From positions 51,857-115,856 of the forward strand of contig JAFUYT010000001.1 of NCBI GenBank assembly GCA_017470425.1: a stretch of DNA of 64,000 nucleotides, read 5' to 3'. Numbering within the stretch: position 1 is the first letter of the stretch; each line of letters opens with the position of its first letter. Below, piece by piece: positions 1-64,000 of the stretch. The notes under the pieces were generated by a model. That model ran no database searches. It was given only the letters and a program-made list of their open reading frames with translations, and was not told the DNA's origin. Both the position numbers and the translations under genes were made by a program. Source of the DNA: Bacteroidaceae bacterium (lineage in GTDB: Bacteria; Bacteroidota; Bacteroidia; Bacteroidales; Bacteroidaceae).

Positions 1-2982
1 CTGAACCACATCCGCCAGACGGCCACGGGCGATGCTCCGTTCAAGGTGTTCTGCGACTGTTTTGCCCACTATGCCCAGACACAGCCCGACCGCATGGCAC
101 TCATCGGCTGCGACGCCCGGTTCACCTATCGCGAGTTCGACGAGATGACCTCACGTATCGCAGGAGCACTGCAGACGCTGGGCGTACAGCCGCGTGACCG
201 CGTGGCCCTGCTGCTGCCGCGTACCAGCCGGCTCATCCTCTCGATGTTCGGCGTGCAGAAGGCCGGAGCTGCCTACATACCCTGCGATCCCGAATATCCT
301 GCCGACCGCATCAAGCTCATCCTGGAGGACAGCGAGGCCCGCTTCATCATCACTACCGCCGACCGTCTCGACAGCGTGCCGGCCGGCAAGGGTATCGACG
401 TGGAGACCCTCGTCTCGTCGGATGCTGCACTGACGCCTGTCGATATCACTCCCGACGACCTTGCGTATCTCATCTACACCAGCGGCTCTACAGGCCGACC
501 GAAGGGAGTGATGCTGCGTCACGAAGGCATGTGCAACTACGCTACCCCGCTGCCCGCCAATGTCGAGGCCTACGCTGTGGCAAATGCAGCAGACAGCATA
601 CTGGCAGTCACCACCATCTCCTTTGATGCCTCGCTCCACGAGATCGCCATCTCGCTCTTCAACGGCCTCACACTGGTGGTGGCCAACGAGAATCAGACGA
701 AGAACCCGCTCGATATGGCCGCCCTCATCCGCGAGCACCACATTGGCTATGTGTCGGCTACGCCTTCGCAGTGGCAGACATGGATCTACAGCGATGACTT
801 CGTAGAGGCGATCCGCACCGTTCCCATCATCCGCTTCGGCGGCGAGAAGCTGCCCGAGAGTCTGCTCCACCAGATGCAGCAGCTGACACCGTCGCGCATA
901 CTGAACACCTACGGGCCTACCGAGACGACCGTCTCCTCGAACATCCAGGAGCTCACCCATGCAGAGCGCGTCACGGTGGGTCGTCCGCAGCTGAATGTCA
1001 AGGAGTTTGTGGTTGACAGCGACGGCAACGAGCTGCCGGTAGGTGTCGTTGGCGAGCTGTATATCGGAGGCCGTGGCGTGGCTCGTGGCTACAACAACCT
1101 CGACGAGATGACGCGCGAGCGTTTCATCGACTATCACGGCACACGCATCTACAAGTCGGGCGACTATGCCAGGTGGCTCCCCGACGGCGACGTGGCCATC
1201 CTCGGACGTACAGACCACCAGATCAAGTTACGCGGCCTGCGCATCGAGCTGGGTGAGGTGGAGAACGTCATTGCCCGTGTAGAAGGTGTGAAGAATGTCG
1301 TCATCATGATCCGTAAAATATCAGGCAAGGAGCATCTCTGTGCCTACTTCACCGCCGACCATCCTATCGACATTGCCGAGATGAAGGCTGAGATCAGCAA
1401 AAGCCTCACGCAGTATATGGTGCCTACCGCCTACCTGCAACTCGACAAAATGCCGATGACCCCTAATGGCAAGACAGACATCAAGGCTCTGCCCGACCCC
1501 GAGCTGGCGGTCAGCAGCGAATACGAAGCACCCCAGAACGATGCCGAACGCACCTTCTGCGACATCTTTGCCGATATCCTGCAGATGGACAAGGTGGGAG
1601 CCACCGACAACTTCTTCGACCTTGGCGGAACGTCGCTCGTCGTCACCCGCGTCATCATCGAGGCTGACAAGGCAGGACTGCACGTGTCCTATGGCGAGGT
1701 ATTCGCCAACCCCACACCACGCAAGCTGGCTCTGCTGACGACTGGCGGCGCAGCTCCCGCCGGTTCATCCGACGGGACCCCGTCAGCCACTCCCGACCCC
1801 GTAGCCGACTTCGACTACACCGCCATCAACAACCTCTTGCAGCGCAACACGCTGGGCTTCTTCCGTGCAGGCGAGCGTCAGCAGTTAGGCAACGTGCTGA
1901 TTACCGGAACCACGGGCTATCTGGGTATTCACATCCTGCGCGAGTTGATTGACTCAGATGCAGGAAACATCTATTGCATGGTACGTGGCAAGACCCTGGC
2001 AGCCGCAGAGAGCCGTCTCCGCACCATGCTCTTCTACTATTTCGACAGCCCTTATGAGGAGCTGTTCGGAAAGCGGCTGCATGTTGTCCTCGGCGATGTC
2101 ACCAACGACCTTTGTGGTGTGCTCAACGGTTATGCCATTGACACTGTCTTCAACTGCGCCGCCGTCGTCAAGCACTTCTCTGAAGGCACGGAGATTGAAG
2201 ACGTCAACATCGGGGGTGCGCAGCGATGTGTAGAGTTCTGTATCAAGACAGGTGCCAGACTCATCCACATCTCCACCGCCAGCACACGCGGCCTGTGGGC
2301 TGGCGAGATCAAGAATGAAATCTTCTCCGAGCAGCGCCTCTATATGGGGCAGTATCTGGGCAATCAGTATATCTATTCTAAGTTCATGGCCGAACGGCTG
2401 ATCCTTGACGCCGTTGCCCTCCACGGCCTGTCCGCAAAGATCATGCGAGTGGGTAATCTCGCTGCCCGCTCCACCGACGGCGAGTTCCAGGCGAACTTCA
2501 GCACCAACTCGTTCATGGGACGTATCCGCGTGTATAACATGCTGGGCTGTTGCCCGTATGGTATGCGCAACAAGCGTGTGGAGTTCTCGCCTATCAACGA
2601 GGTGGCTCGCGCCATTGTGCTGCTGAGCGCTACGCCTGAGGAGTGCACCGTGTTCCATCCGTATAACATACACGGCCAGTTCCTCGGCGATGTGCTCTCT
2701 GCCTTGACAGTCGTCACGGGAGGCATCCGCTTCGTCGAGCAGGAAGAGTTCCAGCAGGCGATGGATGAGGCCGGGAAAGACCCACAGAAAGCCAAGCAGA
2801 TGGCTGCTTTGTTGGCCTACAAGGACATGGCCCACGGGAAGAAGACGACCGACGTGCAGCGTGACAACGACTACACCACGCAGGTGCTCTATCGCCTCGG
2901 CTTCAGTTGGAGTCCCACTTCATGGGACTATATTGAACGTATGCTCACTGCCATCGGCGGCTTCGGATTCTTCGAATATTAG
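1..2982 (+). CDS. NRPS 3' part: adenylation, carrier and thioester-reductase domains (5' partial)
   Basis: The frame is open at the first base of the window, so the true start (and perhaps a condensation domain) lies upstream. Numbering from the first codon, an adenylation domain fills about residues 1-500: TSGSTGRPKG near 158, FDASLHE with the Asp that usually contacts the substrate amine, NTYGPTETT, GELYIGGRG, YKSGDYARW and a final NGKTD. A carrier domain follows with DNFFDLGGTSL near 543 (phosphopantetheine Ser). The last 350 residues are a reductase domain: NAD(P)-binding GTTGYLG near 633 and a YIYSK catalytic Tyr/Lys pair. Such modules activate an amino acid, hold it as a thioester and release it reductively as an aldehyde or alcohol. 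The substrate cannot be called. A MATE exporter follows after 37 bases, which suggests a product exported from the cell. Confidence 0.93.
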   Translation: MNHIRQTATGDAPFKVFCDCFAHYAQTQPDRMALIGCDARFTYREFDEMTSRIAGALQTLGVQPRDRVALLLPRTSRLILSMFGVQKAGAAYIPCDPEYPADRIKLILEDSEARFIITTADRLDSVPAGKGIDVETLVSSDAALTPVDITPDDLAYLIYTSGSTGRPKGVMLRHEGMCNYATPLPANVEAYAVANAADSILAVTTISFDASLHEIAISLFNGLTLVVANENQTKNPLDMAALIREHHIGYVSATPSQWQTWIYSDDFVEAIRTVPIIRFGGEKLPESLLHQMQQLTPSRILNTYGPTETTVSSNIQELTHAERVTVGRPQLNVKEFVVDSDGNELPVGVVGELYIGGRGVARGYNNLDEMTRERFIDYHGTRIYKSGDYARWLPDGDVAILGRTDHQIKLRGLRIELGEVENVIARVEGVKNVVIMIRKISGKEHLCAYFTADHPIDIAEMKAEISKSLTQYMVPTAYLQLDKMPMTPNGKTDIKALPDPELAVSSEYEAPQNDAERTFCDIFADILQMDKVGATDNFFDLGGTSLVVTRVIIEADKAGLHVSYGEVFANPTPRKLALLTTGGAAPAGSSDGTPSATPDPVADFDYTAINNLLQRNTLGFFRAGERQQLGNVLITGTTGYLGIHILRELIDSDAGNIYCMVRGKTLAAAESRLRTMLFYYFDSPYEELFGKRLHVVLGDVTNDLCGVLNGYAIDTVFNCAAVVKHFSEGTEIEDVNIGGAQRCVEFCIKTGARLIHISTASTRGLWAGEIKNEIFSEQRLYMGQYLGNQYIYSKFMAERLILDAVALHGLSAKIMRVGNLAARSTDGEFQANFSTNSFMGRIRVYNMLGCCPYGMRNKRVEFSPINEVARAIVLLSATPEECTVFHPYNIHGQFLGDVLSALTVVTGGIRFVEQEEFQQAMDEAGKDPQKAKQMAALLAYKDMAHGKKTTDVQRDNDYTTQVLYRLGFSWSPTSWDYIERMLTAIGGFGFFEY

Positions 2983-3019
2983 ATGAATGGTCAACGCTCA
3001 ATGGTCAATGTATTAAACG

Positions 3020-4357
3020 ATGAGTAAGGACATCTCATTCAATACCGAGTACTGGCGCTTCCTCTGGTCCTCCATCCTGATTGCCCTATCGGCATGTCTC
3101 GGCAATGTCGTGGACTCTGTCATCGTCGGAAACCTGATTGGCGAGGACGGCGTCAGTGCCATCAACCTCTCAAAGCCCGTCACACAGTTCATGTTCACCA
3201 TCAGCATGCTGCTCTCTACGGGAGCAGGTATGCTCGTGGGTATGGAACTGGGCAGGAAGGACTACCGGCGAGCCTCCTACATCTTCACCCTTTCCACCAT
3301 CGGCTGTCTGGCTTTCGGTATGTTGCAGACGGTGGCAGGCCTGTTCTTCACCGACGACATCACCCGATGGTTTTGTACCCACGAACAGCTCCTCGCCGCC
3401 ACGCGCGACTACCTCTTTCCGCTGATGATGGGTGCGCCTGCCTATATGATGTCGTGGGCACTGGCCACGATGGTGGGTGTCGATGGCAGCCCGCGCCTCG
3501 TCTCCGCGGCCATCCTCATCGACAATGCCGTCAACCTCTGTTGCGACATCATTTTCATCCAGTGGTTCGGGTGGGGCATCGAGGGCTCATCGACAGCCAC
3601 CGTCATCGGCCACATCGTAGGCATCGCCTTCATGTGCTGGCACTTCCGCTATCCCGATCATCACCTGCAAATGGCCTTTGCGGGCGGGAAGGCAGGGGCA
3701 ACCTTCAGGGCGATGGTCTCTCAGGGTGCGCCCTTGGCACTGGCCTCCATCAGCCTCACAGCACTCCTCTTCTGTGCCAACAGCATCGTGCTCTCTACCA
3801 TGGGGCGGACGGGCATCTTCGCATTCTCCGTCTGCATGAACATCCTGTATATCTACAATCTCTTCCTCTCAGGCACCTGCCGTACCGTTCAGTCGCTGGG
3901 CTCCATACAGGTGGGAGGGGGGGACAATGAGAAGTTCCGCCTCGTCATCAGCAAGTCATTCCGTTTCATCACCGTCGCCATGCTGACGACATGTGCCTTC
4001 ATCTGGATAGCACCCGAAGCCGTCACCCGCTTCTTCGGCGCTGACGAAGGGGATATGATAGCCGAAGGAGTCCGCGCCTTGCGCATCTTCGCCCTCAGCT
4101 TCATCCCCTTCTGCTATATCTATACCGCCATGGTCGTCTATAAGCTCTACGGCTATCACACCATCGCCCTCTTCATTTCCCTGGCTCTCTCGCTGACCGT
4201 CATTCCCGTCCTGTGGGTCATCTCCCTTACAGCCCCCGACTACCTCTGGTACAGCTACCTCATCGCCTACGCCATAGAGGCCGTCGCCATCCTTGTGCTC
4301 CACAAAGTGACACATGCCCGCTTTCAGCTTAAGTCCTCAGACATGCCGCCTGCATAA
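3020..4357 (+). CDS. MATE-family efflux transporter
   Basis: 445 residues, the usual length of a MATE exporter, with about twelve hydrophobic segments. The early segment with GNVVDSVIVGNLIGEDGVSA is typical of the N-terminal half, and MVGVDGSPRLVSAA and GAPLALASISL recur at the family positions. The protein should exchange a drug or metabolite for Na+ or H+ at the inner membrane. It starts 37 bases after the NRPS stop on the same strand, so co-transcription is likely and export of the NRPS product is a reasonable inference; a general drug-efflux role is the alternative. Confidence 0.9.
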   Translation: MSKDISFNTEYWRFLWSSILIALSACLGNVVDSVIVGNLIGEDGVSAINLSKPVTQFMFTISMLLSTGAGMLVGMELGRKDYRRASYIFTLSTIGCLAFGMLQTVAGLFFTDDITRWFCTHEQLLAATRDYLFPLMMGAPAYMMSWALATMVGVDGSPRLVSAAILIDNAVNLCCDIIFIQWFGWGIEGSSTATVIGHIVGIAFMCWHFRYPDHHLQMAFAGGKAGATFRAMVSQGAPLALASISLTALLFCANSIVLSTMGRTGIFAFSVCMNILYIYNLFLSGTCRTVQSLGSIQVGGGDNEKFRLVISKSFRFITVAMLTTCAFIWIAPEAVTRFFGADEGDMIAEGVRALRIFALSFIPFCYIYTAMVVYKLYGYHTIALFISLALSLTVIPVLWVISLTAPDYLWYSYLIAYAIEAVAILVLHKVTHARFQLKSSDMPPA

Positions 4358-4365
4358 TATAAAAA

Positions 4366-4406
4366 TTTTACTGCAAGCTCTTTTTCCACAAGAGCTTGCA
4401 GTAAAA
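4366..4406. terminator. Bidirectional hairpin terminator
   Basis: A perfect 17-bp inverted repeat (4366-4382 with 4390-4406) with a 7-base loop. A-rich and T-rich ends lie on both sides. It sits between the convergent MATE and metG genes and can serve both strands. Confidence 0.85.
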
Positions 4407-4437
4407 AAAGGTATAGGAGTGTAGGTCTAATGGGGTA

Positions 4438-6660
4438 TTACCCGACCTGCGAGCCGGGCTTCACGTCTTTGGTCGTTGTCACCACGCTCAGACTCTCGTC
4501 GAAATCCACGGCTGAGAGGATCATGCCCTGGCTCTCGAGACCCATCATCTGGCGCGGCTCGAAGTTGGCCACGAAAAGGATGCGCTTGCCGATGAGCGCC
4601 GACGGGTCCTCGTAGAAGGCGGCAATGCCCGAGAGAATAGTGCGGTCCTTGCCGGTGCCATCGTCGATAGTAAACTGCAACAGCTTCTTGCTCTTCTTCA
4701 CCTTCTGGCAGTCCTTGATGAGACCCACGCGGATGTCGAGTTTTTCGAAAGCCTCAAAGCTGACGTTGGGCTTGGCCCCCCGTGGCCCCCCAGCGGGGGG
4801 CGTTTGCTGGCTGCCTGCCTTATTATCCCCCGCCGGGGGATTACAGGGGGCCTGCGCCTTTGCATTTTCCTTCTTGATGCGTGCGAGGCGGTCCATCTGC
4901 TTCTGAATGGCCTCGTCCTCGATCTTCTCGAAGAGCAGTTCGGGCTTGGCCAGCTGATGGCCGGCGGGCAGGAGGTCGGTGCTGCCGAGGCGGGACCACA
5001 AAAGCCCCTCTCCCCGCTCCCCCCGTGGGGGGGAGAGCCGCACTGCCGTGTCTTTCTTTTCCTCAGAGGATAAGGAGTCCTCCCCCCCACGGGGGGAGTT
5101 AGAGAGGGGCCCGACTCTAAGCATCTCCCTAAGCTTCTTGCTGCTGAACGGCAGGAAAGGCTCGAAGGCGATGGCGAGGTTGGCGGTCAGCTGGAGCGAG
5201 ATGTTGATGATGGTCTTTACGCGCTCGGGGTCGGTCTTGATGACCTTCCACGGCTCGCTGTCGGCGAGGTATTTGTTGCCGATGCGGGCAAGATTCATGG
5301 CCTCCTTCTGTGCGTCGCGGAAGCGGAAGTTGTCGAGCAGGCTCTCCATTTTGCATTTTACATCCGCAAACTCGCTGAGGGTTTGTCGGTCGTAGTCGGT
5401 CAGCTCGCCGCAGGCGGGCACGACGCCCTCGTAGTACTTCTGCGTCAGCTGCAGGGCGCGGTTTACGAAGTTGCCGTAGATGGCCACGAGTTCGTTGTTG
5501 TTGCGCGCCTGGAACTCCGCCCAGGTGAAGTCGTTGTCCTTGGTCTCGGGAGCCGAAGCGGTGAGGGCATAGCGCAGGACATCCTGCTTGCCGGGGAAAT
5601 CGACGAGGTACTCATGGAGCCACACGGCCCAGTTGCGGGAGGTGGAGATCTTGTCGCCCTCAAGGTTCAGGAACTCGTTGGCGGGCACGTTGTCGGGCAT
5701 GATGTAGCCGCCGTGCGCCTTCATCATCACGGGGAAGATGATGCAGTGGAAGACGATGTTGTCCTTTCCGATGAAGTGTACGAGGCGCGTGTCCTCGTCC
5801 TGCCACCAGCGTTGCCACGTGCCCCAGCGTTCGGGGTTGCTCTCGCAGAGCTCCTTGGTGTTGGAGATGTAGCCGATGGGGGCGTCAAACCAGACGTAGA
5901 GCACCTTGCCGTCGGCACCTTCAACGGGGACGGGTATGCCCCAGTCGAGGTCGCGCGTCATGGCACGGGGCTGCAGCTCCATGTCGAGCCAGCTCTTGCA
6001 CTGCCCGTAGACATTCGAGCGCCACTCCTTGTGTCCTTCCAGAATCCACTCCTTCAGCCAGCCCTCGTAGTCGTTCAGGGGCAGGAACCAGTTGGTGGTG
6101 TCCTTCAGCACGAGCTGTGCGCCGCTCTCCTTGGAGCGCGGGTTGATGAGCTCGGTGGGGTCGAGGTCGCGGCCGCATTTCTCACACTGGTCGCCGTTGG
6201 CTTCGTTGTGGCAGTGGGGACATTCGCCCACGATGTCGCGGTCGCTCTTGAAGGTGCCTGTTGTCTCGTCGTAGAACTGTTTCGTGGTCTTCTCAATGAG
6301 CTTACCATCGTCGTAGAGCTTGCGGAAGAAGTCAGCGGCGAACTGGTGGTGCGTCGCACTCGTGGTACGGGAATAGACGTCGAATGAGATGCCGAACTCC
6401 TCGAAGGAGTCCTTGATCATCTTGTGGTAGCGGTCCACCACCTGCTGCGGAGTGATGCCCTCCTTACGGGCGCGCTGGGTGACGGGGACGCCGTGCTCGT
6501 CAGAGCCGCCGATGAACATCACCTCCTCGCCCTTCAAGCGCAGGTACCTTACATAAATGTCCGCAGGCACATACACACCCGCGAGGTGGCCGATATGCAC
6601 GCCGCCGTTGGCGTATGGCAGGGCAGACGTGACGGTTGTTCTCTTGAAATTCTTTGCCAT
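4438..6660 (-). CDS. metG: Methionyl-tRNA synthetase with two in-frame GC-rich inserts
   Basis: 740 residues. The class I HIGH motif is GVHIGH near residue 22, a zinc knuckle CPHC...CEKC lies near 145-160, and the KMSKS equivalent is KISTS near 337-341. A C-terminal EMAPII/Trbp111-like tRNA-binding domain starts at [13 protein letters not shown]. It charges tRNA-Met in the cytoplasm. Two stretches look foreign to the family: about residues 517-552 (Pro/Arg/Gly/Ser-rich) in the anticodon-domain tail, and about 603-629 in the linker before the tRNA-binding domain. Both are encoded by palindromic elements listed separately. The frame stays open through both, so the gene is probably functional. 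Confidence 0.96.
4774..4852. repeat. GC-rich palindromic element inside metG (type A, 79 bp)
   Basis: Ends in inverted GGCCCCC / GGGGGCC and contains two inner C-run/G-run palindromes separated by about 30 bases. It encodes NPPAGDNK...[10 protein letters not shown] in the metG linker. It has the same architecture as the alaS elements at 44589 and 44842. Confidence 0.75.
5004..5110. repeat. GC-rich palindromic element inside metG (type B, 107 bp)
   Basis: Ends in inverted GCCCCTCTC / GAGAGGGGC and contains two inner palindromes (CCCCCCGTGGGGGG and CCCCCCCACGGGGGG). It encodes [11 protein letters not shown]...[10 protein letters not shown]. The sequence class differs from the 4774 element but the layout is the same: terminal inverted repeat plus two inner hairpins. 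Confidence 0.75.
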
Positions 6661-6701
6661 TGTATCTTAGTATTTATCCAGTCAATCCCGAAAAAGCGGC
6701 G

Positions 6702-6709
6702 CAAAGGTA
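6702..6709 (-). promoter_or_regulatory. Bacteroidetes -7 box for metG
   Basis: Reads TACCTTTG on the minus strand, matching TAnnTTTG, 42 bases before the metG ATG. No clear -33 TTG was found. Confidence 0.6.
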
Positions 6710-6757
6710 GGGATTTATTCTGATATTCCCTCTATTCTCGGTTGAAAAAAGTGGATG

Positions 6758-9001
6758 TTAGTCTTCTGCGAGCGCGAAGTCGAGTTGTTTCTTGTCGAGA
6801 TTGGCCCGTGCTACGCGGATGCGGATGGGGTCTCCGAGGGTGTAGCGATGGTGGTGGCGCCGGCCGACGAGGCGGTAGTTGCGCTCGTCGAAGTCGTAGT
6901 AGTCATCATCGAGGTCGCGCAGCGGCACCATGCCTTCACATTTCGAGTCAGTGAGCTCCACATAGAGGCCGAACTCGGTGATGCCGGAGATGATGCCATC
7001 GAACTCCTGTCCGAGTTTGTCGGCCATGAACTCCACCTGCTTGTACTTGATGCTGGCACGCTCGGCGAGTGCTGCCGTCTGCTCCATGTCACTGCTCTGC
7101 TCGCACAGCGCCTCGTACTTCTCCTGGTTGGCGGAGCGCCCGCCTTCGGCATAGCGCGTGAGGAGGCGGTGCACCATCAGGTCGGGGTAGCGGCGGATGG
7201 GCGATGTGAAATGCGTGTAGTAGTCGAAGGCGAGGCCATAGTGCCCTATGTTGACGGTGGAGTACTTCGCCTTCATCATGGCGCGTAGGGCCACCATCTC
7301 CACGAGGTTCTCTTCCTTCTGTCCGTGCACCTCGTGCAGGAGCCGGTTGAGGTTCTTGCTGATCTCCTGCTTGGAACCGGTGGTCTTGAGCTTGCGGCCG
7401 AACTTGGTGACGAACTGCGAGAGGTTCATCAGTTTGTCAGGATCGGGCTGTTCGTGGATACGGTAAGGCAGCACCTTGGCTTTCTTGCCCTTGGGCACGC
7501 GTCCTACGCTCTCGGCCACCGTGCGGTTGGCCAGCAGCATGAACTCCTCAATGAGCTTGTTGGCATCCTTGGCGACCTTGTAGTAGGTGCCGATGGGGTG
7601 CCCCTTCTCGTCGATGTCGAAGCGCACCTCGGGCCGTTCGAAATCGACGGCTCCAGCCGCGAAGCGCTTCTGGCGGAGGAGCTTGGCGAGGCGGTTGAGG
7701 GTGATGAGCTCTTCGGCGAAGGGAGTCCCCTCGCATCCTCCCTGAGAGGAGGCCTCCACTTGCGGGACGTGGTCACCGGGCGCATGGTAGTCCTCGGGGC
7801 TTGCCTCGTGGCGTGCCTCTAAGAGCGCCTGCACCTCTTTGTAGGTGAAGCGGCGGTCGCTCTTGATGACGGTGTGGGCGAGGTGCCATCGCTTGACCTC
7901 CGCCTTCTCGTTCATCTCGAAGATGACGCTGTAGCAGAGCTTCTCCTCGTCGGGGCGCAGGGAACAGATGAAGTTGCAAAGGCGTTCGGGCAGCATCGGG
8001 ATGGTGCGATCGACCAGATAGACGGAGGTGGCGCGCTTGATGGCCTCCTTGTCGATGAGGGAGCCCTCGGTCACGTAGTGTGATACATCGGCGATGTGTA
8101 CACCTATTTCATACAGGGTCCCCTTCCCCGCTCCCGAGGTGAGAGCCCTGAAGGAGAGGGCATCGTCGAAGTCCTTGGCATCACGCGGGTCGATGGTGAA
8201 GGTGACGCGGTCGCGGAAGTCCTCGCGCTCGGCATAGTCCTGCGGCGTGATGGTGGCGTCAATATGGTTGGCCGCTTCCTCGACCGCCTTTGGGTAGGTG
8301 TAGGGCAGCCCGAACTCCGCCAGGATGGCGTGCATCTCGGTCTCGTTCTCGCCGGACTTGCCGAGCACCTCCACGATCTTTCCGATGGGATTCTTGGAGC
8401 CTTCAGGCCACTCGACGATCTTCACGATGACCTTGTCACCCGCCTTGGCGCCCTTGAGCTGTCCCTTGGGGATGAAGATGTCGTTGGAGAGCGTGCGGTC
8501 CTCGGTGAGCACAAAGGCGAAGTCGCGGCTGACGCTAAGCTTGCCCACGAACTGCTTGTCGGCACGCTGCAGGATGGCGGTCACCTGCGCCTCGCGCACA
8601 TGGCCGCGGCGCCGTGCCATCATCTGGATGCGCACGCGGTCGCCGTCCATCGCGTGGAGCGAATTGCGCTCCGCCACCAGAATGGGTTCGCCGCCGTCGT
8701 CGGGCAGGAAGGTGTTCTTGCCGTTGTGCTTGCGCTGGAAGAGGCCCTCCATGACGGAGCTCTTCGATGCCAGCTCGTAGCGCATCTGCGCACGTTCGAT
8801 GATATAGTCGTCCATCAGCAGGTCATCCAGCACATCCATACACAGCAGCTTGCCGGGGTGCGTGTTGAGGTGTAGCTCGCGGAAGATGGTCTTGATATCG
8901 ACCACCTCGCCGGCGTGCGTCTGGAAGAGATTCATGACCAGCTCCGTCAGCTGTGACTTGTTCAGGCGGTGTCCGCCCTGTTTGTTTTTGCTCTTTGACA
9001 T
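6758..9001 (-). CDS. rnr: Ribonuclease R (RNB-family exoribonuclease)
   Basis: About 747 residues from the ATG at 9001; an in-frame ATG at 9028 overlaps the -7 box and was rejected. Order: short N-terminal helical region, two cold-shock RNA-binding domains, the RNB catalytic domain with IDPRDAKDFDDALSF (metal-binding aspartates), and a C-terminal S1 domain (FDGIISGITEFGLYVEL). It degrades structured RNA 3' to 5' in the cytoplasm. Two GC-rich inserts are visible: TSGAGKGT just after the catalytic DDALSF (about 284-298), and a 20-25 residue insert (about 410-427) before ITLNRLAKLLR. Confidence 0.95.
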   Translation of the reverse strand: MSKSKNKQGGHRLNKSQLTELVMNLFQTHAGEVVDIKTIFRELHLNTHPGKLLCMDVLDDLLMDDYIIERAQMRYELASKSSVMEGLFQRKHNGKNTFLPDDGGEPILVAERNSLHAMDGDRVRIQMMARRRGHVREAQVTAILQRADKQFVGKLSVSRDFAFVLTEDRTLSNDIFIPKGQLKGAKAGDKVIVKIVEWPEGSKNPIGKIVEVLGKSGENETEMHAILAEFGLPYTYPKAVEEAANHIDATITPQDYAEREDFRDRVTFTIDPRDAKDFDDALSFRALTSGAGKGTLYEIGVHIADVSHYVTEGSLIDKEAIKRATSVYLVDRTIPMLPERLCNFICSLRPDEEKLCYSVIFEMNEKAEVKRWHLAHTVIKSDRRFTYKEVQALLEARHEASPEDYHAPGDHVPQVEASSQGGCEGTPFAEELITLNRLAKLLRQKRFAAGAVDFERPEVRFDIDEKGHPIGTYYKVAKDANKLIEEFMLLANRTVAESVGRVPKGKKAKVLPYRIHEQPDPDKLMNLSQFVTKFGRKLKTTGSKQEISKNLNRLLHEVHGQKEENLVEMVALRAMMKAKYSTVNIGHYGLAFDYYTHFTSPIRRYPDLMVHRLLTRYAEGGRSANQEKYEALCEQSSDMEQTAALAERASIKYKQVEFMADKLGQEFDGIISGITEFGLYVELTDSKCEGMVPLRDLDDDYYDFDERNYRLVGRRHHHRYTLGDPIRIRVARANLDKKQLDFALAED
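7721..7772. repeat. GC-rich imperfect palindromic insert in rnr (C-side)
   Basis: C-rich and G-rich halves around CCTCCCTGAGAGGAGG encode VPQVEASSQGGCEGTP at a place where family members usually have a short variable linker. It resembles the other elements but is more decayed. Confidence 0.45.
8117..8161. repeat. GC-rich insert in rnr next to the catalytic motif
   Basis: A C-rich run (GTCCCCTTCCCC) facing a G-rich run (GGAGAGGG) encodes the extra TSGAGKGT just after DDALSFR. It is probably a decayed member of the same element class. Confidence 0.4.
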
Positions 9002-9025
9002 GGCAGTAGGTAGAATAGTTTGTGG

Positions 9026-9033
9026 CAAAGATA
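9026..9033 (-). promoter_or_regulatory. -7 box for rnr
   Basis: TATCTTTG on the minus strand, 25 bases before the chosen ATG at 9001. It fixes the start and excludes the upstream ATG. Confidence 0.6.
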
Positions 9034-9097
9034 GTGTTTTTCAGACATAGAAACGCACAAAATACTGATAAAATATGTCAAATCCCACAAAAAGCAG

Positions 9098-9105
9098 TAC
9101 CTTTG
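9098..9105 (+). promoter_or_regulatory. -7 box for the epimerase gene
   Basis: TACCTTTG lies 25 bases before the ATG at 9130, divergent from the rnr promoter in a 130-base intergenic region. Confidence 0.65.
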
Positions 9106-9129
9106 CGCCCGAATCAGAAAACTTTCGAC

Positions 9130-10176
9130 ATGAAAATACTCGTTACGGGAGCCTCGGGCTTCATCGGCAGCTTCATCATCGAGGAGGGACTGCGGCAAGG
9201 CCACGAGATGTGGGCTGGGATGCGCCGCTCCAGCAGCAAACAGTACCTCACCGACCCGCGCACACGCTTCGCGGAGCTCGACCTGGGCAACCCTGAGCGC
9301 CTCTGCGGACAGCTCAAGGACTACCGCGCACAGATGGGTGGCCAGGGATGGGACTATGTCATCCACGCCGCCGGCGCCACGAAGTCGCTGAAGCGCGAGG
9401 GCTTCTTCCGCACCAATACCGACGGCACCCGCAACCTGGTGAACGCGCTTCGCGCGGCGGAGATGATGCCGCAGCGCTTCGTCTTCGTCAGCTCTCTGAG
9501 CATCTTCGGCGCCATCCGGGAGGAGAAGATCGGCACCGACGGCTCCGCCCGGCGCTACGCCGACATCACCGCATCGGACACGCCACGCCCCAACACCGCC
9601 TATGGCGAGAGCAAGCTGGCCGCCGAGAACTTCCTGCGCACGCAGGCAGACGTGCCCTGGGTCATTCTGCGCCCCACGGGGGTCTATGGCCCTCGCGAGC
9701 GCGACTACTTCCTGATGGCGCAGAGCATCCAGCAGCATGTGGACTTCGCCGTGGGCTACGAGTCGCAGGAGATCACGTTCGTCTATATGAGGGATGTCGT
9801 GCAGGCAGCCTTCCTCGCCTGTGAGCGCCCCGCCGAGCAAGTCCTGCACCACGCCTACTTCCTCTCCGACGGCCACACCTACGACAGCCGCCGCTTCAGC
9901 GATCTGCTGCAGCGCGAGATCGGCACGCGACTGGTGCTCCACATCAAGGCGCCGCTCTGGTTCCTGTGGCTCATCTGCGCCGTCAACGGCACCGTCTGCC
10001 GCTGGATGGGCAAGCTCACGACGCTGAACATGGACAAGTACCACATCCTGGCACAGCGCAACTGGAACTGCGACATCGAACCCGCCCGCCGCGAGCTCGG
10101 CTACCAGCCAAAATGGAACCTCGAGGAAGGCGTTCGCGAGACGGTGAGATGGTATAAAAAGGCCGGGTGGCTGTGA
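9130..10176 (+). CDS. NAD(P)-dependent epimerase/dehydratase (extended SDR)
   Basis: 348 residues from the ATG behind the promoter box. The Rossmann motif VTGASGFIG is at the N terminus, VFVSSLSIFG gives the catalytic Ser, TAYGESKLAAE the Tyr-x-x-x-Lys pair, and RPTGVYGPRERDY is typical of extended SDR enzymes. The substrate cannot be read from the sequence. A homologue recalled from Bacteroides thetaiotaomicron (BT_0972) is a 3-ketosphinganine reductase. Given the PAP2-type membrane enzyme next door, a sphingolipid step is a candidate role; a sugar-nucleotide epimerase is the alternative. Confidence 0.88.
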   Translation: MKILVTGASGFIGSFIIEEGLRQGHEMWAGMRRSSSKQYLTDPRTRFAELDLGNPERLCGQLKDYRAQMGGQGWDYVIHAAGATKSLKREGFFRTNTDGTRNLVNALRAAEMMPQRFVFVSSLSIFGAIREEKIGTDGSARRYADITASDTPRPNTAYGESKLAAENFLRTQADVPWVILRPTGVYGPRERDYFLMAQSIQQHVDFAVGYESQEITFVYMRDVVQAAFLACERPAEQVLHHAYFLSDGHTYDSRRFSDLLQREIGTRLVLHIKAPLWFLWLICAVNGTVCRWMGKLTTLNMDKYHILAQRNWNCDIEPARRELGYQPKWNLEEGVRETVRWYKKAGWL

Positions 10177-10212
10177 AAGATTAGGAAATTATAAGATTAT
10201 AAAATTACAAAA

Positions 10213-11193
10213 TTGAAGAACTTACGATTGTTGCCTATTGAGAAGGTGGCGGCGGCGTACTGCGCGCTGACCTGTCTGCTGATGCTCATCATGATGCCGC
10301 GACTGGTAGATCCCGCCGGGATGCTGCTGATGCGCGTGGAGTGGCTGGCGATGACGATTGCCCTCATCGGCATCTCCCATTACCTGAACCGCGTGCCCCG
10401 TCTCACCCTCTTCCTGCGCGTGCTCGGGCAGATGGCATGGCTGGCGATATGGTACCCCGACACCTACGAGTTCAACCGCACGTTCAACAATCAGGACCAC
10501 CTCTTTGCCGCCACCGAGCAGACGCTGTTCGGCTGCCAGCCGGCACTTGAGTTCAGCCAGGCGTTGCCTGGTGCCGTGTGGAGCGAAGCCTTCAACCTGG
10601 GCTACTGGAGCTATTTCCCGATGATGGGCGTTCTCATCATCGCCATCCTCATCAAGGAATGGCGCGGGGAGACGGGGTATCGGGCGTTCAAGGCCGTCTC
10701 CGCCACGCTCCTCACCGCCTTCTTCCTCTACTACGCCATCTACATCTTCCTGCCCGTGGCCGGTCCCCAGTTCTACTTCCAGGCCGTGGGCATCGATGAA
10801 ATCCTGCAAGGGCACTTCCCCGCACTGGGCACCTACTTCAGCAGCCACACCGAGATGCTGCCCGCCCCTGGCTACAGCGACGGCCTCTTCTACCACCTCG
10901 TCAGCGGTGCCCAAGCCACCGGCGAGCGCCCCACCGCCGCCTTCCCGAGCAGCCATATCGGTATCTCCACCATCCTGTTGCTGCTCTCGCGCCGCCACGT
11001 CCCCGCCCTCACGAAGTACCTCCTCCCGTTCTGGGCGCTGCTCTGCTGCGCAACCGTCTATATCCAGGCCCACTACTTCATCGACGCCATCGCAGGTCTC
11101 CTCAGTGCCCCCCTCATCCTATACATTGCCCGCCAGCCTTTTACGACGAAACCAACTTTTCCCAGGGGAAGTACTCACGCCGTGACGGTGTGA
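10213..11193 (+). CDS. PAP2-superfamily membrane enzyme
   Basis: 326 residues with about six hydrophobic segments. The PAP2 signatures FPSSHIG (residues about 245-251) and HYFIDAIAG (about 282-290) supply the two catalytic histidines. TTG is the likely start: the first in-frame ATG would remove most of the first membrane segment. Family members are lipid phosphatases or phosphotransferases such as phosphatidate phosphatase or inositol-phosphoceramide synthase. It starts 36 bases after the epimerase gene, so the two probably act in one lipid pathway. The last residues (TFPRGSTHAVTV) run into GC-rich palindromic repeat DNA and may be repeat-derived. Confidence 0.82.
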   Translation: MKNLRLLPIEKVAAAYCALTCLLMLIMMPRLVDPAGMLLMRVEWLAMTIALIGISHYLNRVPRLTLFLRVLGQMAWLAIWYPDTYEFNRTFNNQDHLFAATEQTLFGCQPALEFSQALPGAVWSEAFNLGYWSYFPMMGVLIIAILIKEWRGETGYRAFKAVSATLLTAFFLYYAIYIFLPVAGPQFYFQAVGIDEILQGHFPALGTYFSSHTEMLPAPGYSDGLFYHLVSGAQATGERPTAAFPSSHIGISTILLLLSRRHVPALTKYLLPFWALLCCATVYIQAHYFIDAIAGLLSAPLILYIARQPFTTKPTFPRGSTHAVTV

Positions 11194-11245
11194 CGCCGTC
11201 AAGCAACAATTGAGCCCCGCCCAGCCTTCCCGAGGGGAGGAGTTC
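11153..11245. repeat. GC-rich palindromic repeat remnants at the PAP2 3' end
   Basis: Several short facing inverted repeats (CTTTTCCCAGGGGAAG; CACGCCGTGACGGTGTG; CTTCCCGAGGGGAGG) span the PAP2 stop codon and the start of the intergenic region. They look like decayed members of the palindromic family. Confidence 0.4.
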
Positions 11246-11247
11246 TG

Positions 11248-11283
11248 AAGACCTTGCTCTTAACGGCCGAAGAGCAAGGTCTT
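11248..11283 (+). terminator. Hairpin, probable terminator of the epimerase-PAP2 transcript
   Basis: A perfect 14-bp inverted repeat (11248-11261 with 11270-11283) with an 8-base loop. No strong T-tract follows, so termination is likely but not certain. Confidence 0.6.
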
Positions 11284-11397
11284 ACGGCGATAAGAGCCTG
11301 CTCCTGCGACAAATCATTCAACACATGATTCAAACAAAAAAGTCGCAAGAATCTAAAAATTGTTCAAAATCATCCTCTGAGCAGTCAAAAACTCCCT

Positions 11398-11435
11398 ACT
11401 TTCAACTCTCAACTCTCAACTTTTCCTTACCTTTG
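11398..11435 (+). promoter_or_regulatory. Promoter of the glycosyltransferase gene next to a CAACTCT minisatellite
   Basis: TACCTTTG at 11428-11435, 22 bases before the ATG. It is immediately preceded by tandem ACTCTCA units (11398-11423) whose core is identical to the minisatellite inside the HlyD-like gene at 30189-30220. Confidence 0.6.
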
Positions 11436-11457
11436 CCCCCGTAAAACGAACACCAAG

Positions 11458-12531
11458 ATGAGATATAGCATCATTGTTCCCGTCTATAACCGTCCGCAGG
11501 AAGTGGCGGAGTTGCTACAGAGCCTGACGAAGCAGACCTTCAGGGACTTCGACGTGCACATCGTGGAAGATGGCTCCGACGTCGCCTGCCGCGAGGTATG
11601 CGACCACTTTGCCAATCGCGTGGACCTGCATTATTATGTAAAAGAGAACGGCGGACCGGGCGCTGCCCGCAACTATGGCGCCGAGCGTGCCACAGGCGAC
11701 TATCTCATCGTACTGGACTCCGACGTGGTGCTGCCGCCCGGCTATCTTGCCGCCATCGAGCGGGAGCTGGAGGAGACGCCCTGCGATGCCTTCGGCGGCC
11801 CCGACCGCGCTCACCCGGATTTCTCGCCCATTCAAAAGGCTATCAGCTACGCCATGACCTCGTTCTTTACCACCGGCGGTATCCGCGGCGGTTCTTCCGC
11901 CCGTAGGGGAAAACGAGGAGCCTTGGACAGGTTCTATCCACGCTCGTTCAACATGGGTGTAAGCCGCGCGCTGTGGCAGCGTCTGGGCGGTTTCCGCCAG
12001 ATGCGCTTCGGCGAGGACATCGACTTCAGCTACCGCATCTGCGAGGCGGGCGCCAGTTGCCGCCTGTTCCCGGAGGCGTGGGTGTGGCACAAGCGCCGCA
12101 CGGACTTCGGCAAGTTCTTCCGTCAGGTAAAGAACTCGGGAACAGCCCGCATCAACCTGCATCTGCTGCACCCCGGCACGATGAAGCTGGTGCACCTGCT
12201 GCCCGCCCTCTTCACCGTAGGTTGTCTGGCGCTGACCATCCTCTTCTGCTTCGGGCTCGTCCTGTTCCTCTTCGCCACCGACCACATGAGCCAGGCCTTC
12301 GGTTTCGCACTCTGCGAGCTCACCGTCCTGTTTCCGTTGCTCTATGCCCTCCTCATCTTCGTAGATTCCTCCGTCCGCAACCGCAGCCTCTGGGTGGGTC
12401 TGCTCTCCGTGCCCGCCTCCTTCATCCAGCTCCTGAGCTACGGCAGCGGCTTCCTCAGCGCCGTCTGGCACCGCCTCATCCTGCGGGAGCAAGGCGAAGG
12501 ATTCGACGATAACCAAAAACTATACAAATGA
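11458..12531 (+). CDS. Family 2 glycosyltransferase with C-terminal membrane segments
   Basis: 357 residues. The GT-A fold begins MRYSIIVPVYNRPQEV, the metal-binding DxD is in VLDSDVVLPP, and the acceptor-side motif is FGEDIDFSYRICEAG, with the catalytic Asp of the family probably in the ED pair. Two or three hydrophobic segments near 245-340 anchor it to the inner membrane with the active site in the cytoplasm. It should transfer a sugar to a lipid or polysaccharide acceptor. Its stop overlaps the radC start (ATGA), so the two are translationally coupled. Confidence 0.87.
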   Translation: MRYSIIVPVYNRPQEVAELLQSLTKQTFRDFDVHIVEDGSDVACREVCDHFANRVDLHYYVKENGGPGAARNYGAERATGDYLIVLDSDVVLPPGYLAAIERELEETPCDAFGGPDRAHPDFSPIQKAISYAMTSFFTTGGIRGGSSARRGKRGALDRFYPRSFNMGVSRALWQRLGGFRQMRFGEDIDFSYRICEAGASCRLFPEAWVWHKRRTDFGKFFRQVKNSGTARINLHLLHPGTMKLVHLLPALFTVGCLALTILFCFGLVLFLFATDHMSQAFGFALCELTVLFPLLYALLIFVDSSVRNRSLWVGLLSVPASFIQLLSYGSGFLSAVWHRLILREQGEGFDDNQKLYK

Positions 12532-13211
12532 ACATCAAGTCCCTCCCCTCCGACGAGCGTCCCCGCGAACGGTTGATGGAGCAGGGCGCTGCAGCGCTCT
12601 CGCCCGCAGAGCTGTTGGCCATTCTCATCGGGTCGGGCAACACCGAGGAGACGGCCGTGCAGCTGTGCCAGCGCCTGCTGGCTGACTGCGACGGGAGCCT
12701 GAAGACGCTCAGCCGCCTCTCGCTCAACGACCTCACCCGTCGCTACAAGGGGCTGGGACCCGCCAAGGCTGTCACCATCCTCGCAGCCTGCGAGCTGGGG
12801 CGACGGCGCTCGATGGAGGTCGCAGCCGAGAAGCGCTACGTCCAGAGTTCCCTGGACGTCTATCAAATCATGTACCCGCGTATGCGCGACCTCTCCCACG
12901 AAGAGAGCTATGCCCTCTACCTCCGCGCCGACGGCAGCCTCGAGGGGCAGCCATTCCTCGTCAGCAAGGGAGGTCTCACCGCCACCGCCGTGGATCTCCG
13001 CCTCGTGCTGCGCGAAGCGCTCATCCGCCAGACGCCCACCCTAGTTCTCTGCCACAACCATCCCTCCGGCAACAAACGTCCCAGCCGCGACGACGACAAC
13101 CTCACCGAGCGCCTCGCCAGTGCTTGCCGCACCATGGGATTCCGCCTGCAGGATCACGTCATCATCACCGATGGCGACTATTTCAGCTACCGGGAAGAGG
13201 GGAAGGTTTGA
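12528..13211 (+). CDS. radC: RadC-family JAB/MPN domain protein
   Basis: 227 residues, the normal length. The N-terminal helix-hairpin-helix region (LPSDERPRERLMEQGAAALS, then GLGPAKAVTILAACELG) leads into the JAB domain with the metal ligands HNHPSGNKRPSRDD. The family was once called a DNA repair protein, but its role is unproven. It overlaps the upstream glycosyltransferase by four bases. Confidence 0.93.
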   Translation: MNIKSLPSDERPRERLMEQGAAALSPAELLAILIGSGNTEETAVQLCQRLLADCDGSLKTLSRLSLNDLTRRYKGLGPAKAVTILAACELGRRRSMEVAAEKRYVQSSLDVYQIMYPRMRDLSHEESYALYLRADGSLEGQPFLVSKGGLTATAVDLRLVLREALIRQTPTLVLCHNHPSGNKRPSRDDDNLTERLASACRTMGFRLQDHVIITDGDYFSYREEGKV

Positions 13212-13249
13212 AGTGATGAATGAAGAATGAAGAATTAATACTATATAAT

Positions 13250-13564
13250 ATGGAGAAGATTGAGATAGAAGAAAGAGTCGTGGAACTCCTCAAGACCGTC
13301 TATGACCCGGAGATTCCGGTGAATGTGTATGACCTCGGACTCATCTACCGCATCGAACTCAGCGACGACCTCCAGCAACTCGACGTCGATATGACCATGA
13401 CGGCGCCCTCGTGCCCCATGGCCGACTTCATCGTGGAGGACGTGCGGCAAAAGCTGGAGAGCATCGAGGGCCTCAGCACCGTCAACGTGAACCTCGTATT
13501 CGAACCCGAATGGTCACAGGACATGATGACCGAGGAGGCTAAGCTCGAATTAGGACTACTATGA
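13250..13564 (+). CDS. MIP18/SufT-like iron-sulfur assembly protein (DUF59)
   Basis: 104 residues from MEKIEIEERVV, the usual start and length. The family motif DPEIPVNVYDLGLIY and the Cys-containing TAPSCPMAD loop are present. Relatives help deliver Fe-S clusters to target proteins in the cytoplasm. An in-frame ATG 30 bases upstream would add ten unconserved residues and was not used. It overlaps the next gene by ATGA. Confidence 0.92.
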   Translation: MEKIEIEERVVELLKTVYDPEIPVNVYDLGLIYRIELSDDLQQLDVDMTMTAPSCPMADFIVEDVRQKLESIEGLSTVNVNLVFEPEWSQDMMTEEAKLELGLL

Positions 13565-14322
13565 AACCGATTTACTTCCTCTCCGATGCCCATCTGGGCA
13601 GCCGCGCCATCCCACACGGGCGCACCCAGGAGCGCCGTCTGGTCCGTTTCCTTGACAGCATCAAGGAAAAGGCCGGAGCGGTCTATCTGCTGGGCGATAT
13701 GTTTGATTTCTGGCACGAGTACAAGCTGGTCGTGCCGAAGGGCTACACACGTTTCCTGGGCAAGCTGAGCGAGCTCACGGACATGGGCGTGGAGGTTCAC
13801 TTCTTCACGGGTAACCACGATATCTGGTCCTACGGCTATCTGGAGCAGGAATGCGGCGTCATCATGCACCGCGAGCCGCTGACGGTGGAGATGGGTGACA
13901 AGGTGTTCTTTCTGGCGCACGGCGACGGTCTCGGCGACCCCGACCCGCGGTTCAAGTTCCTGCGCTTCCTCTTCCACAACCGCCTGTGCCAGCGCCTAAT
14001 GGCCGCCCTGCACCCGCGCTGGGGCATGGAGCTTGGACTCTCGTGGGCCAAGCACAGCCGCCTGAAACACGAAGCTGAAGAGCCACGCTACATGGGCGAG
14101 GACAAGGAACATCTGGTGCTCTTCGCCAAGGACTACCTGCGCACGCACGCCAACGTGAACTACTTCCTGTTCGGGCACCGCCACATCGAGCTCGACCTGA
14201 TGCTCTCCCGCACGGCCCGCGTCCTCATCCTTGGCGACTGGATCTCGCATTTCACCTACGCCGTCTTCGATGGCGAGCAGCTCTGGATGGAGAACTACAT
14301 CGAGGGCGAGACGGAGCCTTGA
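13561..14322 (+). CDS. lpxH: UDP-2,3-diacylglucosamine diphosphatase-like phosphoesterase
   Basis: 253 residues with the full calcineurin-type metal set: DAHLGS, GDMFDFWHEY, GNHDIW, HGDGLGDPD and GHRH. LpxH removes UMP from UDP-2,3-diacylglucosamine in lipid A synthesis at the inner face of the inner membrane. It is translationally coupled to the SufT-like gene and closes this run. The symbol is given by family resemblance; a related phosphoesterase of other specificity is possible. Confidence 0.85.
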   Translation: MKPIYFLSDAHLGSRAIPHGRTQERRLVRFLDSIKEKAGAVYLLGDMFDFWHEYKLVVPKGYTRFLGKLSELTDMGVEVHFFTGNHDIWSYGYLEQECGVIMHREPLTVEMGDKVFFLAHGDGLGDPDPRFKFLRFLFHNRLCQRLMAALHPRWGMELGLSWAKHSRLKHEAEEPRYMGEDKEHLVLFAKDYLRTHANVNYFLFGHRHIELDLMLSRTARVLILGDWISHFTYAVFDGEQLWMENYIEGETEP

Positions 14323-14367
14323 CGTGCTCCCCCTCGCCCCCGGGCGCGAATCATCGTATCTTGATCT

Positions 14368-15924
14368 TTATTTGAGGACGGCCGTACCCGTGAACTTCAC
14401 GCGGTAGGGCCATTGTTCATCGTTGGCCAGGCTGGCTGCAGTGTGCTGGTCTGCACCACTGGCATCGATGCCCATATCCCAAGGATGCCGCCAGTGCTCC
14501 GTGGGTGCGCCGAGGATGACAAACCAAAGGTTTGAGGTGTTCTCGGGAATGGTGAAGGTGGCAGTGCCCTCGACCTCGGCGTGCATCTCATCATAGATGC
14601 GAGTGCCGTCAGAGAGCAGCGCCACAAAGCCATAGCGCCAGCCTGCCTTGCCGATGTTGATGGCGCGGAAGCCATCGGCGCCCGCTTCGCCCTGGAACTG
14701 TGCCTGCACGGTGGTTCCCGCCACCGGCACGCGCAGGCGGATAACATTGAAACCGTAGTTCTGAGGGCAGTTGGCAGAATCTACTTCCCAGAAGCCGCCA
14801 CCGCCGCTGTGCAGGGAGGTGGTAAACTGGTTAGTACGTTGCCGACCTGCCTCCCGCAGCGCATCGATGTCCCAGGTGATGGCGCGGCAGGCGTAGTCGT
14901 ACATATCACGGCAGAAGTCCTCCTGCGAGGTTCCGGTGATGCGCTGATAGGTCTCCACAGGGTCCTCTGGTTTCACGCTCTCACGCCAAAGGCGACCGAT
15001 GAAGTCCTCTCCGTGAAGCTGACACCAGTAGTCCTGCACATAGAAGTTGTAGTAGCGCATCTCCTCATGCAACAGATTGAGGTGGGAATAGCGATAGATA
15101 AAGCTGGCCCAGCTGTCAGTGAACTGACGGCTGGGATAGACCTTGAAGGCCTGCCACTGCGCACAGCTCTCCCACCATGCACAGCCACCCGAGGCGTTCG
15201 GGCCGAAGCCGTAGCGCCAACCGTGGTCGGTGCCGAGGTCGCAGCTGACGATGTACTGGAAGGTATGCCCGATCTCGTGAGCAGTAGTAATGATGGAGTT
15301 TGCGGCGTCGGGATTCACGTCGAGCGTTCCTGCCTTGTTATCGACCCCAGAACCCGTAGCACGCCACTCCGTCTGGTAGTGCACGAGCAGGATGATCTTA
15401 TAGGTGGAGAGTGTCGTGGAGGTCTCGGGATTCCCGAACCCCAACTGCCCTGTATAGACGTCATAAACGCGCTCGGCACGGGCAAGCAGGTCGGCAGGGT
15501 CGAAGGTGTAGGGACTGGGAGCCTGCGTGGGATCACTGCCGAAACCTCGTTCCCAGAAAACCACGAAGTGCTCCGACTGCTGCGAGCGCGCGAAGCAGTA
15601 GTTGCTCTCCTCGTTGGAGAAGTCGTTGTTGCGCAGGTAGTTGGGACGATAGAGGTAGATGCCTGGATCCCGGAAATAGAACTCGTCGGCACGGGCATAG
15701 TTACTTTGTTCTTGTGTGCCGTCGGCACGCAGGATATAAAAGCACAGTTCCTCGAAGCGGATGGAGTCGTGGTCGTTGAGCGTGTAGGGTGTCTTGTACT
15801 GCAGGAAACCGTCGTTCATCCGGATACCGTAGATGGTGTGCTGCGCCTGCGCGGTGAAGGCACATACGAGCAGCCCTGCCGTCAGAGCAAGGCTGCTACG
15901 TACGTGTTTGTTCAGAAATCTCAT
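14368..15924 (-). CDS. Secreted protein with HEIGH metallopeptidase-like motif
   Basis: 518 residues with a signal peptide ending near TAQAQ (residue 28). A TTAHEIGHTFQYI segment near residue 216 gives the HExxH zinc site of metallopeptidases, with a possible third ligand downstream. The rest has many aromatic residues and a beta-rich C-terminal part. It resembles the DUF6055 family as I remember it. It is the last gene of the susC operon (22 bases after its neighbour), so peptide or protein breakdown outside the cell fits the context. Peptidase activity is inferred from the motif only. Confidence 0.72.
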   Translation of the reverse strand: MRFLNKHVRSSLALTAGLLVCAFTAQAQHTIYGIRMNDGFLQYKTPYTLNDHDSIRFEELCFYILRADGTQEQSNYARADEFYFRDPGIYLYRPNYLRNNDFSNEESNYCFARSQQSEHFVVFWERGFGSDPTQAPSPYTFDPADLLARAERVYDVYTGQLGFGNPETSTTLSTYKIILLVHYQTEWRATGSGVDNKAGTLDVNPDAANSIITTAHEIGHTFQYIVSCDLGTDHGWRYGFGPNASGGCAWWESCAQWQAFKVYPSRQFTDSWASFIYRYSHLNLLHEEMRYYNFYVQDYWCQLHGEDFIGRLWRESVKPEDPVETYQRITGTSQEDFCRDMYDYACRAITWDIDALREAGRQRTNQFTTSLHSGGGGFWEVDSANCPQNYGFNVIRLRVPVAGTTVQAQFQGEAGADGFRAINIGKAGWRYGFVALLSDGTRIYDEMHAEVEGTATFTIPENTSNLWFVILGAPTEHWRHPWDMGIDASGADQHTAASLANDEQWPYRVKFTGTAVLK

Positions 15925-15946
15925 GCGGGTTGCCTGTGAGGTTCCG

Positions 15947-17320
15947 TTACTTCACTTGTATCTTGCGGACGCTGTTGCCCTGTCGCAGGAGGTAAGTGCC
16001 CTTGCGGGGAACGGCGTTCAGGCGCAGGCCGTCAAGCGTATAGACCTCGGTGGCGGCAGCGCTCTGGGACCGGATGTCCTTCACGTTGTCAGCAATAATC
16101 CTGTCCGACTCTTCCTGCGTGAAGGTGATGACGTTGGCGGGTTCCACCTGTCCCGTAGCATAGACGGCGATGATGCGGATCTCGAAGGGCAGTGTATATT
16201 CGCCTGCAGCCATGCTCCAGGCAGTCACGCTCGTTGCGGGGATGACATACTCGCGGAGGCTGCCGTCCTCGACAGTTACAGAGTACATCTGATTGTAGTA
16301 GATGATATAGCTCTGAGGCTGTGCACCGGCAGGCAGTTCCCAGGAGACGGGAATGTTATAGGTGACATCGACGACAGGCTCGTCATCGGCATTGACAGTA
16401 TATTCGCGCGTATAGGTGATTTCACCGTTGAGCTTCACATTGCTCACACCCACCTTGGTGTCGTCGAGGACTTCCACAGGCTCAGAGACTACGGCATAAC
16501 CGTCATTGGCCACATAGATGGTGTAGATGCCGTCGAGCAGCACGGGGGTCGTGTAGCTATTGCCCGTGACCTTTACATATTGGCCATCGACAATGACGCT
16601 ATTGGCTTCCCCCTCCCATGTCAACGTGACGGTGTTGCCCGGATTAGCCACAGCGACGAGGTTGTAGGGCGCATAGGCCGTAAGGGCGGGATAGGCGTAG
16701 GTGGTCACCTCCAGCTCGGTCTCCACTTCATCTACGAGCGAGCGCGTGGCCAGACGACCGTCGGCGTCGTAGGTGTAGATGAAGATGCCTGCGCTGCTCT
16801 CGCTCTTGATGAGCACGCCGTTGGCATAGGTGTAGAGCGTGGTGCCCATGTCACGCCCCATAAAGTTGAGGCTGACGCTGGTAAGGTTCCCGTCGGAGTC
16901 ATAGGTGTTGAGGTATGTGATGGGCACGGGGAGCGCCGAGGGCGTCTGCGTGGCCACATTGCCATGATCGTCGTAGGTGTAAGTGGTGGTGCCAAGGGAA
17001 CGTTCACCAGCTAACTCCTCCACGCTCACGCGCTGTCCGAGCGCATTATAGGTGTAGAGATAGGTGCGGCTGCTGTTGGGATTGGCGAAGTTGTTATATT
17101 CCTCCTGCACAGCCTGTCCGAGGTCGTTGAGCGTATAGATATGCTCCTCCACGCCTTCCGTTAGGGAGTAGAGGAGATAGCCCTGCACGTTGTAGAGGTT
17201 GTGGGTGACGGTAGTGGTGCCTTCGAATAAGGCAACTGTCGTCTCGGTGATGGGTTTGTCCTGAGCCTGCACGGCAGTCAGCGCAAAGGCCGCAGCCAAA
17301 GTGAGTACAATCTTTTTCAT
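15947..17320 (-). CDS. Secreted YD/Rhs-like repeat protein with T9SS-type C-terminal tail
   Basis: 457 residues. The signal peptide ends at AVQAQ. The N-terminal half has spaced YTYDDHGNV / YTYDADGRL / NTYDSDGNL units like YD repeats, followed by beta-sandwich-like segments. The last 35 residues (VYTLDGLRLN...GTYLLRQGNSVRKIQVK) resemble a type A T9SS sorting tail, suggesting export through the outer membrane and surface attachment. It lies between the thioredoxin-like gene and the HEIGH-motif gene with short gaps. Function unknown. Confidence 0.8.
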   Translation of the reverse strand: MKKIVLTLAAAFALTAVQAQDKPITETTVALFEGTTTVTHNLYNVQGYLLYSLTEGVEEHIYTLNDLGQAVQEEYNNFANPNSSRTYLYTYNALGQRVSVEELAGERSLGTTTYTYDDHGNVATQTPSALPVPITYLNTYDSDGNLTSVSLNFMGRDMGTTLYTYANGVLIKSESSAGIFIYTYDADGRLATRSLVDEVETELEVTTYAYPALTAYAPYNLVAVANPGNTVTLTWEGEANSVIVDGQYVKVTGNSYTTPVLLDGIYTIYVANDGYAVVSEPVEVLDDTKVGVSNVKLNGEITYTREYTVNADDEPVVDVTYNIPVSWELPAGAQPQSYIIYYNQMYSVTVEDGSLREYVIPATSVTAWSMAAGEYTLPFEIRIIAVYATGQVEPANVITFTQEESDRIIADNVKDIRSQSAAATEVYTLDGLRLNAVPRKGTYLLRQGNSVRKIQVK

Positions 17321-17355
17321 GTGTTTTTTGTTTTGTGGTTGATAGTATAATAATA

Positions 17356-18507
17356 TTACTGGTTCGGCATCTGACCGTCCAGAGCCTTGATGATCATCTC
17401 CAGCAGTTCGTTTGTGGGACGGGACAGCTTCATATTGCCCACCATCGTCTGCGGCTGACGCTTGCCCTCGCTGATTTCATTGAGGCGACGCTGCAGGATG
17501 GCTTTCATCTGTTGTCTGTACAGCAGTTCCGTCTGTGGCGTGAACGGTTTCGTCCAGCGTGCCAGCGTCATGTCGTCGGCATCGAGGTTGGGATTGGCCA
17601 GATACTGACGGATGTAGTTGAGATAGGAAGCGTAGTCCTTCTGTTTCTCGGAGAGCGTGATGAGCGTCTGCAGACGGTAGTGATCGGCGTTCTGGATGCC
17701 CAGCTCGTCGAGCAGCTGGCTGAAGCGGTCGTAGCTTTCCTGATCGAGGGTGGCAGTGCCGTCGGCCTCGTTGATGAGCTGACGCTGGAAGCCGCCGAGG
17801 ACGCTTTGGATCTTCATCCGCACGGGCATCTCGCCTGTGACAGCCTGCAAGCCCTCGGGATGCTTGGCAGTGTAGATGAAGCTCTTGGCGAAGGGGTTGG
17901 TGATGTTGCGGAAGAAGATCATGCGGAGCGTGCTGTCAGCTGCAAACGTCTCCTCCTTGCCTTCGAGGATGGCTTCGGCCACGTCGTTGGCTTCACCTGC
18001 CTTGTAGGAAGCGGTGAGCGTCTGCAGGTACTCCTGGAGGAACTGAGGGTCGCGGTCGCCGGCCTGCCAGCGTGCACGCAGGGGAGCAGACGTGTTGTCC
18101 TTGCTCTTCTCCTCAAGGACGCTGATGAAGTCGTCGGCCTCATGATAGCCCAGGAAACGACTGATCTCCTCGGCATCTGCCGTGAAGATGACGAAAGTGG
18201 GATAAGCCGTGATCTGCAGTTTCTTGGCCAGCGGAGCGCCGTATTCGCTCTCCATGTCTATCTTGATGCTGACGAACTTCGGGTTCATCGCGGCGCCCAC
18301 CTTCTCCTGAGGGAACACCTCGCGCGACATCTTCTTGCAGGGACCACACCACTGCGTGAAGCAGTCGAGGAAGATCATCTTGTTCTCTGCCTTCGCCTTG
18401 GCAGAAGCCTGTTCCAGCGTCGTTCCTTCAGGCTCGAAGACGACACCCTGTGCCATGATGACCGCCGAGGTCATCGCGCACATCATAAATGTAAAAAATC
18501 TCTTCAT
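17356..18507 (-). CDS. Exported thioredoxin-fold protein
   Basis: 383 residues: signal peptide (ending near VIMAQ), then a thioredoxin domain with the CGPC active site in CFTQWCGPCKKM near residue 52, followed by about 240 mostly helical residues of unknown role. It should act on disulfides in the periplasm. Its place between a surface lipoprotein gene and two secreted-protein genes suggests it supports folding or reduction of substrates of this operon. Confidence 0.85.
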   Translation of the reverse strand: MKRFFTFMMCAMTSAVIMAQGVVFEPEGTTLEQASAKAKAENKMIFLDCFTQWCGPCKKMSREVFPQEKVGAAMNPKFVSIKIDMESEYGAPLAKKLQITAYPTFVIFTADAEEISRFLGYHEADDFISVLEEKSKDNTSAPLRARWQAGDRDPQFLQEYLQTLTASYKAGEANDVAEAILEGKEETFAADSTLRMIFFRNITNPFAKSFIYTAKHPEGLQAVTGEMPVRMKIQSVLGGFQRQLINEADGTATLDQESYDRFSQLLDELGIQNADHYRLQTLITLSEKQKDYASYLNYIRQYLANPNLDADDMTLARWTKPFTPQTELLYRQQMKAILQRRLNEISEGKRQPQTMVGNMKLSRPTNELLEMIIKALDGQMPNQ

Positions 18508-18557
18508 TTTATCGGTGTTTACATTAAACTTTCAACTACACGCTGAGGCGCGCGTCT

Positions 18558-20213
18558 TTACTGCATTGAGAACTTCCAGCCCATATCCTTCACGCGGCCG
18601 GGGATGACGTAGTCGCGGCAGACGCTCATGTCGATGTCGCCACTGGCCGTGTTGATACGGTACTGGTAGAGATGTCCCTGACGGGTCTGCTCGTTCCAGG
18701 TGGCGATGTGCAGGAGTTCGTCACAGCTCGGCATCATGCTTGCGCTGTAGATGCTGTTGTAGTACTTCTGCAGGCGCACGCAGGTGACGACCTCGCCCGC
18801 GGAGGGCGCCGTCCACACGGCCTCGGCTGGCAGACCGCTGTCGTAGGAAAAGTTGTAGAGCGTGCGTCCAGCACCATAGTAGATATAGCTGCCGATGTTG
18901 CTGGCGGCCATCGTGGTGGCGGCAGCCACCTGCGGACAGAGGGTAGTCATGTCATAGAGTCCGATGCCGATGCTCTCGTCATCGGGCGTCGATGTCGAGA
19001 AGTTGGCCACGGCGAGGCGGTAGGCGGTGCCGTCGGTCATCAATAGGTATTCATAGGGCTGTAGGCGTTGCTCACCCACGCCCCAGTCACCCATGAGGAG
19101 CGTCATGCCCGTGTGGTTGACGTCGAAGGCTGCAATCTCCATATCCTGCTCGACAAACGTCTCGAACCGGGCGCTCTCGAAGGCCGTATAGCGGAAGCAC
19201 TGGTGCGTCTGGTCATAGACCACGACGCCGTAGTTCAGCTGATTGGGTATCTCGGCGTTCCAGGCTGCCAGCTGCCCCACGCCCTCATCGAACTTCGCCA
19301 CGCCGAAGCGGCTCTCGCGCTCGCCAGTGGTGCTGTTGAAATAGGTGTTGGTATAGACCTTATTGTCGTTGATGAGCACCTCGGAACACTGACCAGAGAT
19401 ACCGCCGTTGCCGTGGTGGCTGTACCACGAAGGTGCCATGCGGGCGGGGGCGTTGTTGAAGAAGTTGTTGAAGGCCATCACCTGCTCAATACCCGTGTCG
19501 GTGACGCCCACGAGGGTGTAGTCCGTGCAGAGCCCCACATAGTTGTGCCCGCTGAGCGACATCGCTATGTCAAGGCATCGGATGGGTTTGCCCTGCAGGG
19601 GAGCGCCGTTGGTGAGCTCATAGAGGTTCGTGTAAGCACGGTCGGTGGTGAGGTTGTTCTTGGTCCATGAGTTGAGGATGAGAGCCAGGTCGCTGTAGCC
19701 CGGTCGGTCGGCGCGCTCGTAGAGCAGCATCCATCCGCCGTCGAAGGCCTCGCTGACGGCCACGCGCGTGCGGAAGAACTCGCGCAGGCCGTCCTCGGTG
19801 TTCGTCACAACAAGCTGCACGAAGTAGTTGCCACCCGTGCGGTTGACAGGTGCCACGAGGTGCCGCTCATATCCCAGCGTGTCGATGGACGTGCTGGTGC
19901 CCGCACCCGTCACAGAGCTGAAGAGGGTCCACTGATAGGTCAGGGGCACTGCGCTCTCGTCTGTTACGAGCTGCCCGTTGTAATAGACATTGGGTTCCAG
20001 GTCGATGACATCGAAGCGAGTAATGGCGTACTCCGGCAGGATGCCCGTGCCTGTCGTGTCGATGCTGACGGGCGTAATGTCGTGGTAGTCGTAGTTGCCC
20101 TTGTCGTCGTAGCAGGCGCAAAGCAAAAGGCAGAACAGCAGACCCACTCCCCTTCCCCATCCTGTCATGGAGGGGAGCAGACACCTTTGTAAATAGTTCT
20201 TTATCGCGCTCAT
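18558..20213 (-). CDS. PKD-like surface lipoprotein of a SusCD locus
   Basis: 551 residues. The signal peptide MSAIKNYLQ...LLFCLLLCAC ends in a lipobox with Cys near residue 34, followed by YDDKGNYDYHDITPVSID, the usual N-terminal start of PKD-like family lipoproteins (PF16407 as I recall) found beside SusC/SusD/DUF4843. A seven-bladed or similar beta repeat probably fills the rest. It is likely an outer-membrane lipoprotein that accompanies the SusCD transporter. Part of the signal peptide (PSMTGWGRGVG) is encoded by a palindromic element. Confidence 0.8.
   Translation of the reverse strand: MSAIKNYLQRCLLPSMTGWGRGVGLLFCLLLCACYDDKGNYDYHDITPVSIDTTGTGILPEYAITRFDVIDLEPNVYYNGQLVTDESAVPLTYQWTLFSSVTGAGTSTSIDTLGYERHLVAPVNRTGGNYFVQLVVTNTEDGLREFFRTRVAVSEAFDGGWMLLYERADRPGYSDLALILNSWTKNNLTTDRAYTNLYELTNGAPLQGKPIRCLDIAMSLSGHNYVGLCTDYTLVGVTDTGIEQVMAFNNFFNNAPARMAPSWYSHHGNGGISGQCSEVLINDNKVYTNTYFNSTTGERESRFGVAKFDEGVGQLAAWNAEIPNQLNYGVVVYDQTHQCFRYTAFESARFETFVEQDMEIAAFDVNHTGMTLLMGDWGVGEQRLQPYEYLLMTDGTAYRLAVANFSTSTPDDESIGIGLYDMTTLCPQVAAATTMAASNIGSYIYYGAGRTLYNFSYDSGLPAEAVWTAPSAGEVVTCVRLQKYYNSIYSASMMPSCDELLHIATWNEQTRQGHLYQYRINTASGDIDMSVCRDYVIPGRVKDMGWKFSMQ
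20141..20177. repeat. Palindromic element encoding the signal-peptide middle of the PKD-like lipoprotein
   Basis: CTCCCCTCCATGACAGG then a G-rich run ending in GTGGGTCTG (minus strand). It matches the elements in the SusD and DUF4843 signal peptides in layout and in the GTGGGTCT-like right end. Confidence 0.6.
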
Positions 20214-20244
20214 GATTATATCTGATAGGATTCTTGTTCTGTAA

Positions 20245-20271
20245 CCACTCCCTCACGGGTGAAGGGCGGTG
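20245..20271. repeat. Intergenic palindromic element before the PKD-like gene
   Basis: CACTCCCTCACGGGTGAAGGGCGGTG, an imperfect C-run/G-run palindrome just after the DUF4843 stop. It is weaker than the matching elements at 21156 and 22697, and its pairing with the 20141 element is poor. Confidence 0.45.
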
Positions 20272-20274
20272 CCT

Positions 20275-21105
20275 CTAAAATGTGACCTCATACCCGTACT
20301 CATCCGTGAGCGGCGTGTCGTGGGTGGCATTGTATTCGCTGAGAGCCTGTTGCATCTGCTGCTGCAGTTGCACGGCGTAGGAGGCGGAGATGGTGTTGGT
20401 CTCCTCGACGTAGTTAGGGAGGGAGCCCATCGAGGCCTGAATCTGGAAATCGACGAGCCCGAGATGCTCTATCATGAACTGGTACTTCACACGGCTATAG
20501 CTCCCGAAATAGCGGGCAATGGGATAGAAGATGAGCATATCGTTGCGCGTGGGCACGGCATCCCAGTTATCGGGCTTCGCCAGGTAGTTCTTCACGATAA
20601 GCGTGAAAAACTGATAGCCCTCGGTGCCGATGCTGAACGTCTCCGAGGGCACCACGCGCAGCTGCACCGTGCCATCGCGGTCGGTGAACAAGGAGGCGTC
20701 GGTCAGCTGCTGCGTACCCAGATGCAGGGCGTATGTGCCGCCGATGGCGCCGGCGGGGATGACATAGTCCTCTGTGCGCAGGGTGGGCGCCACAGCGTCA
20801 GCATCGTCGCCCGTGACCTCAAGGCGGAAGCTGCGGTCATAATCCACGGGCATCCCGGTGATCTGCGCATAAAACGGCACGCTACCTTCCTCGTAGGCGT
20901 AGGAGTAGTTGTAGGTCGCCGATTCATAGACCACGCCCGCTGCCGTGCCTACCCATATATTCAGCTGCGTCTCCGCAGGGTCGTAGGTCGGCACCTCTTT
21001 CTGGGAGCAGCTGGTTAATATTAAAGCCCCACCCCCGCCCCCTCCCGTCAGGGAGAAGAGGAAAGTTACTATTGCTAACTGTCTTCTGTATAATATTCTT
21101 TTCAT
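20275..21105 (-). CDS. DUF4843-type lipoprotein
   Basis: 276 residues from MKRILYRRQLAIVTF at 21105; a longer open frame runs upstream but its extra residues are repeat-encoded. The signal peptide has the unusual core SLTGGGGGGALILTSC, whose Cys is the lipidation site. SQKEVPTYDPAE then begins a fold typical of DUF4843 proteins beside SusC/SusD genes. In the B. thetaiotaomicron BT2261-2264 system, recalled here as a peptide importer, a similar lipoprotein belongs to the complex. Likely an accessory surface lipoprotein. Confidence 0.8.
   Translation of the reverse strand: MKRILYRRQLAIVTFLFSLTGGGGGGALILTSCSQKEVPTYDPAETQLNIWVGTAAGVVYESATYNYSYAYEEGSVPFYAQITGMPVDYDRSFRLEVTGDDADAVAPTLRTEDYVIPAGAIGGTYALHLGTQQLTDASLFTDRDGTVQLRVVPSETFSIGTEGYQFFTLIVKNYLAKPDNWDAVPTRNDMLIFYPIARYFGSYSRVKYQFMIEHLGLVDFQIQASMGSLPNYVEETNTISASYAVQLQQQMQQALSEYNATHDTPLTDEYGYEVTF
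21023..21054. repeat. Palindromic element in the DUF4843 signal-peptide coding region (3' arm)
   Basis: A 32-base arm. In the mRNA it can pair with the element at 21156-21187 across all 32 positions except two A-G mismatches, with three G-U pairs. It encodes SLTGGGGGGAL. Confidence 0.75.
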
Positions 21106-21155
21106 ATTTTCTTTTCTTAGCAGTTTCTTTGATGGTATCTCTTTCCCCACTCGCA

Positions 21156-21187
21156 TCCCTAACAGGAGGGGTCGGAGGTGGGTCTTT
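21156..21187. repeat. Palindromic element upstream of the DUF4843 gene (5' arm)
   Basis: An inverted relative of 21023-21054 that lies directly after the susD stop codon. The ATG at 21105 is at the exact centre of the 101-base loop between the arms. Confidence 0.75.
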
Positions 21188-21188
21188 C

Positions 21189-22661
21189 TCACTTATTCGC
21201 CTCCCTCTCGGCGGCCTCCGTCTCAGTGATGGGCAGCGGGAAGGTATAAAGTTTCTCTTCCACTGCATCGGCCTCGGGGAAGAGGAGGATGGTGGGACGG
21301 TTGAGGCGTTTGAAGAGGAAGAACAGCTGACCTTCGCCGAGGTACTCACGGCGGTACTCGCGGATGAGTTCCAGCAGGAAGTCATCGGGCTGGCGCGTCA
21401 GACGGGTCAGGTTGCGCGCCACGCGCAAGTCGTTCAGCGCACTCAGTGCCTCTTCGGCTTCGCCGTTGCGGTAGAGCACCTCACTGCGGATGAGATACAT
21501 CTCCGGCACACGGATGAGCGGCATCTTATTGTTGTAGAACACGCCGCCTGTGGCCTCGTCATATTTGCGCAGATAACGGTTGGCGGCGTTGCTGCCAGTG
21601 CCGTTCTTGAAGAGGAACGTGTAGCGGTAGTCGCGCGTAGCGCGGTCGAAATACTCGAGCAGGCGGTCACGCGTCACAGCAAAGCTGTTCGTGGTGCCCT
21701 CGCTGAAGTAGATGTCGGCGATGTCCGCCTGAAGCGTCAGGTTGTTAAGGGCGAACAGATGTTCGGTAGCCAGACTGCGGTCGGCACCCGTCTGCAACTG
21801 TGTGTTTACAGCCCACGGGAAGAGCTCCGACTTGATGACCTCGTCGGCCGCGGCAAGCGCCAGGTCATACTCGCACGCCCACATCAGCACGCGTGCCTGC
21901 AAGCCTCGGACAGCGTAGTAGTTGAGGTGGAGCTGCCGGTTGAGCAGATAGCCATTGTCGGTGGTCTCTGTGATCTCGCGCCCCGTCACGATGGGGTCTG
22001 CCTCTTTCAACAGCGCCTCCGCCTGCCGCAGATCCTCCTTCACAGATTCCAGCACCTGCCGCACCGTCAGCTGCGGGAACACGCGGTAGCTGAGAGCGGT
22101 AGAGTACGGGATGGCGGGCTGGTCGGGGTTCACGGCATAGCTCACACCGAAGCAGCGCAGGAGGTCGAAGTGCAGGAAGGCACGTAGCGCCAGCGCCTCA
22201 CCCTTGATGACCGCATAGTTGTCACGCGAAAAGAGCGACGGGTTCTCATCGATGTGTGCCAGCAGATTGTTCACATTGGCAATACCGCTGTAGTTCTGGT
22301 TCCAGATTCCGCGGATGTGGTTGGTGGCGATGGTACCGTCGTAGTCATAGGTGGCGACATCGCTCTCGCCATACTGCCCGGCACTGTAGTAGTCCCATTC
22401 GCGACCCAGCACTCCGATGAAGCCATAGGTGAGCTCCTTGGCGTAGGTCTGTGTGTTGACCATCGAGGAATAGACACCGGCGAGCGCCTCCTTGAAACCG
22501 TTCTCCGTCTCGAACAGCTCCGTGTCCTCGACCTGCGAACGGGGCTGTACGTCAAGCCAGGAGTTGCAGGCGCTTAGGAGTAAAGACCCACCCCCAACCC
22601 CTCCCGTCAGGACGGGGAGGAAAGTTACTATTGTTAATAGTTTCCTATATATTCTTTTCAT
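21189..22661 (-). CDS. susD: SusD-family outer-membrane lipoprotein
   Basis: 490 residues from MKRIYRKLLTIVTF at 22661. The signal peptide contains the repeat-encoded PVLTGGVGGGSLLLSAC, with the Cys as lipidation site, then NSWLDVQPRSQV, the standard SusD start. TPR-like helices (LAGVYSSM, ALALRAFLHFDLLRCFG) and the C-terminal IREYRREYLGEGQLFFLFKR segment are typical of SusD/RagB. It forms the lid over the SusC barrel and binds the substrate. It begins 77 bases after susC. The usual ligands are glycans or peptides; the neighbours here suggest peptides. Confidence 0.93.
   Translation of the reverse strand: MKRIYRKLLTIVTFLPVLTGGVGGGSLLLSACNSWLDVQPRSQVEDTELFETENGFKEALAGVYSSMVNTQTYAKELTYGFIGVLGREWDYYSAGQYGESDVATYDYDGTIATNHIRGIWNQNYSGIANVNNLLAHIDENPSLFSRDNYAVIKGEALALRAFLHFDLLRCFGVSYAVNPDQPAIPYSTALSYRVFPQLTVRQVLESVKEDLRQAEALLKEADPIVTGREITETTDNGYLLNRQLHLNYYAVRGLQARVLMWACEYDLALAAADEVIKSELFPWAVNTQLQTGADRSLATEHLFALNNLTLQADIADIYFSEGTTNSFAVTRDRLLEYFDRATRDYRYTFLFKNGTGSNAANRYLRKYDEATGGVFYNNKMPLIRVPEMYLIRSEVLYRNGEAEEALSALNDLRVARNLTRLTRQPDDFLLELIREYRREYLGEGQLFFLFKRLNRPTILLFPEADAVEEKLYTFPLPITETEAAEREANK
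22584..22620. repeat. Palindromic element encoding the SusD signal-peptide core
   Basis: On the minus strand it reads as a CCTCCCCGTCCTGACGGGAGG palindrome and then a G-rich run ending in GGGTGGGTCT. It encodes LPVLTGGVGGGS. The segment 22584-22605 is the 3' arm facing the copy at 22716-22737. Confidence 0.75.
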
Positions 22662-22696
22662 ACTTTCTTCGCAGTGATTATTATGTTGTCTTTTGC

Positions 22697-22737
22697 CCCC
22701 ACTCCCCTCCCTAATGGGAGGGGGCGGGGGTGGGTCT
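22697..22737. repeat. Palindromic element in the susC-susD gap (5' arm)
   Basis: CTCCCCTCCCTAATGGGAGGGG palindrome followed by a G-rich run ending in GGGTGGGTCT on the plus strand. It is inverted relative to the copy inside susD. The segment 22716-22737 matches the 22-base arm inside susD at 20 positions. Confidence 0.75.
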
Positions 22738-22738
22738 G

Positions 22739-25700
22739 CTATAATGTCGCCGTCACCGACAGCGAGAAGGTGCGGGCATAGGGGTAGCTCAGACCGCGCT
22801 CCGCCTTGATGGTAGCCAGATGGAAGACGTCGTTCATGTAAGCCGTCACGCGCAGGCGCTCCAGACCCGCGCGGCGCAGCCAGGCACAATACTTGAAGTC
22901 GTAGTAGAGCGAGAGGCTCGTGAGATCAAGCATGTTGTTGCGCTGCACGAAACGCGTCGAGGCGTAGGTCGTCGTGGGGTTCGAGGAGATGTGCTTGTAA
23001 AGGGCAATGTCGCCGGCGGCGTTCCAAGTGTCGCTGAAGACACGCCGATCGACGTTGTTCGCGATGTTCACGTTCTCCACGCGATCGACCAGTGTCTGGT
23101 TGTAGTAGTCACCACCCATCTGATAACTGAACAGCAGGCTCAGACCGATGCCCTTCACCTCACCGTTGAGACCGAGTGTGCCGTGCACCTTCGGCGTGGC
23201 ATCACCCGCGATGATGTAGTCATCGGTGGTATAGGTGTAGGTCGTCGTGCCGTTTTTCTTGCGGAACAGCTCGCGCCCCGTGGCTGGATCGATGCCAAGC
23301 GACTGCACCGCCCAGATGGCGCTCATGGACTGACCTTCCTCGTAGCGGATGATGGGCGAGGTGGTGTTCGATGCGTCCTGGTCGCGGTTGAAGCTGCTCA
23401 GCGCATCGCTGATCTTCGTAACCTTGTTCACATTATGGGCGATGCTGCCGGTGAGACTCATGTAGGACTGTCCCTTCTGGAAGAAGCGCCAGTTGGCAGT
23501 GGCCTCGACACCCCGGTTCTCCACGTTGCCCAGGTTCTCCATGTAGGAGGTGAAGCCCGTCGAGGTGGGGATCGTCATGGCAATGAGGGCATCGCGCGTC
23601 CGGCTGTTGTAGTAATCGAAGCGCAGGTTCAGGCGTTTCCATAGCCCCAGATCCAGACCGACCGTGAAGTCGCCCGTCTGCTGCCATTTCAGGTTCGGGT
23701 TGGGCATCCCCATCAGATAGGATCCCGAGATGTTATCGTAGATGACGCTGTCGTAGAACTTATAAGTGGCCTTGGCCTGATAGGGCGAGAAGTTCTGGTT
23801 GCCCGTGAGGCCGTAGGTGACGCGGATCTTGCACAGCGTCAGCCACGTGGCCGTCTCCATGAAATGTTCCTTGTGGAGATTCCAGCCGATACCGGCGCTC
23901 CAGAACGTACCCCAGCGGTTGTCGCTCCCGAACACCGAAGAGCCATTGAAGCGCAGGCTGGCGTCGAAGAGATAGCGCTCGTCGTAGCTGTAGTTGGCTG
24001 CGCCCGTGAAACCCAGCGAACGTGTCGTCGTCTCGGAGCCGCTCGGCGTGCCGCCCTCGGCATACTGCTTGGCAAAGGTGATGTAATCGACGTGATTGTT
24101 GAGGAAGCCCCAGGCTGTCATGCCCTCCGACGAACCGCTCGTGGATTGTAGCGAGTAGGCAGCATTGGCCAGCAGCAGATGCTTGTTCCAGGTATGTGAG
24201 TAGTTACCCGTGACGTCGATGTTGAGCGAGTTCGTCTCGCCATTGCTGATGTAGTAGCTGCCACGCTGGAAGTAGCGGTCGCCCGTCCATTCGTTGAAGC
24301 GCGTGTGATCACCGGGATAGAAGTCCTCGCGCTTGTCGTTCTGATGGATGTAGCCCAGTCGCGCCGTGAAGCGCAGGTCCTCCATCGGTCGGTATTCGAG
24401 GTAGAAATTCTCCACCACCTCGGTGTATTTCGAGAAGTTCTTCGTGCCGATGGAGGCGTTGTAGAGGGGATTGTAGTAGGTCAGGGTGCTGCCATTGGCG
24501 CCCGGCGAGGAGAATGTTCCCAGCACTTTCTGCACGTTACCGTTCTCGTCGGTCGAGGAGAAATAGGGATTCACGCCCACATAGTCTGAGAACGTGCCAT
24601 AGGGACTGTCATCGGCACGGTTACCTGTGACGCTGAGCGAGTTGCGGAACATCCATTGCTTGTAGCGGTAGCTGAGGTTGACATTGCCCTGAATGGTCGT
24701 ACGGTCCGATTTCTTCATCACGCCGCCCACGTTGTTGTACATCAGGTTCGCCGCGTAGCGCATCTCCTCGGTGCCGCCCTCGATGTAGGCGGTATGCTTG
24801 TGCCCCACGCCCGAGCGCAGAGGCTGCGAGAGCCAGTAGGTATCTACGCCGCGGGCGATGTCCGTCGCCGTGCGGTTGTACTGCTCGTCGAGCAATGCCT
24901 GGTAGTAGGGTGCCGTCGCCGTGTAGCGCCCAGCATTCTTCTCCACCTGGAGTTTCTCCTCGGCGTTGCAGAGATCGTAGCTCGTCAGGTCGGGCACCTC
25001 CACGTTCACATCGCCCGTGTAAGTGATGCGCAGCCGTCCCGCCTCCGGCAGGATGGTCTCCACGACGATGACACCGTTACTGGCCTTGGAGCCATAGATG
25101 GCCTTGGCCGCGCCGTCCTTCAGAATGGTCACGCTCTTGATGCGGTTGATGTCCAGATCAAAGATCTGCTGCTGAGTGGCCTCGAAGCCGTCCAGGATGA
25201 ACAGCGGGGCGTTCGGGTTGCCGCTGTACTCACCCTGCAGACCCGCGAACGACGCGTTGCCGCGGATGGTGATGTCGGCCATATAGTTTGGGTTGGAACC
25301 CATCACGCTGTTCATATCCACCACGAACGAGGGGTCCAGCGACTGTACGATCTTCAGGACGTTGCTGTTGCCCACCATCTTCAGGTCTTCCTGCGAGTAG
25401 GAGACGGCGGAGCCGGTGAACGTCGAGGACTTGTAATCGAACAGTCCCGTCACAACCACCTCTTCCATTTCGCCGCTCTCCGAGAGCACGATGACCTGAT
25501 TCGTGTAGTTCCGCTTGCCGTCGTAGCGCTTCGTCTGCGTCTTCATCCCCACGTAGGAGAAATCGACAGTGATTGCCAGCCCCTTGGGCACGGCCATTGT
25601 GAACTTACCGTCGGCATCAGCCACGGCGCCGGCCTTCGTCTCACGTACGCGAATGTTGGCACCCGGCAGCGTCTCGCCCTGTGTGTCCTTGACGACACCC

Positions 25701-25873
25701 GTCAGCAGAAGCTGGTCGGCAGCAATGGTCGCCGGACGCTGTGGCGTCACGCCCGTCATGGGAACCGACGAGGGACGCTCGCCTTCTGTCGTCACCTGAG
25801 CGGCCAGCGGAACGACTGCCACGTGCAACGCGACCGCCCAGGCGACACATTGATTTATATGGAATCTCAGCAT
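22739..25873 (-). CDS. susC: SusC/RagA-family TonB-dependent outer-membrane transporter
   Basis: 1044 residues from the ATG at 25873 (MLRFHINQ), 34 bases behind the promoter box; the ATG further up overlaps that box. A signal peptide ends near PLAAQ. A carboxypeptidase-like beta domain follows (GVVKDTQGETLPGANIRVRETKAG), then the plug with the SusC-type signature MEEVVVTGLFDY and VTILKDGAAKAIYGSKASNGVIVVET, and a 22-strand barrel ending ARTFSLSVTATL. It imports a substrate bound by SusD across the outer membrane using TonB. First gene of the seven-gene operon. The resemblance of the whole set to BT2261-2264 suggests oligopeptides as substrate. Confidence 0.95.
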   Translation of the reverse strand: MLRFHINQCVAWAVALHVAVVPLAAQVTTEGERPSSVPMTGVTPQRPATIAADQLLLTGVVKDTQGETLPGANIRVRETKAGAVADADGKFTMAVPKGLAITVDFSYVGMKTQTKRYDGKRNYTNQVIVLSESGEMEEVVVTGLFDYKSSTFTGSAVSYSQEDLKMVGNSNVLKIVQSLDPSFVVDMNSVMGSNPNYMADITIRGNASFAGLQGEYSGNPNAPLFILDGFEATQQQIFDLDINRIKSVTILKDGAAKAIYGSKASNGVIVVETILPEAGRLRITYTGDVNVEVPDLTSYDLCNAEEKLQVEKNAGRYTATAPYYQALLDEQYNRTATDIARGVDTYWLSQPLRSGVGHKHTAYIEGGTEEMRYAANLMYNNVGGVMKKSDRTTIQGNVNLSYRYKQWMFRNSLSVTGNRADDSPYGTFSDYVGVNPYFSSTDENGNVQKVLGTFSSPGANGSTLTYYNPLYNASIGTKNFSKYTEVVENFYLEYRPMEDLRFTARLGYIHQNDKREDFYPGDHTRFNEWTGDRYFQRGSYYISNGETNSLNIDVTGNYSHTWNKHLLLANAAYSLQSTSGSSEGMTAWGFLNNHVDYITFAKQYAEGGTPSGSETTTRSLGFTGAANYSYDERYLFDASLRFNGSSVFGSDNRWGTFWSAGIGWNLHKEHFMETATWLTLCKIRVTYGLTGNQNFSPYQAKATYKFYDSVIYDNISGSYLMGMPNPNLKWQQTGDFTVGLDLGLWKRLNLRFDYYNSRTRDALIAMTIPTSTGFTSYMENLGNVENRGVEATANWRFFQKGQSYMSLTGSIAHNVNKVTKISDALSSFNRDQDASNTTSPIIRYEEGQSMSAIWAVQSLGIDPATGRELFRKKNGTTTYTYTTDDYIIAGDATPKVHGTLGLNGEVKGIGLSLLFSYQMGGDYYNQTLVDRVENVNIANNVDRRVFSDTWNAAGDIALYKHISSNPTTTYASTRFVQRNNMLDLTSLSLYYDFKYCAWLRRAGLERLRVTAYMNDVFHLATIKAERGLSYPYARTFSLSVTATL

Positions 25874-25906
25874 GTTAGCCTTGTGTTTGTCTGTTCGTTT
25901 CGGCGG

Positions 25907-25937
25907 CAAAGGTAGCGCAAAACGGACAATTCACCAA
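25907..25937 (-). promoter_or_regulatory. Promoter of the susC operon
   Basis: On the minus strand a TTG (-33 element) is followed by a 20-base spacer and then TACCTTTG at 25907-25914. This is a full match to the Bacteroidetes housekeeping promoter, 34 bases before the susC ATG. Confidence 0.8.
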
Positions 25938-26042
25938 GCTTTTCGGGGGTATAATGCTGTTCGGGGTAGCAAATTACCCTCTTCATAGTAGATGCCCTAC
26001 CCTCTTTCGCGGGAGTGCAGAACGTTCCTCCTCAAAAATGGC

Positions 26043-27107
26043 TTACCCGTTTTTCTTGTAGCTTCCCGCCGCCCAGACTGCCATCAGGGAAGAGATGAGG
26101 GCGAGGGCGAGTAGCTGATGGGCGATGCTGTGGAAGCTGCCGCCACGGACAAAGACGGTGCGGATGGCATCGATGAAATAATGCATCGGGTTGACGTAGG
26201 TGGTGGCGTAAGCCCACGAGGGCATGGAACGCGTGGGGGTGAAGAGGCCGCTGAGCAGGAGCATACAGACCACGAAGAACCACATGACGAAGATCGCCTG
26301 CTGCATCGTGTCGGAATAGTTACTGATGATGAGACCTAAGCTACTGAAGAACAGCGCCAACAGCATCGCCAGCAGATAGACGAGCAGGAGCGGACCCTGA
26401 CAGGTGATGCCATAGACGAGCCACGAGAGCAACAGGCACACCGTGATCAGGAAAAGGGCGATGAGCCAGTAGGGAATGAGCTTGGCCAGGATGAACGACC
26501 ACTTGGAAACGGGCGTGACGTTTATCTGCTCAATGGTGCCGGCCTCCTTCTCGCCCACGATGTTCAGCGCTGGCAGGAAACCGGTCATCAGCATCATCAG
26601 GATGGCGAAGAGGGCAGGAATCATGAAGACCTTGTAGTTCTGGTGGGGATTGTAGAGGGTGAGGGTGGAGGTTCCCTCTACGGCCCCCGAGGGAGCCACG
26701 ATCTGCCTCAGATACGCGGAGCCCATAGCGCCCTTGGTGCCGTTGACGGCATTGGCGGCGATGAGGAGCCGCGGGTGGTGCCCTTGCGTGAGGTCGCGGC
26801 TGTAGTGCTGCGGGATGACCAGGATGATGTCGGCACGCGAGGATTCAATTTCCTTGAGGGCGGCTTGGTAGGACGGCTTCTGACCGCCCGAAAGGAAGTA
26901 GTTGCTGGCTTCAATGCGGTGGACAAGCTGCTGGGAGATCGTGGAACGGTCGTTATCCACGCAGGCGACGCGGATGTTCTTCACCTCCTGGTTCATCACC
27001 CACGGCATGACGCACATCATCACGATGGGGAAGGCGATGATGAGGCGGGGCAGGAATGAGTTGCGCCGGATCTGTAAGAATTCTTTCTGGAGGAGATATT
27101 TGAGCAT
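26043..27107 (-). CDS. ABC-2 type permease (YbhR/YhhJ-like), last gene of efflux operon
   Basis: 354 residues. One N-terminal membrane segment (FLPRLIIAFPIVMMCVMPW), a periplasmic domain of about 130 residues, then five membrane segments with the ABC-2 signature GEKEAGTIEQINVTPVSKW. It forms the membrane part of an exporter with the next permease. A GC-rich insert (APSGAVEGTST, about 136-146) lies just before the conserved LYNP. Gap to the preceding permease is 47 bases. Confidence 0.9.
   Translation of the reverse strand: MLKYLLQKEFLQIRRNSFLPRLIIAFPIVMMCVMPWVMNQEVKNIRVACVDNDRSTISQQLVHRIEASNYFLSGGQKPSYQAALKEIESSRADIILVIPQHYSRDLTQGHHPRLLIAANAVNGTKGAMGSAYLRQIVAPSGAVEGTSTLTLYNPHQNYKVFMIPALFAILMMLMTGFLPALNIVGEKEAGTIEQINVTPVSKWSFILAKLIPYWLIALFLITVCLLLSWLVYGITCQGPLLLVYLLAMLLALFFSSLGLIISNYSDTMQQAIFVMWFFVVCMLLLSGLFTPTRSMPSWAYATTYVNPMHYFIDAIRTVFVRGGSFHSIAHQLLALALISSLMAVWAAGSYKKNG
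26670..26697. repeat. GC-rich palindrome inside permease gene (copy 1)
   Basis: GGTTCCCTC and GAGGGAGCC face each other (8 of 9 pairs) around a CGGCCCCC centre. It lies at residue 136, the same place as the insert in the neighbouring permease. Confidence 0.5.
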
Positions 27108-27154
27108 TTCGTGATTCCGATATTATGATTTGACGATATTTCGATCTTCCGAGG

Positions 27155-28246
27155 TCAGGACAGCCGCACCTTGAACGTCTTCAGCGAGATGGCGAGCAGG
27201 GCGAGGGTCATGGCGGTGAGGATGGCGAGTTCACGGGCGACATCGCCGATGCCCACGCCCATGATCATCAGCTTGCGCATCGCCTCGATGTAGTAACGGG
27301 GCGGGATGATCGCCGAGACCCACTGCAGCACCACAGGCATCGACTCCACGGGAAAGAGCATCCCCGAGAGCATCACGATGGGCATCAGCAGTACCATCGC
27401 AGAGAGCAGCAGCGCCATGAGCTGGCTGTCGGCGATATTGGAGATGAGTAACCCCAATGAGAGCGCCAGCAGGATATAGATGGTGCTGACGAGGTAGATC
27501 CAGATGATGCTGCCCGCCAGCGGCACGTCGAGCACGTAGCGCCCCATCAGCAGGATGGTGGTCAGGATGGCGAAGGCCAGCACCAGATAGGGAATGACCT
27601 TGGCGATGATGATCATCAGCGGCCGCACGGGGGAGACGAGCAGCACCTCCATCGTGCCACGCTCCTTCTCACGGACGATGGAGATGGAGGTCATCATGGC
27701 ACAGATGAGCATCAGTAGCATACCCATGATGGCGGGCACAAAGTTGTAGGCGGAGCGCATCTGGGGGTTGTAGAGGAGCTTCACCCCGGGTTCCCCTCCA
27801 AGGGACGAAGGGGGGATGTAGCTATTTCCTCCCACGGGTTGATGAAGTATGGCAGTGGTATAGGTTGTCCACTGCTGTGCCATGTTGGGGTCTGCGCCAT
27901 CGACCAGGATCTGCACGCCGCTGTGCTTGGCTGCAAAATCCTTGCCGAACACGATGGCCATGTCTGCCTGCTGCCGCCGGATGAGCTGCTCGGCCTGGGC
28001 GGGCGTGCCTACGGTGGCAATGATGGTGAAGTACTCCGAGGCCGCCAGCCGCTCCACTGCCTGCTGCGTCTGAGTATCCACCTGTGAGGTGACCACCACC
28101 GTGCGGACATTCTTGACGTCGTTGGTGATGGCAAAGCCGAAGAGGAGCATCAGCACGACCGGCATCCCAAAAAGTATCAGCATCGTGCGGCGGTCGCGCA
28201 GGATGTGCTTCGCTTCCTTGAGGACAAAGGATATAAATGGTTTCAT
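27155..28246 (-). CDS. ABC-2 type permease (YbhS-like)
   Basis: 363 residues with the same layout as its neighbour: first segment after residue 20 (RTMLILFGMPVVLMLLFGFAI), extracytoplasmic domain, then five membrane segments with REKERGTMEVLLVSPVRP. The two permeases probably form a heterodimer driven by the fused double ATPase upstream. A repeat-encoded PPSSLGGEPG sits at residues about 144-153, before KLLYNP. Confidence 0.92.
   Translation of the reverse strand: MKPFISFVLKEAKHILRDRRTMLILFGMPVVLMLLFGFAITNDVKNVRTVVVTSQVDTQTQQAVERLAASEYFTIIATVGTPAQAEQLIRRQQADMAIVFGKDFAAKHSGVQILVDGADPNMAQQWTTYTTAILHQPVGGNSYIPPSSLGGEPGVKLLYNPQMRSAYNFVPAIMGMLLMLICAMMTSISIVREKERGTMEVLLVSPVRPLMIIIAKVIPYLVLAFAILTTILLMGRYVLDVPLAGSIIWIYLVSTIYILLALSLGLLISNIADSQLMALLLSAMVLLMPIVMLSGMLFPVESMPVVLQWVSAIIPPRYYIEAMRKLMIMGVGIGDVARELAILTAMTLALLAISLKTFKVRLS
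27784..27815. repeat. GC-rich palindrome inside permease gene (copy 2)
   Basis: C-rich/G-rich imperfect palindrome encoding PPSSLGGEPG at the position homologous to the insert at 26670. Confidence 0.5.
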
Positions 28247-28306
28247 TCTTGCGGTATAACGATATTTCGGAATAACGGTATAACGTTGATATTTTTAATG
28301 CCCGTC

Positions 28307-29797
28307 CTAGTCCGACGAACGTTTCGCCTGTCGGGCCAGATACGTGAACACATGATCCATATCGGGCTGTTGGAACCGTTGCTTCAGCTCGTCGGGCGTA
28401 CCGATGGCGCTGATCTTGCCATCTACCATGATAGAGATGCGGTCGCAGTACTCCGCCTCGTCCATGTAGTGCGTCGTCACGAAGACGGTGATGCCGCGCC
28501 CGGCAGCTTCGTAGATGAGTTCCCAGAACTGGCGGCGCGTGGCGGGATCCACGCCGCCCGTAGGCTCGTCGAGGAACACGATGTCTGGATTGTGGAAGAT
28601 GGCCACGGAGAAGGCGAGCTTCTGTTTCCAGCCGAGGGGCAGGCTGCGCACGAGGTCGTCGGCGTGGGCCTCGAACTTCAGCTGGCGCAGCAATTCTTCC
28701 GTTTTCTCCTTGATTGCTTTGTCGTTCATCCCGTAGATGCCCGCGAAGAGGCGAATGTTCTCGCGGACGGTGAGATCCTCGTAGAGCGAGAACTTCTGGG
28801 ACATATAGCCGATGTGGCGCTTGATCTGCTCGTGCTCCGTGCGGATGTCGTAGCCGGCCACGGTGCCCGTGCCGCCTGTGGGCTGGTTCAGTCCCGTGAG
28901 CATGTGCATCGCCGTCGTCTTGCCGGCGCCGTTGGCCCCCAGGAAGCCGAAGATCTCTCCCCGGCGGACGCTGAAGCTGATGTCATCCACCGCGCGGAAC
29001 GAGCCGAACGCCTTCACCAGATGAGAGACCTCAATGGCATTGCCTCCGTCGTCTTGTTCCGCCTGTTGCGACTGAGTCGCAACAGCATTAACTATCGGCG
29101 GCGGATTAAACACCTCCTTGAACCGCTCCAGCACCACCTCCGGCGTGTCAATGCCCATCACCTGTCCTTCGCTCAGGAAGGCCACGCGCTCACAGCGCCG
29201 CACCTCATCGAGATAGGGCGTGGAGGCCATGATGGTGATGTCACGCTCCTTCAGCATGGCGAGCATCTCCCAGAACTCCTTACGGGAGACGGGATCGACG
29301 CCTGTCGTGGGCTCGTCGAGCAGCAGCATGCTGGGGCTGTGCACGAGTGCGCAGGACAGCGCCAGCTTCTGCTTCATGCCGCCCGAGAGCGCTCCCGCCT
29401 TGCGGTCCTTGAAGCGTTCTATCTGCGAGTAGATGGCGCGGATGCTGTCGTAACCTTCATCGACGGTCGTGCCGAAGAGGGTGGCGAAGAACTGCAGGTT
29501 CTCCTCTACTGTCAAGTCCTGGTACAATGAGAAGCGGCCAGGCATATAGCCCACGCGCCGACGGATCTCTTTCATCTGCCGCACCACATCGTAGCCATCA
29601 ACCGCTGCAGTACCTTCGTCGGGCAGCAACAGGGTGCAGAGGATGCGGAAGAGCGATGTCTTACCGGCACCGTCGGGACCGATGAGACCGAACAACTCAC
29701 CCTTCCCGACCGTGAGCGAGACATCCCGCAACGCCTGCACACGAGCGTAGCTCTTGCTGATGTGGCTTACCTCAATGACAGAACTTGACCTCTCCAT
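28307..29797 (-). CDS. Fused double ABC ATPase (YbhF-like)
   Basis: 496 residues with two nucleotide-binding domains. Domain 1: GPDGAGKTS (Walker A, near 40), LSGGMKQKLAL, LLLDEPTTGVDP. Domain 2: GANGAGKTT (near 283), a less canonical signature LPLGWKQKLAF, VFLDEPTGGVDP. It powers the two ABC-2 permeases. Its start lies 26 bases inside the end of the HlyD-like gene, so translation is coupled. Confidence 0.94.
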   Translation of the reverse strand: MERSSSVIEVSHISKSYARVQALRDVSLTVGKGELFGLIGPDGAGKTSLFRILCTLLLPDEGTAAVDGYDVVRQMKEIRRRVGYMPGRFSLYQDLTVEENLQFFATLFGTTVDEGYDSIRAIYSQIERFKDRKAGALSGGMKQKLALSCALVHSPSMLLLDEPTTGVDPVSRKEFWEMLAMLKERDITIMASTPYLDEVRRCERVAFLSEGQVMGIDTPEVVLERFKEVFNPPPIVNAVATQSQQAEQDDGGNAIEVSHLVKAFGSFRAVDDISFSVRRGEIFGFLGANGAGKTTAMHMLTGLNQPTGGTGTVAGYDIRTEHEQIKRHIGYMSQKFSLYEDLTVRENIRLFAGIYGMNDKAIKEKTEELLRQLKFEAHADDLVRSLPLGWKQKLAFSVAIFHNPDIVFLDEPTGGVDPATRRQFWELIYEAAGRGITVFVTTHYMDEAEYCDRISIMVDGKISAIGTPDELKQRFQQPDMDHVFTYLARQAKRSSD

Positions 29798-30671
29798 ACA
29801 TCCCTATCTTGATGTAGCCATCGTTCTCGACAGCCACCTTGACGGCATAGACGAGGTCGGCACGTTCGTCGTCCGTCAGGATGGACTTGGGCGTAAACTC
29901 CGAACGGCTGCTGATCCAGGACACCGTGCCCTCGTACGTCTTCTTCTGGCCGGCACCGTAGTCGGCGAAGACGGTGGTCTTCTGCCCGAGCTTGATCTGC
30001 TGCAGCTGCGCCGTAGTGACGTAGGCACGGATGTACATCTTCTGCGTATCGGCCATCTTCAGCAGCGGCTTGCCGGGGGCTACGAATTCGCCCCGCTCGG
30101 CATACTTCTCCAGCACGACGCCCAGGAGGGGAGCCGTGATGTGGCACTTGCGCAACTGGTCGCGCAGCTGGCTCACCTGCACTTCGACAGTTGAGAGTTG
30201 AGAGTTGAGAGTTGAAAGTTGGGTGCCCAGCGCCGACACCTGCGCGTCGAGCTGCCGCTGCAGCACCTCCACCTGGCTCGTGGCATCGTCCAGCATCTTG
30301 CTGGGTGCAGCGCCGTCGGCCACGAGCTCCTTGTAGCGCTGCTGCTCCTGGCGTGCCTTGGCCAGCTGCTGGCGCGTGGCAGCAATCTGCTTCTCACGGT
30401 CGGGGCGCTGGCTCCGATAGACTTCCTTCGTGGCCTCCGCCTGCTGGATCTTCAGCCACAGCTGTGTCGTGTCAATCAGTCCGATCTCCTGTCCGAGTGC
30501 CATCTCATCGCCCTCATGGACGTCGAATGTCAGGAGCGTGCCGCTCTGCTCTGCCGAGACGGTGACCTCCGTGGCCTCAAACGTACCCGTAGCGTCGTAC
30601 TCCTTCTCTGTTTTTCCGCAGGCAGCGAGCATCAGCACGAGGCCAGCGAGCATGAGTGTCTTGTACTTCAT
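29772..30671 (-). CDS. HlyD/YbhG-type membrane fusion lipoprotein
   Basis: 299 residues. The signal peptide MKYKTLMLAGLVLMLAAC ends in a lipobox Cys. GTFEATEVTVSAEQSGTLL is the first half of the lipoyl-like domain, a long coiled coil spans about 70-175, then PLLGVVLEKYAERGEFVAPGKPLLKMAD closes the lipoyl domain and a beta-barrel follows. It links the inner-membrane ABC exporter to the TolC-like channel. The coiled coil contains QLSTLNSQLST, encoded by a CAACTCT minisatellite otherwise seen between genes. Confidence 0.92.
   Translation of the reverse strand: MKYKTLMLAGLVLMLAACGKTEKEYDATGTFEATEVTVSAEQSGTLLTFDVHEGDEMALGQEIGLIDTTQLWLKIQQAEATKEVYRSQRPDREKQIAATRQQLAKARQEQQRYKELVADGAAPSKMLDDATSQVEVLQRQLDAQVSALGTQLSTLNSQLSTVEVQVSQLRDQLRKCHITAPLLGVVLEKYAERGEFVAPGKPLLKMADTQKMYIRAYVTTAQLQQIKLGQKTTVFADYGAGQKKTYEGTVSWISSRSEFTPKSILTDDERADLVYAVKVAVENDGYIKIGMYGEVKFCH
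30189..30220. repeat. CAACTCT minisatellite inside the HlyD-like coiled coil
   Basis: Tandem 7-base CAACTCT/CAACTTT units, about four, in frame (encoding QLSTLNSQLST). Its core is identical to the intergenic copy at 11398-11423. Confidence 0.7.
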
Positions 30672-30691
30672 ATTACCTATATTTATCTTTT

Positions 30692-31984
30692 TCAGTTATT
30701 CAACGTATATCTCAACTCGTACATTTCCTTCAGCATCTCTATCTCGTGCACCGACTGCTGCACGCGGGCGCTGTTCTCGGCGTGGATCTCGCGGACGAGG
30801 TCACCCGCGTTGATGATGCCGTGTCGCAGTTTCGACTCTGCTGCCTGACGGATGCTGCTGCGGAGACGGATGATTTCCTCGTCGTCGGCCATCAGGCGAC
30901 GATAGCGGACGATGTCCTCATTCTGCTGGACCTGTTCCAGATGGTTATTGAAGAGGAACACATCGCGACGGTTCTCGGCCGCTGCACGCTGCAGCTGGAT
31001 CTTCGCCTTGTCATTCTTGCGGGTGTAGAGCGCGCCGATGTTCCAGGAAAGGCGTGCGCCGACCATCCCATTGAGTGACCATTTGTGGTTCATCATATCC
31101 TCGAACAGGTTGTAGCCGGGGTAGCCGTAGAAGCCCTGTGCGAACACCCCTAACTTCGGCATCAGCGCCGCATCGAGCGCCCGCTCCTGCGCATCGGCCA
31201 GCCGCAGCTGGGCGTCGATAGCGCGAAGCTCGGGGCGGCCTCCCACTCCATCTTCCCCGAGGGGGAGAGTTGCTGCGCCAGAAGCCTCCCCTCGGGAAGG
31301 CTTGGAGGGGGCCGTGACCTCGATCCCACAGAACACGCTCAGCAGCCGCGCCAGCGTGCTGCGCTGCGCCTCGAGCGACGTCATCTGCTGCGCCGCGTTC
31401 AGGCGCTCCGCCTTGACAGCATTATAGTCGCTCTCGGCGGCCGTGCCGTGCACCTGCATCGAGTGCAAGGTCTCCTCGTTGGTGCGCAGCGTTGCCTGCA
31501 GGTCCTTGCTCAGCCGCAGTTGCTCGTCGAGCAGCAGGAGACCGAAGTACATCTCATTCACGCGCCTGCGTACATTATATATATCCACTTCCGTCTGCGC
31601 CAGCTGCACCTCGCTCTGTCGGCGGGCCACCTCCTTCTGCCGGCTGATTGTACCGCCATCGTAGAGGGTCTGGTTGATGTCGATGGCCACGCGGTACTGG
31701 TCGCGGCGCAGTCCAGCGATGTCGATGCCCATCTGCTGCATCAGTCCCTGCATCTCGTCCGGCCACGCCGTCACGTCGCTCTGGTACGTCGCCTGTGCCG
31801 ACGCCCCGATCTGCGGCAGCCACCCCTTCTGGATGTTGGCCACCGTCAGCGCGGTCGTCTTCGTGATGAGGTCATACTGGCGGATGAGCGGATAGTTCTT
31901 CTCCGCTGCCGCCTGACATTCCTCCAGCGTCTGCGCCGTCACCGCCGCAGGCAAAAACAGGAATAACATAAGAATTTGCTTCAT
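30692..31984 (-). CDS. TolC-family outer-membrane channel protein
   Basis: 430 residues from MKQILMLF with a signal peptide ending at VTAQ; an ATG two codons earlier is equally possible. TLEECQAAAEKNYPLI starts the first helical hairpin and the two OEP repeats follow. It forms the outer-membrane duct of the efflux complex. First gene of the operon TolC-HlyD-ABC-permease-permease. Residues about 224-249 (PSKPSRGEAS...LGEDGVGGRP) are encoded by a palindromic element. Confidence 0.92.
   Translation of the reverse strand: MKQILMLFLFLPAAVTAQTLEECQAAAEKNYPLIRQYDLITKTTALTVANIQKGWLPQIGASAQATYQSDVTAWPDEMQGLMQQMGIDIAGLRRDQYRVAIDINQTLYDGGTISRQKEVARRQSEVQLAQTEVDIYNVRRRVNEMYFGLLLLDEQLRLSKDLQATLRTNEETLHSMQVHGTAAESDYNAVKAERLNAAQQMTSLEAQRSTLARLLSVFCGIEVTAPSKPSRGEASGAATLPLGEDGVGGRPELRAIDAQLRLADAQERALDAALMPKLGVFAQGFYGYPGYNLFEDMMNHKWSLNGMVGARLSWNIGALYTRKNDKAKIQLQRAAAENRRDVFLFNNHLEQVQQNEDIVRYRRLMADDEEIIRLRSSIRQAAESKLRHGIINAGDLVREIHAENSARVQQSVHEIEMLKEMYELRYTLNN
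31237..31313. repeat. GC-rich palindromic element inside the tolC-like gene (77 bp)
   Basis: Ends GGCCTCC and GGGGGCC, with inner palindromes around TTCCCCGAGGGGGA and CCTCCCCTCGGGAAGG. Same layout as the metG and alaS elements. Confidence 0.7.
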
Positions 31985-32047
31985 AGACATAAGCTTTACT
32001 TTTCAAGAAAGCACCGGGGAGGTCGGGAAGGGGCTCATTTCCGCCTG

Positions 32048-32055
32048 CAAAGGTA
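32048..32055 (-). promoter_or_regulatory. -7 box of the efflux operon
   Basis: TACCTTTG on the minus strand, 63 bases before the TolC-like start. The leader between them is GC-rich. Confidence 0.6.
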
Positions 32056-32152
32056 CGACACCCCGCCATCCCCCGCGTTATCTCTTGATATGATATTATG
32101 TCCTTTTTGTAAGATTTGTGGGTAAAAGCACCGCACTTTCACGAAATATCAT

Positions 32153-32160
32153 TATCTTTG
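32153..32160 (+). promoter_or_regulatory. -7 box of the divergent araC-type gene
   Basis: TATCTTTG, 27 bases before the ATG at 32188. It supports that ATG over an upstream TTG at 32116. Confidence 0.6.
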
Positions 32161-32187
32161 CATCGCAAACCGCAGCATACACCACGC

Positions 32188-33123
32188 ATGAACACCCCAT
32201 CCGTCCCTCAGCAACGCCAGCCGAAGCAAGCCCCTAAGCTGATGACCTTCTCCAGGATCCGCTCCCTCCTGGAGCACCATATCCGGCAGCTCCGCGAGCA
32301 CATCTTCTTCAACAGTGAGCTGGCCGTCCTGCACGGCGACCCGTTCATCTTCCGCGTCATCCTCCAGCAGAAGCCCCCCTTCAGCATCGACGACCACCGC
32401 CTGGGCATCATCACCCGTGGCGAGATCCGCGGCAGCATCAACCTCGTCGAGAAACACCTCAGCGCCGGCAGCCTCATCTTCATAGGCCCCGGATCTATCA
32501 TCAGCCCCATCAGCTTCTCGCCCGACCTGGAGATCCACGGCATCGGCCTCTCCGCGAACTTCCCCATGCCCTTCGCCGCTGATCAGCTGCCGACAGCCTT
32601 CAACGGCCAGGTACGCGACTTCCAACTGCCCGCCAGCGAGGCAGACATCACCACCGCCCTGAGCATCATCGACACCATCTGGCACATCGTCCACCAACCC
32701 GACTACAACCGCCAGACCCTCAGCGCCCTGGTCGCCGCACAGATGCACCACTACAACGGCCTCTACCTCCAGCACACCTCCCGCCTGCAGTCCACCCTCT
32801 CGCACGAGCAGACCCTCTTCGACCGCTTCATCTACCTCGTCAACCAGAGCGCCACCGAGCACCACCAGCTCAGCTACTACGCCCAGCGTATGTGCCTCAC
32901 CGAGCGCTATCTGGGCACCGTCGTCCGGCAGGTCAGCGGCACCACGGCCAAGAGCTGGATCGACCGCGCCATCATCGCGCGCGCCAAGATCGAGCTGCGC
33001 CACACCGACAAGTCCGCCGCCCAGCTCTCCGAGGAAATGAACTTCCCCAACCCCTCCTTCTTCAGCAAGTACTTCCGCCGACTGACAGGCCAGACACCCC
33101 TGGAATATCGCTCTGCCGGATAA
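32188..33123 (+). CDS. AraC-family regulator divergent from efflux operon
   Basis: 311 residues: an N-terminal cupin-like ligand domain (FSIDDHRLGIITRGEIRGSINL) and a C-terminal double helix-turn-helix ending SAAQLSEEMNFPNPSFFSKYFRRLTGQTPLEYR, the classic AraC tail. No membrane segment. It is divergent from the efflux operon with about 100 bases between the two promoter boxes, so control of the operon in response to an exported compound is likely. Confidence 0.9.
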   Translation: MNTPSVPQQRQPKQAPKLMTFSRIRSLLEHHIRQLREHIFFNSELAVLHGDPFIFRVILQQKPPFSIDDHRLGIITRGEIRGSINLVEKHLSAGSLIFIGPGSIISPISFSPDLEIHGIGLSANFPMPFAADQLPTAFNGQVRDFQLPASEADITTALSIIDTIWHIVHQPDYNRQTLSALVAAQMHHYNGLYLQHTSRLQSTLSHEQTLFDRFIYLVNQSATEHHQLSYYAQRMCLTERYLGTVVRQVSGTTAKSWIDRAIIARAKIELRHTDKSAAQLSEEMNFPNPSFFSKYFRRLTGQTPLEYRSAG

Positions 33124-33236
33124 ACGCCTCAGTCACTCGCCACCCATGAAAACATATGCTGGCTTATGTTACGCGGTCTGCAACTCACGTCCAAAGGCCT
33201 GGAGAGAGAGGTCTTTAGGACTGTTTTCTGCTGCAA

Positions 33237-33364
33237 ATATAGATAAATGTAGCGAAATATAAGCCAGTCCGATAAAGAATTTAAGTTTTCTTTAGAGGAA
33301 ATATAGATAAATGTAGCGAAATATAAGCCAGTCCGATAAAGAATTTAAGTTTTCTTTAGAGGAA
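33237..33364. repeat. Tandem duplication, 64-bp unit x2
   Basis: 33237-33300 and 33301-33364 are identical across 64 bases (starting ATATAGATAAATG). AT-rich and non-coding. Confidence 0.95.
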
Positions 33365-33573
33365 AGATAACAAAAAACAATTGGTTTCAGCAAGTAAAAC
33401 AAGAAATAATTGACTTGTGCGTTTCACTTTTCACCCTATATACTGGAAAGAGCCCTTCAACGATTCCTTCTATGTTATTTTTCCCTGTCTTTTTCTCTCA
33501 TTCCCTCACACGACTTGATTATCAATGGAATCTGGTGAGGGAAAGGTGAGGGAAAGGGCTGAATGGTGAGGGA

Positions 33574-33677
33574 ACCTATCGAGCTTATGCCCTTCACCTC
33601 GCGAGCTTCCACCCCTCACCTCGCGAGCTTATGCCTCACACCTCGCGAGCTTCCACCCTTTACCTCGTGAGCTTCGA
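33574..33677. repeat. 22-bp tandem array, about five units
   Basis: Units start at 33574, 33596, 33618, 33640 and 33662 with core ACCTCGCGAGCTT. Alternate units continue with ATGCC or CCACC. There are no spacers, so it is not a CRISPR array. Confidence 0.9.
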
Positions 33678-33940
33678 GGTAGTTCCATGCGTGGAACATT
33701 CATGCAGCAAGCGTGTTTCATCATCACTGCACGCTGCCATACTCCTCTCGTCAGTCATCACCTTGCCGCTCACCTCTCGTCTTATACCCCATTTCTCTCA
33801 CGCCCTCACGCGTTCCTTCACCATAATCCGCTGTTAATCAATCCGTGTGAGGGAGTGAGGGAAATTTCAACCAAAATAACAAATCTGTTACCGCCCAAAT
33901 CTTTTGGGCTAAAATATGTGGTGCACCCCAAAAATCTCTC

Positions 33941-33978
33941 GCTGGCGCATGGGAAAGGGGGCGAACCCCCGCGCCAGC
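33941..33978. other. Nested hairpin
   Basis: GCTGGCGC (33941-33948) pairs with GCGCCAGC (33971-33978), and inside it GGGGG-CGAA-CCCCC forms a second stem. Role unknown; it could be a terminator or a stem of a small RNA. Confidence 0.55.
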
Positions 33979-34129
33979 ATGCTTCGCATTGAAAAACGAT
34001 AGGCACCATGTGCTGGTGCACGGTTATCGTTCATCTCCGCTATCTACCGTTTCCTCAACGCAAAGACACAAAGGCGCGGAGATTCTCTGCATTGAAAGTA
34101 TCAATAAATATAATTGGATACCACCTATC

Positions 34130-35242
34130 TCATGAGTTCCGTAACCATTCAGACATGAACTTGTCATAAACCTCGTAGATTCCCTGCTGATGAGTCAAGA
34201 GCTGTTTTTCCATCAGTGCCTGAGCTGACTTTTGTACGCTGCTGGCAGAAGAAAGATGGTAGCGCTTGACAAAAGCCATCCCCGTTATCTGCTTGGCTTT
34301 GTCTTCGTGACTAATCGCAACGAGTAAGTCGCGCTGACGGGTCGTCAGCTGATAGAGCACATCTTTATAGGCTTCTTCGTTTTGGTTAATAATTTGTTCT
34401 ACAGCGCTGTCAACATCATCCGCAACGATATAATCCTTTGTTGCAAAGAGCTGATTAAGAACTTTCTGAAGATACCATGTCGTGCCATCGAACCTTTCAT
34501 AGATAGCCCTCACCACATCATCGGCAACCTGCTTCCCAGCTTTTTCGAAATGTCGTTTGGCAAAGGCCTCGTACTCCGGCAGTGCCACCGGCTTCAGAAA
34601 CATCATCGACACACTTTGATAGAAGGGACGCGCTGGCGATGAGAACATCTCGCTCATCATGCTCTTCTGTGACCCCGAGAAGACGAAGACAGCATTGCGG
34701 CAGTCCTGTACGTAGGTTCGCATCAGCTCCTCAACATTCTGTTCAGGATAGTCAGCAATAGCCTGGAACTCATCTATGGCAACAATACATCTTCTGTCTG
34801 CAGCCTTCAGGTAATTGAAAATCTCCTCTAAAGTAAAACTGGGCGATTTGATGTCCCCAACCCCCACATTCCAACTGGCATTGCCCTGTCCGTCGAAAGC
34901 GATACCTGTGCGCAGCGAAGTCACAAAACGCAGGAAGCCGTCGATGGCCGCTTGTCCACGCGGCTTCAAACGGTTCACAATGCCCTGGCCCATTCGATAG
35001 ACCATATCCTGTAGGTTTTTTGTGGCATAGATGTCTATCAGGAAAGTGTAATAACGGTCTTGAAGCTCCTTTTGTGCAAAGCAATGACGTATCAACCCCG
35101 TCTTGCCCATGCGACGAGGAGAAATCAGAGCCACATGATTGCCATTGGTCAGCATAGTGACTAGTTCATGAGTCTCCGCTTTACGGTCGCAAAAATATGC
35201 CGCCGACTCGTAACCATAAGTAATGAAAGGATTCTCTATCAT
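34130..35242 (-). CDS. AAA ATPase of the archaeal-type ATPase_2 family
   Basis: 370 residues from MIENPFITYGYESAAYFCDRK. An ATG three codons earlier would leave a leader of only a few bases after the -7 box. The Walker A variant SPRRMGKTGL is near residue 46 and Walker B CIVAIDEF near 150. A sensor-like VFSGSQKSMM follows, and a C-terminal winged-helix-like domain (LTTRQRDLLVAISHEDKAKQITG...SSVQKSAQALMEKQLL). This family is common and often solitary in Bacteroidales; its partner or target is unknown. Confidence 0.88.
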   Translation of the reverse strand: MIENPFITYGYESAAYFCDRKAETHELVTMLTNGNHVALISPRRMGKTGLIRHCFAQKELQDRYYTFLIDIYATKNLQDMVYRMGQGIVNRLKPRGQAAIDGFLRFVTSLRTGIAFDGQGNASWNVGVGDIKSPSFTLEEIFNYLKAADRRCIVAIDEFQAIADYPEQNVEELMRTYVQDCRNAVFVFSGSQKSMMSEMFSSPARPFYQSVSMMFLKPVALPEYEAFAKRHFEKAGKQVADDVVRAIYERFDGTTWYLQKVLNQLFATKDYIVADDVDSAVEQIINQNEEAYKDVLYQLTTRQRDLLVAISHEDKAKQITGMAFVKRYHLSSASSVQKSAQALMEKQLLTHQQGIYEVYDKFMSEWLRNS

Positions 35243-35262
35243 AATAAGCATCTTTTATGCGG

Positions 35263-35330
35263 GCAAAGATACATATTTCAGCTCATAGCCCCAAACAATT
35301 ATCCAAAAAAGATTATCCAAATCGGATAAT
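35263..35330 (-). promoter_or_regulatory. Promoter and possible operator of the AAA ATPase gene
   Basis: TATCTTTG (minus) at 35263-35270, 20 bases before the chosen start. Upstream, ATTATCC...GGATAAT forms a 7-bp inverted repeat at 35312-35330, with a further ATTATCC half-site at 35299. Confidence 0.5.
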
Positions 35331-35433
35331 TATGTTCCTTTAGCTTCGCATGGGCAAGAAAAACGTGCACAAACATAAGGGCTTTTAAAGAGAAAAAAGA
35401 AAAGAAACAAAAGAAATAAAGAGAAAAGACAGA

Positions 35434-35444
35434 CAGACCGTCTG
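35434..35444 (-). terminator. Weak hairpin with T-rich tail after greA
   Basis: CAGAC-G-GTCTG on the minus strand is followed by a long T-rich stretch (35390-35430). Stem short; called mainly for the tail. Confidence 0.35.
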
Positions 35445-35491
35445 ACATTAACATGCGCGCGTGAAAGAAATCTATGCCACGGACGACGTGG

Positions 35492-35962
35492 TTATTCGGC
35501 GAGGGCGATGTGGTCGATGCGGATTTTCTGGAGGCCGGCGGGGACGCGAACCTCGACGGTGTCGCCTTCGTGGCGATTCAGGAGGGCCTGGCCGATAGGT
35601 GACTTGATGGAGATCTTGCCCTCGCGGAGGTTGGCTTCGTGGGGGCTGGCGATGATGTAGGTCATGTGGGCACCCGTGGTGAGGTTGGTCATCTCTACGC
35701 GGCTGAGGAGCCCCACGGCGTCGCTGGCCAGACGGGACATGTCGATGACGCGGGCGTGCTCCAGCACGCGCTGCTTGAAACGGATGCGGCCGAGGAGGCG
35801 GCCCTGCTCACGCTTGGCGGCGTGGTACTCGAAATTCTCGCTGAGGTCGCCCTTGTCGCGGGCCTCGGCGATGGCTTCCTTCACGCGGGGCAGCTCCTCG
35901 CGTTCGAGTTGGCGGAGTTCTGCTACGAGCTTGTCGTAGCCTTCCTGTGACATATATTCCAT
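35492..35962 (-). CDS. greA: Transcription elongation factor GreA
   Basis: 156 residues. The N-terminal coiled coil has EARDKGDLSENFEYHAAKREQ with the acidic tip that reaches the RNA polymerase active site. The C-terminal FKBP-like domain contains IKSPIGQALLNRHEGDTVEV. It rescues backtracked polymerase by stimulating transcript cleavage. It lies six bases downstream of tadA on the same strand. Confidence 0.96.
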   Translation of the reverse strand: MEYMSQEGYDKLVAELRQLEREELPRVKEAIAEARDKGDLSENFEYHAAKREQGRLLGRIRFKQRVLEHARVIDMSRLASDAVGLLSRVEMTNLTTGAHMTYIIASPHEANLREGKISIKSPIGQALLNRHEGDTVEVRVPAGLQKIRIDHIALAE

Positions 35963-35968
35963 AGTGGG

Positions 35969-36430
35969 TTATCGTTTCTGTTTGAAGAAGGTCTGCATGA
36001 TTGCAGCACAGTCGTCGGCGAGGACGTGGGCGGTGACCTGTGTCCTGGGGTGCAGGGCTTGGGGCGCGAAGCGGTGGAAGCCCCGTTTCTCGTCGGGGGC
36101 ACCATAGACGAGGCGGGCGAGCTGTGCCCAGGCGATGGCTCCGGCGCACATCACGCAGGGCTCGACGGTGACGTAGAGTGTGCAGTCGGTGAGATACTTG
36201 CCGCCGAGGGCGGCCGCGGCAGCGGTGATGGCTTGCATCTCGGCGTGGGCGGTGACGTCGGTGAGGCGCTCGGTGAGGTTGTGTGCCTTTGCTATGACGC
36301 GTCCTGCGGCTACGACGACGGCGCCGATGGGTATCTCGTCCTCGTCGGCGGCGCGCTGTGCCTCAGCGAGGGCGAGGCGCATGTACTGCCGGTCGAGGTC
36401 GGCTTGCTGGGATGGGGAGAGCTGGGGCAT
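35969..36430 (-). CDS. tadA: tRNA-specific adenosine deaminase-like protein
   Basis: 153 residues from MPQLSPSQQ at 36430. A longer open frame upstream passes through the promoter box and was rejected. Zinc site HAE (VTAHAEMQA) and PCVMC (TVEPCVMCAGA). TadA converts A34 to inosine in tRNA-Arg; a guanine or cytosine deaminase is the less likely alternative. Confidence 0.88.
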   Translation of the reverse strand: MPQLSPSQQADLDRQYMRLALAEAQRAADEDEIPIGAVVVAAGRVIAKAHNLTERLTDVTAHAEMQAITAAAAALGGKYLTDCTLYVTVEPCVMCAGAIAWAQLARLVYGAPDEKRGFHRFAPQALHPRTQVTAHVLADDCAAIMQTFFKQKR

Positions 36431-36497
36431 ATCCGGTTCTGAGGGGATGCCAGGCGAAGGAATCGCCGGGCGCTTATTGGGAGTTGTTATTTGCGTG

Positions 36498-36505
36498 CAA
36501 AGGTA
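36498..36505 (-). promoter_or_regulatory. -7 box for tadA-greA
   Basis: TACCTTTG on the minus strand, 67 bases before the tadA start. Confidence 0.6.
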
Positions 36506-36589
36506 GGGCAACTGACGATAAAAAGCAAGAAAATGGCGGAAGAATCCATAAAAAGGCTTAAATATCGCGCTCAAACGGGTAGAAATGTG

Positions 36590-36597
36590 TACCTTTG
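36590..36597 (+). promoter_or_regulatory. -7 box for parA
   Basis: TACCTTTG on the plus strand, 55 bases before the parA ATG. Confidence 0.6.
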
Positions 36598-36652
36598 CAG
36601 CTCATTGTCCACAGGACTGAAAGTAAGTTATTGTAAATAAGGAATCAAAGAT

Positions 36653-37420
36653 ATGGGTAAAATCATTGCTTTAGCCAACCAGAAAGGCGGCGTCGGTAAG
36701 ACGACGACGTCCATGAACCTTGCGGCATCGCTGGCAACGCTGGAGAAGCGGGTGCTGCTCATCGACGCGGATCCCCAGGCGAACGCCTCGAGCGGTCTGG
36801 GCATCGACGTGCAGGCGGTGGAGACGAGCATCTACGAGTGTCTGGTCAACGGTGCCGACGCGCGGGAGGCGCTCTTCGAGACGGACGTGGCGGGGCTGGA
36901 CGTGCTGCCGAGCCACATCGACCTGGTGGGCGCCGAGATCGAGATGCTGAACCTGCCGCAGCGGGAGCGCGTGCTCTCGCGGATGCTGCAGCCGCTGAAG
37001 GAGGACTACGACTTCATCCTGATCGACTGCTCGCCGTCGCTGGGCCTCATCACGGTGAACGCGCTGACGGCTGCCGACTCGGTCATCATCCCCGTGCAGT
37101 GTGAGTACTTCGCGCTGGAGGGCATCTCCAAGCTGCTCAACACGATCAAGATCATCAAGACGAAGCTGAACCCGAAGCTGGCCATCGAGGGCTTCCTACT
37201 GACGATGTACGACTCGCGCCTGCGCCTGGCCAACCAGATCAAGGACGAGGTGCAGCGCCACTTCCACGAGCTGGTCTTCAAGACGGTCATCAACCGCAAC
37301 GTGAAGCTGTCGGAGGCTCCGAGCCACGGCATCCCCGCCATCCTCTACGATGCGGACAGCGCGGGAGCCCGCAACCACCTGGCGCTGGCGCAGGAGATTA
37401 TTGAGAAGAATGAGAAGTGA
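36653..37420 (+). CDS. parA: Chromosome-partitioning ATPase ParA (Soj)
   Basis: 255 residues, normal for chromosomal Soj. The deviant Walker A is KGGVGKTTTSMNLA, with the signature Lys at residue 10; FILIDCSPSLGLIT is Walker B. It binds DNA nonspecifically and, with ParB, moves the origin region. First gene of the conserved parA-parB-DUF5683-LysM-RSH order. Confidence 0.96.
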   Translation: MGKIIALANQKGGVGKTTTSMNLAASLATLEKRVLLIDADPQANASSGLGIDVQAVETSIYECLVNGADAREALFETDVAGLDVLPSHIDLVGAEIEMLNLPQRERVLSRMLQPLKEDYDFILIDCSPSLGLITVNALTAADSVIIPVQCEYFALEGISKLLNTIKIIKTKLNPKLAIEGFLLTMYDSRLRLANQIKDEVQRHFHELVFKTVINRNVKLSEAPSHGIPAILYDADSAGARNHLALAQEIIEKNEK

Positions 37421-37422
37421 AG

Positions 37423-37468
37423 AGGCCCACCCCCGGCCCCTCCCCATAGGAGGGGAGAAGGGAGGGAG
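37423..37468. repeat. Intergenic GC-rich palindromic element after parA
   Basis: GGCCCACCCCCGGCCCCTCCCC facing AGGAGGGGAGAAGGGAGG; it resembles the elements of the susC operon. The following 37488-37523 is an AT-rich TTTAAACTTT-type repeat also seen in other gaps. Confidence 0.55.
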
Positions 37469-37525
37469 AGATGAGGGTTGAACGATCCACATTAAACTTT
37501 TAATCTTTAAACTTTAAACTACATA

Positions 37526-38419
37526 GTGGCACCACATAAGAAATTCCCGGCCTTAGGCCGAGGCCTCGACGCCCTCATCCAGACGGAGGAGGTGCAGACG
37601 GAAGGCTCCTCGAGCATCAATGAGATTGCGCTCGACCTGATCCACCCCAACCCCAACCAGCCGCGCCACGAGTTCGACGAGGATGCACTCACGGAGCTCG
37701 CCGATAGCATCCGCGAGATCGGCATCATCCAGCCCATCACGCTGCGCAAGATGGAGGACGGCACCTACGAGATCATCGCCGGTGAACGCCGCTGGCGCGC
37801 CTCGCAGAAGGCGGGCCTCACGACCATCCCGGCCTACATCCGCACGGCCGACGACGAGAACGTCATGGAGATGGCGCTCATCGAGAACATCCAGCGCCAG
37901 GACCTGAACGCCGTGGAGATCGCGCTGGCCTACCAGCACCTGCTGGAGCAGTACGGGCTGACGCAGGACCGCCTGTCGGAGCGCGTGGGCAAGAAGCGCG
38001 CCACGGTGACGAACTACCTGCGGCTGCTGAAGCTGCCGGCAACCATCCAGATGGCGCTGCAGAACAAGGAGCTCGACATGGGCCACGCCCGCGCCCTGCT
38101 GTCACTGGACAACCCCGCCCTGCAGCTGAAGGTCTTCAACCAGATCCAGAGCGAGCACCTGAGCGTGCGCAAGGTGGAGGAGCTGGTGAAGCGCCTGACG
38201 GAGGGCGAGACGGTCAACGTGGGCGGGCAGAAGCTGCGCCCGCGCAAGGCCCAGCTGAGCCGCGAGTACAGCCAGCTGCGCGAGAGCCTCTCAGCGTGCT
38301 TCCAGACGCGCGTGCAGTTCACCTGCTCCGACCGCGGGAAGGGCAAGATCACTATCCCCTTCTCCAACGAGGAGGACCTGGAGCGCATCATCAGCCTCCT
38401 GGACAGGTTGAAGGGTTGA
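37526..38419 (+). CDS. parB: Chromosome-partitioning protein ParB (Spo0J)
   Basis: 297 residues from a GTG start (MAPHKKFPALGRGLDALI). The N-terminal CTP-binding domain has GERRWRASQKAG and ENIQRQDLNAVE, the HTH is TQDRLSERVGKKRATVTNYLRLL, and a C-terminal dimerisation domain follows. It binds parS sites near the origin. No convincing parS was found in the window. Confidence 0.95.
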   Translation: MAPHKKFPALGRGLDALIQTEEVQTEGSSSINEIALDLIHPNPNQPRHEFDEDALTELADSIREIGIIQPITLRKMEDGTYEIIAGERRWRASQKAGLTTIPAYIRTADDENVMEMALIENIQRQDLNAVEIALAYQHLLEQYGLTQDRLSERVGKKRATVTNYLRLLKLPATIQMALQNKELDMGHARALLSLDNPALQLKVFNQIQSEHLSVRKVEELVKRLTEGETVNVGGQKLRPRKAQLSREYSQLRESLSACFQTRVQFTCSDRGKGKITIPFSNEEDLERIISLLDRLKG

Positions 38420-38471
38420 CCCACCTCTGAACTTTCATCTTTAATCTTTCAACTTTAAGCTATACCCCCCC

Positions 38472-39254
38472 TTGCCCCGAGGAATCACATATAGACGATG
38501 GACGTTGGCACTGCTACTGGTGCTGACCGCATCAGTGAGGCTCTCGGCGCAGGAGGTGAAGGAGGACCCGGACTTCCCCATCACCCCCGACAGCGTCCTC
38601 CTGCGACCGGACACGGCGCTGCTCGGCGGCGGGCGACTGCTGATGGAGGCGGACACGCTGCGCGTGGATTCAGCCGCTCTGGCACAGCTCTCCGACAGCC
38701 TGCTCACGAAGGTCACCGAGGCGCTGCGCCCCCAGTTCACGCCCGACCCGATTCGCGCGCTGTGGCTCTCCCTCATCTTCCCCGGCGCGGGGCAGATCTA
38801 CAACCACAAGTACTGGAAGCTCCCCATCATCTACGGCGGCTTTCTGGGCTGCGCCTACGCCCTCACATGGAACAACCAGATGCTCGGCGACTACTCCCAG
38901 GCGTACCTGGACATCATGGACAACGACCCCGCCTCGAAGAGCTACGAGAAGATGCTGCCCATCGGCTACGACATCACGGGGCGCGAGGAACAGTTCAAGA
39001 CCATCTTCAAGAACAAGAAGAACTACTACCGCAAGTACCGCGACATGAGCATCCTGGCCTTCGTGGCCGTCTATGCCATCGCGGCCATCGATGCCTACGT
39101 GGATGCGGAGCTCTCGACCTTCGACATCAGCGAGGATCTGTCCATGCGCATCGTCCCGACCCTCATCACGCCGACCACCGACGGTCTGCGACAGCGCCCG
39201 GCCGCCATGCCTGGTGAGCTGGCTGGCGGTCTGGCGCTGCGGCTGACATTCTAA
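38472..39254 (+). CDS. DUF5683 membrane protein
   Basis: 260 residues from a TTG start (no ATG upstream gives a better signal). The signal-like segment RRWTLALLLVLTASVRLSAQ is followed by a disordered region and then IRALWLSLIFPGAGQIYNHKYWKLPIIYGGFLGCAYALTW, the family signature, with two or three membrane segments. Its function is unknown. The position between parB and the transglycosylase gene is conserved in Bacteroidales. Confidence 0.85.
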   Translation: MPRGITYRRWTLALLLVLTASVRLSAQEVKEDPDFPITPDSVLLRPDTALLGGGRLLMEADTLRVDSAALAQLSDSLLTKVTEALRPQFTPDPIRALWLSLIFPGAGQIYNHKYWKLPIIYGGFLGCAYALTWNNQMLGDYSQAYLDIMDNDPASKSYEKMLPIGYDITGREEQFKTIFKNKKNYYRKYRDMSILAFVAVYAIAAIDAYVDAELSTFDISEDLSMRIVPTLITPTTDGLRQRPAAMPGELAGGLALRLTF

Positions 39255-39267
39255 ACGGATTTTGCCT

Positions 39268-40578
39268 ATGCTACGCACTCTCTCCTTCTCCCGCACATGG
39301 CTCGTCACCTGCCTGATGATGCTCACTACCCTACCCCTCCCGGCGCAAGTCATCGAGGAGGAAGAGGCCGACGAGGAGCTCGACGTCTTCGACGAGGAGC
39401 TGGAGCAGAGCGAGGACATCATGCTCCCCGAGGGCATGAACGCCGAGGCGGACAGCCTGCTGACGGCGTGGAACCGCCTGCACTATCTCACGCTGCCGGG
39501 CGACTGCGAGCCGGTGAGCGAACCTGTGGAGTACAGCAAGGAGGACTACATCCAGCGGCTGGCGGCGCTGCCGAACGTCATCGAGATGCCGTACAACGCC
39601 GTCGTGCGCAAGTTCATCGACCAGTATGCGGGCCGTCTGCGCCGCTCGGTGAGCATCTTCCTGGGCGCGGGCAACTTCTACATGCCCATCTTCGAGGAGG
39701 CGCTCGAGGCCTTCCAGCTGCCGCTGGAGCTGAAGTACCTGCCCGTCATCGAGTCGGCACTGAACCCCACGGCCACGAGCCGCGCAGGCGCCGTGGGCCT
39801 CTGGCAGTTCATCATCACGACGGGCAAGCTCTACGGCCTGGAGGTCACCAGCCTCATCGACGAGCGCCGCGACCCCGTCAAGGCGAGCTACGCCGCTGCC
39901 CACTACCTGAAGGACCTCTACAACATCTTCGGCAACTGGACGCTCGTCATCGCCTCCTACAACTGCGGCCCGAACAACGTGCGGAAAGCCATCAGCCGCG
40001 CCGGCGGCGTGATGGACTACTGGAAGATCTACCCCTACCTGCCGGCAGAGACGCGCGGCTACGTCCCCGCCTTCATCGCCGCCAACTACATCATGAACTA
40101 CTATAGCGATCACGGCATCTGCCCCGCAGGCACGACGCTGCCGGCCGCAACGGACACCGTCATCGTGCGGCGCAACCTGCACTTCGAGCAGCTCATGGAG
40201 CTCTGCGGTGTCTCCGCCGACGACCTGCACGCGCTGAACCCGCAGTACCGCACGGCGCTGATCCCGGGCGACAGCCACGCCTGCACCCTGCGCCTGCCGA
40301 CGACCGCCATCACGCGCTTCGCGGAGCTGGGCGACAGCGTCTATGCCTACCGCGCCGACGAGCTGCTCAACAGCCGCCGCGAGGTGGAGGTCGATGAGAG
40401 CACGACGCGCTACCGCCGTGGCCGCGGAGGGCAGAGAGGGCGCACCGTCACCGTGCGCGCCGGCGACACGCTCGGCGCCATCGCACGCCGCAACGGCACC
40501 AGCGTAGCACGCCTCCGTCAGCTCAACGGCATCCGCGGGACGGTCATCCGGAAGGGACAGAGAATCAGAGTCAGATAA
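39268..40578 (+). CDS. LysM-containing lytic transglycosylase (MltD-like)
   Basis: 436 residues from the ATG at 39268. A signal peptide ends near LPAQ, then an acidic segment, then an SLT domain with the catalytic Glu in LPVIESALNPTATSRAGAVGLWQF and the ASYNCGPNNVRKA segment. A C-terminal LysM domain is TVRAGDTLGAIARRNGTSVARLRQLNG, with a weaker LysM-like stretch near 310-350. It cleaves peptidoglycan glycan strands in the periplasm. Confidence 0.93.
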   Translation: MLRTLSFSRTWLVTCLMMLTTLPLPAQVIEEEEADEELDVFDEELEQSEDIMLPEGMNAEADSLLTAWNRLHYLTLPGDCEPVSEPVEYSKEDYIQRLAALPNVIEMPYNAVVRKFIDQYAGRLRRSVSIFLGAGNFYMPIFEEALEAFQLPLELKYLPVIESALNPTATSRAGAVGLWQFIITTGKLYGLEVTSLIDERRDPVKASYAAAHYLKDLYNIFGNWTLVIASYNCGPNNVRKAISRAGGVMDYWKIYPYLPAETRGYVPAFIAANYIMNYYSDHGICPAGTTLPAATDTVIVRRNLHFEQLMELCGVSADDLHALNPQYRTALIPGDSHACTLRLPTTAITRFAELGDSVYAYRADELLNSRREVEVDESTTRYRRGRGGQRGRTVTVRAGDTLGAIARRNGTSVARLRQLNGIRGTVIRKGQRIRVR

Positions 40579-40596
40579 CAACAAGAAGGAGCAACT

Positions 40597-42900
40597 ATGG
40601 AAACAGAGAAGGATCAAGCACGCAAGGACGACGCGATGGTGCAGACCGCCTATCAGCACCTGATAGACACCTACCTGGCCTCACCCCACCGCAAGAAAGT
40701 GGAACTCATCAACAAGGCCTTTAACTTCGCACGCAAGGCGCACGAGGGTGTGCGCCGCCTCTCCGGCGAGCCCTATATCATGCACCCGCTCGCCGTGGCG
40801 CAGATCGCCTGCGGCGAGATCGGCCTGGGGAGCACGAGCATCTGCGCGGCACTGCTGCACGACGTCGTCGAGGACACCGAGTTCACGGTGGCCGACCTGG
40901 AGAACATCTTCGGCCCCAAGATTGCACAGATCGTGGATGGCCTCACAAAGATCTCCGGAGGCATCTTCGGCGACAAAGCTTCGGCGCAGGCAGAGTCGTT
41001 CCGCAAGCTCCTTCTGACGATGAGCGATGACATCCGCGTCATCCTCATCAAGATCAGTGACCGCCTCCACAACATGCGCACCCTCGGCTCGCAGCCGAAG
41101 CACAAACAATATAAGATCGCGGGCGAGACGCTCTACATCTACGCGCCGCTGGCCTACCGGCTCGGTCTGAACCGCATCAAGGAGGAGCTGGAGGACCTGA
41201 GCTTCCAGTACGAACAGCCTGAGGTGCACGACCAGATCTGCCAGCAGATCGACGCCATCCGTCCGGCTCTGGAGAACGCCTACGAGAAGTTCATCATCCC
41301 CATCCGCGAGAAGCTCGACGCACAGGGCTACCACTACGAGATCAAGGCGCGCATCAAGCGGCCCTACAGCGTGTGGTCGAAGATGCAGCACAAGCACGTG
41401 GCCTTCAACGAGATCTACGACCTGCTGGCCGTGCGCATCATCTTCGATCCGCTGGTGCCGGACAACGAGGAGAAGGAGCAGGACGACTGCTTCCGCATCT
41501 ACCGCATCTGCACCAAGACCTACAAGGCGCACCCCGACCGCTTCCGCGACTGGATTTCCAACCCGAAGTCCAACGGCTACCAGGCGCTCCACACGACGCT
41601 GATGAGCGAGCAGGGACGATGGGTGGAGGTGCAGATCCGCTCGCGACGCATGGATGACATGGCCGAGCACGGCTTCGCAGCTCACTGGAAATACAAGGAG
41701 AAGGAAGCCGACGGCGACGAGGAACTCGACGACAGCATCACCACCAAGGAGAGCGAGCTGGAGAAGTGGGTGGGCACCATCAAGGAGCTCCTCGACGACC
41801 CACAGCCCTCGGCGATGGACTTCCTCTCGACCATCAAGCTGAACCTCTACGCCTCCGAGATCCTGGTCATCACGCCCAAGGGCGAGTTCAAGACGATGCC
41901 GGCGGACTGCACGGTGCTGGACTTCGCCTTCTCCATCCACACCTTCCTGGGCACACACTGCATGGGTGCCAAGGTGAACCACCAGCTGGAGCCCATCAAC
42001 TACCGCCTGAAGAGCGGCGACCAGGTGGAGATCCTCACGGGCGCCACAGCGCGCGTGGAACCCTCGTGGCTCGACTACACCACCACCGCCAAGGCCCGCA
42101 ACAAGGTGGAAGCCTACCTGCGCCGCATGAACCGCGAGCAGCAGAAGCGCGGCGAGGAACTGGTGGAGACGTGGTGCGAGCAGCACGAGCTGGAGATGAC
42201 GAGCCAGCTCATCGACTGCCTCTGCAAGGTCTATGACCGCAACAGCCGCGACAGCCTCTTCCAGCAACTCGGCGCAGGCACCATCGTGCTGACCGACGAC
42301 GACGTGGAGAACATCCAGAAGGTGGCGAAGGGAGAGAGGCAGAAGAAGGGGAAGGGATGGAAGCGCCTGATTCCGTTCTGGAAACCGAAGGAGGCGACCG
42401 ACGGCAGCACCGCCGCACCCACCGCCAACGACGAGCCGATGAAGATCGACCGCAAGAAACCTATCGTGCTCAACGAGGAGAACCTCTCGCGCTTCACCAT
42501 CTGTCCCCAGTGCCACCCCATCCCCGGCGACCAGGTGCTCGGATATCTCGACGACCAGAACCGCGTCATCATCCACAAGCGCAAGTGCCCCATTGCCGAT
42601 CAGCTCAAGACCAGCGACGGCAACCACATCCTCGCAGCCGAGTGGGACACCCACCGCCTGCTACACTTTGCCGCCACCATCCACATCGAGGGCATCGACC
42701 GCGTCGGCATCCTGCGCAGCCTCACCGATGTCATCACCCAGCAGTTTAATGTCAACGTGCACCGCCTGACCATCGACACGCGCGACGGCCTGTTCCAGGG
42801 CGACATCGAGCTCAGCGTCCACGACACCGAGGACGTGGAAACCATCATCAAGAATCTGAAAAGCATCGACGGGCTGGAAGAGGTCACACGCATCTCGTAG
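40597..42900 (+). CDS. Bifunctional (p)ppGpp synthetase/hydrolase (RSH)
   Basis: 767 residues. Domains in order: HD hydrolase (AALLHDVVEDTEF near 90), synthetase (ARIKRPYSVWSKMQHKH near 253), TGS (ILVITPKGEFKTMPADCTVLDFAFSIHT) and C-terminal ACT (IDRVGILRSLTDVITQQFNVNVHRL). Because the HD motif is intact it should both make and degrade (p)ppGpp. It is followed by a hairpin terminator shared with the convergent merR-type gene. Confidence 0.95.
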   Translation: METEKDQARKDDAMVQTAYQHLIDTYLASPHRKKVELINKAFNFARKAHEGVRRLSGEPYIMHPLAVAQIACGEIGLGSTSICAALLHDVVEDTEFTVADLENIFGPKIAQIVDGLTKISGGIFGDKASAQAESFRKLLLTMSDDIRVILIKISDRLHNMRTLGSQPKHKQYKIAGETLYIYAPLAYRLGLNRIKEELEDLSFQYEQPEVHDQICQQIDAIRPALENAYEKFIIPIREKLDAQGYHYEIKARIKRPYSVWSKMQHKHVAFNEIYDLLAVRIIFDPLVPDNEEKEQDDCFRIYRICTKTYKAHPDRFRDWISNPKSNGYQALHTTLMSEQGRWVEVQIRSRRMDDMAEHGFAAHWKYKEKEADGDEELDDSITTKESELEKWVGTIKELLDDPQPSAMDFLSTIKLNLYASEILVITPKGEFKTMPADCTVLDFAFSIHTFLGTHCMGAKVNHQLEPINYRLKSGDQVEILTGATARVEPSWLDYTTTAKARNKVEAYLRRMNREQQKRGEELVETWCEQHELEMTSQLIDCLCKVYDRNSRDSLFQQLGAGTIVLTDDDVENIQKVAKGERQKKGKGWKRLIPFWKPKEATDGSTAAPTANDEPMKIDRKKPIVLNEENLSRFTICPQCHPIPGDQVLGYLDDQNRVIIHKRKCPIADQLKTSDGNHILAAEWDTHRLLHFAATIHIEGIDRVGILRSLTDVITQQFNVNVHRLTIDTRDGLFQGDIELSVHDTEDVETIIKNLKSIDGLEEVTRIS

Positions 42901-42923
42901 CCTCTGCCAGCCCGTCTGTTCAC

Positions 42924-42947
42924 AGGCGAACCGCCGTCGGTTCGCCT
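42924..42947. terminator. Hairpin between RSH and MerR-type genes
   Basis: AGGCGAACCG (42924-42933) pairs with CGGTTCGCCT (42938-42947), followed by TCTTTCTT on the plus strand. Convergent genes on both sides. Confidence 0.8.
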
Positions 42948-42960
42948 TCTTTCTTACGCG

Positions 42961-43308
42961 CTATACGATCGAATCCAGCTCCTTCTTGATGGCCACCAGC
43001 TGCTCACGGACATTCGTCAGCCGGGCCATCAGGTCGCTGCTGTTCTTGGCTCCCTGCCGGTTGCGCTGAATCAGCTCGCGGGCAGCCGCCAGCTTCATGT
43101 TGCGCACTTTCACGAGGTCGTTCACCAGGCGGATCTCCTCGATGTCGTCCTTCGTGTACATACGGACATTGTTACCGCTTTTCTTGGGGCGGATCGTGGG
43201 GAACTCCTTCTCCCAGTAGCGCAGCAGCGATGCCGGCAGATTGAACATCTCGCTCACCTCGGCGATGGAGTAGTACTGCTTTAAGTCCTTATTCAAGTTC
43301 AGAGCCAT
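42961..43308 (-). CDS. MerR-family regulator
   Basis: 115 residues. The winged HTH YYSIAEVSEMFNLPASLLRYWEKEFPTIRPKKSGNNVRMYTKDDIEEI is followed by one long coiled-coil helix and no ligand domain. It starts 38 bases after alaS on the same strand. Compact MerR proteins like this are widespread in Bacteroidales; the target is unknown. Confidence 0.92.
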   Translation of the reverse strand: MALNLNKDLKQYYSIAEVSEMFNLPASLLRYWEKEFPTIRPKKSGNNVRMYTKDDIEEIRLVNDLVKVRNMKLAAARELIQRNRQGAKNSSDLMARLTNVREQLVAIKKELDSIV

Positions 43309-43346
43309 AGCGTGTTTACGTTACAATCTTTCAATTCTTCAATCTT

Positions 43347-46088
43347 TCAATTTCCCATCGCCAGCTCGATGAACTGGTCGATGGCGGCGCTGAGGCCGTC
43401 GGGGTTCTTGCCGCCGGCCGTAGCGAAGTGGGGCTGTCCGCCGCCACCGCCCTGCATGAGCTTGGCAGCTTCGCGGATAACCTTGCCGACATTGACGCCT
43501 TGCTCTTTCACGAGGGCATCGGAGGCGGCGCAGGTGAGCATGGGCTTGCCTTCGTGGAGCGAGCCGATGCAGACGAGGGCGTTCTCCACCTCGGCGCGCA
43601 GCTGGAAGGCGATGTCCTTCACGGCGTCGGGCGGCAGGATGGTCTTGCCGCGGAGGATGCAGATGCCGTCGCGCTCGGTGGCTGTGCGCAGGAGCTCCTG
43701 CTTCCAGACCTGTGCCTTCTCGTGGATGAACTCCTCGGCCTGCTTCTTCATGCCGGCGTTCTCGGTGATGAGGCGCTCGATGGCGCCGTAGAGGTCGGGG
43801 GCGCCGTTGAAGAGGCTGCGCATCGCATCGAAGGTGTCCTGCAGCTGGTAGAGGGCTTCCTCGACCTTGGCGCCTGTGACGGCCTCGATGCGGCGGATGC
43901 CGGCAGCGACGCTGCTCTCGGAGATGATCTTGAACATGCCGATCTGGCCGGTGGCCTTGACGTGGCAGCCGCCGCAGAACTCGACGCTCTGGCCGAACTG
44001 GACAACGCGGACGTGGTCGCCGTACTTCTCGCCGAAGAGGGCGATGGCGCCCAGTTCCTTGGCCTGCTCGATGGGCACGTTGCGGTGGTCCTGCAGGGGG
44101 ATGTTCTCGCGGATGCGCTGGTTCACGATGCGCTCGACCTGGCGCAGCTCCTCGGCGGTCACCTTCTGGAAGTGGCTGAAGTCGAAACGCAGGCCTTCGG
44201 GCGTGACGAGCGAGCCTTTCTGCTCGACGTGGCTGCCGAGCACCTCGCGCAGGGCTTGGTCGAGGAGGTGGGTGGCGCTGTGGTTAGCCTCGCTGGCGCG
44301 GCGGCGGTCGGTATCTACGCAGGCCATGAACTCAGCCTCGGGATGTTCGGGCAGCTTCTTGGCGATGTGCACGGTCAGGCCGTTCTCGCTCTTCGTGTCG
44401 ATGATGTCGATGGTCTCGAACTCACTGACGAGCACGCCCTGGTCGCCCACCTGTCCGCCCATCTCGGCGTAGAAGGGTGTGCGGTCGAGGACGAGCTGGT
44501 AGTAGGTCTGCTTCTTCTGCGTGACTTTTCGGTAGCGCAGGATGTGGCAGGTGTATTCGGTGAAGTCCCAGCCGACAAACTCAGACTCGGCCCCCTGTGA
44601 CCCCCCGGCGGGGGGCAATACGCTGCCGCCTTTGTCTCCCCCCACCGGGGGGACGGGGGGGGTCTGCCAGTCATCCGTCTCCACGGCTGCGGCATTACGT
44701 GCCCGTTCCTTCTGCTTCTGCATCTCAGCGTTGAAGCCGGCCTCATCAACGGTGAGACCGTTCTCGCGGCAGATGAGCTCGGTGAGGTCGAGGGGGAAGC
44801 CGTAGGTGTCGAAGAGGGTGAAGGCCTGCACGCCACTGATAGCCCCCCGTGCCCCCCCGGCGGGGGGCGTTTGGCCATCCTCTTTGTCATCCCCCACCGG
44901 GGGATTATAGGGGGCCTTCTTCGCCTCGGCCATGACGCGGTCGAGGAGCTTGATGCCGGTCTCGAGGGTGCGGAGGAAGCTCTCTTCCTCTTCCTTCATC
45001 ACCTTGGTGATTAGCTCCTGCTGAGCCACGAGTTCGGGGTAGGCCTGGCCCATCTCCTGGACGAGCGTGGGCAGCAGCAGGTGCATGAAGGCGCGCTTCT
45101 GTCCGAGGAACGTATAGGCGTAGCGCACGGCGCGGCGCAGGATGCGGCGGATGACGTAACCGGCCTTGGCATTGGAGGGCAGCTGACCGTCGGCAATGGA
45201 GAAGGCCACGGCGCGGATGTGGTCGGCGATGACGCGCATGGCGACATCCACCTGTTCCGTCTCGCCGTACTTCTTGCCCGACAGCTGTTCGATGGCCTTG
45301 ATGACGGGCTGGAAGACGTCAGTGTCGTAGTTGGAGTGTTTGCCTTGCAGGGCGCGCACGAGGCGCTCGAAGCCCATGCCGGTGTCGATGACGTTCATCC
45401 CCAGGGGCACGAGCGAGCCGTCGGCCTTGCGCTCAAACTGCATGAAGACGATGTTCCAAATCTCGATGACCTGCGGGTCGTCCTTGTTGACGAGCTCGCG
45501 GCCGGGCACCTTGGCTTTCTCCTCGGGTGTGCGGCTGTCCAGATGGATCTCGGAGCAGGGACCGCAGGGCCCCGTGTCGCCCATCTCCCAGAAGTTATCG
45601 TGCTTGTTGCCGTTGATGATGTGGTCGGCGGGCACGTGCTTGGCCCAGAAGCCGGCGGCCTCGTCGTCGCGGGGGATATTCTCCTCGGACGACCCTTCGA
45701 ACACGGTGACATAGAGGTCCTTGGGGTCGAGGCCGATGACGTCAACGAGGTACTCCCATGCCATGTCGATGGCGCCCTCTTTGAAGTAGTCGCCGAACGA
45801 CCAGTTGCCGAGCATCTCGAACATCGTGTGGTGGTAGGTGTCGTGACCGACCTCCTCGAGGTCGTTGTGCTTGCCGCTGACGCGCAGACACTTCTGCGAG
45901 TCGGCGCGGCGGCGAGGTTCGGGGTCTTTGGTGCCGAGGATGATGTCCTTCCACTGGTTCATGCCGGCATTGGTGAACATGAGCGTGGGGTCGTCCTTGA
46001 CGACCATGGGGGCTGAGGGTACGATGGTGTGCCCTTTCTGTGCGAAGAACTGCTTGAAGCTCTCGCGGATTTCGTTGGCTGTGCGCAT
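43347..46088 (-). CDS. alaS: Alanyl-tRNA synthetase with two in-frame GC-rich inserts
   Basis: 913 residues. The class II core starts [23 protein letters not shown]; motifs [11 protein letters not shown] and [13 protein letters not shown] are present. The editing domain has [11 protein letters not shown] and the zinc ligands [12 protein letters not shown]-terminal C-Ala domain is short but present. Inserts [22 protein letters not shown] (about 391-415) and [13 protein letters not shown]...PPAGGSQG (about 475-500) flank the join between the aminoacylation and editing parts; both are palindromic elements. The frame is open throughout. Confidence 0.96.
44589..44662. repeat. GC-rich palindromic element inside alaS (editing side)
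   Basis: Starts GGCCCCCTGTG, has an inner CCCCCCGGCGGGGGG palindrome and CCCCCACCGGGGG, and ends in a run of G. It closely matches the 44842 and 4774 elements. Confidence 0.75.
44842..44916. repeat. GC-rich palindromic element inside alaS (catalytic side)
   Basis: Starts GCCCCCCGTG and ends ATTATAGGGGGCC. The two inner palindromes match the metG element at 4774 at most positions, including the GTTTG and ATCCCCC stretches. Confidence 0.8.
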
Positions 46089-46149
46089 GAGGCTATGTAT
46101 TTTTGTTAATGAACGTGTATAAACAGGCCGTTAGGCGTATATTTGGCTG

Positions 46150-46157
46150 CAAAGGTA
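46150..46157 (-). promoter_or_regulatory. -7 box for alaS
   Basis: TACCTTTG on the minus strand, 61 bases before the alaS ATG. Confidence 0.6.
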
Positions 46158-46232
46158 CAAAAAAACTTACCTGTAGGAATCGTTTTATGCAAAAAAATTA
46201 AGAAAAAGTGATGGGATATAAAAGATTCTTTG

Positions 46233-46240
46233 TATTTTTG
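46233..46240 (+). promoter_or_regulatory. -7 box for nucleotidyltransferase gene
   Basis: TATTTTTG on the plus strand, 42 bases before the ATG at 46283, which supports that start over one at 46208. Confidence 0.55.
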
Positions 46241-46282
46241 CGGTCGAAACTAACCATTCACACTAATTTTTCTATAAGTACA

Positions 46283-47194
46283 ATGAAACCAACTCTATTC
46301 CTCCTCGCTGCCGGTATGGGCAGCCGCTACGGTGGTCTCAAGCAGCTCGACGCGCTGGGTCCCAACGGTGAAACCATCATGGACTACTCCATCTACGATG
46401 CCATTCAGGCTGGCTTCGGCAAGATCGTCTGGGTCATCCGCCGCGACTTCGAAGACCAGTTCCGCAACCAGATCCTGAAGAAGTACGAAGGCCAGGTGCC
46501 CTGCGAGCTCTGCTTCCAGGCACTCGACGACCTGCCCGAAGGCTTCAAGGTTCCCGAAGGCCGCGTGAAGCCCTGGGGCACCAACCACGCCGTGCTGATG
46601 GGTAAGGACGTCATCAAGGAGCCGTTCTGCGTCATCAACTGCGACGACTTCTACAACCGCGACGCCTTCATGACCATCGGCAAGTTCCTCGCCGACCTCC
46701 CCGAAGGCTCGAAGGGCAAGTATGCCATGGTAGGCTTCCGCGTGGGCAACACCCTCAGCGAGAACGGCAGCGTGGCTCGCGGTGTCTGCGGCAAGGACGC
46801 TGAAGGCAACCTCACCGACGTCGTGGAGCGCACCGAGATCGAGCGCGTCGATGGCGAGATCTGCTACAAGGACGGCGACAAGTGGGTGCCCGTGGGCGGC
46901 GAGAACGTGCCCGTGAGCATGAACATGTGGGGCTTCACTCCCGACTACTTCCAGTACAGCGAGGAGTACTTCAAGGAGTTCCTCTCCGACCCGAAGAACA
47001 TGGAGAACCTCAAGGCTGAGTTCTTCATCCCCCTCATGGTCGATAAGCTCATCAACGAAGGCACCGCTACCGTGAAGGTCCTCGACACCACCTCCAAGTG
47101 GTTCGGCGTCACCTACGCTGCAGACCGCCCCGGCACCGTCGAGCGCATCAAGCAGCTCGTCGATGAAGGCGTCTATCCGTCACCTCTCTTCTAA
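46283..47194 (+). CDS. Sugar-phosphate nucleotidyltransferase family protein
   Basis: 303 residues from MKPTLFLLAAGMGSRYGG. The N-terminal LLAAGMGSRYGGLKQLDALGPNGETIMDYSIYDA is the nucleotide-binding signature; INCDDFYNRDAF is the metal Asp region. It should join a nucleotide to a sugar phosphate or similar; the specific substrate is unclear. Pieces of its last 100 bases recur downstream at 55592 and 58140. Confidence 0.88.
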   Translation: MKPTLFLLAAGMGSRYGGLKQLDALGPNGETIMDYSIYDAIQAGFGKIVWVIRRDFEDQFRNQILKKYEGQVPCELCFQALDDLPEGFKVPEGRVKPWGTNHAVLMGKDVIKEPFCVINCDDFYNRDAFMTIGKFLADLPEGSKGKYAMVGFRVGNTLSENGSVARGVCGKDAEGNLTDVVERTEIERVDGEICYKDGDKWVPVGGENVPVSMNMWGFTPDYFQYSEEYFKEFLSDPKNMENLKAEFFIPLMVDKLINEGTATVKVLDTTSKWFGVTYAADRPGTVERIKQLVDEGVYPSPLF

Positions 47195-47218
47195 GAGCAT
47201 CCCCCTACATCATCACCG

Positions 47219-47247
47219 CAGGCCGCCGAGTTCCCTCTGGCGGCCTG
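47219..47247. terminator. Hairpin terminator after the nucleotidyltransferase gene
   Basis: CAGGCCGCC (47219-47227) pairs with GGCGGCCTG (47239-47247). A related hairpin is found at 55662-55692 beside a gene fragment. Confidence 0.8.
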
Positions 47248-47254
47248 CTTTGTA

Positions 47255-47289
47255 GAAAAACTTTTGCGGAAAACATTGCGAACCTTACG
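47255..47289. repeat. 3'-end dispersed repeat, copy 1
   Basis: Contains AAAACTTTTGCGGAAAACAT. Lies just after the DUF3089 gene (minus strand) with the same orientation relative to it as the three copies at 59176, 60161 and 62776 have to their genes. Confidence 0.7.
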
Positions 47290-47344
47290 AAAAGCGAACC
47301 AAAGGAGGCGATGGCGTTGCTCGCACTGGTTCGCCTCATAATTA

Positions 47345-48409
47345 TTATTGGTTCGCCTTATAAGTCGCAATGCGCTTGGCCACGTTGTCCTTGATGTTCA
47401 AATAATAATACGAATAGTCGCTGGCGTGGCGGCCATCCGGCCCAAGGACTTCCATGACTTTCTCGGCGAGCTCCCCAGACATGGGTTCGGCGGCAGCATG
47501 CGTCAGGATCACGCCGCGACTGGGCACCACCTGTGCGTCCGCGCCTACATCGGTGATCTCGTACTTGCCGGTTTCCGCGTTCGGCATGTACGAACCCAGA
47601 TTCTCGCTTGCAGGTGCATAGGTGTCATCGAGTTTCCAGTTTATCGGGTTGATGCTGATCGCATTCGGCAGCACCACGGCGGTCGCTATGTTTTCCTCCA
47701 CGTTCCTGATGCCCTCGGTGTTCCAACTGATGATGACACCCGCGTCGGCCTCTCCAGTTGCAAACTTCAGGTGCGGGTAGTCCTTGAGGTCGTCCCTCGT
47801 AACGGAATAGCCAATGACGTAGGCAGCGACCATGCGCTTGTAGTAGTCGGAATGTTCCTTGAAGTATTTCTTCAGCACGAGTTTAGTCATGGCAGACCCC
47901 TGACTGTGACCCGCAATGATGAACGGACGTCCCTGGTTGTAGTTCTTGAAGTAGTAGTCGAGAGCGGCAGTGATATCATCGTAGGGCATACCAGTAATGG
48001 CTGGTTCGAAGTTCCCTAATTTCTTAAAGGTCTCCGCCTCAAGCCGAAATCCTGCCTGACGGTAATAGGGCATGAACACGTTGGTGCTTTCCGCAAACAC
48101 GCTCGCATGAGCCTCGTATTCGACGGGCGCGCCAGCCATCACATCAGCGTTGCCGATCTCCGCGTAGTCGGAAGCGCCTTCCTCAAAGCTTGAGGCGACA
48201 TACTCCGTAGCGGGAATGTAGAACGTATCGAACTCCTTGGTGATTTCCGGAATCTGATACCAATTGGATTTCTGGGAATAGTCAATTGCATCGCTCTTCT
48301 CGGGCTCTGCCGGGGTCGGGTTGCTGTCGTCGCTCGACGAACATGCCGTGAACGCACTCTGGCCGCAGACGAGGGTGGCGGCCATCACCCATTGCATGAT
48401 TTTCTTCAT
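47345..48409 (-). CDS. DUF3089 lipoprotein (alpha/beta-hydrolase fold)
   Basis: 354 residues. The signal peptide MKKIMQWVMAATLVCGQSAFTAC has its lipidation Cys at residue 23. AGHSQGSAMTKL near residue 166 carries the nucleophile elbow GHSQG; an Asp and His later in the chain would complete a triad. The DUF3089 family probably contains esterases or lipases; substrate unknown. It follows a membrane AraC-type regulator and has its own promoter and a putative AraC site. Confidence 0.85.
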   Translation of the reverse strand: MKKIMQWVMAATLVCGQSAFTACSSSDDSNPTPAEPEKSDAIDYSQKSNWYQIPEITKEFDTFYIPATEYVASSFEEGASDYAEIGNADVMAGAPVEYEAHASVFAESTNVFMPYYRQAGFRLEAETFKKLGNFEPAITGMPYDDITAALDYYFKNYNQGRPFIIAGHSQGSAMTKLVLKKYFKEHSDYYKRMVAAYVIGYSVTRDDLKDYPHLKFATGEADAGVIISWNTEGIRNVEENIATAVVLPNAISINPINWKLDDTYAPASENLGSYMPNAETGKYEITDVGADAQVVPSRGVILTHAAAEPMSGELAEKVMEVLGPDGRHASDYSYYYLNIKDNVAKRIATYKANQ

Positions 48410-48453
48410 TTCAAAACTTTTTAGGGTTTCACAAGTTGGGATGCTTTAGCGTG

Positions 48454-48461
48454 CAAAGGTA
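48454..48461 (-). promoter_or_regulatory. -7 box for DUF3089 lipoprotein gene
   Basis: TACCTTTG on the minus strand, 44 bases before the ATG. Confidence 0.65.
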
Positions 48462-48515
48462 GTCATATTCCCTTGGTATCACGCTGTCCAAACGGCCTTG
48501 CCCCGCAAGTTTTGA

Positions 48516-48547
48516 GAATTCTGAAGCAGTTTTTTACAATTCTGAAG
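48516..48547 (-). promoter_or_regulatory. Putative AraC-type direct-repeat operator A
   Basis: Two half-sites, on the minus strand TTCAGAATTGTAAAA and TTCAGAATTCTCAAAA, start 21 bases apart. The site overlaps the stop of the araC-type gene and ends 55 bases from the -7 box of the lipoprotein gene. A similar pair at 52774 has exactly the same distance. Confidence 0.5.
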
Positions 48548-49721
48548 TTCGCATCCACTCCGTCGCGGTCGTTCCCATGCTTTGCTTGAACGCAGCATTG
48601 AACGTGCTGTAACTGCGGAAGCCGCTCTCGAGGGCCAGCTGCTTGACCGATGTGGGCTGGCTGACGGTGGCGGCCTCATGATAGAGGCGGACGAAGTGCT
48701 GGATGCGAAGGTCGTTGATGTAGGCGTTGTATGTCGTGCCCTGAGTAGAGAAATACTGGCTGAGGTAGGAGCGGTTGATGCCGATCTCGGCGGCCAGCTG
48801 CGTGGCGGTAATGTCGTGTTGCAGATAGAGCTGCCCGTCCTCGCAGTGCTGCTTCAGCTTGGCTTCGATGATCTTGGACAAGCTAAGCGGCAGAGCCGAA
48901 CGGTCGCGAATGGGAGGCGGTAGGGCGCCCGCCTCACCCTCCGTGTTGTCCGGCTCTATTGCCTCGGTGCCGTCTGTCTCGATGGCGAACGAGTCGTCCT
49001 CGGCAGCCGTCAGCGTCTCCACCTGCTGGGTGCCCAGGTCGCTCAGCGTCTCCACCCTCCACAGCAGATAGCCGACGAGTATCACCTCGTTTACCTGCAG
49101 TACATACTGCGAGGTCATGCTGTTGATGGCAAAAGAGTAGATACCCATCACCAGCAGCATGACGGCCAGCACAGCAAAACTCTGCCATACCTCCTTGTGC
49201 TCCAGGTCGGCATAGTTGTCGCGCAGCCAGCGGCCATATTGTCTTAAAGCACGTACCATATAGACGAACAGGCCAATGCCCAGCAGCAGGATATAGACAC
49301 GCAGCTTCGGCATGAGGGCATCGTCATGGCTTGCGGCGACCCACGCCATGCCCGCAACGAGCGGCGCTGACACCACCGCCACCGGCCACAGCGGGCGACG
49401 ACGGTCTTGCAGCATGGCCATTGGTACGACGGCGGCCAGCGGCAAGAGAATCATGCAGTCGAGCAATGCCCCTACACGAAAGTCCCGCATCATCGCCTCG
49501 GTAGTGCTACGGAACAGCATCGGCATATACCAGAGGTGACTCAAGGCTATGGCTGCGAAAAACGCCGCTGTCCAGCGGCGCAGACGCACCGGCGGCGTAA
49601 CGTCGGGCGCAATGCCGTTGGCGCGGCGCAACAGCAGATAGCAACTGGCCATCATGGCGATAGCCGTCACCATCGCGTAAAGAATGATATAGAGGGTATC
49701 TTCCCGAATCTGGTCGTACAT
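48534..49721 (-). CDS. Membrane-anchored AraC-family regulator A
   Basis: 395 residues. About six hydrophobic segments fill residues 10-230 (LYIILYAMVTAIAMMASCYLL first), then a linker, and a C-terminal AraC HTH (TATQLAAEIGINRSYLSQYFSTQGTTYNAYINDLRIQHFVRLYHE...SGFRSYSTFNAAFKQSMG). It could sense a signal at the membrane and control the adjacent lipoprotein gene. It starts 26 bases after the upstream ATPase gene; its paralogue is at 52821. Confidence 0.88.
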   Translation of the reverse strand: MYDQIREDTLYIILYAMVTAIAMMASCYLLLRRANGIAPDVTPPVRLRRWTAAFFAAIALSHLWYMPMLFRSTTEAMMRDFRVGALLDCMILLPLAAVVPMAMLQDRRRPLWPVAVVSAPLVAGMAWVAASHDDALMPKLRVYILLLGIGLFVYMVRALRQYGRWLRDNYADLEHKEVWQSFAVLAVMLLVMGIYSFAINSMTSQYVLQVNEVILVGYLLWRVETLSDLGTQQVETLTAAEDDSFAIETDGTEAIEPDNTEGEAGALPPPIRDRSALPLSLSKIIEAKLKQHCEDGQLYLQHDITATQLAAEIGINRSYLSQYFSTQGTTYNAYINDLRIQHFVRLYHEAATVSQPTSVKQLALESGFRSYSTFNAAFKQSMGTTATEWMRTSEL

Positions 49722-49747
49722 AATTGAATGGTGTCAGATTACCATGC

Positions 49748-51292
49748 CTATGCTATCCTCCAGTCGTCAATCAGCTTCGTCTCCGTCGAGAAGTTGATGC
49801 CGATCTTGAACAGCTGGCGTGGGTCGGAGGCGAAAGGCAGGGCATAGCCCTTGTCTTCTATCTGCTGCAGGGCGGCCGCGGCGGTCTGGTTGATCTTGAG
49901 CTCAAGGATATAGATGTAGTCTGGCGTCTGTATCAGTACGTCTATGCGGCCATTGCTGGTGCACCGCTCCACATTGACATAGAAGCCCAGGAGGCGGAAG
50001 AATACATAGAGCGTGTTCTGGAAATACTTCTCCGTGTTGCCCACAACCTGGTAGTCGCCATCGGCAAAGAAGTCCTGCAGACGGTGCATGAAGCCCTCTG
50101 CGTCGCCCATTTCCACATCTTTGACAAAACGAGCGATGGAGAACGTACTTTTTCTATCTGTCTTGGGCGTATAGAACGGCAACAGATATTTGATGAAACC
50201 CTGTTCTACTTCGCGGTTGGGGAAGCCCAGAGTGTAGGCATCAAAACGCTCGTCGTAGCTCTTCAGCGTCAGGTAGCCACTTTGGTAGAGCAGCGGCAGC
50301 GGATTCTCATCCATGATGTCGATGCTGTTGAGCGTATCGGTCGAAAGCTCCTCGGTGGTCATATTCTCCAGAGGGTAGCACGTCTTCTTCAGCTGATGGA
50401 CCAGGAAAGAGGGGGTGCCCGTTTCAAACCAGTAGTCATTGAACACTTGGCTGCTCAGCGTATTCAGCACACTGAACGGATTGTACATTCCTTCCTTGGC
50501 GTACTTACTGAAGTGGTAGCCGTCGAAGTCACGGCGCAGCCGCTCGTAGCACTCCTCTTTGGTCATGTTGTTTGCTTCAGCCAACGCCGCAATGCTCTCA
50601 TCGAAGTAGGTGTGCAGTTCTTGCTCCGTCATGCCACACACAGCAGAATAGCGATGGTCCAGCGAGAGATCTATGAGGTTGTTCAGGTCGCTGAACACGC
50701 TCACCTTTCCAAACTTTGTCACGCCCGTCAGGAATGCGAAGCGGATTTTGGCATCCAGGGTCTTCAGGACTGAATAGAAAGCTTTCAGCTTGTTCCGATA
50801 GGCTGTCTGCAAGGGCTCGTTGCCAATAGCTTGCAGCAGTGGTTTGTCATACTCGTCCACCAGAATGACCACCCGCTTTCCGGTCTGCTCGTAGGCCTTT
50901 TCAATCACGTGGATGAAGCGTTCCTCCAGCTCACGGTCCTTGAATTCGTCGCCGTACTTCTTCTCCCAGCCTTCTAGATGACGGTTCAGCTCTGCAGCGA
51001 GCGAGCTTTCATCCTTATATTCGCGGCTGTTCAGGTCTAAGTGCAGGATAGGGTGCTTCACCCATTCCGTCTCCAAACGCTCTACGGCCAACCCCCGAAA
51101 CAATTCCCGCTCCCCTTGGAAGAATGCCTCCAGCGTGCTTAGCAGCAACGACTTGCCGAAACGCCTTGGGCGGGAGAGAAAATAGTATTTCCCCTCGTCC
51201 ACCATTTTCCACATCAGCGCCGTCTTGTCAACATAGACATAACCGTCGCGCCGTATCTCGCCAAAGTTCTGTATGCCGATAGGATATTTCAT
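49748..51292 (-). CDS. AAA-ATPase-like / PD-(D/E)XK nuclease-like protein A
   Basis: 514 residues from MKYPIGIQNFGEIRRDGYVYVDKT. An ATPase domain with the Walker A variant SRPRRFGKSLLLST near 40 and Walker B RVVILVDEYDKPLL near 145 (PF09820 class). A C-terminal PDDEXK_9-type region has GRIDVLIQTPDYIYILELKIN (Asp, Glu and Lys of the nuclease core). This fused pair is common in Bacteroidales, often in many copies, with unknown function. Most similar in its C-terminal half to copies B and C. Confidence 0.9.
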   Translation of the reverse strand: MKYPIGIQNFGEIRRDGYVYVDKTALMWKMVDEGKYYFLSRPRRFGKSLLLSTLEAFFQGERELFRGLAVERLETEWVKHPILHLDLNSREYKDESSLAAELNRHLEGWEKKYGDEFKDRELEERFIHVIEKAYEQTGKRVVILVDEYDKPLLQAIGNEPLQTAYRNKLKAFYSVLKTLDAKIRFAFLTGVTKFGKVSVFSDLNNLIDLSLDHRYSAVCGMTEQELHTYFDESIAALAEANNMTKEECYERLRRDFDGYHFSKYAKEGMYNPFSVLNTLSSQVFNDYWFETGTPSFLVHQLKKTCYPLENMTTEELSTDTLNSIDIMDENPLPLLYQSGYLTLKSYDERFDAYTLGFPNREVEQGFIKYLLPFYTPKTDRKSTFSIARFVKDVEMGDAEGFMHRLQDFFADGDYQVVGNTEKYFQNTLYVFFRLLGFYVNVERCTSNGRIDVLIQTPDYIYILELKINQTAAAALQQIEDKGYALPFASDPRQLFKIGINFSTETKLIDDWRIA

Positions 51293-51322
51293 GAAAGCAA
51301 CAAAATTTCTATTAAGACGCGG

Positions 51323-51330
51323 CAAAAATA
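51323..51330 (-). promoter_or_regulatory. -7 box for ATPase A
   Basis: TATTTTTG on the minus strand, 31 bases before the ATG. The same box precedes copies B and C. Confidence 0.5.
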
Positions 51331-51358
51331 CAACTTGTTTTTTATTTGGACGAGAAAA

Positions 51359-51396
51359 ACGCTGCTTTTTCACCATTCTTAGGAAAAAAGCAGCGT
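51359..51396 (-). terminator. Terminator of the hydrolase B transcript
   Basis: ACGCTGCTTTTT (51359-51370) pairs with AAAAAGCAGCGT (51385-51396), and T residues follow on the minus strand. Confidence 0.75.
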
Positions 51397-51456
51397 CTTT
51401 ATATTAAGAATCCCCAAAGCGGCAAGGCCGGGCGGTGCAGGTTCTTCTTATAATTA

Positions 51457-51547
51457 TTATTGGTTCGCCCTATAAGCCGCGATACGCTTGGCTACGTTAT
51501 CCTTGATATTGCTGTAGTAAAACGTGTAGTCTTCATTATGGAAACTT
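51457..51547 (-). pseudogene. Remnant of a DUF3089 gene 3' end
   Basis: In one minus-strand frame it reads HNEDYTFYYSNIKDNVAKRIAAYRANQ then stop, matching the last residues of the intact DUF3089 protein (ASDYSYYYLNIKDNVAKRIATYKANQ). The frame is offset from the hydrolase, whose stop is at 51548. About 270 codons of DUF3089 are missing between this remnant and the DUF3089-like tail of the hydrolase. Confidence 0.8.
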
Positions 51548-52669
51548 TTAGAACGTGTCGAACTCCTTGGTGATTTCCGGAATCTGATACCAACAGGACT
51601 TCTTGGAATAGTCGGGTGCGCCGCTCATACTGCTGTTTTCTGACTTAAACATCTTTTTAACGGCTTCGTCTCGCAGGTTCTTGAAGCGGATGGTCTGAGG
51701 GCTGTCGTTCAATATGACATTATAGGAGTGAGGTACGCCAGGTTCCACGAACGACTCTACTTGTACGCCAGCCAGCTTCAGTTGCTCCACGAAAGCCAAG
51801 TCCTCATGAACGAAGAGGTCGAGGGTGCCGACGATGAGGAAGGTTGCGGGGAAGCCTTTGAGCTGCTCGGGTGTGGCTACTGCCGGGGAGTAATAAATAA
51901 ATTCATCGGCAGGGATTTCCTGTTCATGCTTCAAAAGGGCCCAGCCAGCGACATTCTCGTCTCTATGCCATACGAACTCGCCAGTCATGTCGTCCGGGTG
52001 GAGGTCGTCAGGTCCGCCGGTGCGATAGTCGAGCATAGGATAAATGAGCACCGCACCCTTTACAGGCACATCGCCCTTGTCCTTGTTCCACAGTGCCATA
52101 CGGGTGGTCAGTCCGCCGCCAGCGCTTTCGCCCATAATAACGATATTGTCGCCATCGACATGCAGTTCATCGCCATGCTCGTGGACATAGCGCAGACCCG
52201 CGTATGCCTCATCAAGCTCTATGTGATAAGTGTAAGACGGATCGGTCGTCAGCGTGTATTCTGGAGAGAAGACCGTGGCGTTGAGCCTGTTGGCCATCTC
52301 GCGGAAGTCGTTGCCATACATCGTAGCGTTGCCTGTAGCGTAGCCGCCTCCATGACAATAATACACGACGGGTGTCTTCTCGTCCTGGCCGACGCCATCG
52401 GGACGGTAGAAATAGATTGTAAGTTTCTGTCCTGACTTGGGGCTATCGATGGTGAAATTCTCGCCCTGGTCCTGAACGATGCTCGCAAACTTTGACTCTA
52501 AATCCGGGTCAAGGAGGGCTTCCTTGTACTCATCTGCTATGAGGTTGTAGCTTTTGGGAAGTGTCGGAGTTGGGGCAGGGGCGTCGTCTTTGCTGCTGCA
52601 TGAAGTGAGTACCGTTGTTGTGCCGTAAATCAGGATAGCGGCAAGCATCCATTTTCTCAGATGTCTCAT
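51548..52669 (-). CDS. Alpha/beta-hydrolase lipoprotein with a chimeric C-terminal tail
   Basis: 373 residues from MRHLRKWMLAAILIYG at 52669. Lipobox near TSC. HSL-type signatures: YYCHGGGYATGN (oxyanion hole HGGG) and GESAGGGL nucleophile elbow; a late GVPHSYN may supply the His. It is probably an acyl or carbohydrate esterase on the cell surface. The last 21 residues (DYSKKSCWYQIPEITKEFDTF) copy residues near the N terminus of the DUF3089 lipoprotein, with DNA almost identical over about 40 bases, so the tail arose by recombination or is what remains of a hydrolase-DUF3089 fusion. Confidence 0.85.
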   Translation of the reverse strand: MRHLRKWMLAAILIYGTTTVLTSCSSKDDAPAPTPTLPKSYNLIADEYKEALLDPDLESKFASIVQDQGENFTIDSPKSGQKLTIYFYRPDGVGQDEKTPVVYYCHGGGYATGNATMYGNDFREMANRLNATVFSPEYTLTTDPSYTYHIELDEAYAGLRYVHEHGDELHVDGDNIVIMGESAGGGLTTRMALWNKDKGDVPVKGAVLIYPMLDYRTGGPDDLHPDDMTGEFVWHRDENVAGWALLKHEQEIPADEFIYYSPAVATPEQLKGFPATFLIVGTLDLFVHEDLAFVEQLKLAGVQVESFVEPGVPHSYNVILNDSPQTIRFKNLRDEAVKKMFKSENSSMSGAPDYSKKSCWYQIPEITKEFDTF

Positions 52670-52711
52670 GTTAAGAATGTTTTTGGGGTTAAACATAAAT
52701 GAAATTGTCGG

Positions 52712-52719
52712 CAAAGGTA
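52712..52719 (-). promoter_or_regulatory. -7 box for hydrolase B lipoprotein gene
   Basis: TACCTTTG on the minus strand, 42 bases before the ATG. Confidence 0.65.
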
Positions 52720-52773
52720 AGCAATACCCCTAAAACAACTGAACCTCTGAGCGCCTGAAGGGTCAGGTTTTGA

Positions 52774-52806
52774 TAATTCAGGAACGATTTTAACGATTCA
52801 GTAAGC
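52774..52806 (-). promoter_or_regulatory. Putative AraC-type direct-repeat operator B
   Basis: On the minus strand TACTGAATCGTTAAAA and TCCTGAATTATCAAAA, 20 bases apart, ending 55 bases from the -7 box. Together with site A they give a half-site like YNCWGAATYNTNAAAA. Confidence 0.5.
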
Positions 52807-52820
52807 CTGATTGCAGCAGA

Positions 52821-53924
52821 TCATCCCTGCTCCGCCACCTTGCGCATCCACTCTGTCGCAGTCATTCCCATCACTTTTTTGAAGGCGACACTGAATGTGT
52901 TGTAACTGCGGAACCCACTCTGATAGGCCAGTTGCTGGGCGGTTACAGGTTGATGGGTTTCGGCTGATTCATGGTAGAGGTTGATAAAGTGCCGGATGCG
53001 CAGACCGTTGATGTATGCATTGTAGGTCATGTTCTGACTGGAGAAGAACTGGCTGAGATAGACACGGTTCATGCCGATGTCCTGTGCAAGCTGAGGGAGG
53101 GTGAGGTCGTGCTGCAAATAGAGCTGCGACTCCTCGCAATGCTGTTTTAATAAAGGTCCGATGTCGTTGCGGAAGGTTAATGAGGAACCATGTGGAAGGG
53201 CTTGCACCTCTACTTCCACATCATGACCGGGCATACTAAGCTCGCTCAGCGTTTCCACCCGCCACAGGAGGAAGCAGATAAGTACGACGAAGATCACCTG
53301 CATAGCGTATTGGTAGGCTGGGCCTTCGCTTATGAACACATAGATGCCGAACACCAGCAGCATGATGGCCAGCACCAAGAAACTCTGCCACACCTCCTTG
53401 TGCTCCAGGTCGGCATAGTTGTCGCGCAGCCAGCGACCGTACTGCCTCAATGCACGTACAAAATAAATGATTAAGCCAATGCATATCAACAGGGAATAGA
53501 CATATACTAACGGCAGAGGGGCATAGCTGCGATGAGCGAGGCAGAACACCTCTCCTACAACAAGCGGAGCCATCATCACGGCGACAGGCCACAGCGGGCG
53601 TCTGCGGTCTTGCAGCATGACGAACAATACAATAATTGCCAAAGGAAAAACCGTCATGAAGTCAAGCAACCCGCCAATAAGGTCTGTCACTATAATATCC
53701 TCGCTCGAGGACAGGAAGAATATCGGCATATACCACACATGATTCAATGCGATGGAAGCAAAGAACACTCCCGTCCAGCGGCGCAGGCGGACTGACGATG
53801 TGACATCAGGGGCGATGGCGTTGGCCCGACGCAGCAGCAGGTAGCAACTGGCCATCATGGCCATCGTTGTCACCACTGTGTAAAGCATGATATAGAGGGT
53901 ATCTCCCCGAATCTGATCGTACAT
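52821..53924 (-). CDS. Membrane-anchored AraC-family regulator B
   Basis: 367 residues, a paralogue of the regulator at 48534: MYDQIRGDTLYIMLY, about six membrane segments, and a C-terminal HTH (TLPQLAQDIGMNRVYLSQFFSSQNMTYNAYINGLRIRHFINLYHE). Two adjacent ATGs at 53927 and 53924; the second matches copy A. It is likely to control the hydrolase B lipoprotein gene downstream. Confidence 0.88.
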   Translation of the reverse strand: MYDQIRGDTLYIMLYTVVTTMAMMASCYLLLRRANAIAPDVTSSVRLRRWTGVFFASIALNHVWYMPIFFLSSSEDIIVTDLIGGLLDFMTVFPLAIIVLFVMLQDRRRPLWPVAVMMAPLVVGEVFCLAHRSYAPLPLVYVYSLLICIGLIIYFVRALRQYGRWLRDNYADLEHKEVWQSFLVLAIMLLVFGIYVFISEGPAYQYAMQVIFVVLICFLLWRVETLSELSMPGHDVEVEVQALPHGSSLTFRNDIGPLLKQHCEESQLYLQHDLTLPQLAQDIGMNRVYLSQFFSSQNMTYNAYINGLRIRHFINLYHESAETHQPVTAQQLAYQSGFRSYNTFSVAFKKVMGMTATEWMRKVAEQG

Positions 53925-53950
53925 CATTGAATGGTGTCAGATTTCCATGC

Positions 53951-55495
53951 CTATGCTATCTTCCAGTCATCAATCAGCTTCGTCTCTGTCGAGAAGTTGA
54001 TGCCGATCTTGAACAGCTGGCGGGAGTCGGAGGCGAAAGGCAGGGCATAGCCTTTGTCTTCAATCTGCTGCAGGGCGGCAGCGGCGGTCTGGTTGATCTT
54101 GAGCTCGAGGATATAGATATAGTCTGGCGTCTGTATCAGGACGTCTATGCGGCCATTGCTGGTGCGCCGCTCCACATTGACATAGAAGCCCAGGAGGCGG
54201 AAGAACACATAGAGCGTGTTCTGGAAATACTTCTCCGTGTTGCCCACAACCTGGTAGTCGCCATCGGCAAAGAAGTCCTGCAGACGGTGCATGAAGCCCT
54301 CTGCATCGCCCATTTCCACATCTTTGACAAAACGAGCGATGGAGAACGTACTCTTTCTATCTGTCTTGGGCGTATAAAACGGCAATAGATATTTGATGAA
54401 GCCCTGTTCTACTTCGCGGTTTGGGAAGCCCAAAATGAAGGAGTCAAAACGCTCGTCGTAGCTCTTCAGCGTCAGGTAGCCGCTTTGGTAGAGCAGCGGC
54501 AGCGGGTTCTCATCCATGATGTCGATGCTGTTGAGCGTGTCTGTGGAAAGTTCCTCGGTGGTCATATTCTCCAAGGGGTAACATGTCTTTTTCAGCTGAT
54601 GGACCAGGAAAGAGGGCGTGCCCGTCTCGAACCAGTAGTCGTTGAACACTTGGCTGCTCAGCGTATTCAGCACACTGAAGGGATTGTACATTCCTTCCTT
54701 GGCGTACTTACTGAAGTGATAGCCGTCGAAGTCACGGCGTAGCCGCTCATAGCACTCCTCTTGTGTCATTTCATTAAATGCCGCCACCTCCTTGACGCTG
54801 TCGTCGAAATTGGCATGCAGCTCCAGTTCAGTGATACCGCAAATGGTGCTGTACTGAGGCAGCATGGAGATGTCCTTCAGGTTGTTCAGGTCGCTGAACA
54901 CGCTTACCTTCCCAAACTTCGTCACGCCCGTCAGGAAGGCAAAGCGGATATAGCGGTCGCTGGACTTCAGGGCTCCGTAGAAAGCCTTCAAGGTGCCACG
55001 ATACTCCGCCTGGAGTTCTTCGTTTCCGATGGCTTGCAGCATGGGCTTGTCGTATTCATCCACGAGAATGACAACGCGAAGCCCAGTCTTCTCGAAGGCG
55101 CGACGGATGACTCCTTCAAAACGAGCTCCGAATGATTTCTCGTATGACTCATGACCATACAATTTCTCATTGGTTGACAAGAACAGTTCGATTCTGTCCG
55201 ACAAGACCTGTGGGGTGTCATATTTCTCGGTGTTCAAGTCGAGGTGCATAATGGGGTAGGCCTTCCAGTCCCACTCCACACCATCTACATAGAGTCCGCG
55301 GAAAAGCTCCCTCTCACCGGAGAAGAAGGCTTCCATCGTGCTTAGCAGCAACGACTTGCCGAAGCGTCTTGGGCGGGAGAGAAAGTAATATTTCCCCTCG
55401 TCCACCATTTTCCACATCAGCGCCGTCTTGTCAACATAGACATAACCGTCGCGCCGCACCTCGCCGAAGTTCTGTATGCCGATAGGATATTTCAT
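53951..55495 (-). CDS. AAA-ATPase-like / PD-(D/E)XK nuclease-like protein B
   Basis: 514 residues with the same Walker and nuclease motifs as copy A. Residues about 60-210 match copy C, apart from a variable stretch near 85-125. Residues about 245-345 match copy A, and the last 170 are nearly identical in all three. It starts the second ATPase-AraC-lipoprotein cassette. The patchwork suggests gene conversion. Confidence 0.9.
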   Translation of the reverse strand: MKYPIGIQNFGEVRRDGYVYVDKTALMWKMVDEGKYYFLSRPRRFGKSLLLSTMEAFFSGERELFRGLYVDGVEWDWKAYPIMHLDLNTEKYDTPQVLSDRIELFLSTNEKLYGHESYEKSFGARFEGVIRRAFEKTGLRVVILVDEYDKPMLQAIGNEELQAEYRGTLKAFYGALKSSDRYIRFAFLTGVTKFGKVSVFSDLNNLKDISMLPQYSTICGITELELHANFDDSVKEVAAFNEMTQEECYERLRRDFDGYHFSKYAKEGMYNPFSVLNTLSSQVFNDYWFETGTPSFLVHQLKKTCYPLENMTTEELSTDTLNSIDIMDENPLPLLYQSGYLTLKSYDERFDSFILGFPNREVEQGFIKYLLPFYTPKTDRKSTFSIARFVKDVEMGDAEGFMHRLQDFFADGDYQVVGNTEKYFQNTLYVFFRLLGFYVNVERRTSNGRIDVLIQTPDYIYILELKINQTAAAALQQIEDKGYALPFASDSRQLFKIGINFSTETKLIDDWKIA

Positions 55496-55525
55496 GAAAG
55501 CTACAATATTGCTGGTTTGACGGTG

Positions 55526-55533
55526 CAAAAATA
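55526..55533 (-). promoter_or_regulatory. -7 box for ATPase B
   Basis: TATTTTTG on the minus strand, 31 bases before the ATG. Confidence 0.5.
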
Positions 55534-55591
55534 CAACTTGTTTTTTATTTGGACGAAAAAATCACAGCTTTTTCACGATTCCCAGGAAAAC

Positions 55592-55655
55592 AAAGAATTC
55601 CTCTCCGGCCCGAAGGACATGGAGAACCTCAAAGCTGAGTTCTCCATCCCCCTCA
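55592..55655 (+). pseudogene. Fragment 1 of the nucleotidyltransferase 3' region
   Basis: 64 bases closely match 46973-47036 inside the intact nucleotidyltransferase gene (encoding EFLSxPKxMENLKAEF), then the match stops and a copy of that gene's downstream hairpin follows. It abuts the leader of ATPase B directly after CCCAGGAAAACAAAG. Confidence 0.85.
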
Positions 55656-55661
55656 CACATT

Positions 55662-55697
55662 ACAGGCCGTCAAGATTCTCCTGGCGGCCTGTTTTAT
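55662..55697. terminator. Duplicated hairpin terminator
   Basis: ACAGGCCG (55662-55669) pairs with CGGCCTGT (55685-55692), followed by TTTTA. It resembles the terminator at 47219-47247. Confidence 0.7.
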
Positions 55698-55746
55698 TCA
55701 GATGTTACAGGCGAGCCTGTAACGTATGTTTATGCTATGTCCTTGC

Positions 55747-56160
55747 TCATTTTTCTTTCTTCAGCTGATAACCGTCAATCTTGAGCCATGAATCGCCCTC
55801 TTTATAAAAACTATAAGTTTTCTGATTTCCGCTGTTCGTGTACTTGACATCCACCTTACCTGAAATGGTGTAACCGTAATAGCTGTCAGATTGTCTGTTA
55901 CTGCTTGCTATGCTATAGGTGAACTTGTCATAAGTTCCTACTGTGCGGTCATCAGTATGCCTTTCTCCGGTGCCATCTGATTTGAATGTCCACTCTTCAA
56001 AATAGTCTTCAGAAGAGTCGCCACACCATTTGCCAACGAGAGTGGTATCTACACTTCCGCTTCCTTCTTCTTCGTCATCCTTGCTGCAAGCTACGAAGTT
56101 CACACTTAATACTGCGGCCACCACGAAGGCCAGCAGGTACCACAAATTCTTTGTCTTCAT
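55747..56160 (-). CDS. Small lipocalin-like lipoprotein
   Basis: 137 residues. Signal peptide with lipobox ending VNFVAC at residue 25, an acidic DDEEEGSGS spacer, then LVGKWCGDSSEDYFEEWTFKSDGTGER, the typical beginning of a lipocalin-like lipoprotein of Bacteroidales. Function unknown. A leader of about 260 bases with strong potential secondary structure separates it from its likely promoter. Confidence 0.8.
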   Translation of the reverse strand: MKTKNLWYLLAFVVAAVLSVNFVACSKDDEEEGSGSVDTTLVGKWCGDSSEDYFEEWTFKSDGTGERHTDDRTVGTYDKFTYSIASSNRQSDSYYGYTISGKVDVKYTNSGNQKTYSFYKEGDSWLKIDGYQLKKEK

Positions 56161-56249
56161 GTCGTAAATATCATTTAATTGTTGTGCAATATTGCCTCAC
56201 ACCATAAGGAAAGAACTGCGACTTACATCCTTTCAAAAAGAAAAGCGCA

Positions 56250-56383
56250 GACTTCCGTCATACGCTGCTCAGGCCTTCCACAGCCTCCATCATACTATAC
56301 GGAAGTCCACGCGATGCGTGAACTCCAACGTATGATGGATCAGGATGCTCTTTGGCTGGGTCGGTGTGGAAGTTTGAGCAGCG
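56250..56383 (-). ncRNA. Candidate structured leader RNA upstream of the small lipoprotein
   Basis: Nested complementary arms: 56263-56271 with 56375-56383 (9 bp), 56275-56282 with 56365-56372 (8 bp), 56286-56295 with 56330-56339 (10 bp) and 56308-56312 with 56316-56320. In addition 56250-56258 is complementary to 56299-56307, which would make an alternative fold or pseudoknot. It lies between a -7 box and the lipoprotein start. Coding potential is poor. No known RNA family was recognised. Confidence 0.45.
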
Positions 56384-56425
56384 ATTGAGCAAACAATAAA
56401 TGTGCGTTTCTAAGAAACACGGTGG

Positions 56426-56433
56426 CAAAGTTA
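56426..56433 (-). promoter_or_regulatory. -7 box before the structured leader
   Basis: TAACTTTG on the minus strand, 265 bases before the small lipoprotein ATG. Confidence 0.5.
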
Positions 56434-56490
56434 CAACATATTCTTTAAAAATAATGCTGTTTATGTAAAAAATTAGAATAGATAACTTTT

Positions 56491-58038
56491 TTATGCTTCC
56501 GCAACCTTCCAGTCATCAATCAGCTTCGTCTCCGTCGAGAAGTTGATGCCGATCTTGAACAGCTGGCGGGAGTCGGAGGCGAAAGGCAGGGCATAGCCTT
56601 TGTCTTCAATCTGCTGCAGGGCGGCAGCAGCTGTCTGGTTGATCTTGAGCTCAAGGATATAGATGTAGTCTGGCGTCTGTATCAGTACGTCTATGCGGCC
56701 ATTGCTGGTGCGCCGCTCCACATTGACATAGAAGCCCAGGAGGCGGAAGAACACATACAGCGTGTTCTGGAAATACTTCTCCGTGTTGCCCACAACCTGG
56801 TAGTCGCCATCGGCAAAAAAGTCCTGCAGACGGTGCATGAAGCCCTCTGCATCGCCACTGCGAACGTCTTTTACGAACTGAGAAACAGCAAACGTACTCT
56901 TTCTATCTGTCTTGGGCGTATAGAACGGCAACAGATATTTGATGAAGCCCTGTTCTACTTCGCGGTTGGGGAATCCAAGGGTGTAGGCGTCAAACTCCTT
57001 GTCGTAACTCTTCAGCGTCAGGTAGCCACTTTGGTAGAGCAGCGGCAGCGGATTCTCATCCATGATGTCGATGCTGTTGAGCGTGTCTGTCGAGAGCTCC
57101 TCGGTGGTCATGGCATCCAGTGGATACCCAGTCTTCTTCAGCTGATAGACGAGGAAAGAGGGCGTGCCCGTCTCGAACCAGTAGTCATTGAAGTGTTTGT
57201 TCTTTAGCGTGTTCAATAGGCTGAACGGATTGTACATACCTGGACTCTCCATATTGAAATGGTAACCGTCGAATTCTCGCCTTAGACGGGCGTAACATTC
57301 CTCTTTGGTCATGCCGTTAGTCTCAGCCAGTTCACCCACGCCTTTATCGAAGGTCACACGTAGCTCATCTTCGGAAATGCCGCAGATGGTGCTATATTGT
57401 GGAAGCATAGAGATATCTTCCAGGTTGTTCAGGTCGCTGAACACGCTTACCTTCCCAAACTTCGTCACGCCCGTTAGGAAGGCGAAGCGGATATAGCGGT
57501 CGCTGGACTTCAGGGCTCCGTAGAAAGCCTTCAAGGTGCCACGATACTCCGCCTGGAGTTCCTCGTTTCCGATGGCTTGCAGCATGGGCTTGTCGTATTC
57601 ATCCACGAGAATGACAACGCGAAGCCCGGTCTTCTCGAAGGCGCGACGCAGTACGCCTTGGAACCGAAGTCCATAGCTCCGCTCATTCTCATTGCGGCCA
57701 TAGCGCTCCTCCTGACTTGACAGGAATTCTTCAAGCATGTTGTGAAGAGCCTCCGGGGTATCATATTTCTCGGTGTTCAAGTCGAGGTGCATGATGGGAT
57801 AGGTCTTCCAGTCCCACTCCACACCATCTACATAGAGTCCGCGGAAAAGTTCCCTCTCACCGGAGAAGAAGGCTTCCATCGTGCTTAGCAGCAACGACTT
57901 GCCGAAGCGCCTTGGGCGGGAGAGAAAGTAATATTTCCCCTCGTCCACCATTTTCCACATCAGCGCCGTCTTGTCAACATAGACATAACCGTCGCGCCGC
58001 ACCTCGCCGAAGTTCTGTATGCCGATAGGATATTTCAT
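56491..58038 (-). CDS. AAA-ATPase-like / PD-(D/E)XK nuclease-like protein C
   Basis: 515 residues; same motifs as copies A and B. The N-terminal half and 5' leader are nearly identical to copy B. Residues about 240-320 are unique (HFNMESPGMYNPFSLLNTLKNKHF), and the C-terminal third is nearly identical to A and B. Unlike A and B it is not followed by an araC-type gene; the small lipoprotein gene comes next, behind its own promoter box. Confidence 0.9.
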   Translation of the reverse strand: MKYPIGIQNFGEVRRDGYVYVDKTALMWKMVDEGKYYFLSRPRRFGKSLLLSTMEAFFSGERELFRGLYVDGVEWDWKTYPIMHLDLNTEKYDTPEALHNMLEEFLSSQEERYGRNENERSYGLRFQGVLRRAFEKTGLRVVILVDEYDKPMLQAIGNEELQAEYRGTLKAFYGALKSSDRYIRFAFLTGVTKFGKVSVFSDLNNLEDISMLPQYSTICGISEDELRVTFDKGVGELAETNGMTKEECYARLRREFDGYHFNMESPGMYNPFSLLNTLKNKHFNDYWFETGTPSFLVYQLKKTGYPLDAMTTEELSTDTLNSIDIMDENPLPLLYQSGYLTLKSYDKEFDAYTLGFPNREVEQGFIKYLLPFYTPKTDRKSTFAVSQFVKDVRSGDAEGFMHRLQDFFADGDYQVVGNTEKYFQNTLYVFFRLLGFYVNVERRTSNGRIDVLIQTPDYIYILELKINQTAAAALQQIEDKGYALPFASDSRQLFKIGINFSTETKLIDDWKVAEA

Positions 58039-58068
58039 GAAAGCTACTATATTGCTGGTTTGACGGTG

Positions 58069-58076
58069 CAAAAATA
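58069..58076 (-). promoter_or_regulatory. -7 box for ATPase C
   Basis: TATTTTTG on the minus strand, 31 bases before the ATG. Confidence 0.5.
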
Positions 58077-58139
58077 CAACTTGTTTTTTATTTGGACGAA
58101 AAAATCACAGCTTTTTCACGATTCCCAGGAAAACAAAGG

Positions 58140-58179
58140 ATAAGCTCATCAACGAAGGCACCGCTCTTCTAAGAGCATC
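58140..58179 (+). pseudogene. Fragment 2 of the nucleotidyltransferase 3' end
   Basis: GATAAGCTCATCAACGAAGG and the following bases match 47042-47068, then jump to the gene's last codon and stop region (CTTCTAAGAGCATC, as at 47189). It abuts the ATPase C leader after the same CCCAGGAAAACAAAG as fragment 1. Confidence 0.85.
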
Positions 58180-58255
58180 ATCTGTTGAGAAAAACCTAAA
58201 ATACTCAACATTCTTACCCGCTCAACTTTCGCGTTCAACCCTACGAGCCATCCGG

Positions 58256-59068
58256 TTATTGCCGGAGGGTGACACGCTTGATGAAGACGTTGCGACGGGG
58301 ATGTTCCTTGGCATCTACTGGCGTACGGCCGATGCGCAGCGCAATAGGCATTCCCTCGACGACCTCGCCGAAGATAGTGTAATCACCGTCCAGATGGGGA
58401 GCGCCGCCCTGACGCGCGTAGGTCTGACGTTGCACATCGCTGAAGGGGCGCGGCGGGTTCTGTGCGAGCGCCTCCTCTGCTTCTACCTGCAGACGGTTCA
58501 GCAGGTCCTGATGTGCGCCGTGGTCTGTGGCTTTCAGGGCCGCCAGTTCGGCGGCATGATCGTGCTGCAACTGCTCAAAGCGGGCTGCCACCTTCCCTTC
58601 GTAGAGGAGGGCTTGCAGCTCTGAGAGTTCCGCAGAGCTGTATTTCTTCCCCGTCACGATGTACCATTGCAGGGCACTGGAGCGGCGGTCGGGGTTGATG
58701 CTGTCGGGCTCGCGGGCTGCGGCGAGGACACCCTGACGGTGGAAATAGCGGGGATAGTGGATCTCGGCCGGCAGCGACTCTGTCGTCACTGCCGTCGTCT
58801 CATCGGCTCCGGCTTGGATGACCATTTCGGGCACGATGCGATTGAAGGGCCGGTTGTCGTAGGCATGAGCCTCTACGTTGCGGACGAAGTTGTCGCGGTG
58901 AAGGGGTGTGTCATCGTAGAGACGCACAACGATGTCGCCCTCCGATGTCTCGATGAGCACCTCCGTGCCGCCATGCGCCTTGCCTTTTCCCGTGCACGAA
59001 CCCGCCAGCATCATGATGCCCAATCCCATCACGATGCCCGCCATCTTCCATAATCTTTGAGTCCTCAT
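58256..59068 (-). CDS. Cyclophilin-type peptidyl-prolyl isomerase lipoprotein
   Basis: 270 residues from MRTQRLWKMAGIVMG at 59068. Lipobox MLAGSC near residue 25; IETSEGDIVVRLYDDTPLHRDNFVRNV, FNRIVPEMVIQAG and HLDGDYTIFGEVVEGM are cyclophilin signatures. A helical insert of about 80 residues lies between them (LSELQALLYEGKVAARFEQLQ), as in other Bacteroidales PPIases. It assists folding in the periplasm. Confidence 0.92.
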   Translation of the reverse strand: MRTQRLWKMAGIVMGLGIMMLAGSCTGKGKAHGGTEVLIETSEGDIVVRLYDDTPLHRDNFVRNVEAHAYDNRPFNRIVPEMVIQAGADETTAVTTESLPAEIHYPRYFHRQGVLAAAREPDSINPDRRSSALQWYIVTGKKYSSAELSELQALLYEGKVAARFEQLQHDHAAELAALKATDHGAHQDLLNRLQVEAEEALAQNPPRPFSDVQRQTYARQGGAPHLDGDYTIFGEVVEGMPIALRIGRTPVDAKEHPRRNVFIKRVTLRQ

Positions 59069-59084
59069 TGTCTGGTATTTGCCG

Positions 59085-59092
59085 CAAAGATA
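59085..59092 (-). promoter_or_regulatory. -7 box for the PPIase gene
   Basis: TATCTTTG on the minus strand, with a TTG 21 bases upstream, 17 bases before the ATG. Confidence 0.7.
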
Positions 59093-59175
59093 CGACTTCT
59101 TCTGGCAATTCACCAAAAGAAGTCGCACATTTTTCACTTTCAGCCTCCAAAATGAGCCTCGCGAGAGTATCGGAG

Positions 59176-59212
59176 CAAGAAAACTTTTGCGGAAAACATT
59201 ACGAACTTTGCG
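59176..59212. repeat. 3'-end dispersed repeat, copy 2
   Basis: Core CTTTTGCGGAAAACATTACG, ending 20 bases after the stop of the phosphoribosyltransferase-like gene. Confidence 0.8.
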
Positions 59213-59232
59213 AAGGGCGCTCACCTCATCTG

Positions 59233-60036
59233 TCAGGCCGTCTCGGCCATCAGATCCTTACGGCCAATGAGACTGAAGATCGTGATTTGATTATCATCGT
59301 TCAGGATTCTCAGCGTACGCAGAACCTCATTGAGCGTAGAGCCGCTGGTGGCCACATCGTCAATGACCAATACGTTCTGCTGGCGAATGGTGCGGCAAAG
59401 CTCCTCATCGGCCTGGGTAGCAAAACGCAGGAATTCCTGCATATACGGACGGAAACGGCTCTTCTTCACGTCGCGCGCGATGGTAAAGTAATCCTTCTGA
59501 TGGATCAACTCCAGCATCTGCCCTATGCTCTGCCGCACCTCTGCTTTCTGAGCCTCAGTATAACGCGGTCGGCCGTTCTCCAAGACATCATCGAGGTAAG
59601 CTTCCTGAAAGCCATCCATATCGAATGAGATCCGGGAAGGAAGCTGCTTGATGAGCTCCATCTTGCGAAGCGTAGGCTGAGCGAAGCGGTAGATGTAGCG
59701 GAGCATGTATTGATTGACACGGCTGGTGGATTCAGGCATCACCACGAGGTCATAGTCATAAAGGTTGATCTTATGGCTCAAGTTGTTGATAGCCTTCTGG
59801 ATAAACTGAGTCAGGTCGGGCTTATCCTGCAGCGAGGGGCTGAACTTCACGTACTTTATGAAGGCCGTTCGCACCGCGCCCTCCGTCTGTTCGGAGAACT
59901 CATAACCATAGTAGAAGCATTTCCCGAAGGCTTCCACCTGATAGCCATCGCCCGTCAGGCTGACGATGTCCTCAGCGCCGTCATGTTCAAAGTCGAACAC
60001 AAACCGCTGCTCCTCGTTATCGAATCTTACGCCCAT
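59233..60036 (-). CDS. Phosphoribosyltransferase-like protein
   Basis: 267 residues. The PRPP-binding-type motif VLVIDDVATSGSTLNEVLRTL lies near residue 222, and YDLVVMPESTSRVNQYMLRYIYR upstream may be the substrate side. The N-terminal 90 residues match no family I recognise. It lies between two nearly identical copies of a 135-bp repeat, both of which contain promoters. Substrate unknown. Confidence 0.75.
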   Translation of the reverse strand: MGVRFDNEEQRFVFDFEHDGAEDIVSLTGDGYQVEAFGKCFYYGYEFSEQTEGAVRTAFIKYVKFSPSLQDKPDLTQFIQKAINNLSHKINLYDYDLVVMPESTSRVNQYMLRYIYRFAQPTLRKMELIKQLPSRISFDMDGFQEAYLDDVLENGRPRYTEAQKAEVRQSIGQMLELIHQKDYFTIARDVKKSRFRPYMQEFLRFATQADEELCRTIRQQNVLVIDDVATSGSTLNEVLRTLRILNDDNQITIFSLIGRKDLMAETA

Positions 60037-60068
60037 AATCGTTTACAGTCCATTATAAAATCATGCCG

Positions 60069-60076
60069 CAAAGATA
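60069..60076 (-). promoter_or_regulatory. -7 box for the phosphoribosyltransferase-like gene
   Basis: TATCTTTG on the minus strand, 33 bases before the ATG, inside the 135-bp repeat. Confidence 0.65.
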
Positions 60077-60160
60077 CGACTTCTTCTGGCTATTCACCAA
60101 AAGAAGTCGCACATTTTTTCACTTTCAGCCTCCAAAATGAGCCTCGCGAGAGTGTCGGAG

Positions 60161-60197
60161 CAAGAAAACTTTTGCGGAAAACATTACGAACATTGCG
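60161..60197. repeat. 3'-end dispersed repeat, copy 3
   Basis: Core CTTTTGCGGAAAACATTACG, ending 16 bases after the VapE-like stop codon. Confidence 0.8.
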
Positions 60198-60212
60198 AAA
60201 AGCCACCGGGGC

Positions 60213-61628
60213 CTACGCAGCCCGGAGGGGGACTGCGTAGTAGGAGTGGTTGGAGTGGCCTTCGCGGCGGAGGTAGCCGAGGGCCTGGAGCGTGATGCCG
60301 AGGCGGATGGAGTTGCTCTTCGTGTCCTCGATGGCGGGGTAGTCGGCAGCGATGATGGCGAGCATCTCGGACGTCGTCAGCGGGCGCACGAACTCGCCCT
60401 CCTCAGGCAGGCGGAAGCAGGAGACGACCATCGTCTCCAGGTCGAGGGAGTTCTGGTAGCGCACGTTGGCGCGCTGGATGGCCTGCGTCTCCTCGGCCGT
60501 GAACCAGTAGCGCTCGCCGCGCTGCAGCTCTGCCAGCACCTGTGCGTAGAGCTGTTCGTAGTCGATCTCGGCGGTGTTGTCGATGAGCTGTCCGCGTGGC
60601 ACCTCGATGCAGAGGTAGCGGCGCGAACCCGTGTGGTCGCGCAGGGGGTGACGGTTGTTGGTCGTCGCCACGAAGGAGGCGAAGCGCAGGCGGTCGCTCT
60701 GCTCGCGGCCGTAGATGGGGCGCCCGTTCACGCGCACCTTCGAGAGCATCTGCTTCAGCTCCGCCTGCTGGCGGGGTCGGATCTGATCCAGCTCGTCGAG
60801 GTTCACGATGAGGTTGTTCGTGAGCGCCATCTCCTTGTCGAACTTGTTGCCCAGGTTCACGTGGTCGAGGTAGTACTCGCGCAGGTGCTCAGGCAGCAGG
60901 CGCTGGCAGAAGGTGCTCTTGCCGCAGCCTTGCTCGCCGATGAGCGTGGGCACGCACTCGTTGCCGTGCAGCGCGTCCCGCTGCTGCCAGTGGGCTACCG
61001 TCGAGCGCAGCCACACCGTGAGCCAGTACTTCCGTTCCGACGTCAGCCCGGGAATCAGCCCGAAGAGGTAGCTGACGCGGTCCTTGCCGTCCCACGCGGG
61101 CAGGCCGTCGAGCCACTCCGCGATGGGGTTCCACTCGGGCGTGGCGTCGCTGTAGATGACGTCGGCGAGCAGCCCCTTCACGTTCGCCTCGTCGGGCAGT
61201 GCCTTGCGCGCCTCCACGGCAATGCCGTTCAGCACCTTCTTGTCCAGATGGCGCCACGTCGCCGACGCAGCCTGCGGCCGGCAAACTTGCTGGCAGCCCG
61301 CCTGCTGGCAGCCCTTTTGCTGGCAGCCCGCCTGTGCCCCGCGCATACGTACCTCTGTCTTATCCGAGAGCACGTTGTGGCGGAACTCATAGCGCTCGCC
61401 CAGGAAGAGCTCGATGGGCAGCAGCGCCTCCTGCGAGGCCTGTCCCGCCTGGTGGGCCGGTTCGTTGATGCTCGCTTGGAGCTGTCCGCTTTCACTCATG
61501 TCAAGTTGTTCACTGTTGTTCATGCTAAGTTGTTCACTGTTGTTCATGCTAAGTTGTTCACTGTTGTTCATGTTAAGTTGTTCACTGTTGCTCATGCCGA
61601 GCAGGTTTTTGTTGTTCAGATTTTCCAT
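60213..61628 (-). CDS. VapE/VirE-type P-loop ATPase with low-complexity N terminus
   Basis: 471 residues. The helicase-like core has GEQGCGKSTFCQRLLP (Walker A, near 235), LIVNLDELDQI (Walker B), FASFVATTNNRHPLRDHTGSRRYLCIEV (sensor and arginine finger), the pattern of virulence-associated E proteins related to phage and plasmid primase-helicases. The first 45 residues are tandem MNNSEQLS units encoded by a 24-bp repeat, and GCQQAGCQQ units occur near 110-120. It is divergent from an HU-like gene, a pairing common in Bacteroidales. Its role in replication or mobile DNA is inferred. Confidence 0.88.
   Translation of the reverse strand: MENLNNKNLLGMSNSEQLNMNNSEQLSMNNSEQLSMNNSEQLDMSESGQLQASINEPAHQAGQASQEALLPIELFLGERYEFRHNVLSDKTEVRMRGAQAGCQQKGCQQAGCQQVCRPQAASATWRHLDKKVLNGIAVEARKALPDEANVKGLLADVIYSDATPEWNPIAEWLDGLPAWDGKDRVSYLFGLIPGLTSERKYWLTVWLRSTVAHWQQRDALHGNECVPTLIGEQGCGKSTFCQRLLPEHLREYYLDHVNLGNKFDKEMALTNNLIVNLDELDQIRPRQQAELKQMLSKVRVNGRPIYGREQSDRLRFASFVATTNNRHPLRDHTGSRRYLCIEVPRGQLIDNTAEIDYEQLYAQVLAELQRGERYWFTAEETQAIQRANVRYQNSLDLETMVVSCFRLPEEGEFVRPLTTSEMLAIIAADYPAIEDTKSNSIRLGITLQALGYLRREGHSNHSYYAVPLRAA
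61503..61598. repeat. 24-bp tandem repeat in the VapE-like gene
   Basis: Units start at 61503, 61527, 61551 and 61575. They encode MNNSEQLS-type octapeptides at the protein N terminus. Confidence 0.95.
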
Positions 61629-61700
61629 AGTGTAAATAAGGGTTTGAAGAAAAAGGGTTAATAAATAGATGATAGATCACGGTGAATTGCAATTCGGCTG

Positions 61701-61731
61701 CAAAGATACAAAAATTTTTTGCGCTTGTCAA
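61701..61731 (-). promoter_or_regulatory. Promoter of the VapE-like gene
   Basis: TTG, 20-base spacer, then TATCTTTG on the minus strand; 73 bases before the start codon. Confidence 0.75.
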
Positions 61732-61982
61732 GTTTTTCTTTTTCTTCAACGCTCCATGTATCAACGCCTTACACAATGCATCGCCAGCGCCTTCTCCCCA
61801 TACTGCAAACCTGTTATCCCTGCATTGCATACGCTTCAGGACCGCAATCTATACGCGTTAGCATCCCGATGCTTACATTTCCGCGCATTGCGCTTTCTGC
61901 ACATCGCAACGCGCTTTCTGCACGTCGCGATGCGATTCGGTCACGTCACAACGCGTCTTTAACTATGCTTAACGTTCTTAAT
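61732..61982. other. Non-coding gap between VapE-like and HU-like promoters
   Basis: About 250 bases with no convincing gene. It contains short GCGCTTTCTGCAC / GCGATTCGGTCAC-type imperfect tandem units near 61898-61960. Confidence 0.5.
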
Positions 61983-62013
61983 TTGTATGGTTCGCGAAGA
62001 TGACGTATATTTG
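61983..62013 (+). promoter_or_regulatory. Promoter of the HU-like gene
   Basis: TTG at 61983-61985, a 20-base spacer and TATATTTG at 62006-62013, 23 bases before the ATG. Confidence 0.8.
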
Positions 62014-62036
62014 CAGCGTCAATCACACGTTTACCT

Positions 62037-62789
62037 ATGCTGGAATACTACAAACAGGAAATGCGCGACCTGCGCGACCCCGAGTCGGGACGGATGCGTG
62101 AAGTTTATAAGGTGCTGCTCAACCGCAGCGTGACCGCCGAGCGATTCATGGATTACATGGCTGCCCACTCCTCGCTCACGGAGGGCGAGACACACCAGGC
62201 GTGCATCACCATCGCCGAGTTCCTGGGAGAACTGCTGGCGCGCAACGGCAGTGTCACCCTGCCCGGCATCGGCACCTTCACCGTGGGCATCCGCGCCAAG
62301 AAGGGCAAGGAGAAGGGGCTGTCATCCCGGACGGTCGCCATGAGCGCCACGGGACAGCCGCTCGGCGGCGCTGCCGGAACAGCAGAAGGGGAAGGCTCGC
62401 CGTCCGGCGACGAGCACCAGATCAACGCCCGCAGCATCGAAGTGGGGCGCATCAACTTCCGCTGCAGCAAGGAGCTCCTGAAGGATGTCAGTCACCGCCT
62501 CCACCCCGAAGGCAGCTTCCGCCAGTCCCGCTACTTCGGCTACGTACCCCTCTACGAGCCCATCATCCAGAAGCGCACACAGCGCTTTGCCGCTGCCCGC
62601 GACTACCTGCGGACGCACCGTTTCATGCGCATCACCGACTACATGGACTTCACCGGCCTCTCCTACACCACCGCCCAGCGCGAGCTGAAGCTGGCCTCCA
62701 CCCTCACCCACTCCGGCATCGCCGCCACCGGTCGCGGCAGCCACCGCATCTACGTCCTCTCGGCATCTGCCGCTGCGCAAAGTTCGTAA
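62037..62789 (+). CDS. HU-like DNA-binding protein with C-terminal extension
   Basis: 250 residues. Residues 1-120 resemble the HU/IHF-like family of Bacteroidales (LNRSVTAERFMDYMAAHSSLTEGETHQACITIAEFLGELLARNGSVTLPGIGTFTVGIRAKKG). A second part (RFMRITDYMDFTGLSYTTAQRELKLA...GSHRIYVLS) looks like a winged helix. It is divergent from the VapE-like gene. Its last three codons and stop lie inside the 3'-end dispersed repeat (copy 4). Confidence 0.87.
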   Translation: MLEYYKQEMRDLRDPESGRMREVYKVLLNRSVTAERFMDYMAAHSSLTEGETHQACITIAEFLGELLARNGSVTLPGIGTFTVGIRAKKGKEKGLSSRTVAMSATGQPLGGAAGTAEGEGSPSGDEHQINARSIEVGRINFRCSKELLKDVSHRLHPEGSFRQSRYFGYVPLYEPIIQKRTQRFAAARDYLRTHRFMRITDYMDFTGLSYTTAQRELKLASTLTHSGIAATGRGSHRIYVLSASAAAQSS

Positions 62790-62813
62790 TGTTTTCCGCA
62801 AAAGTTTTCTTGC
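62776..62813. repeat. 3'-end dispersed repeat, copy 4
   Basis: Reverse complement of copies 1-3 in the window, but with the same orientation relative to its gene. It overlaps the HU-like stop codon. Confidence 0.8.
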
Positions 62814-62827
62814 GCAAAGAAAATATA

Positions 62828-62835
62828 TACCTTTG
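62828..62835 (+). promoter_or_regulatory. -7 box without a clear gene
   Basis: TACCTTTG. The following 310 bases hold no convincing gene; a 33-codon frame at 62861 and a 79-codon frame at 62910 have no recognisable features. Confidence 0.4.
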
Positions 62836-62849
62836 CGACGGAAATAGTA

Positions 62850-63040
62850 TGGATTGAATATGAATACCGTTGGCTGGACGAAAGACTTATTGAGGCATCC
62901 ACAGCCACGATGGACAAGACGGCCGGGATACTTCAGCTCCCAAGTCTTATCTGCGGCATAGCTGCCATCCTCGCCTTTGGCGGCCCAAAGCGCGGCATTA
63001 GTAACGCCAGTCCAATTGGTGTAAAGTGGATGAAAAAGGT
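62850..63040 (-). pseudogene. Possible gene fragment, unrecognised
   Basis: The minus strand reads HPLYTNWTGVTNAALWAAKG, then EDGSYAADKTWELKYPGRLVH, without a start or a natural stop. The composition looks like part of an exported beta-rich protein. The family was not recognised. Confidence 0.3.
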
Positions 63041-63146
63041 AGGGAAATGGGAAGGTGAAGGTGGCATTTTATACAAAAATGAAGGAAAATGTGGCATCAT
63101 CACATTATTTAACCTGGCTAAAGAACGGTATTGTGAGGATTTTTCG

Positions 63147-63154
63147 TAACTTTG
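63147..63154 (+). promoter_or_regulatory. -7 box for the DUF3791 gene
   Basis: TAACTTTG, 29 bases before the ATG. Confidence 0.55.
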
Positions 63155-63183
63155 CGGTGCAAAGTATTTCTAAAAGCAAGAAC

Positions 63184-63408
63184 ATGGCACGTGAAGAAAG
63201 AAATATAATAGGATATACGGTAGGACTTGTCAGTGAGTCCGCCCTCCGTTTCGGTGTCCGCCCCCGACAGGCTTACGCCTACTTGAAGCGATACAAGGGG
63301 ATGGAGCACTTACAGCATCACTATGGTGTACTGCACACCCGGTCATTTCCCGATACGGTCGATGTGCTGGCTCAGGTGTGTCAAAACAACGGAGGAGGTC
63401 TGCGATGA
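63184..63408 (+). CDS. DUF3791-type small protein
   Basis: 74 residues: MAREERNIIGYTVGLVSESALRFGVRPRQAYAYLKRYKGMEHLQHHYGVLHTRSFPDTVDVLAQVCQNNGG. It matches the DUF3791 pattern of Bacteroidales. Such genes are often paired with a DUF3990 gene in a toxin-antitoxin-like arrangement. Here only a five-codon frame (MIRFY) starts at the partner position, so the partner seems lost or reduced to a scrap. Confidence 0.7.
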   Translation: MAREERNIIGYTVGLVSESALRFGVRPRQAYAYLKRYKGMEHLQHHYGVLHTRSFPDTVDVLAQVCQNNGGGLR

Positions 63409-63502
63409 TACGATTCTATTAAAGACTGCAAGAGTTGTATAACCATAAGGGGATCGAAAAGTCTCAATATCAAAGTCCGAGAGATTATTCCTCCACGAAA
63501 AG

Positions 63503-64000
63503 ATGAAACAGGCATTAGACCTTGTCATATTGTTATTCGTTATTTCCACTATTATGTTGGTGGGTTGCGCAGGCGGCGGCACGAGCGAGAAGCGGGTGCC
63601 GCAGGCAAGCGACTCTCTTTACACCGAAGAGCGGGCGATGGCCATCTATGACACGCTGCCGGAGCGGGCATTGCAGATTCTCGACTCGGCGGAGATAGTG
63701 GGCAATTTGCCGGACTACCGCGCCGCACTCTTTCGTGCGAAAGTGCTCAGCAGTTCTTACGTCATGATGCAGCAGGACTCGGCCATCATCATCTGCGAGG
63801 CCCTGCTGCGCCACGACGAGGCACAGCGCCGCTCGGCTTTTGCCGCTTGCCCAAGCAAGAACGTCGATTTCCGGCAAGACGTGCTGGAACTGCTGCTGAA
63901 TGCCTCACGGCGGCGCTATGACTATGAGGAGATGGTACACTGGGCCACGGAACTGGCCGAACTGCTGCGCGGACAAGGCTTGGAGACTGAGGCTCTGCGC
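63503..64000 (+). CDS. TPR-type lipoprotein, N-terminal part (3' partial)
   Basis: 166 codons, open to the end of the window. The lipobox MLVGCAGG is near residue 22. LYTEERAMAIYDTLPERALQILDSAEIVGNLPDYRAALFRAKVLSSS and RQDVLELLLNASRRRYDYEEMVHWATELAELLRGQGLETEALR look like TPR helices. Similar starts occur in long Prevotella sensor proteins that end in a regulator or kinase domain, but the rest is outside the window. Confidence 0.75.
   Translation, partial: MKQALDLVILLFVISTIMLVGCAGGGTSEKRVPQASDSLYTEERAMAIYDTLPERALQILDSAEIVGNLPDYRAALFRAKVLSSSYVMMQQDSAIIICEALLRHDEAQRRSAFAACPSKNVDFRQDVLELLLNASRRRYDYEEMVHWATELAELLRGQGLETEALR

What the first reader, a model, noticed from the sequence alone, without database searches (positions are those of the whole stretch)
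20141..22620. Palindromic elements encode the signal-peptide core of three surface lipoproteins
SusD (LPVLTGGVGGGSLLLSAC), the DUF4843 protein (SLTGGGGGGALILTSC) and the PKD-like protein (PSMTGWGRGVGLL) all have Gly-rich stretches in the hydrophobic core just before the lipobox. In each case the codons are a palindromic element ending in GGGTGGGTCT or close to it. Repeat DNA has become a working export signal in three genes of one operon.
Basis: partly seen in the sequence, partly recalled or inferred. Interest (0 to 1): 0.75.

Follow-up and report, generated by a model that had tools for sequence, protein, structure and literature searches.

The report
Swappable repeat-built lipoprotein signal peptides
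In a Prevotella-type bacterium, short repeated DNA elements supply part of the export signal of several surface-type lipoproteins, and relatives appear to have exchanged these leader pieces like cassettes while keeping the proteins behind them.

Summary
The observation largely holds. The SusD, DUF4843 and PKD-like genes each encode a lipoprotein-type signal peptide (SP) containing a ~38-bp G-rich repeat; the PKD copy is diverged. The repeat has 87 matches in this genome (reversed control: 2) and is not SP-specific: of 93 profile hits, 39 lie inside genes, 24 are intergenic, 22 N-terminal.

(1) Copies often form inverted pairs, tails outward; some pairs are absent as a unit from relatives. At gene junctions a pair brackets the start codon, supplying a new start and N-terminus (radC-like gene). 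(2) In 22 orthologous operons of the genus, SPs behave as interchangeable modules built from unrelated repeats. Operons 94-98% identical differ completely between upstream stop codon and lipobox Cys. One cassette is 99% identical in two genomes with ~70% identical flanks. The best SP match lies in another gene family for 37 of 64 SPs, against 0 of 64 mature starts.

Best reading: composite palindromic elements act as gene-start/SP cassettes exchanged between lipoprotein genes. Function, mobiliser and exchange mechanism are untested. One repeat-derived SP was predicted before (Delihas 2007), so this is a new variant.

The parts
21189..22661 (-). SusD-like lipoprotein gene
   Evidence: ORF; Pfam SusD-like_3 and SusD_RagB
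22566..22661 (-). SusD signal peptide, ATG to lipobox Cys (32 codons), module A
   Evidence: sequence; module assignment by eye
22582..22619 (-). G-rich element copy inside the SusD SP (LPVLTGGVGGGS)
   Evidence: nhmmer score 37.5
22701..22737 (+). inverted partner copy between the SusC stop and the SusD ATG (5'UTR arm)
   Evidence: (I5), 16, 42: 82 nt from the SP copy; RNA helix
20275..21105 (-). DUF4843 lipoprotein gene
   Evidence: ORF; Pfam PF16132
21007..21105 (-). DUF4843 signal peptide (33 codons), module A
   Evidence: sequence
21025..21060 (-). G-rich element copy inside the DUF4843 SP (LFSLTGGGGGGA)
   Evidence: nhmmer score 26.2
21156..21187 (+). inverted partner copy between the SusD stop and the DUF4843 ATG
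   Evidence: I15; 96 nt from the SP copy
18558..20213 (-). PKD-like lipoprotein gene
   Evidence: ORF; Pfam PKD_2
20112..20213 (-). PKD-like signal peptide (34 codons from the first Met; a second in-frame Met at codon 16), module B
   Evidence: sequence
20140..20177 (-). diverged element copy in the PKD SP (LLPSMTGWGRGVGL)
   Evidence: read from the sequence; hairpin; not hit by the profile
20246..20275 (+). degenerate inverted partner upstream of the PKD gene
   Evidence: read from the sequence; no profile hit there
22739..25909 (-). SusC-like TonB-dependent receptor upstream of SusD; no element seen in its SP here
   Evidence: ORF; Pfam
37423..37456 (-). further intergenic copy in the window

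Best explanation
The repeats are outward-facing arms of small composite elements (units of about 115-175 bp at three junction sites where a relative lacks them: C-rich arm, core, G-rich arm), similar in architecture to REP doublets or MITEs. When such a unit lies at a gene junction, its core carries a start codon and its right arm is read in frame, so it supplies the 5'UTR, a new start and an N-terminal peptide. In non-exported proteins this is a tolerated leader; in lipoprotein genes, cores encoding a basic/hydrophobic stretch plus a Gly-rich or Arg-Gly/Leu arm make up most of the signal peptide. Once SPs were repeat-built, the tract from the upstream stop codon to the lipobox Cys became a swappable cassette, replaced by short-tract recombination with cassettes of other lipoprotein genes and other species (some built from unrelated AT-rich repeats), while selection kept the mature proteins. 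SHOWN: repeat in the SPs, pairing polarity, empty and filled sites, sharp-edged differences, sharing of modules between non-orthologous genes, a cassette far more alike than its flanks. INFERRED: that the SPs export, that the cassette moved horizontally, the recombination route, the mobiliser, and selection for SP function.
For: 87 matches in the genome, reversed control 2; pattern found in 16 of 25 genomes of the genus (own included) and 0 of 16 of other families. All 22 N-terminal copies have the G-rich strand as coding strand, internal copies 19 G / 20 C, copies at gene 3' ends 8 of 8 C. An inverted partner on the core side within 400 bp for 50 of 93 copies, on the tail side for 1. Empty/filled sites: radC-like junction empty in G057, ~115 bp unit in G145, ~158 bp in G149, with new starts and N-termini; ~175 bp intergenic unit in L120 against L257. 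22 orthologous operons: best SP match is another gene family for 37 of 64 SPs, 0 of 64 for mature starts; 25 of 64 when also scoring >=0.5, the best of 192 shuffled queries being 0.28. Operon pieces of three genome pairs match at 97.3, 94.0-96.3 and 98.5%, yet alignment is lost from about the upstream stop codon to within two codons of the lipobox Cys at the four SPs printed base by base; the third pair shows gaps at PKD and DUF4843. DUF4843 leader of G057 and G145: 235 nt with 2 mismatches, against 70% identity of the mature start and 72% upstream. At least 11, 12 and 11 module changes on the SusD tree.
Against: No transposase was tied to the element; PF01797 (Y1_Tnp) has no match in this 72%-complete MAG. 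No target-site duplication was recognised. 43 of 93 copies have no core-side partner, and 21 of 64 SPs belong to none of my repeat modules, which were assigned by eye. No element hit lies in the blind 400 kb and lipoproteins there look ordinary. The number of module changes has no shuffled control. All operon comparisons rest on MAGs. Replacement could partly be rapid rewriting of a weakly constrained region, not transfer.
Confidence: 0.6

Rival explanations
1. Only tolerated selfish insertions: REP/RPE-like palindromes land anywhere, survive where the encoded peptide is harmless (linkers, N-termini, SPs), and the different modules in orthologues are independent insertions, not exchanged cassettes.
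For: The same family sits inside genes in both orientations (39 of 93), with in-frame insertions against relatives; five of six frames are open in 23 of 30 seed copies, four in 6, six in 1. Compared with 4000 random placements, copies are rarer inside genes (39 of 93 against 2890 of 4000) and commoner between genes and at N-termini, as selection against damage would give.
Against: Does not explain modules shared with core and 5'UTR between non-orthologous genes, a leader with 2 mismatches in 235 nt between genomes with ~70% flanks, or modules made of unrelated AT-rich repeats.
Confidence: 0.17
2. Horizontal regulatory transfer in the ordinary sense: intergenic regions are switched by homologous recombination between strains; SP codons are carried along and repeats are incidental passengers.
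For: Sharp replacement of intergenic regions between close operons; replacement of one intergenic region by another is described in bacteria under this name (PMC5890482, passages read).
Against: Replacements run through coding sequence to the lipobox Cys in each of the four cases printed; the closest cassette is often in another gene family; flanks of the shared cassette are only ~70% identical, poor substrate for ordinary homologous exchange.
Confidence: 0.15
3. The complementarity between 5'UTR and SP codons is a selected RNA switch that hides or exposes the start region, and the SP peptide is a by-product.
For: SusD leader folds at -77.4 kcal/mol, z -5.7, ATG in the loop; mean base pairs spanning the ATG 31-39 in modules A, B, C, E against 17-20 in shuffles, 12 against 15 in the rest; unrelated sequences share the architecture. 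In module E own arms pair better (-71.2 against -59.5, n 4, 2 of 4).
Against: In the larger modules arms do not co-vary: own 5'UTR pairs with own SP no better than others of the module (A -72.1/-72.3, B -66.9/-68.9, C -45.4/-45.5). Only 10 of 43 module leaders exceed all 30 shuffles. Outward pairs also occur away from starts (13 of 39 internal copies).
Confidence: 0.05
4. Assembly artefact: short-read MAGs join wrong cassettes at repeats.
For: The genomes are fragmented MAGs; this MAG holds duplicated contig stretches.
Against: Leaders are in frame and complete with start and lipobox, cassettes are distinct sequences, and the pattern recurs in three genome pairs and 22 loci.
Confidence: 0.03

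Closest known systems
Rickettsia palindromic elements (RPE; Ogata et al. 2000, named in PMC2229807 and PMC3733652, passages read; original papers not read)
   Same: Palindromic repeats kept in frame inside protein-coding genes
   Different: RPEs are 105-146 bp with stem-loops per PMC2229807; here ~38-bp arms, often in outward pairs that bring a start codon, in a Prevotella-type genus, and part of signal peptides that are swapped
Enterobacterial repeat units RU-1/2/3 (Delihas 2007, PMC2759123, passages read)
   Same: Small mobile repeats read in frame; [quoted passage not shown]
   Different: One such case in the passages read; here several genes and many genomes, lipoprotein SPs, and cassette exchange with sharp edges
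REP elements / GTAG and CGTC repeats with RAYT transposases (PMC3733652, passages and abstract read)
   Same: Short palindromes, singles and inverted pairs, some inside genes
   Different: No GTAG/CGTC tag noticed in the consensus; no Y1_Tnp gene found in this MAG; here copies bracket start codons
Horizontal regulatory transfer / intergenic switching (Oren et al. 2014, cited in PMC5890482, passages read; original not read)
   Same: Non-homologous intergenic regions replaced upstream of conserved genes in close relatives
   Different: The replaced tract here includes the start codon and the SP, ends near the lipobox Cys, and resembles cassettes of other gene families

Membership tests
Rickettsia-type in-frame palindromic element | repeat family read in frame within otherwise conserved genes | tested here: met
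   Internal in-frame copies against element-free relatives (L091 vs L215, L277 vs L276); 39 of 93 copies inside called genes
Rickettsia-type in-frame palindromic element | sequence relationship to RPE families | not tested
   No RPE sequence was compared
REP/RAYT system | IS200-like Y1 transposase (RAYT) in the genome | tested here: not met
   PF01797: 0 matches in G000, 5 of 14 control genomes ring; MAG is 72% complete, so not final
REP/RAYT system | short palindrome occurring singly and as inverted pairs | tested here: met
   50 of 93 with core-side inverted partner; but the focal single hairpins are no better than shuffles
MITE | terminal inverted repeats around a core, inserted as a unit | tested here: met
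   Units with inverted ends absent from a relative: radC-like junction in G145 and G149, L120 intergenic, L142 internal
MITE | target-site duplication | tested here: inconclusive
   No clear duplication seen by eye in the alignments printed
MITE | ends shared with an autonomous element | not tested
   No autonomous copy was searched for beyond PF01797
Lipoprotein signal peptide (SPII type) | basic n-region, hydrophobic region, lipobox before Cys | tested here: met
Lipoprotein signal peptide (SPII type) | lipidation and surface display | not testable with these tools
   needs experiment
Horizontal regulatory transfer | conserved gene with non-homologous upstream region in close relatives | tested here: met

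The most novel reading that the evidence does not exclude
A mobile 'gene-start cassette': a composite palindromic element that carries 5'UTR, start codon and signal peptide, moves horizontally and between non-orthologous lipoprotein genes, and so re-equips surface proteins with new translation starts and export leaders without touching the mature protein. The 235-nt DUF4843 leader shared with 2 mismatches by two genomes whose flanks are ~70% identical is the clearest candidate event.
Probability: 0.4. Interest if true: 0.82.

Novelty: new variant of a known kind. Interest (0 to 1): 0.68.

Why it matters
Signal peptides are usually thought to drift with their genes. If leaders are exchanged as short cassettes built from repeats, then translation start, leader and export efficiency of nutrient-uptake lipoproteins can be re-wired in one step and between species. 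It also gives a concrete route by which 'selfish' repeats become protein parts, and it warns annotators that start sites and SP-based orthology in these genomes can mislead. The claim is directly testable with reporters and long reads.

Tried and rejected
(1) RAYT as mobiliser: no PF01797 match in G000. (2) Is module A a dispersed SP cassette in this genome? Its 5' flank (up to 3 mismatches) occurs only twice, both in this operon. (3) Are all lipoproteins like this? No: 0 of 29 lipoprotein-like genes with enough upstream sequence in 400 kb chosen blind to the repeat have 5'UTR-SP complementarity z>4, against 1 of 217 other genes (18 of 264 called genes near edges dropped); those stretches avoid the sites already fetched, so they under-sample repeat-rich places, and none of the 93 element hits lies in them. 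(4) Lipoprotein-specific targeting: 4 lipoprotein genes with the element inside the SP among the 20 genes that hold the 22 N-terminal copies (hand count), against 29 of 246 genes in the blind sample: not clearly enriched. (5) RNA-switch selection: no co-variation in modules A, B, C. (6) A control lipoprotein (gene in L254) matched in only 4 of 41 genomes, so it gave no SP control. (7) A first scan for element copies before a lipobox gave 11 rows of 68 here, 3 of them on the C-rich strand and not SP-like to my eye, and 7 of 84 in other genomes, all on the G-rich strand. (8) Module classes were mis-assigned by a regex and redone from explicit hand-made lists. (9) Searches failed on script errors and were rerun. 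(10) Rows dropped: six non-Bacteroidales loci (L125, L131, L141, L170, L171, L177); five duplicate contexts. (11) The L277/L062 alignment was uninformative. (12) Literature: in the listed top rows (at most 20 per search, of up to 2,074 papers) I saw no paper on such SP cassettes in Prevotella; the library lacks most subscription papers.
Full report
WHAT IS THERE. The window lies in an unnamed 2.4-Mb MAG, 72% complete. The minus strand holds SusC-like, SusD-like, DUF4843 and PKD-like genes, an operon by arrangement. The last three begin with lipoprotein-type SPs that contain a repeat with consensus about CTCCCCTCCCTNACGGGAGGGGTYGGGGGTGGGTCTTT (read). The pattern is far above chance in window and genome. 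The G-rich strand reads LPSLTGGVGGGSL, SPPSREGxGVGL or PLPxGRGRGWVF by frame; the C-rich strand KDPPPTPPVREG or RPTPxPSREGGE; in 30 seed copies five of six frames are open in 23, four in 6, six in 1. A canonical G-quadruplex motif (GGGAGGGGTTGGGGGTGGG) lies in the SusD and DUF4843 copies, not in PKD, and in all 10 module-A SPs; whether it forms is untested.

A GENOME-WIDE FAMILY. In the window, 55 stretches taken around pattern hits and 20 stretches of 20 kb chosen without regard to the repeat, a profile made from 30 seed copies gives 98 hits at E<=0.1, 93 after removing identical contexts, none of them in the 400 blind kb. With a simple hexamer gene caller: 39 internal, 24 intergenic, 22 N-terminal, 8 at gene 3' ends; 4000 random placements give 72, 9, 12 and 7%. 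N-terminal hosts include lipoproteins and SPI proteins but also genes that read like pyrF, folD, truB and argG (my reading, not tested by family search). N-terminal copies all use the G-rich strand (22 of 22); internal ones are mixed (19/20); 3'-end ones all the C-rich strand (8 of 8). Inverted partners lie on the core side in 50 of 93 (14 of the 22 N-terminal ones) and on the tail side in 1 of 93. So the orientation at starts and stops is what outward-facing pairs across gene junctions would give.

INSERTION AS A UNIT. Comparing the loci held gave 10 rows in 7 locus pairs; their alignments show: a radC-like junction empty in G057 (upstream stop, one base, ATG), filled with ~115 bp in G145 and ~158 bp in G149, the proteins starting MNIKELPIDERPR, MKQQNNKLSEVTTLPLEGERGGGLTIKELPIDERPR and MEKIHHTTTRQQLPSITGGVGGGSLTLKQLPIDERPR. 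A ~175-bp pair lies between genes in L120 but not in L257. In-frame internal insertions occur in L142/L242 (a uvrA-like gene by my reading, where the relative carries a different short palindrome), L277/L276 and L091/L215. L277/L062 was uninformative. No target-site duplication was recognised.

SIGNAL PEPTIDES AS MODULES. 22 of 139 genomes of the genus, own included, hold the SusD orthologue at E<=1e-150. Their 64 SPs (22 SusD, 21 DUF4843, 21 PKD) fall by eye into A (YRKLLAIVTFLPSLTGGVGGGSLLTSC, 10), B (YHLQKYLLPSLxGRGRGVGLL, 12), E (TPSLTGRAGGES, 4), C (VKSNSYFSLFTLSLFTL, AT-rich TTTTTCACTTTTCAC repeats, 17) and other (21). Many A, B, E and C SPs have a reverse-complementary arm in the 5'UTR; exceptions include the three L102 genes, and pairing is weak in the PKD genes of L234 and L238. 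Module C's arms are dispersed in several genomes of the ten searched (one match in the own genome) and form SPs of other lipoproteins (L286, L294, L297, L300, L301, L307 by eye). By SP DNA the best match is another gene family for 37 of 64; for equally long or 300-nt mature starts it is 0 of 64. Mean similarity of orthologous SPs (0.154) equals that of non-orthologous SPs (0.149), while mature starts give 0.496 and 0.078. Short SPs can match by chance, so I asked for scores >=0.5: 25 of 64 still prefer another family, the best of 192 shuffled queries being 0.28; 12 of those 25 matches are in the same genome.

SHARP REPLACEMENT. Operon pieces of G057/G129 match at 97.3%, G145/G149 at 94.0-96.3%, G083/G079 at 98.5%. 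In the first two pairs, four operon SPs were printed: alignment is lost at or within a few bases of the upstream stop codon and returns within two codons of the lipobox Cys, while one SP per pair stays alike (SusD in G057/G129 and in G083/G079, PKD in G145/G149). Longer stretches, of which ~12-20 kb align, give 20 gaps in the three pairs (4, 7, 9; aligned parts 94.1, 94.0 and 96.4% identical): 7 at 5' ends in this operon (PKD and DUF4843 in two pairs, SusD and DUF4843 in one, plus the 5' end of the following thioredoxin-like gene in G057/G129), others at radC, at an ABC-ATPase-like N-terminus, between or within genes, or as gene-content differences. The DUF4843 leader of G057 and G145 shares a 235-nt tract with 2 mismatches that starts 35 nt before the SusD stop and ends at the Cys codon, with 70% mature and 72% upstream identity. 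Within single genomes SusD/DUF4843 of L099 (95%) and SusD/PKD of L239 (92%) share a cassette with unrelated mature parts. On a SusD tree at least 11, 12 and 11 module changes are needed (no shuffled control).

WHAT SPEAKS AGAINST MORE. Complementarity of 5'UTR and SP is strong but in modules A, B and C the arms do not co-vary (E, n 4, leans the other way), so a selected RNA switch is not needed. In blind stretches lipoproteins look ordinary. For a lipoprotein that I read as Omp85-like (no family search), 41 of 41 genomes match, in G014 only by a distant relative; of the 30 loci fetched, 3 carry the palindromic element in the SP, one more looks like module C, and the rest look ordinary or have other insertions; 2 had no lipobox by my pattern and one was parsed wrongly. 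So this is a frequent event at some loci, not a rule.

HOW IT MOST LIKELY WORKS. See best explanation. The recombination route is open: arms repeated in the genome, a conserved SusD end on the left and the serine-cysteine codons on the right would allow homology-facilitated or microhomology exchange (inference).

AGAINST WHAT IS KNOWN. In-frame palindromes (RPE), repeats inside genes (REP), one predicted repeat-derived SP (RU-2 in YPO1552) and switching of intergenic regions (HRT) are each described (passages read). The combination, with SP cassettes exchanged among lipoprotein genes, did not appear in the listed rows of my searches, which cover open-access papers only.

Noticed in passing
L270 (G145) and L272 (G149), SusC gene upstream of SusD: The TonB-dependent receptor itself has an element-like stretch in its SPI signal peptide (FLPSPTGGVGSGSSALFAQ), unlike the SusC of the window.
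   Followed up: no
window 17356-18507 and its relatives in L262 / L267: The thioredoxin-like gene after the PKD gene has an ordinary SP here but LPSLLREGSGVSLAQ in G057 and G129, whose 5' tract also fails to align between the two.
   Followed up: partly
G000 contigs C23/C24, C26/C34, C12/C25, C22/C31: The MAG seems to hold duplicated contig stretches (identical element contexts or identical proteins on two contigs), so genome match counts are slightly inflated.
   Followed up: partly
L106 (G066), SusD-like and DUF4843-like genes: A different palindrome (CCCCCCATTTCGGGGGGAG..) occurs, twice in tandem in one SP, in a distantly related operon.
   Followed up: no
window 61456-61618: Tandem 24-bp repeats (TTCACTGTTGTTCATGCTAAG type).
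   Followed up: no
window 33235-33864: A perfect 64-bp direct duplication, 22-bp ACCTCGCGAGCTT repeats and a 52-nt inverted repeat lie together.
   Followed up: no
window 49036-58049: Long repeated blocks at 4203 and ~2545 bp spacing, perhaps paralogous genes.
   Followed up: no
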